Shown here piece by piece: positions 1-64,000 of a stretch of DNA of 64,000 nucleotides (its first letter is position 1; every line of letters starts with the position of its first letter). Location of the stretch: assembly GCA_038380435.1 (NCBI GenBank), contig JAWZYU010000034.1:23229404-23293403 (forward strand), read 5' to 3'. A program made the position numbers and the translations under genes. The notes under the pieces were generated by a model, which worked only from the letters and a program-made list of their open reading frames with translations, made no database searches and was not told the DNA's origin. Origin of the DNA: Ryuthela nishihirai. Taxonomy: Eukaryota > Arthropoda > Arachnida > Araneae > Heptathelidae.

Positions 1-1170
1 AACACTACTCGTTAATAATTTAAAAACGGATATATCCTATGGGGAAGACCCGAAACACTAGTTGATAATAATTTAAAAACGGATATATCCTGTGGGGAAG
101 ACCCGAAACACTAGTTGATAATAATTTAAAAACGGATATATCCTTCTGGGGAAGACCCGAAACACTAGTTGATAATAATTTAAAAACGGATATATTCTGG
201 GGAAGACCCGAAACACTAGTTGATAATAATTTAAAAACGGATATATTCTTCTGGGGAAGACCCGAAACACTAGTTGATAATAATTTAAAAACGGATATAT
301 CCTATGGGGAACACCCGAAACACTAATTGATAATAATTTGAAAACGGATATATCCTGTGGGGAAGACCCGAAACACTAATTGATAATAATTTAAAAACGG
401 ATATATCCTTTGGGGAACACCTGAAACACTAATTGATATTAATTTAATATAACGGATATATCCTGTGGGAAAGACCTGAAACACTAATTGATAATAATTT
501 AAAAACGGATATATCCTGTGGGGAAGACCACAAACACTAATTGATAATAATTTAGAAACGGATATATCCTGTGGGGAAGACCCCAAACACTAATTGATAA
601 TAATTTAGAAACGGATATATCCTGTGGGAATGCCAAAAACACTAATTGGTAATTATTTTGAAAACCGATATATGCTTTGAAAAGTTCCAAAACTTTTAAA
701 ATAATTTTGAAAATTGATATACCCTGGGGGTAGACCAAAAAACTAATTGATAACAATTTGAAAAAGGAAGTATCCTGTCCGGAAGACCCCAAAAAAATTT
801 ATAATTTTGAAAATGGATACATCCTGTGGGAAGACCGAAAGTGCCAAATATTAATAATTTTGAAAAAAGATTTCTTTTTTGAAGATTCTTTCTGGTGAAA
901 CTCAAAAAAAAATTGATAATTATTTTGAAAACGGATATATCCTATGGGAAGACCCAAAACACTAATTGATAATTTTGAAAATGGATTCATCCTCTGTGAA
1001 GACCCAAAAGAGTAATTGATAATAATTTTGGAAACGGATATATTGTGTGGGGAGATCCAAAAGAGTAATAATTGATAAAAATATTGACCTGTGAAACCTA
1101 AAAGACTAATTGATAATAATTTTGAAAACATATATATTGTGGGGAGACCCACAAGGCTAATCTTCATCAT
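1..1170. repeat. ~53-bp minisatellite array A
   Basis: Tandem copies of a unit of about 53 bp built around cggatatatcctgtgggga and attgataataattt. Units are regular from base 1 to about 640 and increasingly degenerate to about 1170, where the array ends before a short (gt)n tract. The array runs off the left edge of the window. Open frames across it on the minus strand, rich in RIYPF and YYQLVF, come from low stop density in the repeat and are not read as genes. The right part closely matches the end of array B at about 4490-5047. Confidence 0.95.
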
Positions 1171-1616
1171 ATAAATGAAATTTGTGTGTGTGTGTCAACG
1201 CTCTAACTCCAAAACGAAGAAACCTAGAATGCTGAACCTTTGCATACATATTTAGGGAGAACTGAAAGTGCGCAAATACAGCCTCAGCTGTAATTTGTTT
1301 TACTTTTTGCATTTTTTCCCACCTAGGAGTTTTCCTCGAATTTTCTTCAGAATTAACATTACGGTTCTTTCATTGTTGTTAGTAATGAGAGTAATATGCA
1401 CTTGCTTTTTTTTCATTGTTAATAAAAAAGAGGAACACATTTCATTTTCGAAAAAAAATAAAAGTATAAAACATCCGTCATTGTGTGGCGACAGTTTTCA
1501 GCGTCCTGGACATCGAGGTAAATTACTAGAGATAGTACTGGCAACGGACGCAAAGGACGTGTACAAATCCTAAGCCCACTCCTCAGAGAGGTGTGTTTAG
1601 ATATCGTAAACAGATC
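1150..1616. repeat. segmental duplication, left copy
   Basis: The single-copy-looking sequence after array A (gt tract, then aacgctctaactccaaaacg and onward) is repeated almost base for base at about 5030-5504 after array B. Differences are small: for example, a short insertion near 1275 in this copy. Similarity fades after about 1616/5504. No function is evident. Confidence 0.9.
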
Positions 1617-1639
1617 TTTCACCACGATCTTAGACTTAC

Positions 1640-2146
1640 ATTTTCTACAGTTTGATTGGTGGGAGATGGCTGTTGATATTTCCCAAAGCCGTAGACATCA
1701 TTCGCATCTTTTAAAGTGCCTTTTTCCGAGTTCGCACTGTGAAGTGGACCCATAAATTCTCTGAGTAATCTTCCAATGTCATCTTCAGTTTTGTTAGAGC
1801 AAGATGGCTGCTGAAATTCCCCATAGTCATAGATACCATTAATTACAACTTCTGGAATAGCTTTGTTTAGGCTGATATTACATCTATCTCTTCTATTGTC
1901 ATCCTTGAGGACAATGCGCCTGGTCGTTTCGAAGTGATTGCATTTTTCTTCCTGTGGAGTGAACCAGTTAACTATTGGCATAGAATCATCATTAGTCAGC
2001 ATTTCCGTATCATAAAGAGATGGCTGTAATTCTCCAAACTCGTCATAATTATCCAGTATATCATTGGGAGCACCACATCTATTATAGTCAAGAAAATCAT
2101 CGGCCACACCACCAATGTGGTCAAGAAAATCTTCTTCGCTTTGCAT
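1640..2146 (-). CDS. candidate internal exon, unrecognised acidic protein
   Basis: A 507-bp open segment (exactly 169 codons) on the minus strand has good splice signals on both sides. Upstream is a pyrimidine run ending in cag directly before the first codon; downstream is a GTAAGT donor directly after the last. It begins with ATG, but the acceptor suggests an internal or first coding exon entered by splicing. The protein is acidic and carries three loosely repeated segments: FGELQPS near residue 38, YGEFQQPS near 108 and FGKYQQPS near 156, the latter two followed by N/T-rich stretches. I do not recognise a family. No partner exons could be placed, and reading through the donor gives only six more codons before a stop. 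It is either a host exon or an exon of an unknown transposon. It lies between the two minisatellite arrays, inside the interval bounded by the segmental duplication, and is not retained after the second copy. Confidence 0.5.
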
Positions 2147-2985
2147 CTGAAAAAAAGAGAAAAGTTTTAAGTGTGATGCTTCAGAGATCGCAATTATCGA
2201 TATCTATCTTATATTATATCTTACATATATTTAAAGCATTCAATGACATGAACACTTAATTTTAGAAATTTTGATGTAAATACTTTCTTTTCCTGCAACT
2301 AGCATAACTATACATATCATTATTTTTGAAATATTTTCGTATTTTACGACGTTTAAAGTAAAATAATAAACTTTCATCTTACATGCAGATTTCATATTCT
2401 CTTTTTGCATAATTTCTCTGTAGTACTACTCTTCCTTTTTGCATAATTTCTCTGTAGTACTACTCTTCCTTATTATAAACTCGTTTTTTCCATGTGTAAT
2501 ATATTTTACACACATATATATAGATGTGGAGAGAAAAAGAAAAAAATATCACGTGGATTAACTGACTAAACAGAATCAAAATGAACAAGAGCTCTTTTTC
2601 TTTTGAAAAATATTTTATCATGTTCTGCAATATAAGTTACTTTTCTGACGTAATAATTGTTTTTTAGCGATAATATGATTGCAAAAAAAAAGCAACTATA
2701 TTTTCTGTCTTCGTTGGAACTTATTACTGCTGCATAACTTTTGCAATATTCTTATTAACATAACAATAAATACGCTGTCCAAAAATAGGTAACCTAAACT
2801 TTGGCACTGTTGAGGGTTTTTTAAAATTCTCTCCACTTTGGAACGTTATCATGAATCATTAAAGAACAGTAAAAGTTCGTCATGTTATATACTGAGAGTA
2901 AAAAACTTCACTCTGAAACTCAGATAAGTCGAAACAAGGGAAAAGCATAGAAAAATATACTGAATAATTTATAGTAAATTTGAAA
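2147..2985. other. noncoding interval with a 34-bp direct duplication
   Basis: AT-rich sequence with no supported gene. A 34-bp unit beginning ctttttgcataatttctc is present twice back to back at 2401-2434 and 2435-2468. Confidence 0.7.
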
Positions 2986-2989
2986 ACGA

Positions 2990-5047
2990 TTTCATCCTGG
3001 GGGAAGATCCAAAACATTAATTGATAATTGCTTTGAAAACGGATATATCCTATTGAAAGTTCCAAAACTCTAATTGATAATAATGTGAAAACCGATATAT
3101 CCTGTGGCAAGGCCCAAAACACTATTGATAATAATTCCGAAAAACAGATATATCCAGTGGGAAGTTCCAAAACTTTGTTAATAATTTTGAAAAGCGATAT
3201 ACTCTGTGGGTAGACCAAAAGACTGATAAAAATTTTGAAAAACTGAAATATCCTTTGGGGAAGACCTAAAACACTATTTGATAATTTTGAAAATGAATAC
3301 ATTCTGTGGGAAGACCTAAAAGGCTAAATAATAATGATTTTGAAAAAAGATATATTTTCTGACGTGACCCAAAACACTAATTGATAATAATTTTGAAAAC
3401 AGATATGTCCGATGGGATGACCCAAAACTTAAATCAATAATTTCGAAAATGGATACATTTTGTGGGAAGACACAAAAGGCTGATAGTGAAAAAGGGTATA
3501 TCCTGTGGGGAGGACCCAAAACACTAATTGATAATAATTTAAAAATGGATGTATCCTGTGGGGAAGACCCGAAACGCTAGTTGATAATAATTTAAAAACG
3601 GATATATTCTTCTGGGGAAGACCCGAAACACTAGTTGATAATAATTTAAAAGCGGATATATCCTATGGGGAACACCCGAAACACTAATTGATATTAATTT
3701 AATAAAACGGATATATCCCGTGGGGAAGACCAGAAACACTAATTGATAATAATTTAAAAACGGATATATCCTTTGGGGAACACCTGAAACACTAATTGAT
3801 ATTAATTTAATAAAACGGATATATCCTGTGGGAAAGACCCGAAACACTAATTGATAATAATTTAAAAACGGATATATCCTGTGGGGAAGACCCCAAACAC
3901 TAATTGATAATAATTTAGAAACGGATATATCCTGTGGGGAAGACCCCAAACACTATTTGATAATAATTTAAAAACGGATATATCCTGTGGGGAAGAGCCG
4001 AAACACTAGTTGATAATAATTTAAAAACGGATATATCCTTCTGGGGAAGACCCGAAACACTGGTGGATAATAATTTAAAAACGGATATATCCTATGGGGA
4101 ACACCCGAAACACTAATTGGTAATAATTTGAAAACGGATATATTCTTTGGGGAACACCCGAAACACTAATTGATATTAATTTAATAAAACGGATATATCC
4201 TGTGTGGAAGACCCGAAACACTAATTGATAATAATTTAAAAACGGATATATCCTGTGGGGAACACCCGAAACACTAATTGATAATGATTTAAAAACGGAT
4301 ATATCCTTTGGGGAACACCTGAAACACTAATTGATATTAATGTAATAAAACCGATATATCCTGTGGGAAAGACCCGAAGCACTAATTGATAATAATTTAA
4401 AAACGGATATATCCTGTGGGGAAGACCCCAAACACTAATTGATAATAATTTAGAAACGGATATATCCTGTGGGGAAGACCCCAAACACTAATTGATAATA
4501 ATTTAGAAACGGATATATCCTGTGGGAATGCGAAAAACACTAATTAGTAATTATTTTAAAAACCGATATATCCTTTGAAAAGTTCCAAAACTTTTAAAAT
4601 AATTTTGAAAATTGATATACCCTGGGGGTAGACCAAAAAACTAATTGATAACAATTTGAAAAAGGAAGTATCCTGTCCGGAAGACCCAAAAAAATTGATA
4701 ATTTTGAAAATGGATACATCCTGTGGGAAGACGGAAAGTGCCAAATATTAATAATTTTGAAAAAAGATATACTTTCTGGTGAAACTCAAAAAAATAATTG
4801 ATAATTATTTTGAAAACGGATGTATCCTATGGGAAGACCCAAAACACTAATTGATAATTTTGAAAATGGATTCATCCTGTGCGAAGACCCAAAAGAGTAA
4901 TTGATAATAATTTTGGAAACGGATATATTGTGTGGGGAGATCCAAAAGAGTAATAATTGATAAAAATATTGACCTGTGAAACCTAAAAGACTAATTGATA
5001 ATAATTTTGAAAACATATATATTGTGGGGAGACCCACAAGGCTAATC
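2990..5047. repeat. ~53-bp minisatellite array B
   Basis: Second array of the unit seen in array A, about twice as long, with degenerate units at both edges (2990-3520 and 4540-5047) and regular units between. The pattern of degenerate units at 4490-5047 copies that at 600-1170, so this part arose by duplication of a block including the array edge rather than by independent expansion. Confidence 0.95.
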
Positions 5048-5504
5048 TTCATCATATAAATGAAATTTGTGTGTGTGTGTGTGTCAACGCTCTAACTCCA
5101 AAACGAAGAAACCTAGAATGCTGAACCTTTGCATACATATTTAGGGAGAACTGAAAGTGCGCACCTCAGCTGTAATTTGTTTTACTTTTTGCATTTTTTC
5201 CCACCTAGGAGTTTTCCTCGAATTTTCTTCAGAATTAACATTACGGTTCTTTCATTGTTGTTAGTAATGAGAGTAATATGCACTTGCTTTTTTTCATTGT
5301 TAATAAAAAAGAGGAACACATTTCATTTTCGAAAAAAAATAAAAGTATAAAACATCGGTCATTGTGTGGCGACAATTTTCAACGTCCTGGACATCGAGGT
5401 AATATTACTAGAGATAGTACTGGCAACGGACGCAAAGAACGTGTACAAATCCTAAGCCCACTCCTCAGAGAGGTGTGTTTAGATATCGTAAACATATCTT
5501 TCAC
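5030..5504. repeat. segmental duplication, right copy
   Basis: Near-identical copy of 1150-1616. The offset between copies is about 3.9 kb, which makes the original duplicated block long enough to contain the 1640-2146 exon, although no second copy of that exon follows here. Confidence 0.9.
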
Positions 5505-6350
5505 CCACTTTTTTTTTATCTTTGACTTGCATGAATTGTGTACTAACTGTTGAAAAGTACTATAAAAGCAACAAATCGACATATCATAGGTTAGTAGTTT
5601 ACCAAAATTGTGAAATGCTTTTAAATTGAAATTGTTATAGCAGAGAGTCCTAAAAATAAATAAAGCATTTTACAATAACGTTCTGTCCTAGTATAATATC
5701 AAATGTAGTTGACGATTTTTTTCGTGTAACTAAAAATATTTGCATATGAAAAGAAGGTGATTTACCGATTGAAACAGCATGAGATTTATAGAATATTTTC
5801 ATGAATTTTGTTTCAGAATGAAATATTAAACTGAGACATTAATTTTATGAAACTTCTGCTTTGCATTTTAATTTGCGAAAATAAAACAAATGTCTTTTTT
5901 TTTCTGAAACGAAACGAATTTTATAATTTTGCATTTTGCCTAAAACTTTGCTTTTAATATTTGAGAAAAAAAAATTATGAATTGAAATGCTAAGGCTGTA
6001 ACAATTGTGGTAGCAGATGTTATGAATATACACTGTACATGATTGGTTATCAAGGCCACATCATTAGTCTTCGATTTGTTTCTCAATTGTTTGCTACTTA
6101 GAATATCACCAGCAAGATGATTTTTCTGAACAAAAAAGAGGCATAAAATGCAACATGAGAAGTTTTGCAATTCTAAAATAGTGTTCTAATGTAAAATTAA
6201 GAACAGACACAATATTGCAAATTACATATTGAATATACCGTATGTATTGTACATGTTGTTTATAATATTCCATTAGATGAGTTGAACTCACCAGTTTAAT
6301 CAGCACAAGGACTTAATAGGTTATGAATACATTTTTATTTTTTACATAGT
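5505..6350. other. noncoding AT-rich interval
   Basis: No reading frame, RNA gene or repeat could be supported. Short open frames on the minus strand look like chance. Confidence 0.6.
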
Positions 6351-6359
6351 GCAGATGCT

Positions 6360-7262
6360 GCATTGTCTTTCTTTAAACTAGCTAGTACTATCTGTTCCCA
6401 GCATTTGACTGTTTTAGAAATAAAGCTTCAGAAAATGACACAGTAGGATTAATTAATGATGCTGTGCCAACTTTATTTACATTTGCAACCAATGACACAC
6501 TTTCAAATTGGAAACCTATATTGAGAAACACTTGTAGAAGATATGATAGAAATTGCAGTGAGAACAGATATTGCTTATAAATATGATCACTTATGCTGTG
6601 TAAGAGGGAAAAGTTTATGTCAACACAAAATGAATAATGATATTATTGCCAGCTAAGAGCCAAACAATCAGACCTTTCTGCTTTGAAAGAAATATTAAAT
6701 TTGTTTAAAGCTCAAAAGCTCATCAAGAACACATTGAAACACCAAAGCCTGTGTTTCCAGATATAACTTTAAACCTGTTCAGAAATTCACAGCAAAATGC
6801 TAAAAGAAGCAATGGCAAATTTTATTGCCTAGACGCAAATAGGTTTACCATGATATTATATTTTCATTCTCCAAAAGGCATGAATTTGTAAGAGAAAAAC
6901 TTTCCCAATAGCTCCACAATTGTAACTTGATGGAGATCTATAGATTGCTTTCCTGAATTTATTGAAGTTTTCTGCATGGAAAATTTTACCGATAGTAAGC
7001 AGAAGCATATGATATTCACTTTATTATTGGAGGAGAGGTCAATTAGGAAACAAATACTGTTCAATGGTAAATGCTATTGTCGATATGTGGATTATGGTAA
7101 TAATGCTAATGATAAAAATTCAGATAGAGCTTCTGAAACCCTAATTTTTATGAACGTTTCAGTTTTATATAGCTGGAAAATCCCCGTAGGTTATTTTTTT
7201 AACAGTTGGTTTGTCTGGCTCAAAATATCTTTTTACTTGCAAATTCAACAGGGCCATATTTA
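6360..7262 (+). pseudogene. P-element/THAP9-like transposase remnant (N-terminal and middle part)
   Basis: Translated plus-strand frames give ordered matches to the THAP9/P-element transposase family as I remember it. ICSQHLT near 6390 is followed by AVPTLF near 6457; the latter resembles the AVPTIF box that ends THAP DNA-binding domains. Then comes a stretch ending KRSNGKFYC near 6810-6840, ALTLYF-like MILYFHSPK near 6850, and, in the open frame 6976-7262, LLLEERSIRKQ, YVDYG and WKIPVGYF, which correspond to the conserved central catalytic region. Several frame changes and stops break the gene. Downstream frames at 7325-7543 and 7878-8111 may be further decayed parts but cannot be matched securely. 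The enzyme would have cut and pasted DNA in the nucleus; this copy cannot be functional. Confidence 0.7.
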
Positions 7263-7636
7263 ACTTTAAAAAAAAAAGAGGGAAACTATAATAGCCTAAT
7301 TATCTTTAGTACCAAACTGCACACATGCAGTTAATAATTAACCGGCTGATAATTAATATGAAAAATGGCAATTGTTTAAATTTCAATGAAATTAAAATCA
7401 TTGGCAGCAATCATGAAATGCCCAGTGACATTTTAAGTGTTTCTCACATGTGGGGAATATCGAAAAATCACAATAAAGCAATGAAGGTAATTGTGTCTCT
7501 TTTCTCTGAAATTGGAAAATGTTATTATAAACTGTCTTTATAGCAAAAAAAAATAAATTATGAAAGTTATCTTGCAGAGAATAAAAATTAACATTAATTG
7601 ACTCTGACCTAATGCAGTGTTCCGTGTCTGCACTTA

Positions 7637-7869
7637 TTAACCCTTACAGGGACAGTTTTTTTTTTAAGAAACAACAACTTTTGAGCCTTATTATGAAAAA
7701 ATAATGAATGAAATAATCAACATTACATATCAAAAGAAAGAGCATTTAATTCTGTAAAAAAATAATGAAAAGAAAAATATGGTAGGGAAGCATAAAAAAG
7801 CATGTTGGAGATTCATTTGTAGTGATTTTTGAAAACTGATTAACTAGCATCTGTCACTTTAAAGGTTAA
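7637..7869. mobile_element. TTAA-flanked MITE (piggyBac-like)
   Basis: A 233-bp interval bounded by TTAA on both sides. The inner ends are imperfect inverted repeats: CCCTTACAGGGACAG on the left and, reversed, CCTTTAAAGTGACAG on the right. TTAA target sites are typical of piggyBac elements. There is no coding capacity. It lies within the possible tail of the P-like remnant. Confidence 0.5.
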
Positions 7870-8249
7870 TATTAAAAATGGAGGTTTTCTCACCCTTCTC
7901 ACAGTATGTGTCTGCAATTGCAAAAATTACTGAACAGTGTCTTCCAGGAGAAAACTTTATATTCTCAACAACAACCATTTCGTACCTAATTAAAAAATTC
8001 AGGTTAATGTCCTACATAGGCTTCAATGCATGTTGGTGCTCAAATCACTGGATAGTCATATCAGTAATAAGGAATTGGATGTGGAAGTTGACAATCATTT
8101 TTAAAATATGAAAAAGAAACCTTACAAAAGAATATGCTAAAATGAGACTCCACCATTTAGAGACACAAATGACAGAAAAATTAAAAGGCATCAATATCAG
8201 AGCAAACATTTAAATTTGAACAAAACACAGTGACAAAAATATACTTTGC

Positions 8250-8790
8250 AGTAATTTCATTTCTTACATTGTGTGTGTGTGATATGAATTTCCTACTGCC
8301 TCAGCTGAAATGAAAATAGTTTGCATCTTTCTTTTATAGCATGAAATTTTATTTATATCATTTGTATGTACGTGTGACCTTGGATTTCCTTCTGCCTTAG
8401 CTGATATAAAAGTTTCCAATATTTGTTTCTGTTGCATGAAATTTCAATCATGTCATTTGTGTGTTTGGGGGTGGGGGATTGCCTTTCCTTCTACTTTAGT
8501 TGAAATGAGAGAAAGTGTAAATTATTTTGTTTGTTTTTTTATACATAGCATGAAATTTCAATTGTCATTTTTGTGTGTGTGATACTTTTGAGTTCCTTCT
8601 GCCTTAGCTGATATAAAAGTTTACAATGTTTGTTTTTTATAGCATCAAATTTCAATCATATTATTTGTGTGTGTGGGGGGAGGGGGGGGGTTGAATTTCC
8701 TTCTGCTTCAGCTGAAATGAGAAACTTACAATTTTATAGCATGAAATAAAATTATGCCATTTATTGGGGGGGGGAGGACTTGATTTCCTT
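8250..8790. repeat. ~110-130-bp minisatellite, about five units
   Basis: Repeated blocks each contain a gt-rich or g-rich tract, then a segment like ccttctgcctcagctgaaat, then tttatagcatgaaatttcaa. Units start near 8265, 8375, 8465, 8575 and 8670. The spacer guanine runs expand to the right. No coding potential. Confidence 0.8.
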
Positions 8791-8799
8791 CCTCATATG

Positions 8800-9660
8800 A
8801 ATTTAAAAAAAGTTTACACTATTTGATATTTTCTTTTTGTTCTTAATAAAAATTAATATTTTTTAATGAAAGTAGAAAATAAATTTGATTTTTCATATTG
8901 TGTTTTTAAAATGAGGCGCGGATTTGCACAATTAAAATCAATAAATTTTGAGGACTTTTGCTTAAGATGAAAGGTTTGATTATGTATTAGATTTTAAAGT
9001 ATGTTTACCATTGCCTCTGTTTTGAATGGGTTCAAAGTAAAGTCTGCTAAGTTTACAGTCAATTTAGTTCAGCTTTAACCACATATTAAGAGCAAATCAA
9101 ATTTTATCTAAATTTTTGATAGAAAATCTCAATTTGAAAAAGAAGCAGTTTCCAGCGTCTTCACTTTTCATCAGATATAAATCAATAAGTGTGCATTAAT
9201 TGAATCTATTTTGTTGTTTTTATTACTACACTGGAATAACCTCATTTAAATAAAAAAAAACAGCAAAGTTCTGTTTTATTTCAATCATTTGGTGCGCATT
9301 ATTTCATAGCATTGAACGTTGTTTACCAGCCATTCGCAAGGCATCGTGAGTATTCTTTGCCTCTTTAAGCAGTCTGCAAGCACACCCGCCTGTGATCATG
9401 GGTGCCAATGGTACGGAAATCAGAGTCCTATCTCGAGTATTATTACCTCAATGGTCCTGTATAACCACAGATATTTATCTGTTCTTGAATTAGGTGTATT
9501 GGTTCTTGCTGTGTTGGATTAAGAGTTCTGGTTCCTAGTGGCAATGGCTCGAGATTAAAACCGTTGCGAGTGTCCGAAATCTTTGGGGGCGCTGCCTCGG
9601 CCATCTTGAAAGTTATGGATAGAGAATGGGAAATTCACCAATGGACACGGTTCATGCCAA
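8800..9660. other. noncoding interval
   Basis: AT-rich to about 9300 and then more balanced; nothing recognisable before the SINE piece at 9668. Confidence 0.5.
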
Positions 9661-9667
9661 ACATTTG

Positions 9668-9925
9668 GCGAGTTGTTTCACCTCTGAAAAGCACTTTTTT
9701 TCAATGGATGAAATGGCCTGGTCATAAGGACCCCAAAGGCTCAGAGAATGTCGAGGAAGGGAACCCACTAGAGAGCTGTTAGAAGACAATTGGAAGCCTC
9801 CCGTCAAGGCCAACTGGCGTGTTCTTTAATGTGCACAGGATCTCCTCCATACCAGACCAGGGCTATACATCCCAAGCAATGGACGGCTGTCTTTCTAAGC
9901 CCAACGGTGTCCACTTTATGACCAA
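9668..9925 (-). mobile_element. SINE B (tRNA-Met-like family), diverged 5'-truncated copy
   Basis: Minus-strand copy of the body shared with 18523-18891 and 31209-31591: the ctctgagcctttggggtcc end, the hallmark cacgttaaagaacac block, and the rule-like gatgggacgttaagc region, all diverged. It lacks the tRNA-like head. Confidence 0.75.
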
Positions 9926-9956
9926 GAGTAAGATGGGGTTTAGCCACGTTTATGTT

Positions 9957-10063
9957 TCATCGTCATCATCCTCAAACAGCCATGGGCTACAGAGGTCCAA
10001 CCAGACCGTGCAATTTAGTTCTCCAAGCAAGTCTGTCCTGAGCTACATCCCTGGCCACTGTTT
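9957..10063 (-). mobile_element. RTE-like LINE 3' end fragment
   Basis: Matches the extreme 3' end of the LINE at 14736-18386 (cagccatgggctac..ggtccaaccagacc), including the terminal cat-repeat tail. Only about 100 bp, as expected for a severely 5'-truncated insertion. Confidence 0.85.
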
Positions 10064-10095
10064 AGAGGAGATAAATCTCAATGCTGGCCCAGGTG

Positions 10096-10258
10096 GGTTG
10101 GGTTGTTTTACCTCTCAGCGGCGCTTTTTCACATACAATGGGCTATATGGCCAGGTCACATGGACCCTGAAGGCTCAGAGAAGGTTGAGGGAGGGGTCCC
10201 ACTTGAACAGCTGTTGGGAAACAGATGGCAGCCTCCCGTCAAGCCCATCCAGCGTGCA
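10096..10258 (-). mobile_element. SINE B 3' fragment
   Basis: Minus-strand 3' portion: the ggttgggttgttttacctct end, the ggccaggtcacatggaccc segment and the caacagctgttgg-type block, as in the complete copies. It directly follows the LINE fragment. Confidence 0.85.
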
Positions 10259-10259
10259 G

Positions 10260-10985
10260 AGAAAGTATACAATATTGGAAAGGCGTTTTATGTCCTTTCC
10301 AGTTTAATTCAGTATTTTTCCCCTCCCCTTAACCCTTTAACGCCCAGCGTCTCTGTAAAACCAGTCCCTCCGAGATCCCAGACCGGCCGAATTTCGAAAT
10401 GGACTCTTCCAAATGAAATCCCTATCTGCCCTTGTCGTGTCTAAGGCGTTAGTTGTCGTCTTCTCCTCATGTAGCCTGAGAAGCAAGCAGCCATGCGGAG
10501 GATAATCCTTCTAGCCATTGATTGGGATAGGAGAAAGTTGAACACTTGCTCTTTGCATTTTCAAGAGGGCACATTTCTGAAAAAATGTTATATAAGATAA
10601 TTTTAATTCTTGCAAAAAGAAATAAAAAATAAAGGAAAAGAACAGTTTTACTGAAACAAAACTCCGATTTATTGTTTCTGAATGAATTTTATTTCTGAAA
10701 ATAAGAAATACTAACTCTGTGTCAGAAGCATTTTCCTTTTCAGCAAATGGTTTCCAACTCTTTATCTGCTCCAAAACATTTGGGTTGAGAAGACTTGTGA
10801 AACGTATTAAGACACTTTTTATTACATAACTCCTCAAATTCAAGTTAGCCTACGAATTTTTTTTATTCCTTATTAACTTACGAATTTTTTATTTCCTGTA
10901 TTTATTTTTATTCCTTATTAATTAACTTCCGAATAAATTATATTTCTGTAAATCACATTTAACTTGCGAATATTTATAAATGAAT
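10260..10985. other. noncoding interval
   Basis: Contains ttaacgcc near 10337 and its complement ggcgttag near 10443, possibly the ends of a ~115-bp element, but too short to classify. The remainder has no supported feature. Confidence 0.4.
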
Positions 10986-10989
10986 TTTT

Positions 10990-11960
10990 TATTCCTTATT
11001 AATTAAAGAATTATCAAACGTGATAGCCCCTTTATTAATATGCGCCTCCTTAATTAAAACGCTTGTCAAAAGTTCAACCCCTTCATTAAAAAACCCTTAT
11101 TAATATGCGCCCTTCATGAAACACTTATCAAAGGTTCCGCCCCCTCGTCCTTTGGTGGGCATCTTCGATGGGCAACCGATAATCTCCTTATTCATTAAAA
11201 AGTCCCCTTTATCAACAGTTCCGCCCCCCTTTTATTAAATACTTATCAAAAGCTCCAGCCCCCTTGGACGGCCAACCCTTCTCGAAATTTCTCTTCCACG
11301 ACGGCCATCTTGGTTTCTGACGTCATTACACTCCCCACAAAGCTCCCCAAAATTTGCGATTCTCGCATCCTATGACGTAAAAGAACCTTCTAGAAAGATC
11401 TAGAAAATGTTTCACATTCCAGCCAAGTCCCAGAAAATGGCGCAATTCTGCAATGTATGTTGCAATCACCATGTCCAGACTTGTAAACCCTGAATAATTC
11501 CACCCTCCTCTCAGATGCTATCATGGATGATGCAATCTCCAAAATAATTGCAAAGTCCAACTAAACTTTTGGTGGTAACGTTCAGGTCATCTCCCTCATC
11601 CTTTTGGCGGTTATCTTCGATGTCCAACCTATAAACTCGTTATTCAATGAAAAATTAATCCCCTTTATTAAAAAACCTCATTAATCAAAACTCTTAGCAA
11701 AAATTCCATTCACTCACCCCCATCTTGAATGGTCAACCCTTCTCGAAATTTCCATCGACGGTCATCTTGGATGATGTCACCCACCACGCTGTCGACCCCC
11801 CCCCCCCCCCCTTTGTTTCCGTATCAGACGTGATGTGTTACAACATGTTTTGGAAAAGTTAATTCCCCTCACATCCTTGACCGCTGTTTTCGGACCTATC
11901 TCGAGATTTCTCTAAGTCCAGAGACGTCAGATGACGTAATCCGTTGATTGTAAACAGCCC
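10990..11960. repeat. two diverged tandem modules of about 440 bp
   Basis: Two related blocks, near 11140-11345 and 11580-11800, share the order cctttggtgggcatcttcgatg, a cattaaaaa-rich stretch, cccttctcgaaattt, and a gacggccatcttgg segment followed by a gacgtcat-like site. Pyrimidine-rich, with TGACGTCA- and TATGACGTAA-like motifs that also occur in the Polinton-like TIRs at 46605 and 51669. Could be a decayed relative of such a terminus; unproven. Confidence 0.5.
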
Positions 11961-12269
11961 TTCTGGCCAAACCCGCATCGTCCCCCCTCCCTTCAATCTG
12001 TTTCAGGCTATCGCAGGAAATAGGGTATGGAAACAATTGTTTTGGAAACAATGTTTTGGGAAAAAATTCTTCATCCTCTTATCGAAACTTATTAATCCAT
12101 CTCCCCTTTATGATAGATCAGCTATTTTGTAAATAAACAAAGTACCCATCGGAAGAAGACAAACCATTTTGAAATTTCCCTTTGTGCCCCTAAACCCCTA
12201 AGTGTTGTGCCTCTCTTATTAGAATCTCCATCTGGTTGAAGGATGAAGCCATCAGATATTTGTGTTCAG

Positions 12270-12600
12270 ACGTATTCTGCACCGCACTTTTCGCCTCCCC
12301 TACAGCCAGTGCAGTTTTAACAGTATTGTACGCCCCTGGGCAAAGCACTGGGGCCCCTACCAAGAGGTGTTGCCCCTACCCACCCACCTACGGGAATAAA
12401 AATGTAAACGGTCAATAAAATTAAGCCTATAGATTTATTGGTACTTTTAACAAAATCGATGTTAAGATGAGGCCGAGTAATTTATACACTCTGCCAAGAG
12501 ATCTCTCATGAACAATACGGCAGCATGGGGTCCCTAGAATCGTGGGGCCCCTGGGCAACTGCCCAGTGTACCCATGCCTTAAGACGGCCCTGCCTACAGC
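12270..12600. repeat. unclassified interspersed-repeat-like segment
   Basis: Contains ggggcccctgggcaactgcc and a taaggcatgggtacactgggc-like complement, a composition often seen at ends of dispersed repeats. No terminal structure could be defined. Confidence 0.3.
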
Positions 12601-13690
12601 GTAGCAGGACTTGTTTTGGAAAGATGAAGTGATTGTACGTTAAATTCTTATTTCTGCCATGTCTCAATTTATCACTCTCCGTATTTTCATATTAATACTA
12701 AATATTTCAAAAACCTCACCACACGTATCAGAGGTAAAAACATTCCTTCTTCCTTACAAATTTCAATCCCCTCCCAATTTATTAACTTATTTTCCCTTTT
12801 TAATACTAAGCCAATTCGTAGACATTGTGATTGCAACAACACAAAAAAATCACAGATAAAAAAACTCACCTTCCTGTTTTTCATTTCAATAGTTTATTAC
12901 TAAACCGGCTCAAAGAAATCGCGATTGCATCAGCAAACGAATAACCAATAAAACTAACTTTTTTAACTCCCGTTATATCCTTTAGGTGTCTTGGACTCAT
13001 GTTTAAAACTTTTTATTGCTAATACTTATTGTCGTTGTATCCCCAATTCAGCAGATGATTCACTTATGCAAAACATTACTCTTTCCTAGCAAGTAACGCT
13101 ACTCAGTAACAATCGATAACAAAATATTATTTCTTCCTCGGAAGAAAAATCAGCTAATAAAATTATTTGGAAGTAAGATATCATTTAAAAAATCTGCAAT
13201 TTTGAACACTCTTAATCTAATTGAATAGTTGGCAACAGTCTTTAGAAGGTCGGTGTGTCATGTTTTAGATGCTTTAAGATATGTTATTCATTTCATTAAT
13301 ATCTTACAATTTTTCATTGAATTTTCTCATGAAGATATTTTAGTTGGAGAAGAGCAAAGTGTGTAAGTTATATGTTTCGTGATTATTTATAAGTTGACTT
13401 ATTCACGATAATCTAGACTTGCCACGTTACTACGAAGATATGTAGGCTGATGTGCTAATGCGCATATGCATGGAGTGTAACGTGTGATGGTGAAACGCCG
13501 AGAATTGTCGTCTGCTCTTACGCTGGAGGCTAAGTTAACCTATCTGCTGAAATACGTAGTTCATTCAAGAAGTGATCTGGCGTCGTCAACTTGATGTTAT
13601 ACGTTTCTTGCTCCTAAATTGTATTGATTTAGTAGAGTAGTATATTACTTTTGTTAAGAAAATAAATATATTACTAGCTGATATAAATTA
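12600..13690. other. noncoding interval upstream of the ORF1 gene
   Basis: AT-rich to about 13400. The 13430-13700 stretch directly before the ORF1-type gene may be its 5' untranslated region, but no promoter motif was identified. Confidence 0.4.
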
Positions 13691-13717
13691 AATATTTTGG
13701 GTATATTAAATTATAAG

Positions 13718-14629
13718 ATGGGAATTCCGTGTGCTGAGTGTGGTATAGATATTGTTGATCTGACAGAGACTTTGCACTGCGCTGGAAAGTGTAGTTTAAG
13801 ATTTCATTTTTATTGTGTTGGAATTGTAGAAACCAATTTTCGCAAAATGAGCTCTGAGATAAAAAATCGATGGAAATGTCGCAGGTGTAGGGCAGCTTCT
13901 ACAGGGAAAGGGAAGAGAGGTGAAGTGAGTGTTGGCACAAGTGGTTCACGTGACACTGTGACATCGAAAGAGCCAGAAGATAGAGCCATGTCTGTTGAAA
14001 TGATTCAACACATTGATGAAATGTTCAGTAAACAGATGACCGATCTTAGGAAAGACATGATAGAAATAAATGACAGGTCCAAAAAAAAATTATTAAAAGA
14101 ACTGGAGGAATATAAAAAATGCAGTACGTACTGTTCTGATAAATTAGATGATTTTTTGAGAATTTTGACTGAGTTAACTAAACAAATTAAAGATGTCCAA
14201 CGACGAAATGAAAGACTTATGACTGAAAATCAAACTTTGCAGAAAGAAATTAAGGGATTAAAAGGGAAAATGAATGATTTAGAGCAAAACAGTAGGAATT
14301 GTAATTTAGAGATAGTGGGAGTTCATGAAACAATGAATGAAAATGTGAAGGAGATAGTTACTCATATCGCAAGTGTATTAAATGTACAGGATGAAGATAT
14401 GAATATACAGGCTGTTCATAGAGTGCCAACAAAAAATAAACAAAAAATTAAACCAATAATTATCCAACTAGCTATGAGAAAAATGAAAGAAAATTGGATC
14501 AAGTGTTGGAAATTAAAGAAGACATTATTCACTAAGGAAATACATGAGGGGCTGCCTGATGGTAGAGTTTACTTAAGTGATCATCTAACACAAGAAAACA
14601 AGCAGCTACTGTATGAATTAATTAATTAA
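13718..14629 (+). CDS. LINE ORF1-type protein, PHD finger plus coiled coil
   Basis: An intact 303-residue frame. Residues 1-60 hold a C4HC3-type PHD zinc finger: CAEC, then LHC and C, FHFYC, and a final CRRC pair. A basic linker follows. Residues ~110-200 are a charged heptad-like coiled coil rich in K, E and L. Residues ~200-300 contain NLEIVGV and a basic region ending VYLSDHLTQENKQLL, resembling the nucleic-acid-binding C-terminal half of LINE ORF1 proteins. Such proteins bind LINE RNA and assemble with the reverse transcriptase. The ATG at 13718 is chosen because it precedes the zinc finger by a few residues; an in-frame extension upstream has no ATG. No ORF2 follows: the next 100 bp are AT-rich and then an unrelated minus-strand LINE begins. 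It is therefore a truncated LINE, an ORF1-only copy, or a domesticated gene. Confidence 0.75.
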   Translation: MGIPCAECGIDIVDLTETLHCAGKCSLRFHFYCVGIVETNFRKMSSEIKNRWKCRRCRAASTGKGKRGEVSVGTSGSRDTVTSKEPEDRAMSVEMIQHIDEMFSKQMTDLRKDMIEINDRSKKKLLKELEEYKKCSTYCSDKLDDFLRILTELTKQIKDVQRRNERLMTENQTLQKEIKGLKGKMNDLEQNSRNCNLEIVGVHETMNENVKEIVTHIASVLNVQDEDMNIQAVHRVPTKNKQKIKPIIIQLAMRKMKENWIKCWKLKKTLFTKEIHEGLPDGRVYLSDHLTQENKQLLYELIN

Positions 14630-14735
14630 ATTATATTGGGATTTAAAATAAATAGTTATAAATTATAGCATATTCTGTTTATTATAGCTTGTTTACTATA
14701 GTACCATACGTAGTATATGGATATCAAATTATATT

Positions 14736-17700
14736 CATCATCATCATCATCCTCAAGCAGCCATGGGCTACGGAGGTCCAACCAGACCGCGCAATTTAAT
14801 TCTCCAAGCATATCTGTCCTGAGCTACATCTGCTGCATCCGGCCACTGTACACCAATTCTAACAAGGTCCTGTTTGACATTGTCTGCCCACCGCATCCTA
14901 GGTCTCCCCCTCCTTCTGAGGCCTCCAGGCACACTGTTCATAACCCTATTCGCCAATCTATAATTATCCATACGGGCAACATGGCCAAACTAGCGGAGTC
15001 TCTCTCTGCACAATATGCTGCTTAAAGGAGGTTGCAGACTCCTTTGCCTAACCTCATCATTAGTTACAAAGTTAAACCACCTAATACCCAAGATACTGCG
15101 TAAGCATCTAGAATCAAAAGCATCTAGTTTCCTGTTATCTTGCTTACACAGCGTCCAAGTTTCACTACCATAACTAACACTAGAAAGAACCAAACTATTA
15201 TACAGTCTAATTTTAGTCTTTAGGTGTATACGCCTATTTCTCCACACTCTCCATAGATTCTTAAAAGTCCCGGCAGCAATACCTATTCGTCTGTTAATCT
15301 CATGCCGCACATCACCAGTATCAGTTACGCAGCTCCCAAGGTAATTAAACTGTGACACCTGCTCAAGACTGCAACCATTCAGATTAACTGAATCACAACC
15401 TGCCTGACCAATTTTCATCACTTTAGTTTTCTCTCTGTTTATAACCAAACCTACTGTACTACCAGTCTCATCAACAGTTCGAATGAAAGAGTTCACTCAT
15501 CAACATCATTTGCCAAAAGAGCTAAATCATCAGCATAATCTAAATCAGAGATTTTCGTATCTCCAGCCAATTTAAGGCCAAAAGCTTTCCCTTGAAGTGA
15601 ATTTCGCATAACATAATCAACAATTAAACTAAAGAGAAAAGGAGACAAAATGCACCCTTGTCGAACACCAGAAGTAATGCTAAACCAATTGCTACAAGCC
15701 TTACCAACTCTCACACATGACTCAGTGTTATTATAGAGAGCTTTCATTATGTTAACTAACTTGTCTGGTATACCATATGATTTCACAATCAACCACAAAT
15801 TATGACGATCAACAGAGTCGAAAGCCTTTTTGAAATCAACAAAGCTAGCAACCAAAGGTTTCTGAAACTCTAAACATTTCTCAAGAATCTGCCTAAGTGA
15901 AAATATCTGATCTACACATCCCCTATCATTTCTGAATCCACATTGCTCATCACGCAACTGCCTGTCAACCAGATTCTTAATTCTATTAAGCACAATCATG
16001 GAAAGAACTTTACCTGGAACGGAGAGTAGGCTGATACCCCTATAGTTATCACAAGAACTGCGATCACCTTTTTTGAAAATAGGGATAATAATAGCTCTGG
16101 TAAAAGTCTTTAGGTCCTTGCCTTTATCATAAAAGTTATTCAAAATTTCAGTCATCCAAATGGTAACGGAAACATTCCCAGCTCTAAGCATTTCCGTAGT
16201 AATTTCATCTACCCCTGGGGATTTATGAAGTTTAAGTTTAGAAAGAGCCAAACTAACTTCAGATTGTGTTATAGGGCTAACATTAAAGCCAACAATGCAT
16301 CTATCATCATTGCAAACAATGGGAGTAGAACTGACCACATTGTTTAGAACATAACTGAAATGCTCAGCCCACCTAGCCATGACAGAATCCTCACCTTCTA
16401 TAACCTTGCCTTGTTTATCCTTCAATCCCTGTATACCTGTTCGTTTTCTACCACACAAAACATTAACTATCTGGTACAGCTCTCTGCTGTTGTGCTGTCT
16501 AACTGCTTCCTCAGCTTTGTCAGCAAGGCCATCAAGCCAAAGATTCTTATCAGTAGCTAACTGATTCTTTACACGTTTATTAAGTTCTTTGTAATGCTTT
16601 CTATTAGGACTAGTAGGGTACTGATTAAGGACATTCCTGCAGTTCCTTCTTTCTGAAATAAGCTCAAGTGCCTTATCACTTAAATAATTCTGCCTCCTCT
16701 GCTCCTTTTTCCCTAAAAGAGTACTGTTAGTTTCCAAAAAAGACTGTTTAAAATGGCCCCATTCTTCCTCAACTTCAGTATTAAGCAAACCATGACTGTC
16801 ATAATGACTAAGTAACCTATCATGGTAAGCTTTAGCTATAACTGGGTCTTTCAGAGCTTCAGTAGTAAAGGTAAATTTTTTAACCCTAGCACAACACTTT
16901 TTAAGTTTAAGTTGCAAGACACTTTTAACAAGGTAATGGTCAGATCCAATTTCAGCTCCCCTATATGCCGTGGTATTTCTAACAGAAGTAGCCCATTTGC
17001 TGTTAATTAATATATAATCAATCATATTCTTATGCAGCCCATCAGGTAAAACCCATGTGTATTTATGTATGTCGCGGTGTTTGTAATATGTGTTAGTTAT
17101 TCTGAAACCATTTAGTTTACTTACCTGTAGGAGACGTTGCCCATTGCCATTGCAGCTACCAATACCAAAAGGGCCTATTACTCCTCCCCAAAGGTCAGAG
17201 TCGGTACCAACTTTGGCATTGAAGTCACCAAGAACAAGGGTAATATCTCCTTTCTTGACAGAATTCAAAATATCATGAAGTTGTCTGTAAAACCTATCCT
17301 TCTCATCCTCATCAGAATCCTCAGTGGGGGCATAACAGCAGATAACATTCAAGTCTTTAATGCTTGCCTGAAATTTTGCTGTAAGAAACCTTTCATTAAT
17401 GCACTCATATCCTAGAAGAGCATCACTAGCATGTCTGCTGGCAGCAGACCCACACCTTGGTGATGCTTTCCATCCTCCCTCCCTGTAAAGAGAAATTTAA
17501 AGTTATTTTTAAGTATCTCACCTTTACCTGTCCATCTGGTCTCTTGCAAGCCTAGAATATCTAGGTTATAGCGCTGGAATTCCTGCATGAGGACATCAAG
17601 AGAATAATCTCTATGTAATGTCCTCACGTTCCTGCAGAGAGAAAATGATTAGTAGGATTTTTAAAGAAATTCGGTTTATTGAGATTGGTAGGGCCAACAA

Positions 17701-18386
17701 TATCAAACAGCCCCCTGATCGCAGGCATGGGGCAAAGACCTATTCCTCCTCCGCTAAAGGCTGAAGTCACCGATGCTGGTAGGAACTTCAGGCACCACCT
17801 TTTCAAGTGGACTTTTTCAAGAACCATATGGCCTGCCTGAGACACATTACTCCAGTTTAGGCTTGACGATGCCCAACTACCTAAGTAAGGTTCAGGTACC
17901 TGCGATGGCCTCTGATTAGGATTATCCACCAGCTGATATAAGGTATCCCATGCCTCTGTTCACTTAGGGCTGGCAACCCAGAAGCAAACAGAAAACACAG
18001 CGGCAGACTCTCCCTCAACAGAGGCCCACCAGTGCAGCAAGTCCAGGATCCATAATCAAGCTCAAATCCATAAACAAGTCCAGTCTAATAGGTATAAATG
18101 GTCAGCACCAGGACCCTGTGAAGTTGACCACTCCTCAGCAGGGTTGAAAAAAAAAAAAGAAAAAAGTGGCCATAGATGACCAGATCAGTAGGCCATACTG
18201 AACTGGCAGCCATCCCCTTCCGTTCCCTTCCAAAAGAGAATATCTCTTTTGAAAGGTACTAACGGCCTGCACCACGAGAAGGCGGGGTCGGACATTAGGT
18301 GCTAGACCTGGCCGGTTCTGTGCATCATCACTGGGGATTGGTACACAGCTCTCCTTCCAGTTTACGCCTAGCTACCATTTTCAAGC
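14736..18386 (-). mobile_element. full-length RTE-like non-LTR retrotransposon
   Basis: A 3.65-kb LINE on the minus strand. The 3' end is the cat-repeat tail at 14736-14751; the 5' end is at about 18386. An 11-bp direct repeat, CAAATTATATT, flanks it at 14725-14735 and 18387-18397, as expected for target-primed reverse transcription. It has a 5' leader, a short N-terminal segment, endonuclease and reverse transcriptase domains, and a conserved C-terminal region. It appears to be a complete insertion with a few disabling mutations. Relatives in this window: 40559-44068, 52084-53076 and 9957-10063. Confidence 0.92.
14768..17929 (-). pseudogene. endonuclease-reverse transcriptase of the RTE-like LINE
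   Basis: Read 18 to 14.7 kb. An N-terminal unknown segment (17929-17624) ends in SAGT just before the endonuclease start. The APE-type endonuclease has LGLQETRW near 17530 and VICCYAPTED, LVLGDFNAKVG and GSDHYLV between 17350 and 16900. The reverse transcriptase (about 16240-15500) has IIIPIFKKGDRSSCDNYRG, FVDFKKAFDSVDR, GVRQGCILSPFLF and the catalytic YADD. The C-terminal part includes FNYLGS, YGSETWTL, a CRERLR segment and RRRGRPRMRW. Four pieces are open: 17412-17627, 15493-17352 (619 residues), 14990-15496 and 14768-14971. Breaks occur near 17630, 17400, 15495 and 14980. The product would nick DNA and copy its own RNA; the breaks make it inactive. Confidence 0.92.
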
Positions 18387-18522
18387 CAAATTATATTACA
18401 AACACTATAATTATCGTACGATTGGCAACATTGTTCTAGTTTCTCAGCGGGTTTCATTCGACGAGATAGAATAAGGTAGGTTGATTATTCTACCTTATTC
18501 TAACACTCCTAGTTAGAATCCT

Positions 18523-18891
18523 GGGGCAGGGGTGGCTCAGTTTGTAGCGTGCCAGGCTCGTAATCTGTAGTTCCCATGTTCGAGTCCCAGCTGGGTCAGC
18601 GTTGAGATTTATCTCCGCAAATTTCCCCGCCCTGCCCACTGTCAGTAGGGGACCCGATAGGCTTGGAAAAGCCGCCGTCCGTCGGATGGGATGCTAAGCC
18701 GTGTCCCGTGTGTGGGAGAGCCATACCCTGTGCACGTTAAAGAACACGCTGGATAGCCTTGACGAGAAGCTACCATCTATCTCTCAACAGCTGTTCCAGT
18801 GGGTCCCTTCCCCCAACCTTCTCTGAGCCTTCGGGGTCCATGTGACCTGGCCATTTAGCCCACGCTAAGAGGTTAAACAACCCAACCCAAC
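18523..18891 (+). mobile_element. SINE B, complete copy
   Basis: A tRNA-like head at about 18530-18600 (ggtggctcagtttgtagcg as box A region, gttcgagtccc as box B) resembles elongator tRNA-Met; a related head at 58924 has a CAT anticodon position. The body has a conserved centre (gatgggatgctaagc, gtgcacgttaaagaacac) followed by a 3' part ending in cccaacccaacc. Six other copies are in this window. Confidence 0.9.
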
Positions 18892-18894
18892 CTT

Positions 18895-19205
18895 CATCTG
18901 CCACCTACACAGCTGAATTATGTTCAATAGTTGATATACTGACAGTGTGAACTGTCGTGTTCTAAAATATAACACGAAACTTTTCTTACCATCTGTGGCA
19001 AAAACATCCACTTATTAATAAGTGGAAACAGGGTCTAGCTTCCATTATAACTCTTCAGTTTCAAACTAGGGATAAGAAAATTATTTTCCCATGCCTGTTA
19101 GGTTGGATAATTACAATTGCAGCATTTTTAAGCATGGTGTCACAACTGCTGAATGATGTTTCATTTATATTTATGTCACGTTTCACCCAGGATGCCTAAA
19201 AAATT
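18895..19205. other. noncoding interval
   Basis: No recognisable feature. Confidence 0.5.
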
Positions 19206-19209
19206 TTTT

Positions 19210-19560
19210 TTCCAGTGTCAGAAGCAGAGGTGGGATAAAAAATGACCATCCTACTGCACAAGACTTTAATCATAGAATGATAATTCTAATTGCCAAAGAA
19301 ATAATTAGTACATGCAGAATGACCAACTGCGCCCCAGATTGTGGCATAGTTTTGATTCCTACACATGTGCCTACAGAACTCGAAAATTTTCAATTTATTG
19401 AACATTTAGGAAACATTGAGGAGGAAGCTGATGTTCCGATGGTCTCGGATACAATAGGAATCGGTTTCTCTGATGCCCTACAACGAAATTCTTCAGCATA
19501 TGTAGCTAGATACATATCTGCTAAGTTCAAATGCATGGCTTGAGATGGGGTGCTCTTAGA
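19210..19560 (+). pseudogene. P-element/THAP9-like transposase C-terminal remnant
   Basis: In frame, GGIKNDHPTAQDFN near 19235 resembles the family motif of the type RGGxNNNPTxxxF near the end of the catalytic core; SSAYVARYIS near 19490-19510 resembles the IAGYVARK motif close to the C terminus. The frame stops after about 88 residues beyond the first ATG, and weak similarity continues to about 19700. It is separate from the 6360 remnant, which holds N-terminal and middle parts. Confidence 0.55.
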
Positions 19561-19599
19561 TGAAAAACTTTTGACTAAGGACTCTTTGTTTTCATCTTT

Positions 19600-20255
19600 C
19601 AAAGAGTACGATGATGTTACAAGACTGACCTATCCCTCAAACTCACTATCACAACTCTGTGAACTTCGTTAGATTCAGTGCTTCTTTTCCTGTGATTTGT
19701 TATGAACAGGGTAAAACAAGAATTATTATCCCAGCTGAAAAGTGTAAATCATGAGTTGCTTACTTGTAGCCTTCATGCCATTGAAGTGTGAGATAACATG
19801 TCCATGTTCTTAGGTGGTAAATTTGCAATGATATTTGCATATTTTAAGGTTATTGTGAATAGTGCCTTTTAGCCTGAATAGTTTTTGACTGTTTGCAAAT
19901 AGCTTTATGTACATATGTAATTTGGTACATTATGTAATTTTAAGAAAGTCATTGTCCAGTATTACTAGTTTGAGCAGTGTGTTGGTTACAATGTTATAAA
20001 AGTAATTATTTGTAAGCATATCTTAAATAGGAAACGTATTCTTCACACTGTTGATATGATTAATATCGACCCAATATAGGGCTATGAAGGGATTTTTAGT
20101 CCTTTATAGCAGTTTTTAGTAGACTTGGATGCTTTCCCTATTGATATTTGTAATTTTTGTTACAATAAAGGTCTCATTGAGGTAATTTTTAATGAATTAA
20201 AATGTATGACCTTTAATTTTTAAATTCTGTATTTTACTAATATATATGGTTAAAT
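19600..20255. other. noncoding interval
   Basis: AT-rich; no supported feature beyond possible decayed flank of the P-like remnant. Confidence 0.5.
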
Positions 20256-20257
20256 AC

Positions 20258-20750
20258 AGAGTGGTTATAATTAAACTGACAGTACTCAGAGTGATGTAGA
20301 GAAGAATCTACTCGACGAATCACAGAGAAAAGTGGTGGATATCTTAATAAAAACATGGGGTAGAAAATTTGCGAAAGTGTTAGTACCACCAGGAGGCGTG
20401 GTTGCGCTAAAAATGTAATAAACATGTGCTAATTTCTTGTGATATTGCAGCCAATCACACGTGAGAGTCATATGAGGCACACTATAAAATGTGATGTCTT
20501 CCCTGTAATCGCGAGAAGGAACCAAGGGTATCTCCAAGAACCGAGCTTTGCTAGTGAAATTCTTTTATCAAAACGGTAGTAATGCCGCCGCTGCATTACG
20601 CGAATATCGTCTGAAAGATATAAGGACCTTTGTCGCTAAATGGACTGAAAAATATGATACAGAAATTCGAAGAGACAGGCGAGTTGGGTGTTTCTACTGG
20701 TAGAGGCCGGCGACCTATTGTAGACAGCAATGTGGAAGACACGATGGAAC
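20258..20750 (+). mobile_element. DUF4817-type DNA transposon 5' remnant
   Basis: Begins near cagagtggttataattaaac, which looks like a transposon terminus. At 20525-20640 and 20630-20745 two frames, one base-shift apart, encode KNRALLVKFFYQNG, NAAAALREYR, then MSLNGLKNMIQKFEETGEL and GRGRRPIVD. This is the helix-turn-helix-containing N-terminal region (DUF4817 as I recall it) of a transposase family common in arthropods. The rest of the gene is missing; the sequence changes abruptly near 20752 to the Polinton-like terminus. Confidence 0.7.
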
Positions 20751-20754
20751 CAGG

Positions 20755-20940
20755 GGTTAAAAAAGGGGGTAGGAAGTTTTTTTTTAAAATTAATTATGAA
20801 TTATTAATTATGAATATTAATAAAGGTGCGTGGTCAGAGACGTCATAGGGGTGTGTTGCCGGAAGTGACGTCATAGGGGCCGTGATCGGAAGTGACATCA
20901 TAGGGGGAAAGCACTAGTGGGGTTCCGTGCAGTAGGACTA
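20755..20940. mobile_element. lone terminus of the Polinton-like family
   Basis: Ends in ggactatactacttac, matching the right end of the 46605-51669 element (gtgactatactact). Inside that it keeps the same order as that TIR: taataaaggtgcgtgg, gtgacgtcatagggg twice, and gggggaaagcact. The opposite terminus is not found nearby. The segment is therefore a truncated or rearranged insertion. Confidence 0.75.
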
Positions 20941-21334
20941 TACTACTTACATCTAATGGAAGGCACCACATGACACTCGTGTGCTGATCAACGTAAAAGG
21001 AAAACTGACATTATTGCAGCAGAAATGGAACCTATCGAAAAGATCTGCGTTACACGATATTTGTCTAATTCCGTCTGGATATTCAGTTGAAGAAAATGGA
21101 AACTTTTGAATTTTGAGCCGTGTCAAAGAATTATTGCCAACAGGATTTGATAGCGATAAATTCAGAAGATGTAACTCTCGAATGGAGTTGTGCCCAGAGA
21201 TGACTCTTTTCAAAGGGGGAGGTTTCGAGCTTTTATTTTTCATATTATGAAAAAAAAAGATTATCGCTACCAAAAGATCAAATAGTTGGGATTAATGTCC
21301 ATGTTCCAAGCTCTCGTGGGTGTGAGGATGGTTG

Positions 21335-21650
21335 TGAGATAGGACCCACTGGACGGCTGTTGGAAGAAGGGTTCAGCCTCCCATCAAGGCCATCCAGCGT
21401 GTTCTTTAAAGTGCGTGGGGTATGGCTCCCCCATATACGGACCCACGTCTTAACGTCCCATCCGACGGATGGTGTCCTTTTCAAGCCCAACAGTAACCCC
21501 TATTCATTGTAGGCAGGGCGGGGGGGGGGGGGGGAGATGGCAGAGAAAATATCTCTTCTCCTGCACAGTTGGAATCCGAACCTGAGAATTGCAGATTACG
21601 AGCCTGGCATGCTACCAATGAATTCATAGGGTGCAGCAGCTGCAACCACG
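21335..21650 (-). mobile_element. SINE B, diverged near-complete copy
   Basis: Minus-strand copy. The 3' part is at 21340, the conserved centre (ccatccgacggatgg complement) near 21460, and the tRNA-like head near 21590-21640 (gattacgagcctggcatgctacc). A run of 16 guanines interrupts the middle. Confidence 0.8.
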
Positions 21651-21799
21651 TGACCCTAAACAGCACACCGACTTCGTTTTGCGATTTCTGGCTAGGATGC
21701 AGCTCGATGACACGTGGCCTTCGATGAATGGGTGCTTTTCACTTCAGATAACAGCAGCGCTATTGACCATTCTGGATTAGTTTTGTTAAAAGGCAAAGG

Positions 21800-22970
21800 A
21801 AGAACCATTTGGATGATGGTGAGAGGTGGAACGTCATCAGATGGATGGAAGTGAGACAGTCACATAAAGAGGTTGCCAGATTCATGAATGTGTTGAAAAG
21901 TGTAATTCTTAGACTCTGGAGATGTTTAAATACATTGAAACAGGCTCTAGAACAGGAGGCAGTGGCTCTGAATACTCTAATAAATCGTTCTTGACAACTT
22001 TTGGTTCAACTTTCAGTTCTGAAAATGTTTTCACTCTTTTCATTAGAAACAAGCACTTGAGCTGGGCGGCAAATGGTAATTGGGAAGCACTGGTGCAATT
22101 CAAATGATCTATACACTCGAAATTTGATACGTTGGCGAGAAAACACAAACTCGTAAGTCACACTGCTGAATGGCAGATTTTTTAAAATAATTCTTTTCAT
22201 CAGTTTTATTGTATACACTTCAATACAACTATATTAAAATTATGTAATGTTTTATTTTTGTTAATAAAATAATCTGCAGTTTCTTTTTTCCTGTTGTAGC
22301 TTTTGATCCAATTAAGATAATAATTTGCAGTTCTGAAATTTTGTTAGCTTTTGAACCTGAAAAGGACCGACCCCTGCTCTGAAAGAATGAGACAGATATA
22401 TAGAGACAGATATATAGACCCAGCGCAACAACAGTTCAAAATGATCGTTTCCTCTTCCTAACTGCAAGGTGCAACAGAACGACGTCCACATGCCAACTTA
22501 CATCCGAGTTGTGAGCTCCCACAGGAAGACTAGTATCCAGAGTAAATGTATCCACACAGCTTCATGAAATGTGATGTGTCGGAATCCCTGTAGTGTGCAG
22601 ACCACTAATTTCAGCTCATCGAAGAGCACAATTGGAATGGGGCAGCCAGCACCTCAAATGGAACAGTGATCAATGGGGACGGGTTTTCTTTTTGGATGAA
22701 TCACGATATAGGGTAAATAGTGATTATCAACACCAATGCATTTGGAGAGAGCATGGGAGACGTTATTAAACTCTGAATATTGTGGAAAAGGTACATTTTG
22801 GTGGGAGTGGTTTGTTGGTCAGGGGAGGTATCGCTATTAATGGCCACACTCACACATGTCTTCTAAGGAAGGACTGTTAATTGCCCTAAGATAGACAAAC
22901 GAGATCCTAGAGCCTTGGACAAGACGTTTTAAAGGTCCATTGGGTTACAAATAAGTTTCATGGATGATAA
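21800..22970 (+). pseudogene. Tc1-like transposase, 5' part (interrupted)
   Basis: At 21809-21925 the frame reads through the N-terminal helix-turn-helix region (HKEVARFMNV, SVILRLW). Unrelated AT-rich sequence (about 21930-22385) follows. From about 22395 the transposase resumes with a DRFLFLTAR-like start of the second DNA-binding half, AHRRAQLEW, then WGRVFFLDESRYRV, whose D is the second acidic residue of the DDE/D catalytic triad, and REHGRRY. Several stops and shifts are present. At 22950-22970 it reaches the conserved FMDDN motif, where the LTR element is inserted. The 3' part resumes at 29686. Confidence 0.88.
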
Positions 22971-23935
22971 TGTCGTGCCCCCAGGAATTGATCCTGCGGA
23001 CACGACTTGGGCTATAAAAGGTCCTTGAATATGTTTTTCTCGAAGTGTGAACAAAGACCTGGTTAGTCATCTCAGTTCCAAGAACTTGCCAGTTCAACTG
23101 GATGAAACCAGTGTCCGGCATCGCCCCAGGAGCCAAGAACTTCCGGACCCAGAGTTCGGACCCGCCACCAAAGAGGCCGAGTAGGCGGAGCGATGCACCC
23201 GACGTCCAATGGCAAGCGCCCGCGTCAGCTTACCACGCTGACCACCGCTAGAGGTCGCGGCGGGAAGAAGCGGCAATTCTGAACTGCGGCAGAGAAGAGC
23301 CAGGTTGTCTCCATGTTTCGACAGAGTGAAGACGTCTTCTTTTGGCCGGGAATCGGCAAGGCCTCGTGTAACTAGTTTAGAAGTTTTCGAACTGTTTTAA
23401 TCTTTTTGTCTAGTTATACCTAGGCGATGGGCCTCCAAAGGACAGTGCTGATCTTCGCAACAAAGGCTCCTGCAGCGACCACCTCATCCAACAGGTAGAG
23501 TCACCCTCATTCATAAATCTGGTATCTTTTCCACAAATTTCTATTGTCTGCTTCCGCCACTGTGCTCTGGGGAACAGCCCCCATACTAGGACTTTAGAGC
23601 TGGTAGCTCACATTAAATGAACAGACTTTTGCCTAAACGAGTTGGCGTCTAATTGTAAAGGCGGTCATCGCCTGAGAACGAGAAAGTTGGCTGTATTCCC
23701 CGAAGGGAACTCCTGATACGGGAGAGTAGTTTTAGCAATGTACTGTAAACAAATTATGTTTAAATGGTAATATCTGACTCCTCTCCGTCTTTTAAGATTG
23801 AGTCACGTATCGGGTTATGGCAGAGAAGGTCCCCTTCTCGATAGTCTGCACAAGTCACAGCACGGCCAAAATCGACGGGAGGGAGTCAGAAATTTAATGG
23901 CGGACCGCCCTCATACGAAAGGGGGGTTCACGTCA
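22971..23935 (+). repeat. 5' LTR
   Basis: 965 bp, TG..CA ends, about 99% identical to the 3' LTR by eye. Most differences are C/T or G/A transitions. A TATA box lies at 23013-23020. Confidence 0.95.
23013..23020 (+). promoter_or_regulatory. TATA box in 5' LTR
   Basis: tataaaag, 42 bp inside the LTR, in the sequence ggctataaaaggtcc; identical in the 3' LTR near 28762. Likely the promoter of the retroelement RNA. Confidence 0.65.
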
Positions 23936-23936
23936 A

Positions 23937-23965
23937 ATTGTTGCCGTGACCCAGGATTTTCGAAC
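23937..23965 (+). promoter_or_regulatory. primer-binding site, tRNA-His-like
   Basis: Directly after the LTR, ttgttgccgtgacccagg followed by a cgaacc-ending stretch resembles the complement of a tRNA-His 3' end (acceptor strand GTCACGGCA, then CCA). The expected TGG is altered to TTG here. A second similar site beginning tggtgacgtgacc follows near 24005 after another cgtcaaatt, as if this stretch was duplicated. Confidence 0.5.
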
Positions 23966-25430
23966 CTGAGTGTTATTGCGGTTAGAAATAAAAACACGTC
24001 AAATTGGTGACGTGACCACGGATTAGCTTCAAACTTTTTTCTGTAACCCAGTATGTTCGAACCTGAGTGTTAACGCGGCTAGAAAAAGAGTATAATTAGA
24101 GATGGCAAAATTATTGTGTTGAAATGTGGCAGTAGCAGAATGTAAAGAAAATTAGGAATGTTAAATATTGTGATTTTAGTGACTTTAGTGATTTAAATTG
24201 TGATTTAATATTGTGATGTTAGTGAGAATTGTATACTATGTTTTGAGCGAGGAATTTCAGGAGCATCTGTTAAAACAAGTGTTATATTGAAGTATAGAAA
24301 GTGATTTGAATTAAATGTTTAGTGCTAAGAAATAAGTATAAGACTATAGCTAGGCCCAGGTGTAGAGTGTATGAAGGAAGTATTAGAGATTTCGACTAGG
24401 GACTATATCATGATATTTTAGATAGGAGTGATTTTGTGTTTTACTTTTAAGTTGCATTTCTGCGTGCGCCTCCATTGCACCTAGGAGGCACCAAAAAACC
24501 CAACACACAGCACAACACGCAGCACACAGGGAATGGCGGGACAAATAAGTGGAAACACCAAAAGGTTTAATTAGGATATAGCGTGTAAGACGTTGATAAT
24601 TGTGCTGATAAACTAATTTGAGAATTGCTCAATTTTATATGTGTATTGCATTGTTAAGATTTTTAGTTAAAAATTAATGGAGTTAGTAAGATATGTGTGA
24701 ATTAAGTAATCGTGTGAGAGAGATAATTATTGATGCGTGATATAGATAGAAATTGTTTTAAAGAGATTTTCGAGGTTGCTTAACAGTTTGTGGTTTGTTA
24801 CTGTTATTAGAGATAAGGCTTCAGTATATTTTTGAAAAGTTTTCATTGTATAGAAATGCTTAAGATTATCGTAAGAGTTGTTAAATTCGGAGATTGTGGT
24901 TTAATGCAGTTTAAAAACGTGTAATTTGTTTTGAAAAGTTTTCTGATGAGTTAATCGGTTAAACGATGTCGAGAATTAGTGCTGAGAGTATATAATAGTG
25001 GAATCCTTTGTAGTGAAGTTTTGCACGAAAGTGATCACTGCCCAGTAGCTCAATTGGATAGAGCGGCTGACCCACAATCAGCAGGTGTAGAGTGCGGATC
25101 CCACCTGGACATATCAGCTTTCTTAATTCACTACACTGCTCGTGTGTCATAGTTTCTTTTGAGGAAGGAGTATCGCAGATAGTGATAGAGTTCAGTGATT
25201 TTTGTGTGTGTATTTAAAGTTAAGAATTTTAAGTTAAGTTAGATAGCCAGTTAATAGGTTTTGTGAAGTGTTGGTTGAAAGGTTAAGACATTGAAAAAAA
25301 TTATGGTAGTAAGGTGTTATTGATTAAGAAGTATATTGCAGTCGGATTGAGTGATAATAGATAAAAGTGTAATCGCATAGATTAGTTGGTATATAATTAT
25401 ATATCTGTTATTAGAGTTTAAAGAAAATTA
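23966..25430 (+). other. long retroelement leader
   Basis: About 1.4 kb between primer-binding site and gag-like start with no coding potential. It contains the tRNA-like segment at 25038-25112. Confidence 0.6.
25038..25112 (+). tRNA. tRNA-like sequence (pseudo-tRNA)
   Basis: Starts gcccagtagctcaattggat, a good box A region. It has a five-base anticodon stem (gctga/tcagc) around loop cccacaa, which would give anticodon CAC (Val) but has C instead of U at position 33. Box B (gtgcggatcccac) is poor and the acceptor stem is imperfect. Probably a captured or decayed tRNA inside the retroelement leader, not a working gene. Confidence 0.4.
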
Positions 25431-25432
25431 AA

Positions 25433-25927
25433 ATGGCACATGGAATATTGTATACGTCTGCACACGGCACTAAGTATCCACAGCATAAGAACCGTAGTAA
25501 CTCATTTGGCAGGAATGCTAGGCATCATAAGAAGGAATGTTTCGAGTGTGGAAATTTTGGCCATTTTGCCCGAGACTGCACCAAGAAGAGGAATTTAAAT
25601 GTTAAGCATTACCAATACAGTGGTCCCGATAGTTACATAGAGCATTGCCCCCCACACTCTGCCTACTCAGGACAAAAACAGGCTTTTAATAATCCAGCAA
25701 AAATTTCGGAATCAAAAACTTTGGCATTTTGCCCTTCAGAACATTTAGACTGCTACAACCTCGAGAAACGCCAGCAGGAAGAAAGCCCCTCGGTCAGTTT
25801 AATTAAGCAAACCCCGTTGTATCAAATTTTGGAAGCTGAGCTAGGACCACCCCCCATGCATTGGAGTAAAGTAGAAGACATCGACGTCCTTCGAATGGTG
25901 GCAACCGTTTTTACCCCTCTGGATTAG
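25433..25927 (+). CDS. gag-like zinc-knuckle protein of the LTR element
   Basis: 164 residues. A single CCHC knuckle, CFECGNFGHFARDC, lies at about residues 37-50 in a basic context (KK before, TKKRN after), the nucleic-acid-binding signature of retroelement Gag proteins. The N terminus is short and basic, so most of a usual capsid domain is absent; the C-terminal two thirds are unremarkable and proline-rich in places. ATG at 25433 has an A-rich context (aaaatgg). The next frame starts 15 bp after the stop in a different register, which would fit frameshifting or a separate start. Likely role: RNA packaging for the element. Confidence 0.8.
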   Translation: MAHGILYTSAHGTKYPQHKNRSNSFGRNARHHKKECFECGNFGHFARDCTKKRNLNVKHYQYSGPDSYIEHCPPHSAYSGQKQAFNNPAKISESKTLAFCPSEHLDCYNLEKRQQEESPSVSLIKQTPLYQILEAELGPPPMHWSKVEDIDVLRMVATVFTPLD

Positions 25928-25941
25928 AGCAAGATGATGAA

Positions 25942-27639
25942 GTGCGCGATTTAGTGGAAATTGTGTTCGACATTAAAGGTCTCAGGGATGTAATTTTTGA
26001 TGTTTTAAAGAAGCAAAGTTTAGCTCAGGAGAGGGAGGCGACACAGGAAAAATCGAGAAGTGAGGATGGGAATCGAACCCCCGTAGAGGAACCGTCAGAG
26101 AGTGGAGGGAAGTCACTTATAATTACAACTTGCAGTAATGAAGAGGATATAAATAGGGATAGAAAGAGTTTCGAGGCATTAGATAATACTATGGAGGTAG
26201 ATAGCCAAGTGGACAAGGAACAGAATAATGGGAAGATAGAAGAGATAGTTGAAAAGCAAGTGAATATATTGGATGCGAAACCGTTTCTAGAATTAGAAGA
26301 GTTAGTGCCCCCCCGAAGCTGTAACTGAAGCAGCAGAATTTGTCGTCTCCGACTGTAGCCTGAGACACAAGTTGATACAGAGGAAGAGATTCCAACAGAA
26401 GTAGGAGTTTTGGCGCCCCCTCCCGAAGCCGGAAATGAAATCTCAGAGTTTGTCGCATATGACTGTAGCCCTCTAATCCGAACGGATACAGATGAAGCTA
26501 ACCCGGACATACATACAGCAGACAGCAGCACGGAAGAAAATATACTGATTATTTGCACGCCCCTCCCAAGTAACTTGGAAGAAAAGCCCCCCGAAGTGTC
26601 ACTCAACGCTCTGCAGCCAGACGTAGAATGCACAACCTCCCTTTCATGTTTTCCTGCTGCGGCGGAAATCGCCACCTGCTGTACGGACAGATTGGCGGAA
26701 GAATCAGCACCACCAAAGGCTCGATTTGTCATGCTAGAAACCGGTAGCCACATCGAGAGAGATCAGCCCCTACCTCGGCCAGCCCTAACTAACCCTCCTA
26801 GCCGCCGATTTGCAGAGGAAAATAGCCAAGATATGTTGATAAGTAGCCCACAGGTCCCAGAGAAGAGGAAGCGTAGTTTGAATGCGCATAAGTTTGAAGT
26901 AAAGAAAAGTGTAACGTATGTGTGTAAGATGGGACCAGAGAAACGATCATTTAGCAAGGGTTTACCAGTAAGAAGAGTTAGGAAGAATTTTAGAAGTGGA
27001 TTGAAATTTAGTAGAGTAACTAAATGTAATTTTTGTAAGGAAATGAGCGCCGTTAATTCGCACAGAATGAGTGTCAGGGTTAGAGAGGCCAGGTATATCC
27101 AAGTATTGAGATCAAGTAAATTAGTTAAGCAATGGAAAACTAGAAGAAAAAAGGGAGAACTAAATATTAGTTGTGTGGGTGGGAAAGCACTATCACAAAG
27201 TAGCAACTTATCCCCTCACAGAGACAGCGAAAGTATTCGAGTATCCGCAGAATTCGCCTTGGGGACTAGGATTTCGACCAGCCAGCCGCCCCGAAACACG
27301 TGTAGGGATCGTCCATCACCGCCAGTTGCTGTTGCCACCGAAGATCAAACTTATCGGCGCCGCAGCGGCTCATCAACGGCAGCGCGCCTGCAGCCGATCA
27401 GAAGAGAGCAGAAAGCAAAACAGGTTCTTCCCCACCCCCGCGCACGCTACTCAGGAGAGACGAAGGACACGTGCAGCTATGACGCAACAATCAGCGCGAA
27501 GCGAATCTTCGGCGCTCGCATCTCCGTGGTGACGTCAGCTGCTCATTCTTGGAATGGAGTCGGAGTCATAGAACACTCACGCAAGAAATCACGAGAATTT
27601 CTCCCGTGCGCGGTGGGCGAGCCGGCGCGGAGATGGTGA
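25942..27639 (+). pseudogene. large unrecognised second ORF of the LTR element, frame-broken
   Basis: Two open pieces in the same register, 25942-26328 and 26410-27639 (409 residues), are separated by two stops. A run of seven cytosines at 26311-26317 is the likely site of a slippage frameshift, because the next register encodes a peptide (EFVVSDCS) that parallels EFVAYDCS at about 26450 in the second piece. The protein thus carries a duplicated PPEA..EF..DCS segment. The first part is acidic (many E, D); the later part is basic, with a cysteine pair (KCNFCKEM near 27020) and a proline/arginine-rich end. No protease, RT, RNase H or integrase motif was found. Function unknown. It may be accessory cargo or a strongly diverged gag extension. 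Confidence 0.6.
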
Positions 27640-27789
27640 CGCTTTGGGAAACCGCATCTCCGTGGTGACGTCAGCTGTTCATTCTTGGAATGGAGTCGGA
27701 GTCATAGAACACTCACGCAAGAAATCACGAGAATTTCTCCCGTGCGCGGTGGGCGAGCCGGCGCGGAGATGGTGACGCTTTGGGAAACC
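27519..27789 (+). repeat. 135-bp tandem duplication
   Basis: The block beginning gcatctccgtggtgacgtca at 27519 is repeated from 27654 with one visible substitution (ctgctc/ctgttc). The first copy includes the end of the second ORF; the second lies just beyond its stop. Confidence 0.9.
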
Positions 27790-28704
27790 TCTGGCGGGAA
27801 GCAGGTTCTACGCACCCCCCCCCCACACACACACACGTTCAATCAATCAATCAGCCAGAAGGAACAAAGCAGCTATTTGAAACAGTGTAGACCGAGTGCA
27901 AAGCCCACCATTTGAATAATAGATTTGAGATTCGATAAATAATTATAAATGAGTTTGCTATTGGAGATTTGAGTTTTTGAGAAGTAATGTTTGCCACTAT
28001 TAAATGAATTGATGGAGAAATAATTTTCGATGATCATTGTCAGAGTAACTTGGAAATAATTATGAATGATTTTGTTATTAGAGGTTTGAGTTTTCGAGAA
28101 GTAATTTTGTCACGATTAAATGAATTAATGGAGAGATAATTAGATGATCATTGTCAGAGTAACTATTAGATGATTTTGTGATTATAAGAATAAAAGTTAG
28201 ATGATTTTGTTGGTATAAAGTGAGTTTTACTGAGAAAGGATTTTCTTTTGTTTTATTGTTGGAATTGTAACTAACTTCAGGAAGTTCTTGCTAATTAGAA
28301 GTGTAATCTGTACCATAAGATTTTTAAGTTCTATTTAACAGTGAGTCACGTGGCGGTAAGCACGAAGACAGACTGTGTGTTTGTAACTTAAGTACGTGGA
28401 AAACCAGATTGGTGACCCTTTTTCCCTGTTTTCTCTATTTCATGTGCTGTGGAGCCTCCTGCAGACCGACGCCCACCAGAGCGGTCCGGGCGGACCCCAA
28501 CTGTGAATCGCTGGACTTTCTTTTTGTGTGATCATGTGAACTGTGTGACCTTTTAGACTGTTTGGTGCGACAGCTGGACTCATGAAGAAAAAGCCAGATT
28601 CCAGATCATGATGGGTGACCCAGGAGATCATCTTCAACAATATAGTGCCATCTGCAGTGCGGTCAGCGACCTCTTCCCTGCCCCGCCTGTCCTCCTCTCT
28701 CCCT

Positions 28705-28719
28705 AAAGGGGGATAGGTG
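28705..28719 (+). promoter_or_regulatory. polypurine tract
   Basis: aaagggggataggtg immediately before the 3' LTR, the expected plus-strand primer position. Confidence 0.75.
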
Positions 28720-29685
28720 TGTCGTGCCCCCAGGAATTGATCCTGCGGACACGACTTGGGCTATAAAAGGTCCTTGAATATGTTTTTCTCGAAGTGTGAA
28801 CAAAGACCTGGTTAGTCATCTCAGTTCCAAGAACTTGCCAGTTCAACTGGATGAAACCAGTGTCCGGCATCGCCCCAGGAGCCAAGAACTTCCGGACCCA
28901 GAGTTCGGACCCGCCACCAAAGAGGCCGAGTAGGCGGAGTGATGCACCCGACGTCCAATGGCAAGCGCCCGCGTCAGCTTACCACGCTGACCATCGCTAG
29001 AGGTCGCGGCGGGAAGAAGCGGCAATTCTGAACTGCGGCAGAGAAGAGCCAGGTTGTCTCCATGTTTCGACAGAGTGAAGACGTCTTCTTTTGGCCGGGA
29101 ATCGGCAAGGCCTCGTGTAACTAGTTTAGAAGTTTTCGAACTGTTTTAATCTTTTTGTCTAGTTATACCTAGGCGATGGGCCTCCAAAGGACAGTGCTGA
29201 TCTTCGCAACGAAAGCTCCTGCAGCGACCACCTCATCCAACAGGTAGAGTCACCCTCATTCATAAATCTGGTATCTTTTCCACAAATTTCTATTGTCTGC
29301 TTCTGCCACTGTGCTCTGGGGAACAGCCCACATACTAGGACTTTAGAGCTGGTAGCTCACATTAAATGAACAGACTTTTGCCTAAATGAGTTGGCGTCTA
29401 ATTGTAAAGGCGGTCATCGCCTGAGAACGAGAAAGTTGGCTGTATTCCCCGAAGGGAACTCCTGATACGGGAGAGTAGTTTTAGCAATGTACTGTAAATA
29501 AATTATGTTTAAATGGTAATATCTGACTCCTCTCTGTCTTTTAAGATTGAGTCACGTATCGGGTTATTGCAGAGAAGGTCCCCTTCTCGATAGTCTGCAC
29601 AAGTCACAGCACGGCCAAAATCGACGGGAGGGAGTCAGAAATTTAATGGCGGACCGCCCTCATACGAAAGGGGGGGTTCACGTCA
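28720..29685 (+). repeat. 3' LTR
   Basis: 966 bp, matching the 5' LTR. It contains aataaatt near 29497 (aacaaatt in the 5' LTR), a possible polyadenylation signal. Confidence 0.95.
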
Positions 29686-29983
29686 ATAACACTCTTCCAT
29701 GCAGTGCTCAGATAGTGGAGGAATATCTTGAGAGTGAAGATATTCAGAGAATGGATTGGCCAGCATGGTCCTCAGACCAAAATCGCATTGAACATGCATG
29801 GGATGCTTTCGGAAGTTGCAAGTCATCAACATCCCTCCAAGAACCCTTCATGAGCTGAGAAATGCTCTTATAGGAGAGTGGGATTTGCTTTTCTCTCCAT
29901 TGCTGCATAACCTTATTCAAAGCGTGAGAGCTCACCGCGCAAGCTGCATTGCTATTACAGGTAATCATATTCCTTACTAAATA
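29686..29983 (+). pseudogene. Tc1-like transposase, 3' part
   Basis: Continues the gene interrupted at 22970, reading on from the target duplication: AQIVEEYLESEDIQRMDWPA, then a region like the family PDLNPIEHAWD (here SSDQNRIEHAWD), which holds the third catalytic acidic residue. A frame change near 29815 follows, then LQVINIPPRTLHELRNALI and a C terminus ending ITGNHIPY at about 29980. It gives the downstream boundary of the nest. Confidence 0.88.
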
Positions 29984-30136
29984 GTGTTAGCTTTAATATC
30001 TGCGGTGATCTATAATATTTCATAATTGGAAATATCATTTTCAAATTGGGAAAGTATTCAGATACATTATTTAAAATGTAATGAATAATATATATATACC
30101 TCATTTAATGTCACGCTCGGTTTGTCTTTTTTTTTC

Positions 30137-30388
30137 ACCGATGGGCTTGGAAAGACCGCCGTCCGTCGGATGGGACGTTAAGCCGTGGCCCCGTGTGCGG
30201 GAGAGCCATACACTGTGCACGTTAAAGAACATTCTGGATGGCCTTGACGGGAGGCTACCATCTGTCTCCCAACAGCTGTTCCAGTGGGTCCCCTCCCCCA
30301 ACCTTCTCTGAGCTTTCGGGGTCCATGTGACCTGGCCATTTAGCCCATGGTGTGCAAAAAAGTGCCGCTCAGAGGTAAAACAACCCAA
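30137..30388 (+). mobile_element. SINE B, 5'-truncated
   Basis: Starts in the body at ccgatgggcttggaaag, lacking the tRNA-like head, and continues to the caaccca end at 30388. Confidence 0.9.
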
Positions 30389-30469
30389 TGGTTTGTCTTT
30401 TTAGTTATTGTCAGAGCTTCCATTGGCATACACGCGTTCGTTCTTCATCACCTACTCCATTCACCGTCA

Positions 30470-30725
30470 CCCATCGCTCACTTTGAAGGAGTGCTGTGAA
30501 GGAGTGCTGTGAAGGAGTGCTCACAGTGCTGCCTTTGGACAGCACTGTGGCCCATTTTAAAAAGTTGTTGAATCAGAGGAAAAAACAAAACACAGTTTCT
30601 TCAAACCTCTGACAAAATTCTCCTTCAACCTCAAAAGAAGGAAGTGTCGTCACCTGAGATTCTTCCCGCAGAAGAAGAGGTACAGTACATAAAACTCCCA
30701 GACACTTTTATGGGAGACTCTTCTT
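30470..30725 (+). pseudogene. possible DNA-transposon protein tail
   Basis: Frames read LDSTVAHFKKLLNQRKKQN near 30530-30590 and, after a shift, SPEILPAEEE near 30650. The basic FKKLLNQRKKQ followed by an acidic serine-rich tail resembles C-terminal tails of some DDE transposases, but family assignment is not secure. A 13-bp direct triplication (gaaggagtgctgt) lies just upstream at about 30486-30522. Confidence 0.3.
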
Positions 30726-30902
30726 CCCAAAACTAATCCTTATCCTCCTCATCTCAGCTTAGGCATGTCACAAGACCAAGATAAATATAACTCTTTCATT
30801 TTTATTTTTTGCTTCTTATTCAATTGTAATACATGTTAATTAATATGCATGAAAACATTAGTTATGAACTTCAAAACATTTAAAAATAAAATAAATAATA
30901 AA

Positions 30903-31095
30903 TACCCCCTCAAGCAGCTGCTTGCCACAGAGGTCTGACAGGAGCCTGTCAGTTTATATGCCACAGTAGAAGATCTGAGAGGATGGCAGGACCTCAGCAG
31001 AAAACAACACGAACATCCATGCCTTACCCGGGGCTCGAACCCAGGTCCCGTAGATCAGTAGCCAAGCGCGCTAACCACTCGGCCACGGGACGGCT
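30903..31095 (-). mobile_element. SINE A (tRNA-derived), complete copy
   Basis: Minus strand. The head has ccgtggccgagtggttagcg (box A, class II tRNA-like) and gggttcgagccccgg (box B). The body ends in caagcagctgcttgaggggg followed by an AT-rich tail. The other copies are at 32045, 44611, 57928, 59374, 61723 and 62529. Confidence 0.92.
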
Positions 31096-31208
31096 ACAAA
31101 GCCTTAAATTAATAGCTTTGGGGGGCAATAAATTTTTACCTCTGTGTCTCTGAAACAGATTACCTAAAACCCCATTGAACATGCAATTTGTTTCACATCA
31201 ATTTTCCT

Positions 31209-31591
31209 GGGGTGGGGGTGGTTCAGTCGGTAATGCGCCAGGCTCGTAATCTATAGTTTCCAGGTTCGAGTTCCTGCTGGGTCAGCGTTGAGATTTATCT
31301 CTGCAAAATTCCCCACCCTGCCCACGTTCAATACGGGACACCGATGGGCTTGGAAAGGCCGCCGTCCATCAGATGGGACGTTAAGCCATGACCCCGTGTG
31401 CGGGAGAGCTATACCCTGTGCACGTTAAAGAACACGCTGGATGGCCTAGATGGGAGGTTACCATCTGTCTCCCAACAGCTGTTCCAGTGGGTCCCCTCCA
31501 CCAACCTTCTCTGAGCCTTCGGGGTCCTTGTGACCTGGCCATTTAGCCCATGGTGTGCAAAAAAGTGCCACTTAGAGGTAAAACAACCCAA
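31209..31591 (+). mobile_element. SINE B, complete copy
   Basis: Full-length with head at 31215-31285 (ggttcagtcggtaatgcgc, ggttcgagttcc) and the complete body. Best preserved copy with 18523-18891. Confidence 0.93.
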
Positions 31592-32044
31592 CTCACATCA
31601 CTTTTCCCAGAACGAATTAGTGATGTTAAACGAGGGTCAACCGTTTATCTAGTAGAAAGTATTTCTATCTAGTTAATAGATGTAAACAGAAAGAGAGTTA
31701 AAGCAATACATTTTTTGCAGGCAAAATTAATATGCATCTTGATCAGCCAAGTGTTACTAGAGAAGGAAAAGGATTCCAGTTCCCAAATGATGTCTTGTAA
31801 TGGAGACACCAAACATATAATGCCAATGTTAAACAAGTAAATTTCTCACATCGAAACTAAAGAATTATTTAAATATGATGAAAATAAGTCTAAAAATTAA
31901 AAAAATCTTCAGATATATATATATACACACCACAAAAGCAGTTTTATCAAAAAACAGCAAACTAAAATACATATTATAATATTTTTTGTCAGTTTTATTT
32001 CCTTTATTTGAACACAGATTAATACATATAAATAAAAAAATAAA

Positions 32045-32227
32045 CACCCCCTCAAGCAGCTGCTTGCCACAGAGGTCTGACAGAGCCTGTCAGATTATAT
32101 GCCATAGTAGAAGGTCTGAGAGGATGTCAGGTCCTCAGCAGAAAAACAACACACACAACCATGCCTTACCCAGGGCTCGAACCCAGGTCCCTTAGATCAG
32201 TAGTCAAGCGTGCTAACCACTCAGCCA
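32045..32227 (-). mobile_element. SINE A copy
   Basis: Same structure as 30903-31095, lacking the last few bases of the head. Confidence 0.92.
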
Positions 32228-32229
32228 AT

Positions 32230-33350
32230 ATCAATTGGAAATTAATTTGCCATATGAGATAGCTTGTTTCATGGATATAAACTTAGCTACAAATTATTTA
32301 TAACATAAATATCACAATATTGGTCTACTCATACAGTCAACAATGCAACTTCAATCTAATAGTCTTAATATTTTATTAATAATTTTAATCAGTAAAAAAA
32401 AATTATTCACCATATGAAATAACCAATTTTTCAATTCCCTTTTGAAATCACTTACAAAATCTGTACTTCGATTTCTAATGGTAATTCATTAGATAACTTC
32501 AAATCTAAATATACCTTTTGATTGTATCCTTTTTCCGGCAAAAGTGTTCGGAGTACCAGCTGATTAGACGATCTGTTGAAAGAGGGACCGAACCAAATAT
32601 TTAAAACTCCACTCTCCTATAGTCATAAACATATAACAAAATACTGTAAACATATATATATAATATTTAATATTTGTATACCATTAAAAAGTACATTCAT
32701 GTTTTTATAGCTATTTGCAAAAGCTATACATCTTATAATTTTATTTTGAAGAGTACAAAATGTTTCAGGTTACTCTTGTAAATACCTCCCGAATAGACAC
32801 TGATCATGACCACCTAGCTAATAATGTGTCGAGCCACTTTTTAAAATGACTCGACACTTTTTAAAATGACTCGACACATTATTGGCCTGCCATCTACTAG
32901 ATGCCTGCCTAGCTACTAGAATATCTGAAGACAAGGATTTACAGCCATGTGGGCTACAAATCCTGATGTTCCTGAAATGAGATGTTCCTACATGTTCCTA
33001 AATAGAGGACAGTGGGGATCTGTCTCACATAATTTTCTGAGTATATCAATCCCATCAAACATTGATGGGATTGTGCCGCCAGCAAACTTTCAAAATTATC
33101 ATTAAGACTTAATCTTATATCATTAATCTTAATGATTAAGTTATAAAATGTATCTCTTTCGATTTAATATTAAGTTTCAGTTAATTCTTTCCCCCTGTTT
33201 TTTTTTACACGACTCGGTGTTTAGAGAGCTTTCATTTTTTAAAGTAAACAAAACCTTAAAAATTTAAAGACCCTTTTGACGTAAAAAAAAACTTTCTAAT
33301 ATTTGCCTTGAGAGAGGAAAAATGGTTGTGTGCCCTGGCTGACACCATTT
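32230..33350. other. noncoding interval with two hairpins
   Basis: AT-rich. At 32826-32884 ttttaaaatgactcgacac is repeated directly and lies between inverted aatgtgtcgag and ctcgacacatt. At 33047-33073 a perfect 11-bp hairpin (caatcccatca/tgatgggattg) has a 5-bp loop. No gene seen. Confidence 0.6.
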
Positions 33351-33364
33351 TTCTCTTTTCATTT

Positions 33365-33615
33365 TTCACAACTGACTCTGCAGCCGTCTGGCTAGCTGCA
33401 AGTGACCATGCAGCCGTCTGACTAGCTGCCAAGTGACTCTGCGCCGTCTGGCTAGCTGCCAAGTGACCCTGCAGCCGTCTGGCTAGCTGCTAAGTGACCC
33501 TGCAGCCGGCTGGCTTGAGAATGCAGAAAAACAACTCTCGTCTCCACATCAGCTACAGTGCAACGTCTCCACATCAGCTACAGTGCAACGTCTCCACATC
33601 AGCTACAGATAATCC
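33365..33615. repeat. two short tandem arrays (35-bp and 25-bp units)
   Basis: About four copies of a ~35-bp unit with cagccgtctggctagctgcc (33379-33520), then three copies of a 25-bp unit (ctccacatcagctacagtgc) at about 33541-33612. The minus-strand open frame through the first array (LAASQTAA repeats) is a by-product of the repeat. Confidence 0.85.
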
Positions 33616-33700
33616 TGTATGTTGCATGACAACGGAGACAGTTGTGCAATGACTCGTAATGGGAAAGAAAAGGAATGCCGTCTTGACAGATTTCACTAAA

Positions 33701-33835
33701 GAATGGGACAATTTGAAAGCTCAAGGAGAGAGATTTACGTTACTGACGGTCTATGTGCATTTTTAAGGTGGAGTAATCACATACAAGGCCAAACATTTGG
33801 CTGCGTTCCACGTGAATCATCAATTTCTCGTGATT
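33701..33835. repeat. left arm of a long inverted repeat
   Basis: About 135 bp matching, in reverse complement, 35033-35163 (shared cacatacaaggccaaacat and acgtggaacgcagccaaatg). Both arms encode the same peptide (LRWSNHIQGQTFGCVPRESS), so the repeat includes a decayed coding sequence of unknown origin. Confidence 0.85.
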
Positions 33836-34613
33836 AAAAGATGTGATATGAAAAAGATTGAGTGACTAAAGAATGTGATATGAAAAAGATTGTAAAATTT
33901 CCTACCAATCGTGAATAACCACTATAAACAAAGATTTTTATTTTAATGATCCTTGTGAGCTCGTGGATTTTGATAAATAAAATGATCAAGGTTAAAATCA
34001 CGATTCAACAGAATGTGACTTTTAAGAAACCTCTATGGGGTCAAGAATATTGTTTATCATGTAAAAAAATTATATTCAATCCGACACCAATTTTAAAATG
34101 TCACAAAATAATCTCGTTGTAATGGTCTAAACGGAAATCTCTCGATAAAGAAAAATCTGTGTCCAGCAAAAACAATGCCAGCGGAGCACATACGGCCCCC
34201 CCCCTTTTTCTTTCCTCCCTTCGAGCTAGCTTTGAAAATAACTCCTGGTGACCAACAACAAGCTTTCAAGTTAACTGTTCCGTATCAAATCCACTGCAAC
34301 TCTTTTTTTGTCCTCCCTCAAGCACCTATTTTAAATAACTCACCAGAAAGTTGACCTTTCAAGTTAATAAGATCCCATTATAAAAAAAAAGGTTGAGCTT
34401 TCAAAGTTAAATAAGATCTCATTCTAAAATTCTTCATTATTGACAATATGGAGGACTAGATCAACGATTTCATCATCTGCGTCACTCGAAGAATCTTCTT
34501 CGTTCTTGGGTCCCAAGTTTTGATTCATTCATTTTAACATAAAGTTCAGATTGACTAGACCCATTATTGGATCCATTTTTCCTTCTTGTTGATCTTAATT
34601 TTAAAATATATAA

Positions 34614-34690
34614 GTCTAATTCTCTGATTCAGTGGCATGACTTTTTTTTTCCAACAAAGAGAGACCTCTAAGACTCTCTCTGTTTTTAGC
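34614..34690. repeat. isolated satellite-related segment
   Basis: taattctctgattcagtggc and the following ttttttccaacaaagagag match the right edge of the 81-bp satellite (39315-39365), so the array probably grew inside a pre-existing repeat of this type. Confidence 0.6.
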
Positions 34691-34858
34691 CCGCCCAGTA
34701 GATTCTTAAATGATGCAACACAGGAAGCATCAAACAAAACGAGTCATTTCAAAATGAGTCATCTTGTTAGAAGAAAAAAATTCTATTGGAAGACTGATAA
34801 GTAAAAATCTCAGTATTGTTTTCTCAGGAAATTAAAGACTTCCTCAACAGAACCAAAG

Positions 34859-35163
34859 TCAATAAATGTTCATGTTGAAAGGAAAAATTCCTTCATTAAG
34901 GAACTGATGAAATAAGTTGATGTGTACTCCACCAGATGTTTCGTGTTGCAAGAGTGGTGACAAAAAACATTGAGCTGTACGTGCTTGTTTCGTTAGTATT
35001 GCCATTTCCTGTATGTTGCATGACACAAAATCAGGAGAAATTGATGATTCACGTGGAACGCAGCCAAATGTTTGGCCTTGTATGTGATTACTCCACCTTA
35101 AAATGCACATAGACCGTCAGCAACGCAAATCTCTCTCGTTGAACTTTCAAATTGTCCCATTCT
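34859..35163 (-). pseudogene. right arm of the inverted repeat with unknown coding remnant
   Basis: The arm 35033-35163 pairs with 33701-33835. The minus-strand frame 34859-35110 extends the arm's peptide by about 50 residues (CVPRESSISPDFV, then a neutral stretch ending HQFLNEGIFPFN). I do not recognise it. The ~1.2 kb between arms holds poly-T/C-rich, loosely repeated segments around ccactgcaactct. Confidence 0.4.
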
Positions 35164-35399
35164 TTCTCCATTCCACTGCAACTCTGTTATTTTCCCTCTC
35201 CCTGCAGCTAATGATCCTAGCTTAAAACAAATAACTCCTGGTGACAAAAAAAGTTGTTTTAATAAAGTCCCTTCTCCACTGCAACTTACACAACTCTGTG
35301 TTAGATAGCTTTCTCTAACACAAAAGTCCGGCCTGAAATACCAACAAGCTCATTACCGAACTCTTTTTTTTTCTCTCTCTCGACTACTTAAATGAAAAA

Positions 35400-38300
35400 G
35401 GAACTGATGTCATACTTTGACATCAGTGTCTATTTTTAATTCTCTGATTCATTGGCATGACTCACTGATTTAACCAAAAAGGAAGTGATGTCATACTTTG
35501 ACATCAGTGTCTATTTTTAATTCTCTGATTCATTGGCATGAGTCACTGATTTAACCAAAAAGGAAGTGATGTCATACTTTGACATCAGTGTCTATTTTTA
35601 ATTCTCTGATTCATTGGCATGACTCACTGATTTAACCAAAAAGGAAGTGATGTCATACTTTGACATCAGTGTCTATTTTTAATTCTCTGATTCATTGGCA
35701 TGAGTCACTGATTTAACCAAAAAGGAAGTGATGTCATACTTTGACATCAGTGTCTATTTTTAATTCTCTGATTCATTGGCATGACTCACTGATTTAACAA
35801 AAAAGGAAGTGATGTCATACCTTGACATCAGTGTCTATTTTTAATTCTCTGATTCATTGGCATGACTCACTGATTTAACCAAAAAGGAAGTGATGTCATA
35901 CTTTGACATCAGTGTCTATTTTTAATTCTCTGATTCATTGGCATGACTCACTGATTTAACCAAAAAGGAAGTGATGTCATACTTTGACATCAGTGTCTAT
36001 TTTTAATTCTCTGATTCATTGGCATGACTCACTGATTTAACCAAAAAGGAAGTGATGTCATACTTTGACATCAGTGTCTATTTTTAATTCTCTGATTCAT
36101 TGGCATGACTCACTGATTTAACCAAAAAGGAAGTGATGTCATACTTTGACATCAGTGTCTATTTTTAATTCTCTGATTCATTGGCATGACTCACTGATTT
36201 AACCAAAAAGGAAGTGATGTCATACTTTGACATCAGTGTCTATTTTTAACTCTCTGATTCATTGGCATGACTCACTGATTTAACCAAAAAGGAAGTGATG
36301 TCATACCTTGACATCAGTGTCTATTTTTAATTCTCTGATTCATTGGCATGACTCACTGATTTAACCAAAAAGGAAGTGATGTCATACTTTGACATCAGTG
36401 TCTATTTTTAATTCTCTGATTCATTGGCATGACTCACTGATTTAACCAAAAAGGAAGTGATGTCATACTTTGACATCAGTGTCTATTTTTAATTCTCTGA
36501 TTCATTGGCATGACTCACTGATTTAACCAAAAAGGAAGTGATGTCATACTTTGACATCAGTGTCTATTTTTAATTCTCTGATTCATTGGCATGACTCACT
36601 GATTTAACCAAAAAGGAAGTGATGTCATACTTTGACATCAGTGTCTATTTTTAATTCTCTGATTCATTGGCATGACTCACTGATTTAACCAAAAAGGAAG
36701 TGATGTCATACTTTGACATCAGTGTCTATTTTTAATTCTCTGATTCATTGGCATGACTCACTGATTTAACCAAAAAGGAAGTGATGTCATACTTTGACAT
36801 CAGTGTCTATTTTTAATTCTCTGATTCATTGGCATGACTCACTGATTTAACCAAAAAGGAAGTGATGTCATACTTTGACATCAGTGTCTATTTTTAATTC
36901 TCTGATTCATTGGCATGACTCACTGATTTAACCAAAAAGGAAGTGATGTCATACTTTGACATCAGTGTCTATTTTTAATTCTCTGATTCATTGGCATGAC
37001 TCACTGATTTAACCAAAAAGGAAGTGATGTCATACTTTGACATCAGTGTCTATTTTTAATTCTCTGATTCATTGGCATGACTCACTGATTTAACCAAAAA
37101 GGAAGTGATGTCATACTTTGACATCAGTGTCTATTTTTAATTCTCTGATTCATTGGCATGACTCACTGATTTAACCAAAAAGGAAGTGATGTCATACTTT
37201 GACATCAGTGTCTATTTTTAATTCTCTGATTCATTGGCATGACTCACTGATTTAACCAAAAAGGAAGTGATGTCATACTTTGACATCAGTGTCTATTTTT
37301 AATTCTCTGATTCATTGGCATGACTCACTGATTTAACCAAAAAGGAAGTGATGTCATACTTTGACATCAGTGTCTATTTTTAATTCTCTGATTCATTGGC
37401 ATGACTCACTGATTTAACCAAAAAGGAAGTGATGTCATACTTTGACATCAGTGTCTATTTTTAATTCTCTGATTCATTGGCATGACTCACTGATTTAACC
37501 AAAAAGGAAGTGATGTCATACTTTGACATCAGTGTCTATTTTTAATTCTCTGATTCATTGGCATGACTCACTGATTTAACCAAAAAGGAAGTGATGTCAT
37601 ACTTTGACATCAGTGTCTATTTTTAATTCTCTGATTCATTGGCATGACTCACTGATTTAACCAAAAAGCAAGTGATGTCATACTTTGACATCAGTGTCTA
37701 TTTTTAATTCTCTGATTCATTGGCATGACTCACTGATTTAACCAAAAAGGAAGTGATGTCATACTTTGACATCAGTGTCTATTTTTAATTCTCTGATTCA
37801 TTGGCATGACTCACTGATTTAACCAAAAAGGAAGTGATGTCATACTTTGACATCAGTGTCTATTTTTAATTCTCTGATTCATTGGCATGACTCACTGATT
37901 TAACCAAAAAGGAAGTGATGTCATACTTTGACATCAGTGTCTATTTTTAATTCTCTGATTCATTGGCATGACTCACTGATTTAACCAAAAAGGAAGTGAT
38001 GTCATACTTTGACATCAGTGTCTATTTTTAATTCTCTGATTCATTGGCATGACTCACTGATTTAACCAAAAAGGAAGTGATGTCATACTTTGACATCAGT
38101 GTCTATTTTTAATTCTCTGATTCATTGGCATGACTCACTGATTTAACCAAAAAGGAAGTGATGTCATACTTTGACATCAGTGTCTATTTTTAATTCTCTG
38201 ATTCATTGGCATGACTCACTGATTTAACCAAAAAGGAAGTGATGTCATACTTTGACATCAGTGTCTATTTTTAATTCTCTGATTCATTGGCATGACTCAC

Positions 38301-39345
38301 TGATTTAACCAAAAAGGAAGTGATGTCATACTTTGACATCAGTGTCTATTTTTAATTCTCTGATTCATTGGCATGACTCACTGATTTAACCAAAAAGGAA
38401 GTGATGTCATACTTTGACATCAGTGTCTATTTTTAATTCTCTGATTCATTGGCATGACTCACTGATTTAACCAAAAAGGAAGTGATGTCATACTTTGACA
38501 TCAGTGTCTATTTTTAATTCTCTGATTCATTGGCATGACTCACTGATTTAACCAAAAAGCAAGTGATGTCATACTTTGACATCAGTGTCTATTTTTAATT
38601 CTCTGATTCATTGGCATGACTCACTGATTTAACCAAAAAGGAAGTGATGTCATACTTTGACATCAGTGTCTATTTTTAATTCTCTGATTCATTGGCATGA
38701 CTCACTGATTTAACCAAAAAGGAAGTGATGTCATACTTTGACATCAGTGTCTATTTTTAATTCTCTGATTCATTGGCATGACTCACTGATTTAACCAAAA
38801 AGGAAGTGATGTCATACTTTGACATCAGTGTCTATTTTTAATTCTCTGATTCATTGGCATGACTCACTGATTTAACCAAAAAGGAAGTGATGTCATACTT
38901 TGACATCAGTGTCTATTTTTAATTCTCTGATTCATTGGCATGACTCACTGATTTAACCAAAAAGGAAGTGATGTCATACTTTGACATCAGTGTCTATTTT
39001 TAATTCTCTGATTCATTGGCATGACTCACTGATTTAACCAAAAAGGAAGTGATGTCATACTTTGACATCAGTGTCTATTTTTAATTCTCTGATTCATTGG
39101 CATGACTCACTGATTTAACCAAAAAGGAAGTGATGTCATACTTTGACATCAGTGTCTATTTTTAATTCTCTGATTCATTGGCATGACTCACTGATTTAAC
39201 CAAAAAGGAAGTGATGTCATACTTTGACATCAGTGTCTATTTTTAATTCTCTGATTCATTGGCATGATTGCACTCCTTTAACGAAAAAGGAAGTGATGTC
39301 ATACGTCTGAAGAAGCAAGATTTTTAATTCTCTGATTTGTTTTTT
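35400..39345. repeat. 81-bp satellite, about 48 tandem units
   Basis: Head-to-tail units starting ggaagtgatgtcatactttg, with exact 81-bp spacing (for example 35481, 35562). Units are nearly identical; rare variants include tgagtca for tgactca, gcaag for ggaag and ccttgaca for ctttgaca. Each unit holds an inverted repeat TGATGTCA/TGACATCA with a short loop and a TGACTCA motif. Though 81 is a multiple of three, all frames contain stops, so it is not coding. The last unit is degenerate. Confidence 0.98.
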
Positions 39346-39399
39346 CCCCCAACAAAGAGGGATAGACTTTTTATATCTTTTTTTTCACAGAATAGCAAA

Positions 39400-40555
39400 T
39401 GAAAAAGCCCAGTATTTAGAAGGGACAAATTTAGCAATACCAATGTTGAGTGATGCATAGGGCTGATACCAGCTGCTGATTGGTAAAAACTGAGACAGAT
39501 TATTTAATGTTCCACCTTCAGTTATTATAACTTGAAAATGATACATTATGCTTTATTTTTGGTCAACTTTTCTATAATAAAATTTTTAAAAAATTATTCC
39601 AAAATGTGAAAACTCTTAGTGTAATTGTGATCATTTCGGTTTTTTAATCTTTGAGGAAATTTGCTGATATATGTTAAGAACAGGTCTGTGCCAAGGCTGA
39701 GGCAATCACCCAGGGGGCCAATAGCAGAGGGACGCCACGATGGTTTTAATCCAATAATAAAACTGTTGTTTTCATTTACCAGACTTCGCAAAATTAATTC
39801 AAGTTGCATAGTACTTGTCCTCATTCATACTACTTGGTACTTCTAAAATATATTAAAATATAAAATAAATTCTGTTGATCATTATGTCTGTTTTATTCTA
39901 ATGCAAAAATACATAATGCTAAATTCTTTATTATCATGTGTTTTTGCATAATATTTATTTCATCAGCAATGAACATGACTTTGTTAAAATGAACTAAATT
40001 TAAACTTATTTGTTCAATTTTTTCTATTCATTAAATTAGAATGAGTATGGAGGTGCCAAATAATTTTCTTGCCCAGGGTACCAAAACAACTACGGACAGC
40101 ACTGCTAAGTTCTTAGCTTATTTGGACTACACTAGCCCAGCAACGTGACTGATAACTCCACCTTCGAGCTATCACGTGCGCCCAAGGGCTGTTCCAAGGG
40201 GCTGCTAAATCACTCTCTCATATTAGGCAACCTTTTGATTTTGATTACTTTTATATTCGTTCTATATTTAGAGTTAAGGAAATTAGAAAACTTAGCAGCA
40301 ATAATTCCAATTTAAGTAATTGATCTCAAAAGTTAATAAAAACAAGTTAAAACTAAAGCAATAACTGTTATGCTAAACTGTACTAATTACACCTAAGACT
40401 ATTTTCAGCATTCACGTGAAAATTAAGTTAATTATTAAGTGAAAATTAAGTTAATTTTCAGTAATTCTAAATGATATTTTTCAGAAAGAGTTAGCTTGCA
40501 AAGAGTGAGTTATGAAAGCTGAAAGAGCTTCCATAACTCTAGAAATACATACATA
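39400..40555. other. noncoding interval
   Basis: No supported gene; a cacccagggggccaat stretch near 39708 and cttgcccagggtacc near 40070 recall edges of unclassified repeats. The segment gtgaaaattaagttaatt is repeated near 40410-40460. Confidence 0.5.
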
Positions 40556-40578
40556 AAAAATCCTCATGCAGCCATAGG

Positions 40579-41024
40579 CTACAAAGGTCCAACCAGACTT
40601 TGTAATTTTCCTCTCCAGACATGTCTCTTTTGAGCTACTGCTGCTGCATTTGCCCACTCTAGGCCAATTCTAGCAAGGTCATGTTTGATATTGTCTGTCC
40701 ATTGCATCCTAGGTCTCCCACTTTTTCTGATACCGTTAGGTACAATGTTCTTAATCCTCTTTGCCAGTCTGCAGCTATGCATACGGACAACATGGCGAAA
40801 CCAACGCAGTCTCTCTCTGCACAATATGCTGCTCAAAAGAGGTTGATGACTCCTTCTAATCTCATCATTACATTCAGTATCTTGGGCATTAGGCGGTTAA
40901 AGTCAAACCGCCTAATGCCAAAGATACTGTGTAAGCATCTAGAATCAAAGGCATAAAGTTTCTTGTTATCCTGCTTACAAAGGGTCCATGTTTCGCTACC
41001 ATAACTAACCTTAGAAAGAACCAA
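40579..41024 (-). pseudogene. RTE-like C-terminal region
   Basis: Frames 41024-40833 (YGSETWTLCKQDN) and 40836-40579 (CRERLRWFRHVVRM, RKSGRPRMQWTDNIK) give the conserved C-terminal part of the LINE protein, with a frame break between them. Confidence 0.85.
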
Positions 41025-42995
41025 ACTATTCTACATCCTAATTTTAGCCTTTAGGTGTATACGCCTATTTCTCCACACTCTCCATAGATTCTTAAATGTC
41101 CCAGTGGCAAATCTCATGCCGCACTTCAACAGTTTCTGTTACATAGCTCCCAAGAAAATTAAATTGAGACACTTGCTCAAAAGTACAGCCATTCAAAACA
41201 ACTGAAGCACCAGTTGTCTGATCAATTTTCATCACTTTAATTTTTTTTCACAGTTTATCACCAAACCTACGAAAGTCATCTCATCAACATCAGTAACCAA
41301 CAGAGCCAAATCATCTGCATAATCTAAATCAGAAATTTTGAAATATCTAGATCATTTAAGGCCGAAATCTTTTCCTTGCAAATAATTTCGCGTTACATAA
41401 TCAATAACCAAAGAGAAAAGGATACAAAATGCACCCTTGTCTAACTCCACCAGCAATGCTAAACCAATCGCTGCAAGACGTACCAACTCTCACACACGAC
41501 TTAGTGTTATTAGAGAGAGCTCTCATTACATTAACTAACTTATCAGGATTACCTGTAACAGAAAGTAAACTAATTCCCCTATAATTATCATAAAAACTGC
41601 GATCACTTTTTTTAAAAATTGGAACAATGATAGCTCTAGTAAAATCCTAAGGAACAACACCTTTCTCATAAAAAATATTCAAAATTTCAGTCAGCCATGT
41701 GACAACACAAATGTTCTCAGCTCTAAGCATTTCGGTGGCGATTTCGTCCACCCCTGGGGATTTATGCAGTTTTAATTCAGAAATAGCCAATGCGACTTCG
41801 GAATGCGGTAAGGGCCATCATAAAAGCCAGTAATGCATCTATCCTCATTACAATGGGAGTAGAAATAATCGCATCAGTTAGAACATCTCTGAAACGCTCA
41901 GTCCACCTAGCCATCACAGAATCCTAACCTTCAACCACCTTGTCATATTTATCCCTCAATCCCTGTGCACTTGTCTGTTTTTTCCCACATAAAACATTAA
42001 CAATCTGGTACAACCCCCTGCTGTTGTGCTGTCTAACTACTTCCTCTGCTATGTCAGCCAAGCTATCAAGCCAAAGATTCTTATCAGCTGTTAACTGATT
42101 CTTTACATATATATTAAACTCGTTGTATATACATGGGTTTCACCTGATGGGTTGCACAGGAATATAATAGATTAAATTTTAATTAACAGCAAATGAGCTA
42201 GTTCAGTTAGGAATACCAGATCACATAGGGGAGCCAAAATTGTGTCTGACCATTAACTGGTCAAAAGTGTCTTGCAGCTGAAGCTCAAGAAATGTCATGC
42301 CTTCTGTTAGGGCTAGTAGGGTGTTGATTCATATTAATCCTGCACTTCCTTCTTTCAAAAATGATTTTCATAGCACCCAAATAATTTTATTTCCTTTTAC
42401 CCAAAAGATTGCTGTTGATTTCAAGAAAAGCCTGTTTAAACTGATCCCATACTTTCTCAACTACAGCAGTAAGCAAACCACGATTGTCATAATGACTAAG
42501 TAGCCTATCATGGTATGCTTTGGCTATATCGGGATCTTTCAGACCTTCAGTGTTGAAGGTAATTTTCTTTACCTTAGCACATTTCTTATGCTTCTGCTGC
42601 AAGACACTTTTGACCAGATAATGGCCATACCCAATTTCGGCCCCCTTTTATTATCTGGTATTCCTAACTGAACTAGCCCATTTGCTGTTAATTGGAATAT
42701 AATCTATCATATTCTTGTGCAACCCATCAGGTGAAACCCATGTATATTTATAAATTTCTCGGTGTTTGTAGTATGTGTTAGTTATTTGTAAACCCTTAAG
42801 TTTACTTACTTGTAGGAGACGTTCCCCATTGTGATTGGAACCACCAATGCCAAAGGGACTTAAAACTCCTGCTCAAAAGTCATAGTCAGTACCAACTTTA
42901 GCACTAAATTCCACCTAGCACAAGAGAAATATCTCTTCTTCACAGAATTCAAAATATCCCGAAGCTGGCTGTAAAACGTATCCTTTTCGTTCTCA

Positions 42996-43619
42996 TCAGT
43001 CCTCTGTGGGGGCATAACAACAGATGACATTTAAGTTTTTAATATTTGTTGCAAATTTTACTGTAAGAAATCTTTCATTAATGCAGTCATATCCTATAAG
43101 AGCATCACTGACGTGTATGCTGAGAAGCAAACCTACACCTTGGAGATGCTTTCCATCCTCCCTCCCTGAAAAGAGAAATTTAAAGTTATTTTTAAGTATC
43201 TCACTTTTACCTGTCCATCTGGTTTCTTGCAAGCCTAGAATATCTAGGTTACAACTCGGGAATACCCACGTGAGGACATCAAGAGAATAATCTCTAGATA
43301 ATGTGCTCAAGTTCCACGTTCCTGCAGATAGAAAATGATTAGTAGGATTTTTAAAAAAACTATGTTTATTGAGATAGGTAGGGCCAACAATATCAAACAG
43401 CCCCCTGATCGCAGGCATGGGGCAAAGACCTGTTCCTCCTCCGCTAAAGGATGAAGTCACCGATGCTGGTAGGAATTTCAGGCACCACCTTTTCAAGTGG
43501 ACTTTCTCAAGAGCCATATGGCCTGCCTGTGACACATTACTCCAGTTTAGGCTTGACGATGCCCAACTAGCTAAGTAATGCTCAGATACCTGCGATGGCC
43601 TCTGATTAGGATTATCCAC
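42996..43619 (-). pseudogene. RTE-like N-terminal and endonuclease segment, open
   Basis: 207 open residues beginning MDNPNQRPSQ. The first ~105 residues match the N-terminal unknown segment of the first copy; the frame then continues without interruption through SAGTW into the endonuclease (LGLQETRWTGK, VICCYAPTED). This shows that the N-terminal segment and endonuclease belong to one protein and that the first copy carries a break at that junction. Confidence 0.85.
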
Positions 43620-44439
43620 CAGCTGATATAAGGTATCCCATGCCTCTGTTCACTTAGGGCTGGCAACCCAGAAGCAAACAGAAAACACAGCGGCAGATTC
43701 TCCCTCAACAGAGGCCCACCAGTGCAGCAAGTCCAGGATCCATAATCAAGCTCAAATCCATAAAGAAGTCCAGTCTAGTAGGTATAAATGGTCAGCACCA
43801 GGACCCTGTGAAGTTGACCACTCCTCAGCAGGGTTGAAAAAAAAAAGAAAAAAGTGGCCATAGATGACCAGATCAGTAGGCCATACTGAACTGGCAGCCC
43901 TCCCCTTCCGTTCCCTTCCAAAAGAGAATATCTGTTTTGAACGGTACTAATGGCCTGCACGACGAGAAGGCGGGGTCGGACATTAGGTGCTAGACATGGC
44001 CGGTTCTGTGCATCATCACTGGGGATTGGTACACAGCTCTCCTTCCAGTTTATGCCTAGCTACCATTTACAGATCCTCTTGAAATAGTGAACGCATATTA
44101 TTGGAAATTAAGATTTAAATAGTTTACTTATGTTCCTAAAATTATTTTCAGTTATATATTTTCATAAAAATATTATTCAACCCTTCCAGTGTCCACGTCA
44201 TCTGCATACGTTCAGAGAATCTAAATTGAGAGGCCAAGGATGTGTGTATCCGATTTTCAGTACAACAAAAAAAAAAATCAATTTTTTTAAAAATAAAAAT
44301 TTCCGTTGTAATTTATATATATATATTTTAAAAATATATAATTCAGGTTTCAAAAATAATATTGGTTTTTAGTTTGATGCATATTTTATTAAACTAGAGT
44401 AAAAATAATTTATAAAGCCATCTGATTGCCATTTCTTAG

Positions 44440-44605
44440 AAGCACTAAACGGTATTGCCGATTTGCTGAAGCAACCTTCTGATTTAAGCTCACAAGTTTC
44501 ATTTGAACTATTATGAAGAAATTTTTTCTTAAAATTTCGAAAATCTCCTAAAAATTAACAAAAATAATTTTATTTTTAAAAACATAGGTTTTGAAATAAT
44601 ATAAT
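44440..44605 (+). repeat. interspersed repeat R3, partial copy
   Basis: ggtattgccgatttgctgaa and onward matches, in reverse complement, 55440-55560. A SINE A follows directly at 44611. Confidence 0.6.
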
Positions 44606-44610
44606 AATAA

Positions 44611-44804
44611 TACCCCCTCAAGCAGCTGCTTGCCACAGAGGTCTGACAGGAGCCTGTCAGTTTATATGCCACAGTAGGAGATCTGAGAGGATGGCAGGAC
44701 CTCAGCAGAAAAACGACACACACACACATCCATGCCTAATACCGGGGCTCGAGCCCAGGTCCCTTAGATCAGTAGCCAAGTGTGCAAACCACTCGGCCAC
44801 GGGA
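44611..44804 (-). mobile_element. SINE A, complete copy
   Basis: As 30903-31095, with an (ac)n expansion after the body start. Confidence 0.92.
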
Positions 44805-44809
44805 AAGTA

Positions 44810-45705
44810 GTACAAAATACGTACCGCCATTTTATTTCCCGTCATAAACCTATTTCAGTATTCCCAAGTGTTTTTTATCATTTTTCCCAGCATTCAATGC
44901 ATCTTTCGGCGTTAAAATCGAAACTGGAAGTAAACACATCCTAGAAATTCTGGTTGCATCTGCATTTAATTAGTTATGCTTAAGGCAAGCAAGAGCAGAT
45001 GGCTGACACGTGGAATCTCCGTTGCGTGTGCTATTATAAGAGTTTATTTTTGGAAATTAGCGATCTTTTGGCCGATCGATGAGTATTGATTTTTTCATGC
45101 TACATCGTGTGGTCGGCCTACAACTTATTGCTGTGGATATTTTAACATCGCATTTGGCTAGGTGTTGATTTTTATTTTATTATTTATTACTTTTCCAGCG
45201 AAACTTTGATCTAGTATCATTTCCTGAAAATAAATCGGGTTTTGGATATGGAAGCAAATTAATTTCTGCAGATATATTTGTGTTAGTTAGCGATCTTTCG
45301 ATCGACTGATTCATCGATCTCTCCGAGTTATGCTAGTCGAAGGCCGGCTTAAAAGTTGTAGCGGATATTTTATTTAACATCCCATTAGGTTATATGTAAT
45401 TCTTATTATTTCTTGTTTTTTTTTTATTAAAAAATCTTTGAGTTTGTACCGTTTTCTGAAAATGAATGTCTTGGTTACGGAAGCAAAATAGACTTCCTTG
45501 CTACAGAAATCAGCCGTCATATGGGAGGGCAATTTTGGGACGGCGTCCCCTGCGCTAAACTCACGTCGGAAGTTTCACCCCCCTCCCCCCAGTATCTTGG
45601 CTGTGCTACACAGACGATATAACGCTGTTTTTTTTTTGCTTTGGTGCACAAACCTTTCTGCACTTAGCCAAGATCGCCAAACTTCAACACCCAAAGATAA
45701 AATTC
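44810..45705. other. noncoding interval
   Basis: Two loosely similar passages (45050-45130 and 45290-45370: gttagcgatcttt, cgatcgatgag) suggest an old internal duplication. No gene supported. Confidence 0.45.
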
Positions 45706-45709
45706 ATAA

Positions 45710-45926
45710 TACACCTATCCCTCGATTTACACTGAAGATAGGTTCCGCACAAAACCGTGTAAATCGAAATCCGTGTAATCGATATCAAAACCGTGTAAAA
45801 CGAAAAAAACACTAAAATGTTCCTAATTCAGTTTCGATTTACACGTTTTAATTTCGATTACACGGATTTCGATTTACACGGTTTTGTGCGGAACCTATCT
45901 TCAGTGTAAATCGAGGGATAGGTGTA
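45710..45926. mobile_element. palindromic MITE with TA ends
   Basis: A 217-bp element whose halves are near-perfect inverted repeats: tacacctatccctcgattta at the left and its complement at the right, about 70 bp each, around a short centre. TA at both tips fits a Tc1/mariner/pogo-type target site. Noncoding. Confidence 0.8.
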
Positions 45927-46149
45927 TTTAGTAAAAAAAGCAGCCAAGGAAGTTTATTTTTATTTCATAACCAGTTCAGAAAAACCCGTGAATGTGAGAA
46001 ATCCAAGTCACCTTGTATAACACTGGCTGTGTTTAAAATATATACCATACTGAAAAGAATCATTAAATGAAATAAAAATCATATTTCAGGTTGAATATTA
46101 TATTATTCAGGAGGAAATTTCCTTTCGATAAATATATAATTTAACTATT

Positions 46150-46598
46150 TTTATTCAGCAGTTTTTCCAAAATGGTCTTAATTGTATAGTGAGATCTTTT
46201 TTTTCACCATATCACATTAAAAAAGTCTTATTAAAATCAATATGCTTGGAAATTTATTTATATTATTTATTTTCCAAAAAATTCGTAATTAAATTCTGTT
46301 TAATTTGGTATATAACAGGACCTATTTCCGTTGATTGGTTATTTTTTTTTAAACTTCCAAAGTTGACTTGTTTATCTGACTCAGCACAATTGGCTAAAAG
46401 CCTGGAATTTTCTCAAAGTATGGACCAAGAAAAATATTACAAAACGAAAAAATTATTTACTTAAAACCAAAAAAAAAATAATTTTTTTGTTATTCAGAAA
46501 TATATAGTCCTTCTATTAGTGTGCATTGCAATCATTTCTGTCTATTAATTTTTTCAATATATTTTTATTTGTGTTGCCAGATGCATTTTTTTACTACA
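46150..46598 (+). repeat. interspersed repeat R3, left part
   Basis: Matches the reverse complement of about 55100-55420 (shared gttgacttgtttat, ttattcagaaata, catttctgtctatta, gttgccagatgcattttt). It continues at 51676 beyond the Polinton-like insertion. Confidence 0.8.
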
Positions 46599-46604
46599 TA
46601 ACTA
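46599..46604. repeat. 6-bp target site duplication, left
   Basis: TAACTA directly before the left TIR; the same six bases follow the right TIR at 51670-51675. Confidence 0.85.
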
Positions 46605-47077
46605 AGTAGTATAGTCACACCCGGGCAGCCCCCATAGTGCTTTCCCCTATGACGTCACAGGCCACGCCCGCTTCCGCCCCTATGACGTAACATGACGTAA
46701 TCATTACGTAACATGCCACGCCCTCTTTATTAATAATTCCTCCCCCTTGTTAAAAACCCTTCCCCTCAGTGGCGCCATCTTGTGACAATGAAGAGTACTA
46801 ATTCCCCAAAAAACCCTATTTTAATTCTAATTCTTCGATTTTTGATTTCTCCCTTTATAAAAAATTCCTCCCCCTTTTGAAAAAAAACCCTGGCGCCATC
46901 TGGTGCCTGTGAGGAACACTAATTCCCTCCCCCCGAAAAAAACCCTTATTCTAAATTCTTCGATTTTTGATTTTCCCCTATTAAAAACCCCTTATTAAAA
47001 CCCCCCTGGCGCCATCTGTTGACAATGAAGAGTACTATTTTCGGAAAAAAACCCTTATTTTAACTCTAATTTCCGAC
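46605..47077 (+). repeat. left terminal inverted repeat
   Basis: Pairs with 51192-51669. Outer ~130 bp: several TATGACGTAA/TGACGTCA sites. Inner part: three successive modules of roughly 110 bp, each with ggcgccatct followed by an aagagtacta-like stretch and ttcttcgatttttgattt. About nine in ten bases match the other end by eye. Confidence 0.93.
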
Positions 47078-47193
47078 CGGGACTACCCCATAGTGTTGTG
47101 CAGGTGTTGAAACGTAAACGGCAGAGACGTCTGTAGACCCTGCCTGTGTGAAGACAAGTGTTTTTGTCTCCAGACACTCGAACTAGTGCAACC

Positions 47194-47751
47194 ATGCAAA
47201 ACATCTGTATGGTTCTAGATCTCGACGGTTTCCGTGTAAATGGGCGTTTCCTAGTAAGTGAACTCGGATATGCAACTCTGAATGGGAAATGTGGTGTCTA
47301 TCGCTTCAATCTTCGACATCACCAACCTTTGTCGGTAAAAGACAGAAGGACAGTCAACTACATATCTAAATATGTGCTAGGCCTACCCTTTCATCCTCTG
47401 CTTTGTGAAAAGGTGTGGTCATTAGATCACGTTCCTAACATTGTGAAATATGCTTACAAACTTGCACGTACTGAAGAAGCTACTGTGGTGGGTTACAAAG
47501 GAGGTACTGTGGAAAGAATTCTCTTGGAACAATTAAATCTTCCCAGTGTTAATCTCGAACTTTACGGCTGCCCCAAATATTGTGATCTCCCAAAAGATTC
47601 CGAGTTTGAGTGCGGATATCACACTGGAGAGGATGTCCACTGCTCTTTAGCCGAAACAGCTGCTTTCTTTGGATGGATCGACTGTCGTCTCGTCGAGAAC
47701 ATGTCCCAACAAACACCCTCTTATCAGATCATTCCTGATTGGTCGTCCTAG
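47194..47751 (+). CDS. possible RNase H-fold/DEDDh-like protein of the Polinton-like element
   Basis: An intact 185-residue frame; the ATG at 47194 is in good context (gcaaccatgc), while an in-frame extension upstream has no ATG. The N terminus reads MVLDLDGFRVNGRFL, with a DxD pair on a hydrophobic strand, as in exonuclease motif I. VVGYKGGTVERILLEQL (about residues 97-113) resembles motif II in position. HCSLAETAAFFGW near residues 149-161 resembles the closing HxxxxD/E motif of DEDDh nucleases with E in place of D. These are pattern resemblances, not a database match. Eight cysteines in the second half (for example GCPKYCDL) are unexplained. It lies 53 bp before the PC4-like gene on the same strand, suggesting joint transcription. 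Possible role: nucleic-acid processing for the element. Confidence 0.65.
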   Translation: MQNICMVLDLDGFRVNGRFLVSELGYATLNGKCGVYRFNLRHHQPLSVKDRRTVNYISKYVLGLPFHPLLCEKVWSLDHVPNIVKYAYKLARTEEATVVGYKGGTVERILLEQLNLPSVNLELYGCPKYCDLPKDSEFECGYHTGEDVHCSLAETAAFFGWIDCRLVENMSQQTPSYQIIPDWSS

Positions 47752-47804
47752 GTGGTGCGGCTCTCTAGTTAAATAGGGAGCAAGTGTCATGTGCCACATT
47801 GTTC

Positions 47805-48600
47805 ATGATGCAGTCTATCAATCCAGATGCGTGGTGTCTCGGTGAAGATGTTTACATTGTACCTACACTGTTCAAAAATAAGTTTTCTGTGCACGTACGC
47901 CACTACAAGAAATTGGAAAATGGCGAACTCATCTACCCTACACCTGCAGGGGTTACCCTCTGTAGGTGAATGGGAGGCTTTGTGTGCTGCGGTTCCCCAC
48001 ATAGAGGACCAAGAGAAAAACGGTCCCGATCAACAGACATCGTACGTGATGCATGGTTTACGTGCCTACATGTATCGCACTGCAGGTGGTGAACGCTGTG
48101 TCGACTTCATCAAAGAATCGACCGACCAAAGAACTCTACAGTTCCGTGTGGTGAGACGGTGTATAACACTGAATGCTTCACAGTGGTTCACACTGGCTCT
48201 GCACGTAGACGAAGTGACACACATTGTGCATAGTGTGTGCGGGACCCCCAAAGATCACCATCTCCGTAGAGCTATTATGGAACATTCAGAATCTGTTCAC
48301 CCTTTCCTGCTGGGTCCTGTTTTCGACGGCCCCGATTGTGTTTACCTGCTGCTGGTGAATAGTTTTCAGCAAGAACTTATGCGCGTGATACCGTTAGATG
48401 GACTACAACCCGAAGAAAAAATACCGACCATCGTAGGGTGGTCTGGTGACTTGGACATTAACGCCTTGGCACAGGTATTTGTGGATATGGCCTGGAAACG
48501 AGGTCTGTTGAATTTTGTAGATTCTGGATTTGTGTGTGGTCTAAAATATAATGCTATTGTCGACGAGGCAAAAAATGAAATATACAAATTAAATAAATAA
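47805..48600 (+). pseudogene. protein with two PC4-like domains, one frame break
   Basis: The first frame from ATG 47805 encodes GEDVYIVPTLFKNKFSVHVR and HYKKLENGELIYPTPAGVTL. This matches the beta-strand pattern of the PC4/p15 single-stranded DNA-binding domain. It stops at 47969. The domain's closing helix (VGEWEALCAAVPHI) lies in the next register, open to 48600, so a small indel near 47960 splits one domain. A second PC4-like pattern follows: ERCVDFIKEST, RCITLNASQWFTLALHVDEV (about 48090-48230). The remaining ~110 residues (DCVYLLLVN, VGWSGDLDINALAQVF, GLKYNAIVDEAKNE) are unrecognised. The stop codon overlaps an aataaa signal (aataaataa). PC4 proteins bind single-stranded DNA and act in transcription or replication; a duplicated domain in a mobile element suggests an analogous role. 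The break could also be a sequencing error or recoding. Confidence 0.7.
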
Positions 48601-48779
48601 TTGTAACCTTATATAATGTGTCTGTCTTTTCATCCTATGTCATTTTAGTCCTGGTATGGATAGGAGAAAGAAGGTGTTAGCTAGTGTGGGTAGTGTAATT
48701 GTGACAGTGTTAACGATAGCTGTACTGAAGTTATAATGCTGTATTACGCAAATATACAATTTTAAAGTATTTCATTTTC

Positions 48780-49030
48780 TCAGATACACACTTTTAAAGT
48801 ATTACATTTTTTAAAGTATTACATTTTCCCAGATACACACTTTTAAAGTATTACATTTTTTAAAGTATTACATTTCCCCAGACACACACTTTTAAAGTAT
48901 TATATTTTCTCAGATACACACTTTTAAAGTATTACATTTTTTAAAGTATTACATTTTAAAAGTATTACATTTTTTAAAGTATTACATTTCCCCAGACACA
49001 CAATTTTAAAGTATTACATTTTCTAATATT
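48780..49030. repeat. tttaaagtattacatttt tandem repeat
   Basis: About nine copies of a short unit (ttttaaagtattacattttt with cccagacacacac or tcagatacacac spacers), just beyond the 3' end of the PC4-like gene. No coding potential. Confidence 0.9.
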
Positions 49031-49129
49031 CTTCTTTATACATAGTTTGCCCAATAAAAATCATATATTTATTCACACCACATATATGGAAATTTTGCCT
49101 ACAGTACAGGTCTGAGAAAAAATGTTCCA

Positions 49130-49970
49130 CGAGAGTAAACACTCGATTGTGGAAAAATTTAACCGTTGTAATAAAAGACAACATGCTTCACACTTTTGCT
49201 AGCTTGAGCAAAAATCTAAGTAACTAAAGTTTGAAAATTAACATTTAGAATAAAATGACTTTACAGGTTAGAAAACTCTATGCACGTTAATAAATGGTTG
49301 AGTGCCTTAAGGGCTGCACAGTGTTAAATAAAATTTTATTTACCTAGCAGTAGTTGAAGGGATTGTATCAGCAGCCGCTGCTGTGGCAGTGGCGATGCGC
49401 TTGCGATGGGTCAGGGACAGTTTCAGCGTCCTCTGCTGCAATTCCTGCCTTGCATGGTGTTGGAGGCAAACGCGTTTCACAGCCCGGTCCTCGGGCTGCG
49501 AAGGTCTTTTGGCTGCAGCGTCCAGATCATGAACCATCCTTAAAGGACCTTCGAAGCAATCCCTTTCCGTGGGGACCCTAAATAGATAGATAATTCCGTC
49601 TCAGAATATGCAGTACATTTACATGTTTTTCATCTTAGAACATAAAAGGTAACATGGTTCACACTTTACAGGTATGAGCAAAAAATCTAAGTAACTATTT
49701 AACTAAAGTTTAAAAATTAATATTTAGAATAAAATGACTTTACTAGGTATAAAACTCTATGTTGATCAGTTGTGTTGTAATAAAAGACAGCATGCTTCAC
49801 ACTTTGTTAGCCTGAGCAAAAAATCTAATATTCAACTAAAGTTTGAAAATTAACATTTAGAATAAAAATGACTTTACTAGGTATAAACCTCTATGTACGT
49901 TAGTAAATGGTTGAGTGTCTTAAGGACAACATAGCATTAAATAAAGTTTTATTTACGCAGCAGTAGTTGA
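49130..49970. repeat. duplicated ~200-bp segments around minus-strand 3' ends
   Basis: Segments at about 49150-49350 and 49770-49965 share ttcacactttgctagc-like, attaacatttagaataaaat, gactttac, gttaataaatggttgagtg and a polyadenylation region (on the minus strand taaataaaa overlapping the stop codon). A third partial copy begins near 49640. Confidence 0.88.
49340..49577 (-). CDS. candidate 3'-terminal exon a of a minus-strand gene
   Basis: Minus strand: a splice-acceptor-like attatctatctatttag precedes an open frame from 49577 that runs through CFEGPLRMVHDLDAAAKRPS and a basic, alanine/threonine-rich tail to a stop that overlaps taaataaaa. About 78 residues; low complexity at the end. No family recognised. 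It may be joined to the pieces upstream at 50193-50471 by splicing, or it may be one of two alternative last exons. Confidence 0.4.
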
Positions 49971-50012
49971 TGATCCAGCTGCAGGAACGTTGGAGACTTG
50001 CTCAGTAGACAT
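49953..50012 (-). CDS. candidate 3'-terminal piece b of a minus-strand gene
   Basis: A short frame (MSTEQVSNVPAAGSSTTAA) ends in the same way as exon a, with taaataaaa overlapping the stop and a shared ACTACTGC before it. It seems to be the homologous last segment in the second duplicate. Upstream reading frame continues to about 50050. Start and joining are uncertain. Confidence 0.3.
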   Translation of the reverse strand: MSTEQVSNVPAAGSSTTAA

Positions 50013-50192
50013 CTCGGGATGGATAGCAGGTATTGACAACTCAGTAGAACAGTTGAAAACGGAATGTCCGTGGGCTGACTTGACACCGTATATATACACC
50101 GTTCAATCTTCTGATACATGTCACTCTCTGGCCACTCCACGTTACTTTGACCTTGTTCTGGCACATCACCTACCCTTAGAGAACAACAACGT

Positions 50193-50471
50193 CTATTTTG
50201 AAACCTTATGAGTATCAACAATCACACTGAGTGCTGGACACTCCAGCTCCCGTCGTGTTTTGAAACTTGCTAGCTGACCGGTAAGAGGCTTAATAATGAG
50301 TGTCGACACGTAGTGCATGATGAAACCCAGCTCCACTCTCTGTTTGATTGTGCCACGTACGGATTCAGGAATGTCTATAACGAGTTTGAAATTTTTCCAT
50401 TGTCGGATCGGTTCTTGTTCAAGGATTGCATCAACAAGGAGTTGGCAAAATGAAGCGGGGGGGGGGGGCAT
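50193..50471 (-). CDS. unrecognised minus-strand ORF of the Polinton-like element
   Basis: From ATG at 50471 it encodes 92 residues: MPPPPASFCQLLVDAI, EQEPIRQWKNFKLVID, then a hydrophobic GFIMHYVSTLIIKPLTG and a C-terminal VIVDTHKVSK. The first codons lie on a homopolymer of eleven or twelve cytosines, prone to length error, so the true start may be different. No family recognised. It converges on the plus-strand genes, giving the element an ambisense layout. Confidence 0.45.
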   Translation of the reverse strand: MPPPPASFCQLLVDAILEQEPIRQWKNFKLVIDIPESVRGTIKQRVELGFIMHYVSTLIIKPLTGQLASFKTRRELECPALSVIVDTHKVSK

Positions 50472-50499
50472 TGAGGCAATGCGTTCGAATCTCACTGCT

Positions 50500-51190
50500 G
50501 GGAGAAGGATTTTTTTTTTCAGTTAAACACATCTACAGAAAACTGATTTATTTCGACCGTACGATGATTTTTAATAAAGGTAAGGGAATTTTGATGAGTG
50601 TTTAATTACTAGGGAGTTGATTAGTTTACTTGGAAAAATGAATACCGAAGGAGAATAGCATGGAATTTTAATTATAAGGGAATCGTTTAGCCGTCTTGGT
50701 AAAATGAATAGCAAAGGATTTTTAATAGAAACGGTTTTTAATAGAAAGGGTTTTAATTACTAAGGAATAAATACAACTTTGTGAGTTGATTTTCTGTTAA
50801 GTTTTACAATTGCAACCTGCATTAGACATTCTGAGTGTCGCCATTCAAAAAGAGCTGAACTGACTTGTAAAATTTCAGATGAATACCAAGGGAATTTTTA
50901 AATACAGGAGATGTACTAAAATACACATTGGACGCAGCCGGTTAAATTTTTAAGGGAAGAGAATTTTGGTGTTTAATTACTAAGGACCTGATTTTCTGTG
51001 AGACGCTGCTTTTACAATTGTATCATCCCTTTCTATGCAATTATTCCGAGTCTTGCATCAGCCAATCCTCAGGAAGGAGGGGGCTTAAATTATAGGTAGG
51101 GTTTAAAAGGTCAACCAGGGGATGGTCTGCAAGAGGAGGGAGGGCTTAAAATATAGGTAAACCATTGGGGAGTCTGAAATAAAGAAAAAC
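50500..51190. other. noncoding part of the element before the right TIR
   Basis: Loose internal repeats (ttaattactaaggga, gattttctgt near 50610-51000) and a purine-rich stretch. Likely the promoter side of the minus-strand gene; no specific motif seen. Confidence 0.4.
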
Positions 51191-51191
51191 C

Positions 51192-51669
51192 GGAAATTGG
51201 AGTTAAAATAAGGTTTTTTTTTCCGAAAATAGTACTCTTCATTTTCAACAGATGGCGCCATGGTGTTTTTTAATAAGGGGGAAGGAATTTTTAATAGGGG
51301 GAAATCAAAAATCGAAGAATTAGAATAAGGTATTTTTTTTGGGGGGGGGAATTAGTGTTCCTCAGAGGCACCAGATGGCTCCAGGGGGTTTTCATAAGGG
51401 GGAGGAATTTTTCATAAAGGGGGAAATCAAAAATCGAAGAATTAGAATTAAAATAGGGTTTTCTGAGGAATTAGTACTCTTCATTGTCAACAGATGGCGC
51501 CACTGAGGGGGAAAGGGTTTTTTAATAAGGGGGAGGAATTATTAATAAAGAGGCGTGGCATGTTACGTAATGATTACGCCATGTTACGTCATAGTGGAAG
51601 TGGGCATGGCCTGTGACGTCACAGGGGGGAAAGCACTGTGGAGGACTGCCCGAGTGTGACTATACTACT
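51192..51669 (-). repeat. right terminal inverted repeat
   Basis: Reverse complement of the left TIR with the same three ggcgccatct modules and outer TGACGTCA sites; ends ctatactact. Confidence 0.93.
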
Positions 51670-51675
51670 TAACTA
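51670..51675. repeat. 6-bp target site duplication, right
   Basis: TAACTA, identical to 46599-46604. Confidence 0.85.
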
Positions 51676-51905
51676 AAATAAAACCGCCTTTTTTGTTAAA
51701 TACTTTATTTTCAGAAAATCCAGAATTAAATGCTGATTAATTTGGCATACAACATGCCATAATTGCTTTCATTAGTTATTTGGCTAAAAAGTTCTAAAGT
51801 TAAAATTTTTTTTGCCTGAGCATAGAGAGAAAACAGCTTCGACTCTGGATGGAAACCTGTTTTTCAGGTTTGACACTGAAAGGGTTAAGGAGTTAATCTA
51901 ATATT
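51676..51905 (+). repeat. interspersed repeat R3, right part
   Basis: Continues R3 from 46598: tactttattttcagaaaatc, gctgattaatttggcata, ctgaaagggttaa, matching the reverse complement of about 54905-55080. Confidence 0.8.
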
Positions 51906-52083
51906 AAGTTAATTAAGCCCTATATCTGAATTACTATTAACATAATGTGGAACTGTACCTAATAAAATGGCCTTTTGAATATGCACTGTAGTGCAAAAAG
52001 TGTCCGGACACTTTCATGCTAAGAGAACGAATAGCCACATTTAAATCAACCTAACTTTAAAAATAACCCTTTTACGGAAAAAA

Positions 52084-53076
52084 GTCATCATCATCATCAT
52101 CAAGTAGTCATGGGCTACGTAGGTCCAACCAGACTGCACAATTTAGTTCTCAAAGCATATCTGTCCTGAGCTATATCTGCTGTTTCTTTCCACTGCACAC
52201 CAATTCTAACAAGGTCCTGTTTGACATTGTCTGTTCACCGTATCCTAGGTCTCTCCCTCTTTCTGAGGCCTTTAGGCATACTGTTCGCTAATCTATAATT
52301 ATCGATACAAACAGCAGGGCCAAACCAACGCAGGCTCTCTCTGCACAATATACTGTTCAGAGGAGGTTGCTGACTCCTTTGCCTAACCTCTTCATTACTT
52401 ACAAAGTTGAACCACCTAATGCCCAAGATACTGTGTAAGCATCTAGAATTAAACGCATTAAGTTTCCTATTGTTTGCAAAGCGTCCAAGTTTCACTATCA
52501 TAACTAACCCCAGAAAGAACCAAACTATTATACAGTCTATTTTTTGTCTTTAGGTGTATACACCTATTTCTCCACACTCTCCAGATTCCTAAAAGTCCCA
52601 GAGGCAATCCCTATTCGTCTGTTAATCTCATGCCACACATCATTGTCAATGACAGAACTTCGGTTATTTTCTGAGCATGAGATTAACAGACGAATAGGGA
52701 TTGCCTCTGGGACTTTTAGGAATCTGGAGAGTGTGGAGAAATAGGTGTATACACCTAAAGACAAAAAATAGACTGTATAATAGTTTGGTTCTTTCTGGGG
52801 TTAGTTATGATAGTGAAACTTGGACGCTTTGCAAACAATAGGAAGAGCATTCGTTACATAACTCCAAAGATAATTAAACTGAAACACTTGCTCAAGGGTA
52901 CAACCATTCAAAGCGACTGAAGCACCAACTGCCTGACCAATTTTCATCACTTTAGTTTATCTCTGTTTATCACCAAACCAGTATTACCAGTCTCATCAAC
53001 AGCCCTAATGAAAGAATTCATCTCATCAACATCAGTAGCCAACAAGGCCAAATCATCTGAAAAATCTAAATCAGAT
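52084..53076 (-). mobile_element. 5'-truncated RTE-like LINE with internal palindrome
   Basis: Starts with the tcatcatcatcatcatcaag tail and follows the C-terminal coding part of the RTE family (PPLNSILCRESLRWFG near 52350; FNYLGS region degenerate) up to a breakpoint near 53076. The 168-bp palindrome 52466-52842 is inserted within it. Confidence 0.88.
52466..52842. repeat. near-perfect 168-bp inverted repeat
   Basis: 52466-52633 and 52675-52842 are reverse complements without a difference that I can see, with a 41-bp spacer. As a result both strands carry almost the same open frame (MSLGVYTYFSTLSRFLKVPE at its start). The left arm is in register with the LINE; the right arm is extra. Confidence 0.95.
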
Positions 53077-53479
53077 TTACGGAAGCTGAAATATTTAAGT
53101 GAAACTTTTCCTAGTTTTGAAAATTTACTTCAAAAAGTTAAATCACAACTGTTTTAACAAGTTGTTCGCAATATAGATGCGATATTTGAATTTTGTTTAA
53201 GGATTTTTGAAGTATTCATCAATTTGGGGGGAAAATGTTTTGGTAGTGTGGTGTGTGATAACATCTGTTGTTGAATATTATAGCTTCCATAACTCTCTGA
53301 ATATTAGATTAATATTATAGAAAATAAAGATTTAGAGAGCTTTGACTGAGGTCTTCAATTTATGTCGAAAGACTTTTTCCGGTAAAAAACTTATTTTCAA
53401 AGTTAGGTAGATTTGAATGTGAATATTCGTTCACTTAACGTCAAAGTGTCTGGACACTTTTTCCTCTATAGTGTCTCCC

Positions 53480-54900
53480 CTCAGTCGCCATTCGAGTTGC
53501 TGCATCAGATCGATTCTCGAATGCAAAGGGTCAATAACCTATTCCCGTTTTTACCGATGGAAAGAAAATCCTTTAGCTTTGAAAGAAGGCATTTTAAATT
53601 CAAAATATGTCACAAAAATGATAGAGAACAACGAAAAGGAAATTCCCTAAAATTGCTTCAAGCATTTAAAGTTAAGAATGGATTGTTTTAGTATGAAGCT
53701 GCATAATTGGTATGATAAAGTTTAATTTTACGATTTTAGTCCTATTTTTTAGGTTGAAATATAATTAAAAGTATTGCTAAAGTAAGTCCTATCTTTTAAA
53801 AATCGTTCTTTGAGGCGAAGTGCTTAATTCTATGGTTCTCCTATCTGCCATTAGAGATCACCAGCGACTTCATTTTTGATCATTTCAAATTATTGTTTAT
53901 AACAGTTCATAACAATAAAACACAATTTAGAAGCATTACAGTAAAGACAAAAACATTTTTAAAATCGAAAATCTGCTAAAATATTGATTGTATGGATGGT
54001 GATGTGCCAAGTTTCCAGATGATGCAGTTTCTAGTAGTGATAAAATCAATATTTTTACTTTAAAAGTTTAGAAAGCCTTACAACTCTGCTAGATTGAAAA
54101 CAATGCCAGACGACTGGAAATCACAACCAATCAATAATCTGTATATTGGACAGCAGAATGAAACATAAACTAAATTAATGCTACTTGATGTTATTTACAA
54201 TGACTAAACATGCACATACATTCACTGCAGACTCTAGTATATTTATTTTAAACTTTATCATAATTTTTTCAAAAGAATCAACAGGTAAAAAAAATAAATA
54301 ACTTGAAGTTCTCTGTTGGTGAGCAATAAAATTGCTACCAAAAGTATTATTGGTTAGTACCTTTACTAAAACAAATAAATTATCAGCATCCCTCATCATT
54401 ATCTCAAACTCTATGAGGCGTCACTTGGCGGCAAGAATGCTGAAGATTAAACTTGTCACTCGCAAGTATCCCGGAAGTTTCTTTTACTCCCCATCCTCTG
54501 AGGTATGGTATGTCAATTTCTCCTTAATAACTTTTGATACTTGATAGCATTGAACATTTGTTGAAGTGCCTAAAAATATTTAACAGTGTCATAGAGAATT
54601 AAAGATTTCAATTTAAATTTAAGTTTATCCTTCAAACTATTTGCATATTAAATGTTTTTAGGAACAAACTTCCACTTCACTGAAGACGGAGTGCTGTCCA
54701 TGTCCCAAAAAGCTTCCGGGTTTGCTCTTAAAAACTTTTAATATGCAAATAGTTTGAAGGATGAACTTCATTTTATTGCTCAATGACAGAACTTTTTCTG
54801 AGCATGAATGTCTTTTTAATTAGGTAACATATATATATCACAGATTTAAAATGTTATTTTTTGGTATTTAATTAGAAATAGTTATCAAAACTGCCATTAC
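53480..54900. other. noncoding interval with a 35-bp inverted repeat
   Basis: 54626-54660 and 54729-54762 are inverted copies (ccttcaaactatttgcatat) around a spacer that is more GC-rich. No supported gene. Confidence 0.6.
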
Positions 54901-54904
54901 AATT

Positions 54905-55560
54905 AATTAACCCTTCCAGTGTCCCAGCCATTCAACTGGTTTACATCCAGAGACAAAATTTAACTTTAGAACTTTTTTGCCAAAAGAATAATGAAAGGAA
55001 TTATGACATGTTATATGCCAAATTAATCAGCATTCAATTCGGGATTTTCTGAAAATAAAACATTAAACAAAAAAGACAACCAGTTGTATTTTAATAGGAC
55101 TTTTTTTTTAGAATCGTGTAGTAAAAATGCATCTGGCAACACAAAAATTTATTTAAAAACCCTAATAGACAGAAATGATACAGACACATGACAGAAAGGC
55201 TATTTATTTCTGAATAAGAAAAGAAATAATTTTTTTGCTTAAACATTTCTTCCATTTTGTAATTTTTCCCCCCATACCATACTATGAGAAAAGTCCATGC
55301 TTGTTGCAGAGTCCAATAAACAAGTCAACTTTAGAATATTTTTAATAAATAACTAAACAGAAAGATACATAGGTAAAGGTACATAGTTAAAAATTACTTC
55401 CGAAATCATCCATTTTTAAAAATAGCAGTATTTTATTAATTATCAGGAGATTTTAGAAACTTTAACGAAAAATTTGTTGAAAAAAGTTCAAATCAAACAT
55501 CTGAGTTTGAATTAGGAGATTGCTTCAGCATACAGCAATGTTAACAAACAAATTGGCAAT
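54905..55560 (-). repeat. interspersed repeat R3, unoccupied copy
   Basis: Begins aacccttccagtgtcc; in reverse complement it parallels 44440-44605, 46150-46598 and 51676-51905. The position equivalent to the Polinton-like insertion, at about 55105-55125, has no insertion. Confidence 0.8.
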
Positions 55561-55810
55561 ACCTTATATCGCAATAAAATACAACTGAGAGCTAATTTGA
55601 TAAATTTAATTCATCGTGATTAATTGCTGTACAATCAAAGTTAAAAATAAAGTCGAGAGGAGTGCTTTATATATCTATTTAACTGTAATTGAACTAATAA
55701 CTTCTCAGTTACAACTATTATGCTCGAAAGATGATATTCCTTCATTGGTTCTGTTTAAACTGCTCTCGTTTTTCATGCAAAGGAGCAATAGAATAAAGGA
55801 ACCATAGTTA

Positions 55811-55949
55811 CTAGTTGTTCAGTGAAGAACTTGAAGGTGAATTTGCTGGCAGAGGCTGCGCATTATCACATCTGCTGTTCATCTGTTGGGGACTGTTATC
55901 ACCACCATTGCCTGCATTTTGTTGATGCACTGGCCATTTTAATCTGATG
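55811..55949 (-). CDS. weak candidate last exon of a host gene
   Basis: Minus strand: a pyrimidine-rich ctttctcgtcggccttcccatcag acceptor precedes an open stretch of about 46 residues ending PLPANSPSSSSLNN and a TAG. The Q/N/S-rich composition is like the tail of a regulatory protein. No family recognised and no polyadenylation signal is close. Confidence 0.3.
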
Positions 55950-56059
55950 GGAAGGCCGACGAGAAAGACTTGTCACGACACTGAGGCGATCCTCAGCCGT
56001 CACGTGATCAACTTAGTCCGGTAGCTGCAAACGCCACTCGATTCGTTCGCACAGAACCT

Positions 56060-57925
56060 TGTATCTCGTTTTTGCAATTTTGTTTCGCTTTAATTTTTTC
56101 GTAACGACATTAAATCACATGGAAAATTCCTTGTGTAGAATAAATAATGGCTGTATTCTTTTTCCACTTTTTTGTTTAGCCTTTTATATAAGCGAATTAA
56201 AATTTGATAGTTAATCTAAAACTAGCTGAAATTCACAAGAAACCTAATTATTTTTCTTTCTTCATATCCTATTTAATCTAATTTGTGATAATTCTTAAAA
56301 AATCAGCCTTTCCTTAAAAAAATTAAAGGCATAATATTATAGTGTTTAGAATAAAGAGCAAAATCAGAAAACCAGAGGTGTATTTAAACGGGTGGGTTGG
56401 GATATGTATATACAAATATATATATATATTTAAATTCTTTTATGTTTTTTTCTTAAACATTTAACAACTGCAAGGCATTGATTCAGAATACACCACTGGT
56501 TTTCATTTACTTACCAGTTGCGGTATCCTTAATATTTACTTATTGATTACATTTTTTTAATCTTTTGGAAAAGAAATCGCCCGACACAAATATAATTTAA
56601 AAAATATATACTTTCAGTGGTCACTTATTAGATAAATTTCCATGATATGCAAGCAGTAATCGAGATTTTACAGCGCAATAACTTCTTAAAATTATTAAGG
56701 AAAATTGTGACAGTAGATACGTTGCACGTTTGGTATTTAATTATGGAATAGTTAATAACAGCTATTCCACTTTATATAACTGCTGTCGCGTAAACAGTTT
56801 GAAATGGAAGCAATAACCGGTGCATTAAACTTTAGTAAGATAAATACTGTGAAAAGTATGAATACATTTTAGTAGTTCACATACTAATTTCCATCAATTT
56901 TGAACGAGCTAAGTTAAATATTTCTACCTTCATAACTATTTAAATACTGAACCTGATATTTCTAAAAACCTAGATTTAATGGTTTATTTTCAATTGCATT
57001 TTCCTATAAAAAACACAATGAAGAAATTGCTGTGCCCTATTGACAGAAGTGTACCTAATAAAGTGACTGCTTAGCACTTCTGATTGCCACATTTCATAGG
57101 ACAGTTTGATGAACAGAAATAGCATATTTGATAGGAATACACATATTTTTCATCTTTATTCTTCATTTGAGGTAGGTTACAACAAATTATTTTCAGTGCA
57201 AACATGGGCATAATGTCCCTGAGGCAGCATAATGCAAATGCAGTGCGGAATATACAGATTTGAATAAAACTTGTACTGTATTTAGCAGTAATATTTTAGA
57301 ATATGATACAGAAATTTACAAAAATCATAAAAAAATTAAGATTTTTTGCATATTGATTTTAACAATATACTAGTGTATATCACAGCTTTGGAATATATTT
57401 AAGTAAATATTTCACTACTTTTTTTGTTTCTTTTCAACTCATAAAAGATGCCCAATGAAGATGTGACGAGAAATATATTAGATCATGTAATATCAGTTCA
57501 TTATAAAACATTTATCTAGTAAATTGATTTTAATGAAAATTATGTATCTCTTCTTAAAAGACTCATACATAATCTAGAACATGAAAGATATCCTGAAATT
57601 CATTAATTTTGCACTCACATAACACATCACAGCTTCTGAAAGAACATAATATACTGCAAAAGTAATTTTCAGATACTAAATGTTACCAACATTCTACTCA
57701 CTCAATAAATTTGTATAAATTTCTTACCGAATTTCTAATGATAATAAACAACATAAGCAACTCACAAGCAAACACTTGACTAGGTTGACATTATTTTTAA
57801 AGTCATATTTATGAAGTTACAAAATTTTATTAACTGATCAGTCATTAATATTGAAAATGATCAATACAACCTAATTCTCATGAAGCATCTGAAATAAGCA
57901 ATATATAATAATATAGATAAAAAAA
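56060..57925. other. noncoding AT-rich interval
   Basis: No supported feature; short at tracts near 56400-56430. Confidence 0.6.
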
Positions 57926-57927
57926 AA

Positions 57928-58122
57928 TACCCCCTCAAGCAGCTGCTTGCCACAGAGGTCTGACAGCGAGCCTGTCAGTTTATATGCCACAGTAGGAGAT
58001 CTGAGAGGATGGCAAGACCTCAGCAGAAAAACGACACATACATCCATGCCTTATCCGGGGCTCGAAACCCAGGTCCCTTAGATTTGCAGCCAAGCGCGCT
58101 AACCACTCGGCCACGGGACGGC
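57928..58122 (-). mobile_element. SINE A, complete copy
   Basis: As 30903-31095, with tail toward the left. Confidence 0.92.
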
Positions 58123-58129
58123 TGAATAA

Positions 58130-58920
58130 TATAATTGAGAATGTCAATAAAAGGATGATTATTTTGTTTAGAGCAAATAATGGGTGTTACAAATTGATGA
58201 CTACTCAGATTGGACACCTATATCTAAGAGATAATGTTGAACCCAAAACTGAATACAACAATTTAAAACGGTATAAAAATTAGTGTCATTTTTCCTTCCC
58301 AGAATATCGGTAAAATTCAGCTTTCATAACTCTTTAAAAAGGTATATTTAAAGGTTCTAAAGGTTATGCATTTTCAGGTGAATAGGAGAAAATGAATTAA
58401 AGAGAATACGAATTTTACATCTTTCAAATACATGTATGATCCTGAAGCATAACAATGGGAGAACACATTAAGCTAATCATGCATAATTTATTTACTGCAT
58501 AGGCTCAGGTAATAAATATGTTAAGACAGAGAAGATTGCTGTTTGCAAAGTTAAAATTAATAGATTATTGTAAATGGCATATTAAGTTCAAGGTACAAAA
58601 ATTGCCAAATGATATAATTTCTTTTTTAGTGACTTGACTATGGAATTCAAACCTGAGAACTGGATACCAATATGCAAAAGATAATATTGAATCCACAACC
58701 AACTTTTTTTCTTCTTTATAATTGTAAAAATGTATTATGTGCTCATATATATCAACATATATTTCTTTTCGAAAATCTCTACTAGCAATCATAGCCAGAA
58801 AAAGCAAGCATTATATATTCATATATATATAATACTGTTAAAATACAGTCCCTAAATACTGTCTTAACCTCATAGAGCTGTATTGTCATGTGAAAATCCA
58901 GTAAAACTCTTGCTGGCACA
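58130..58920. other. noncoding AT-rich interval
   Basis: No supported feature. Confidence 0.6.
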
Positions 58921-58923
58921 GTG

Positions 58924-59207
58924 GCAGGGGTGGCTCAGTCGGTAGAACACCAGATTCATAATCTGCTGTTCCCAGGTTTGAATCCCATCTGGGATCTTAT
59001 ATGTCAATAGGGGACACCGATGGGTTTGGAAAAGACACCATCTGTGGAATGAGACATTAAGCCATGGGCCCCATACCCAGTGCATGTTAAAGAACACGCT
59101 GGATAGCCTTGATGGGAGGCTACGACCTGTCGCCTCCCCTAACCTATCAGCCCTTGGGAACTGGCCATTTAGCCCATTGTATGAAAGGAAGTGCCACTCA
59201 GAGGTTA
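58924..59207 (+). mobile_element. SINE B with internal deletion
   Basis: Head 58924-58995 (ggtggctcagtcggtagaac, gattcataatctg with CAT at the anticodon position, ggtttgaatccc). A deletion follows, joining to the ccgatgggtttgg body, then the 3' end. Best evidence that the family derives from tRNA-Met. Confidence 0.88.
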
Positions 59208-59373
59208 ATAAAAACAACTGGTAGACACATAGCAGAAGAAAAACTCCAGTATTCTAATATATACATAGTCGTTACTTTACTGAAAATTAAAAAGTGGTGT
59301 ATGGGTTGCATTGTAGATTTTTTTTATAATCTTTAGAATGATTTTGTAAATAAAACTTGATTTTCATTAGGTA

Positions 59374-59560
59374 AGTGGTTTGCACGCTTGGCTACTGATC
59401 TACGGGACCTGGGTTCGAGCCCCGGGTAAGGCATGGCTATGGCTGTTTGTGTCGTTTTTCTGCTGAGGTCCTGCCATCCTCATAGACCTTCTACTCTGGC
59501 ATATAAACTGACAGGCTCCTGTCAGACCTCTGTGGCAAGCAGCTGCTTGAGGGGGTATTT
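59374..59560 (+). mobile_element. SINE A, slightly 5'-truncated
   Basis: Starts in the D-arm region (agtggtttgcacgcttgg) and runs to cttgagggggtatttatt. Confidence 0.92.
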
Positions 59561-59564
59561 ATTA

Positions 59565-60380
59565 TTTTTTTATTTTAATAGTTATGAACTGAAAGTCCAC
59601 TCTCACTACAAGTATTCAGCAATATAAATTAATATCTGATTAATTAAATTTTAATGTTACCATACTATTTTTAAATTTAAGCTTTAATGACATTATCTGC
59701 TATTTCGTGGACATGAAAACAACATAAAAATATTTTTTTTTCTATAAAATAGCCAAAAATTAAGGGTTTTAAATTTATAAGAAATTAATTAAATTTGAAC
59801 GAAAAATATCTTCAACGATATCTTTTGGATATTGGTTTTCAATTTGACTAAGCCATTAATTAGTAACATCCATTATCTGACCTACATAAAATAATAAATA
59901 ATCATCCTTTTATTGTCATTTTCAATTTCAAAAATTGTGGTCGACATGATATACTTACTCTAAAGACTGATAGAATAACTATGTATCCATAGTAATAGGT
60001 TTTATCTAGATATATGAAATATATTATGAATAAGAATACAAGTACAAATGTTGCAGTTCAAACAAGTGCTGATAGCATAATTATGTCTAAACTACTTTTC
60101 CCTTCAACGTATAAAACTTATTAGCTCAAAAACAAAAAATTTGCCAAGAGAATTGTTTGTGCAAAGAATATCAAACATGGACGCGACAATTTTTGTGGGC
60201 TACGACAAATATCTGGTTTGCCCCTTATGAAATGAAAAATGCTAGCATTAAGTAATTAACCTGATCATCATTTATAGCAATTTGCAAAAGTATTAAATAG
60301 GAGTAGTTAAAATATCAAATAATTCATGCTCTCAACTTCAAAACTAGGCCAAACAAATAATAATAATAAAGAGAAATGCT
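59565..60380. other. noncoding AT-rich interval
   Basis: No supported feature. Confidence 0.6.
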
Positions 60381-60383
60381 CAC

Positions 60384-60451
60384 CTCTTTGGGGTAATCCA
60401 AAGGTAGTTTGAAGCCAAAACCTCTATTTACACGATGACCGAAGCAAGCGA
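60384..60451 (-). CDS. weak candidate exon
   Basis: Minus strand: gcttattcttcag acceptor, 68 open bases reading ACFGHRVNRGFGFKLPLDYP, then a gtgagc donor after aaagag. The GFGF stretch recalls the carboxylate-binding loop of PDZ domains, but 22 residues are too few to decide. Confidence 0.25.
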
Positions 60452-60559
60452 CTGAAGAATAAGCACTTCGTATCTATGCCAATCGGACTGTAACCTCAGA
60501 CTAGGTTGATCACTTGATATTCCAATGTCTGGCCGGTCTTTCTCGTCGGCCTTGGCACT

Positions 60560-61125
60560 ATTATAACTTTGCTGCAACACTTGTAATACCAGTCCTTTAA
60601 AAAGTGGCTGTTCCTTATACCCACTTGTTCCTGTTGTAATTCATCACTTCATCACGGTTGATATAGATAGCGATTTGCACTTCCCCAAGACTTAATATAT
60701 AACTTCTAAAACTCATTAGAATTCTTTCAATCAGTTTAAAATGCATCAGCCTTCCTTACCAGCTACGCGTTTCACCAACTCTCCCAGTTATGGCATCCCC
60801 AGGAACCGGTTCTCTGATAGATAAAAAAGCAAAACGGAGAAAAGTTCCCACCCGCTGAGCCTTCTCCCCTATTCCGTTCTCTGAAATCCTTCAGATTTAT
60901 ATACTGAGTCTCATTAACGTTATTAGCAGCTGCACATTGTTTGTGCAATAACTCATGACGTCAACATGACGTCCGCAGTAGGGGTGGGATATCCGTGTTG
61001 CAAAGTTTATGTTGATTGATGTTAACATATTTTCAGTGTACGATAGTTGAAATTTTGTCTGCGTTGTTGCCAGTGTTTTATATTTTATTTCCTTTATTTT
61101 TATGTCGTTATTTAAAATTGTTTCA
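60560..61125. other. noncoding interval
   Basis: More GC-balanced than its surroundings to about 60900; no gene supported. Confidence 0.5.
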
Positions 61126-61129
61126 GTTA

Positions 61130-62515
61130 ATGCTGTGTTGGGTTGTTTATTTTAATATCTGTTTGACGTTCTAACATTTTTTGTTCGAAAGTTCTTTGTG
61201 TTTTGCCAATATAATTATTTTTTCCGTTTAATTTATTCGTGGGGTTGGGGAGTTCTATTTCATAAACCCCACCGGTTTTTTTTTTCTGTCCCTATCATTA
61301 ATTACCAATTTTTTGATTGTTTTATTCAATGTGGTGGGTAATTGAGTTTCATATTTTTTAAAAATATTAGTTAAGGGGTTAGCTATATTTTCCATATATG
61401 GGAAACTGTGAACATATTTACTAGATCTTTTTTACTTGCTTAAGTGTTGGTTGTGAACCTTTTTTAGTATGAAATTTAGCCGTTTTTTCCAGTCGTTTTA
61501 CAATGTGAGGTGGATATTCTTCCTCACTGGCTATTTTCTTTATAAAATTCAAATCTTTCTTGAATGTTATTGTTTCTGTAGAGTACTGGAATGCTCTTAT
61601 GAAATATTTGGTGATTGCGATTTTTTGCATTTTAAAGGGTGTCCTGAATTAAAGGGGATTATATTTTATATATAAGTGGGTTTTCTGTATACTTCTGCTT
61701 TACAATTTTTATTTTCTTTCTTTATGGCTGTTCGTGTCGTTTTTCTGCTGAGGTCCTGCCATCCTCTCAGTCCTTCTACTATGGCATATAAACTAACAGG
61801 CTCCTGTCAGACCTCTGTGGCAAGCAGCTGCTTGAGGGGGGATTTATTTATTATTATATCAAGATATCCAGGTATGGTAACTGGTTTTCTTTTTCTGCTT
61901 CATTTGTGAATTTTATGGTGGGCAATATACTATTAATTCTTGTGTATTATGATTCCAATAAATTAAAATGTCGTCAATGTACAGTAAATAAATGGTAGGT
62001 TTATATTTAACTCCATCTAACGCTGTTGTTTCTACATGTCTCATAACCACATCGGCCACGAGTCCACAGAGTGAACCCATTGGAACCCCCTCCGTCTGGA
62101 ACCACGACCGTTGGTTAACAGTGAACCAATTGGAGGAGCCGCAGGAACACTAAAGTCTTCCAGGCCCGTGGGACGGGCAGTCCGCAACCATTCAGTCGCA
62201 TCATTGCATCCAAACGAGGTGTGTTCGGATGCAGCGACACGACGTTCAGCGAATGAATGGTTGTTGTTTCCGAAATTGGTGTATTCTGAATAATGATTAG
62301 TGCTTGGTGGCAAGAATTTATTCTAATGATCTCTCCAATTCATATGTAGGGGATTTTCGTTTTGAAATTAAGGGTCTAAATGGTTTTTCTTTCTTATGGA
62401 ATTCTATTTTAAAAAACAATTGTGGTATATCTGGATACATTGGTGAAAAGCATTTTATAGCTATTTGTTCTGGAAAGAAGGGATCATTTTTAAGATCTGC
62501 TAATTTTCTTAATAT
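61130..62515 (-). pseudogene. Penelope-like element: reverse transcriptase plus GIY-YIG endonuclease
   Basis: Minus strand, in order. KPFRPLISKRKSPTYELERS (about 62370-62330) resembles the RP(I/L)xS region of Penelope-like RTs. GVPMGSLCGLVADVVMRH (about 62090-62040) is the Q-x-GVxMGS motif. YLLYIDDILIYW near 61970 is the catalytic YxDD. After a SINE interruption comes KDLNFIKKIASEEEYPPHIV (61560-61500), then GGVYEIELPNP and YIGKTQRTF near 61280-61210, the two halves of a GIY-YIG nuclease. Several frame breaks; inactive. Penelope-like enzymes cut DNA and copy their own RNA. Confidence 0.82.
61723..61847 (+). mobile_element. SINE A 3' part inserted in the Penelope-like element
   Basis: From tatggctgttcgtgtcg to cttgaggggggatttattta, lacking the tRNA head. 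Lies between RT and GIY-YIG parts, in the opposite orientation. Confidence 0.92.
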
Positions 62516-62528
62516 AAATAAAAATAAA

Positions 62529-62712
62529 TACCCCCTCAAGCAGCTGCTTGCCACAGAGGTCTGACAGGAGCCTGTCAGTTTATATGCCAAAGTAGAAGAT
62601 CTGAGAGGATGGCAGGACCTCAGCAGAAAAACAACACATACAACCATGCCTTATCCGGGGCTCGAACCCAGGTCCCTTAGATCAGTAGCCAAGCGTACTA
62701 ACCACTCGGCCA
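62529..62712 (-). mobile_element. SINE A copy next to the Penelope-like element
   Basis: As the other copies; its tail abuts the upstream end of the Penelope-like coding remnant and its head ends at actcggcca. Confidence 0.92.
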
Positions 62713-62714
62713 TT

Positions 62715-64000
62715 TTTTACTATTTAATATTTGATTTTGAATTTTTACCTAATATCTGAACGATCGTTTGGTTCAACCCAATCGTTAGACTGATGATCGC
62801 ACTGGATCTATGAGACCCATTCTTTAAAATTATGCGTCTGTCAATTAAGTAATATGCGGATTTAAGCGAAATTGCACCAAGATATAGTAAAGACCTTGAC
62901 TTAAAGGTGCTGAGAAGGAAAGCGTCCTATCTGGCGTCGTTTTAAAGGAATCCAATGTAAAATATCGTTTGAGTGTGGAGACCGAATGCGACCGACTAAG
63001 AGTTAAGCACATTTTAGTGCTTTTCATTACCCGTCTGCTGTTAATAAACCTAACTAGCAACGTAAAGGGTTTTTACTTGATGTTTTTATAAACAAATGGC
63101 TTATTTGTGGTTGAAATCGTGACCATTGCCACTGTGATCATTCACATTGTTAAGCAGCTCAGCACTTGTAGTCTATGATATTGGTGTGTGTGGGTATGTA
63201 AGGTCATAATACCCCCCTGACGAATATCGTATGCTAAAGTGGACGTTTATTAGCATTTGAATAAAACTTTTTTCACAGTGTGGGCTACGTGTTGTTAAAT
63301 TGTTAATAAACGCTTTTTCCCTCTAAGTTTAGCTATCTCTCGTAATTTCAGCGTTTGATCTTGACGCAGCAGACGTTACAGGAAGTGACATTTGGCATAT
63401 AAGCACTTTCGCTTCCCCTACAAGACCAAGTGAAATGAAATAGAGTGCATAGAATTTCGTGTAGCTTCTGCACAAGATTTATTTAATACAAGAAGTGTGG
63501 AGCCAATAGTTTTTTTTCTTCTCAGCCTAATAAATAAAGTTGTTTCAGCAAAAAAATGTGACTGCTTTTTTTAAAATTGCTTGATATAATATGCAGAGCA
63601 TTCCACAAAATGAAGCTTCTCTTTAAATTACATTTATCTGTCAAAACATATGGCATCCGTCATGGTTAGTTCTTTTAAAAAAATGGCGATAATGTTTTAA
63701 TTTTACGTACATTTGTCTTACCGTCTACAAATATTCATCATTTTTGCTTTCAGAGATTGCTGAAAAATTCCTTTTGGGTTGGAAAAATATTGAAGAAGTA
63801 TTAGGAATCGCATTTCCCACATCTCCCAATAGTTTTATTAGCGCCCTCTAGGGAATGAAAAAGTTGTAAAATCACATTTTTACCGAATTATCTATGTTTA
63901 TTAAAAACGATTTTTTTGGGCTAGAAAGTTGAAATTTTGGTGGTGGAGTTCACGTGACTGTTAAGTGGTACTTTTTTTAAATAATGATTTACACATTTTT
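62715..64000. other. noncoding interval to the window end
   Basis: No gene, repeat or RNA could be supported. gcgccctctaggg near 63841 and similar short stretches are not diagnostic. Confidence 0.55.

Follow-up and report, generated by a model that had tools for sequence, protein, structure and literature searches.

The window, the whole 64,000-nucleotide stretch of Ryuthela nishihirai DNA that was analysed, contains an element of 5,065 bp at positions 46605-51669, as delimited by direct reading of the sequence. Its features, together with the target-site duplication around it, are as follows.

46599..46604, no strand: left target-site duplication TAACTA, read from the sequence
46605..47076, plus strand: left terminal inverted repeat (TIR) with (AGT)2 tip
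47073..47077, no strand: first deletion junction, with ~0.4-0.5 kb missing near the left end, from comparison with other copies
47194..47751, plus strand: ORF1, 185 aa, open
47769..47969, plus strand: front piece of ORF2 (PC4-like region), frame interrupted
47809..48600, plus strand: rear piece of ORF2, in another frame
48724..48726, no strand: main deletion junction, with 3-bp microhomology ACT, from comparison with a parent copy
48752..49026, no strand: AT-rich tandem repeat, with similar sequence close to the right end of C26
49340..49600, minus strand: arginine-rich frame of 86 codons
49949..50522, minus strand: two overlapping decayed frames
51190..51669, minus strand: right TIR with (ACT)2 tip
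51670..51675, no strand: right target-site duplication TAACTA, read from the sequence

The two TAACTA copies are identical, forming a perfect 6-bp duplication, and a 6-bp direct repeat lying flush with symmetric ends would hardly be a chance occurrence. The tips read AGTAGTATAG from 46605 and CTATACTACT up to 51669, so that the TIRs of ~475 bp are tipped AGTAGT/ACTACT; sub-repeats of ~120 bp inside the left TIR contain TGGCGCCATCT. Global alignment of the two ends (472 and 480 bp) gave 434 matches, 30 mismatches and 24 gap columns, and an inverted-repeat search recovered the same arms in pieces. Reading and aligning both ends in this way confirmed the ~475-bp inverted ends and the duplication reported in the initial annotation. 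That annotation had also named an assembly artefact as an outcome that would overturn its reading; both ends are found again in other copies of the host genome, which counts against this.

Six frames, three per strand, point inward and converge on the middle of the element (47152-47751, 47769-47969 and 47809-48600 on the plus strand; 49340-49600, 49949-50221 and 50193-50522 on the minus strand), as had been described before. A Pfam scan of the six returned no family at E up to 1, and neither an integrase nor a polymerase was found among them; the stretch of the parent that carries these is absent.

ORF1 has a pN/pS of 0.12-0.26 (against 20 copies, first 166 codons) and 97 relatives in protein databases, none of which has a precomputed domain. 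Its alignments (A1 and A2) conserve D9-x-[DE], E107, E122 and H149-x4-E154. An RNase H fold with DxE, D and HxxxxD motifs characterises DEDDh exonucleases, and from the spacing of its motifs alone ORF1 is a suspected DEDDh-like exonuclease. Comparison of ORF1 with PDB and Pfam gave weak, unrelated matches only and nothing useful (e.g., Lipl32, seen in 19 of 66 family members with a best E of 0.0022), and of three pattern matches among viral contigs none was confirmed as a relative.

ORF2 is a single frame of 275-277 codons in several other copies and is interrupted in the window element. The PC4 match, seen in the L027 copy (E 2.3e-5), scores 24.3 bits, slightly below the Pfam cut-off of 25, while a search with the rear piece yielded nothing among 341 candidates. 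In other copies, protein-level relatives of the arginine-rich frame occur at the right end. Ahead of this frame lies an acceptor-like module, which in C26 is found ahead of PolB as well. The two decayed frames likewise have relatives at other right ends.

The 3.11-Gb host assembly contains a large Polinton family, and our genome searches scored the best candidates in each case (the best 150 of 2,697, and the best 40 of 2,764, of 1,623 and of 1,188). The relative C26:37363085-37379476 is 16,392 bp long, has tips of the same kind as the window element and is flanked by CTGGTT on both sides. It encodes an rve integrase (E 5.1e-15) and a DNA_pol_B_2 domain (E 3e-23), and thereby combines the PolB, integrase, TIRs and 6-bp duplication of a Polinton/Maverick, with PolB in two frames. 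Both copies in which PolB was followed, L029 and L030, have it as two frames, and no wholly intact copy was demonstrated among those followed. The capsid and protease frames of C26 are named from order and resemblance, with no Pfam matches; a PHROGs search with five parent frames matched the PolB piece to a DNA polymerase and gave nothing for the other four. The C26 TIRs align with 525 matches, 18 mismatches and 25 gaps (92.4% in blastn). They diverge to this extent though the left-module group of C26 averages 1.2% divergence, and TIR divergence was therefore dropped as a clock.

C26 shares both ends with the window element. The block 47077-48726 was found at 89.7-91.8% in all 20 fetched stretches (slightly shorter in two), and the right part of the element is colinear, in pieces, with the right end of C26. 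Both ends are colinear with this resident, enzyme-bearing family, as in a non-autonomous derivative. The test set beforehand for the Polinton assignment, full-length relatives, is answered by this 16.4-kb copy with its rve integrase and DNA_pol_B_2. Common ancestry of the window element with the longer copies has been shown; its ORF1, its ORF2 and its minus-strand frames correspond to genes in the outer parts of the parent Polinton. Polinton origin, as proposed in the initial annotation, stood; the element's own, unusual gene set did not. A parvovirus-, bidnavirus- or other small-virus-like origin had suggested itself from the 5-kb length, the TIRs and the two convergent gene blocks; this, like a distinct new gene set, was rejected because both halves are colinear with the 16-kb Polinton.

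The window element consists of the left ~2.1 kb of the family joined to the right ~2.9 kb. Missing at the main junction is a ~10.2-kb middle that extends, in the parent, from ORF3 as far as a point slightly upstream of the PolB frame. At the first junction, element position 473 onward matches position 1381 onward of L016rc, L027rc and L026, and the best TIR match stops at ~796-836; the stretch lost there holds a small acidic/proline-rich frame in most copies with frames listed, which is not open in L015. We are confident that the element as a whole is best explained as a defective, non-autonomous derivative of the resident Polinton, its left end (TIR, ORF1, ORF2) fused to its right end (minus-strand genes, TIR). 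The middle may have been lost through template jumping or end joining, either before insertion, during extrachromosomal protein-primed copying, or afterwards, during repair.

The main junction was seen in the window copy only: among the best 40 of 1,623 candidates scored, one is the window copy itself and the remaining 39 matches end exactly at the junction. The deletion may therefore have preceded or followed insertion. A deletion after insertion would leave one copy with its ends intact just as readily, and nothing links the window deletion itself to replication. An even chance can be given to a normal ~16-kb Polinton having inserted here and lost its middle later to host repair. The solitary junction, the second, separate small deletion, the interrupted ORF2 and the 3-bp microhomology, of a kind typical of end joining, all fit such a deletion in place, and we found no counterpoint specific to the window copy. 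Somewhat less probable is that a replication jump produced a 5-kb mini-element, which was then inserted at that size by enzymes acting in trans. Both ends with their (AGT)2 tips and perfect 6-bp duplication are retained, ORF1 is still open at low pN/pS, and other rearranged forms of the family have perfect duplications; however, the conservation of ORF1 may reflect the parent lineage alone. As no sibling junction occurs among the scored candidates, trans-mobilisation is at most a candidate reading and the deletion may have arisen in place.

Vertebrate Mavericks are described with an (AGT)2//(ACT)2 end motif and a 6-bp duplication, and with a mean length of ~17 kb that varies by about 10% (PMC8097293). 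The window element shares the end motif, the duplication and the long TIRs, and longer copies in this genome carry rve integrase and DNA_pol_B_2, but at 5.07 kb it falls far short of that published mean and of the 15-20 kb of an autonomous Polinton, and it yielded neither a PolB nor an rve frame.

Non-autonomous derivatives that arise from DNA transposons by internal deletion are a general concept. The window element likewise keeps its ends, lacks the enzyme genes and traces to a resident family; it differs in being unamplified as far as searched and in retaining outer genes of its parent.

Besides this deletion, the family has other rearranged forms carrying 6-bp duplications, namely copies with two like ends, left-left or right-right. 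The four left-left copies all have perfect duplications (C87 TACCAG, C31 CATGTT, C22 GACGTA, C531 GGCCTA). Four right-right pairs were picked by eye among the matches listed, out of 196: two have perfect duplications (C21 GACGTT, C15 TCTGCA), one matches at five of six positions (C4, AAAATA/AAAACA), and the fourth, at 3.2 Mb on C4, has no readable duplication, its right end breaking off within the TIR (L046 ~215). C87, C31 and C21 were read through both arms and loop, C22 mostly and C531 partly; for C15 and C4 the ends alone were read and the remainder was inferred from opposite-strand matches. In these copies one end occurs twice, in inverted orientation, with a loop between, and the 6-bp direct duplications fit insertion as a unit; in this arrangement they resemble snap-back defective viral genomes. 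The likeliest origin of the left-left copies would be an event in PolB replication, either template switching or priming by fold-back (snap-back), and the molecules would then have been inserted with enzymes supplied in trans.

The main rival, in which an element already inserted underwent gene conversion in place from one inverted end to the other, we regard as rather unlikely for the like-ended copies as a group. TIRs within one copy, such as those of C26, are similar enough to start it, and identity between the outer arms of C531 is only 96.7%. C21 and C4 (two of three right-right copies) retain unlike outermost tips, so conversion in place fits these two better than snap-back before insertion. 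Against it, the first 22 bases are identical at both ends in all four left-left copies, the C87 arms are identical at 914/914 and 1629/1630 positions, and C31 and C22 pivot on one and the same 8-bp inverted repeat; no allele is exclusive to these two (against six other sequences), and their turn-arounds probably arose independently. Fold-back reads are a recognised fault of long-read sequencing, yet an artefact of reads or assembly is very improbable here: the host flanks beyond the arms are not mutual inverted copies in any of six copies tested (the only similarity being 13 matching bases in C21 and, in C31, 24 bases at 83%; the right flank of C22 spanned 63 bases), and the 6-mers at the outer edges repeat in direct rather than inverted orientation.

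Adenovirus incomplete particles contain DNA with duplicated left ends, and RNA viruses form copy-back defective genomes. The sister copies are like these in their left-left palindromes with an asymmetric loop and in the presence of deletion forms, and linear protein-primed replication would be a further point in common with adenovirus; in contrast, the sisters are integrated in host chromosomes, flanked by 6-bp duplications, and are known here from genome sequence alone. Our literature search, judged from listings, found no published like-ended Polinton/Maverick copies, and a search of the adenovirus literature found no fitting report among those listed.

Polinton copying is inferred from Polinton genes and from adenovirus, and we know of no direct view of a replication intermediate. 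It is about evenly balanced whether Polintons here replicate extrachromosomally, by protein priming of linear DNA, and give rise to viral-type defective genomes, both internal deletions such as the window element and left-left or right-right snap-backs seeded by short inverted repeats, which the Polinton integrase inserts to leave a datable fossil record of replication errors. Like-ended copies with a 6-bp duplication would then be the footprint of a Polinton replication step, implying that free linear left-left or right-right molecules existed and were inserted. They also provide a way to understand compact, ‘odd’ Polintons, the window element among them, that needs no new gene set. Left-left and right-right Polintons can be sought in any assembly, which makes for a cheap and general test; in the present one, two further possible divergent pairs, outside the four right-right pairs counted, lie on C19 at ~210 kb and on C1 at ~93.327 Mb.

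The limits of the window element are as follows.

Limits of the window element, from the window sequence
46599-46604: target-site duplication TAACTA, left copy
46605-51669: Polinton-derived insert, 5,065 bp
51670-51675: target-site duplication TAACTA, right copy

The inverted ends and 6-bp TAACTA duplication that the initial annotation had placed at 46599..51675 are exact to the base in the window sequence. The insert starts with AGTAGTATAGTCACAC and finishes with GTGTGACTATACTACT; an alignment of one end with the other (472/480 bp) has 434 matches, 30 mismatches and 24 gap columns. Vertebrate Mavericks have (AGT)2//(ACT)2 ends and perfect 6-bp duplications, according to an excerpt of PMC8097293.

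The window occupies C34:23229404-23293403 of a 3.11-Gb assembly. A six-frame search of that assembly with ORF1 (47194-47748), an outer left-side gene, gave 2,697 candidates, the best 150 of which all had E < 1e-100 and 86-100% identity. Stretches of 10 kb were fetched around 20 of these 150 matches, and the block at element positions ∼473-2122 was found in all 20 at 89.7-91.8% identity, with slightly differing limits (L009 starts at 475, L015 at 508, and L016 stops at 2115). Based on the frames listed for eight of the 20 stretches, the gene order of longer copies is ORF1, ORF2, a short, membrane-like ORF3 and integrase, followed by frames of ∼346, ∼135, 444, 151, 214 (P-loop) and ∼128-142 aa, with PolB on the opposite strand; L009 and L014 contain some broken frames. 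In the fetched stretches L027/L030, Pfam matches above the curated cut-off were rve (5.1e-15) and DNA_pol_B_2 (3e-23). Below it were PC4 in ORF2 (2.3e-5, 24.3 bits vs 25) and ORF3 (0.0061), DUF5901 in the 348-aa frame (0.0051) and, for the P-loop frame, Pox_A32 (0.0024) or AAA_14 (0.0054). Pfam matched neither the 444-aa nor the 151-aa frame, which were called capsid-like and protease-like, respectively, by order and resemblance.

L027/L030 belong to a full-length resident copy at C26:37363085-37379476, which is 16,392 bp by its coordinates. Its terminal inverted repeats (TIRs) are ∼555 bp long, align with 525 matches, 18 mismatches and 25 gaps, and have the tips AGTAGTTTGTTCACACC and GGTGTGAATAAACTACT, with CTGGTT duplicated at either side. 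PolB is split into two frames here and in a copy on C19; the stretch after the left half of the latter holds a 1,254-codon frame (L029 795-4556), which resembles a non-LTR element inserted later. Mean left-module divergence is 0.76% within L017-L022 and 1.22% within L023-L028, pointing to recent activity, and the window copy differs from all 20 fetched left modules by 7.5-9.6%.

The initial observation is genuine, though what it describes is nearly ordinary: a lone deletion derivative of a resident Polinton. As far as element position 2122 the window element tracks the left side of longer copies (to 3028 of L027rc), and from 2120 onward their right side, starting at L030rc 3208, which is 11 bases beyond the PolB frame at 1014-3197; at this main junction the two matches overlap by three bases, ACT. 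Approximately 10.2 kb of the parent is absent (positions ∼2616-12793, from match coordinates). A second, smaller loss removed ∼0.4-0.5 kb immediately interior to the left TIR, a place at which a small acidic/proline-rich frame occurs in several other copies. The best TIR match ends at ∼796-836, and the sequence from element 473 on corresponds to L016rc, L027rc and L026 from 1381 on. Among the best 40 of 1,623 candidates for a 151-bp query over the main junction (48640-48790), only the window matched over the whole length, and the other 39 all stopped at query base 87, the junction. With a single junction copy among those scored, the deletion may have preceded or followed insertion, and loss in place, after insertion, is at least as likely as a replication jump before it.

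ORF1 is open in the window element, and the pN/pS of its first 166 codons against 20 other copies (0.12-0.26) indicates protein-level selection within the Polinton family. With its profile, 97 proteins were retrieved, all of them lacking a precomputed domain, and comparison with PDB and Pfam gave nothing useful. The spacing of its conserved residues (D9-x-[DE], E107, E122, H149-x4-E154) recalls DEDDh exonucleases, a putative assignment that is a lead only. Several other copies carry ORF2 as one continuous frame, 275-277 codons long; that of the window element is interrupted.

The right part aligns piecewise with other copies' right ends, at best 81-84% over >1.2 kb. Relatives of its 86-codon arginine-rich minus-strand frame occur at these right ends (L035, 65.7% over 99 positions). 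A short acceptor-like module precedes both this frame (window 49578-49641) and PolB of the C26 copy (L030), suggesting splicing signals common to both; one leader may perhaps be spliced to several exons, namely PolB and the small arginine-rich minus-strand frames.

The best 150 ORF1 matches held five neighbouring pairs <30 kb apart: four convergent (2.9-8.7 kb), one on the same strand (18 kb) and none divergent. All four convergent pairs are elements with two left ends. Four divergent right-end pairs were also chosen by eye from the right-part match list.

Polinton copies with two like ends
C87:1174854-1184984: left-left, 10,131 bp, TACCAG both sides
C31:14484762-14496386: left-left, 11,625 bp, CATGTT both sides
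C22:6302509-6313941: left-left, 11,433 bp, GACGTA both sides; sequence read except ∼1.7 kb before the right end
C531:8609-13430: left-left, 4,822 bp, GGCCTA both sides; parts of sequence read
C21:55519387-55523592: right-right, 4,206 bp, GACGTT both sides; arms with 1,863 matches, 38 mismatches, 51 gaps
C15:16518158-16527949: right-right, 9,792 bp, TCTGCA both sides; ends only
C4:114435463-114451540: right-right, 16,078 bp, AAAATA/AAAACA outside the ends; ends only
C4 ∼3.2 Mb: second right-right pair, right end broken, duplication unreadable; ends only

Perfect 6-bp duplications thus flank six of the eight pairs tested. Host flanks past the arms were inverted copies of each other in none of six like-ended copies tested, with only short inverted matches in C21 (13 bases) and C31 (24 bases), which argues against fold-back read artefacts. 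Two more divergent right-end pairs (C19 ∼209729-210650 and C1 ∼93326233-93327141) may be right-right copies.

The C87 copy runs in ordinary order up to 8370 and then back from 3326, with arms identical at 914/914 and 1629/1630 positions. C531 runs to 3740 and, after 11 unmatched bases, comes back from 2668; its outer arms are 96.7% and its inner arms 99.1% identical in the parts read. C31 and C22 both pivot on one 8-bp inverted repeat, seen in the ordinary copy L028 as GATGCCAC at 6056 and GTGGCATC at 6142, with their loops in opposite orientation. Among the best 40 of 1,188 candidates, a pivot-spanning query matched fully at C31 and C22 only; the other 38 had the halves adjacent in ordinary order. 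In C31 the outer arms align with 1,895 matches, 7 mismatches and 27 gaps, and the inner arms with 3,848, 7 and 4. Arms differ at one site in C22 and seven in C31, against 43-47 sites between C22 and C31, and each is closer to L028 (26-30 differences) than to the other. Against six other sequences they share no exclusive alleles. On the simplest reading, the two palindromes folded back independently at this inverted repeat; the alternative is a single palindrome later homogenised through exchange with ordinary copies, and the deciding nodes of the tree are poorly supported (IQ-TREE 57-61; FastTree 0.23 and 0.57).

The PolB encoded by Polintons is protein-primed and their integrase retroviral-like (excerpt of PMC6431247), and the related phi29 polymerase performs strand displacement (excerpt of PMC11071308). 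If Polinton PolB is assumed to do likewise, a displaced strand could fold back at a short inverted repeat and be extended into a left-left or right-right molecule, while a jump between short repeats would give an internal deletion. Both products would retain two TIRs and should serve integrase in trans. There is an even chance, in our view, that like-ended and deleted Polintons are such replication defectives, inserted by Polinton integrase; the left-left duplications, the shared pivot and the identical tips (first 22 bases the same at both ends in all four left-left copies) fit this reading. Conversion in place after insertion seems rather unlikely overall, and is the better account of the unlike tips in two of three right-right copies (C21 and C4; the C15 ends agree over their first 21 bases). 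Such replication defectives would resemble the incomplete-particle DNA of adenovirus. The like ends, 6-bp duplications and shared pivot are the part of specialist interest, and merit checking. The outermost left TIR bases differ within L017/L018 and L023/L028, though these copies are otherwise 97-98% alike, as if tips had been exchanged between copies.

Elsewhere in the window, 22971-29686 carries 967-bp direct repeats, 98.9% identical, and resembles a young LTR element. Two of the frames of at least 130 codons between the repeats were scanned: a zinc-knuckle frame (25415-25924) matched zf-CCHC (E 4.9e-6), a 426-codon frame had no Pfam match, and neither gave a reverse transcriptase. A non-LTR element at 14738-18383, with a minus-strand reverse transcriptase frame (15499-17496, RVT_1 E 3.5e-27), has a relative at 40560-44071 (77-87% alike) and adjoins a plus-strand frame (13682-14626) with Baculo_FP- and PHD-like matches. 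Within 1-5505, tandem arrays lie at 1-1161 and at 2965-5046, with match offsets that put their period near 53 bp, and 1-1623 is directly duplicated at 3896-5505 (95%).
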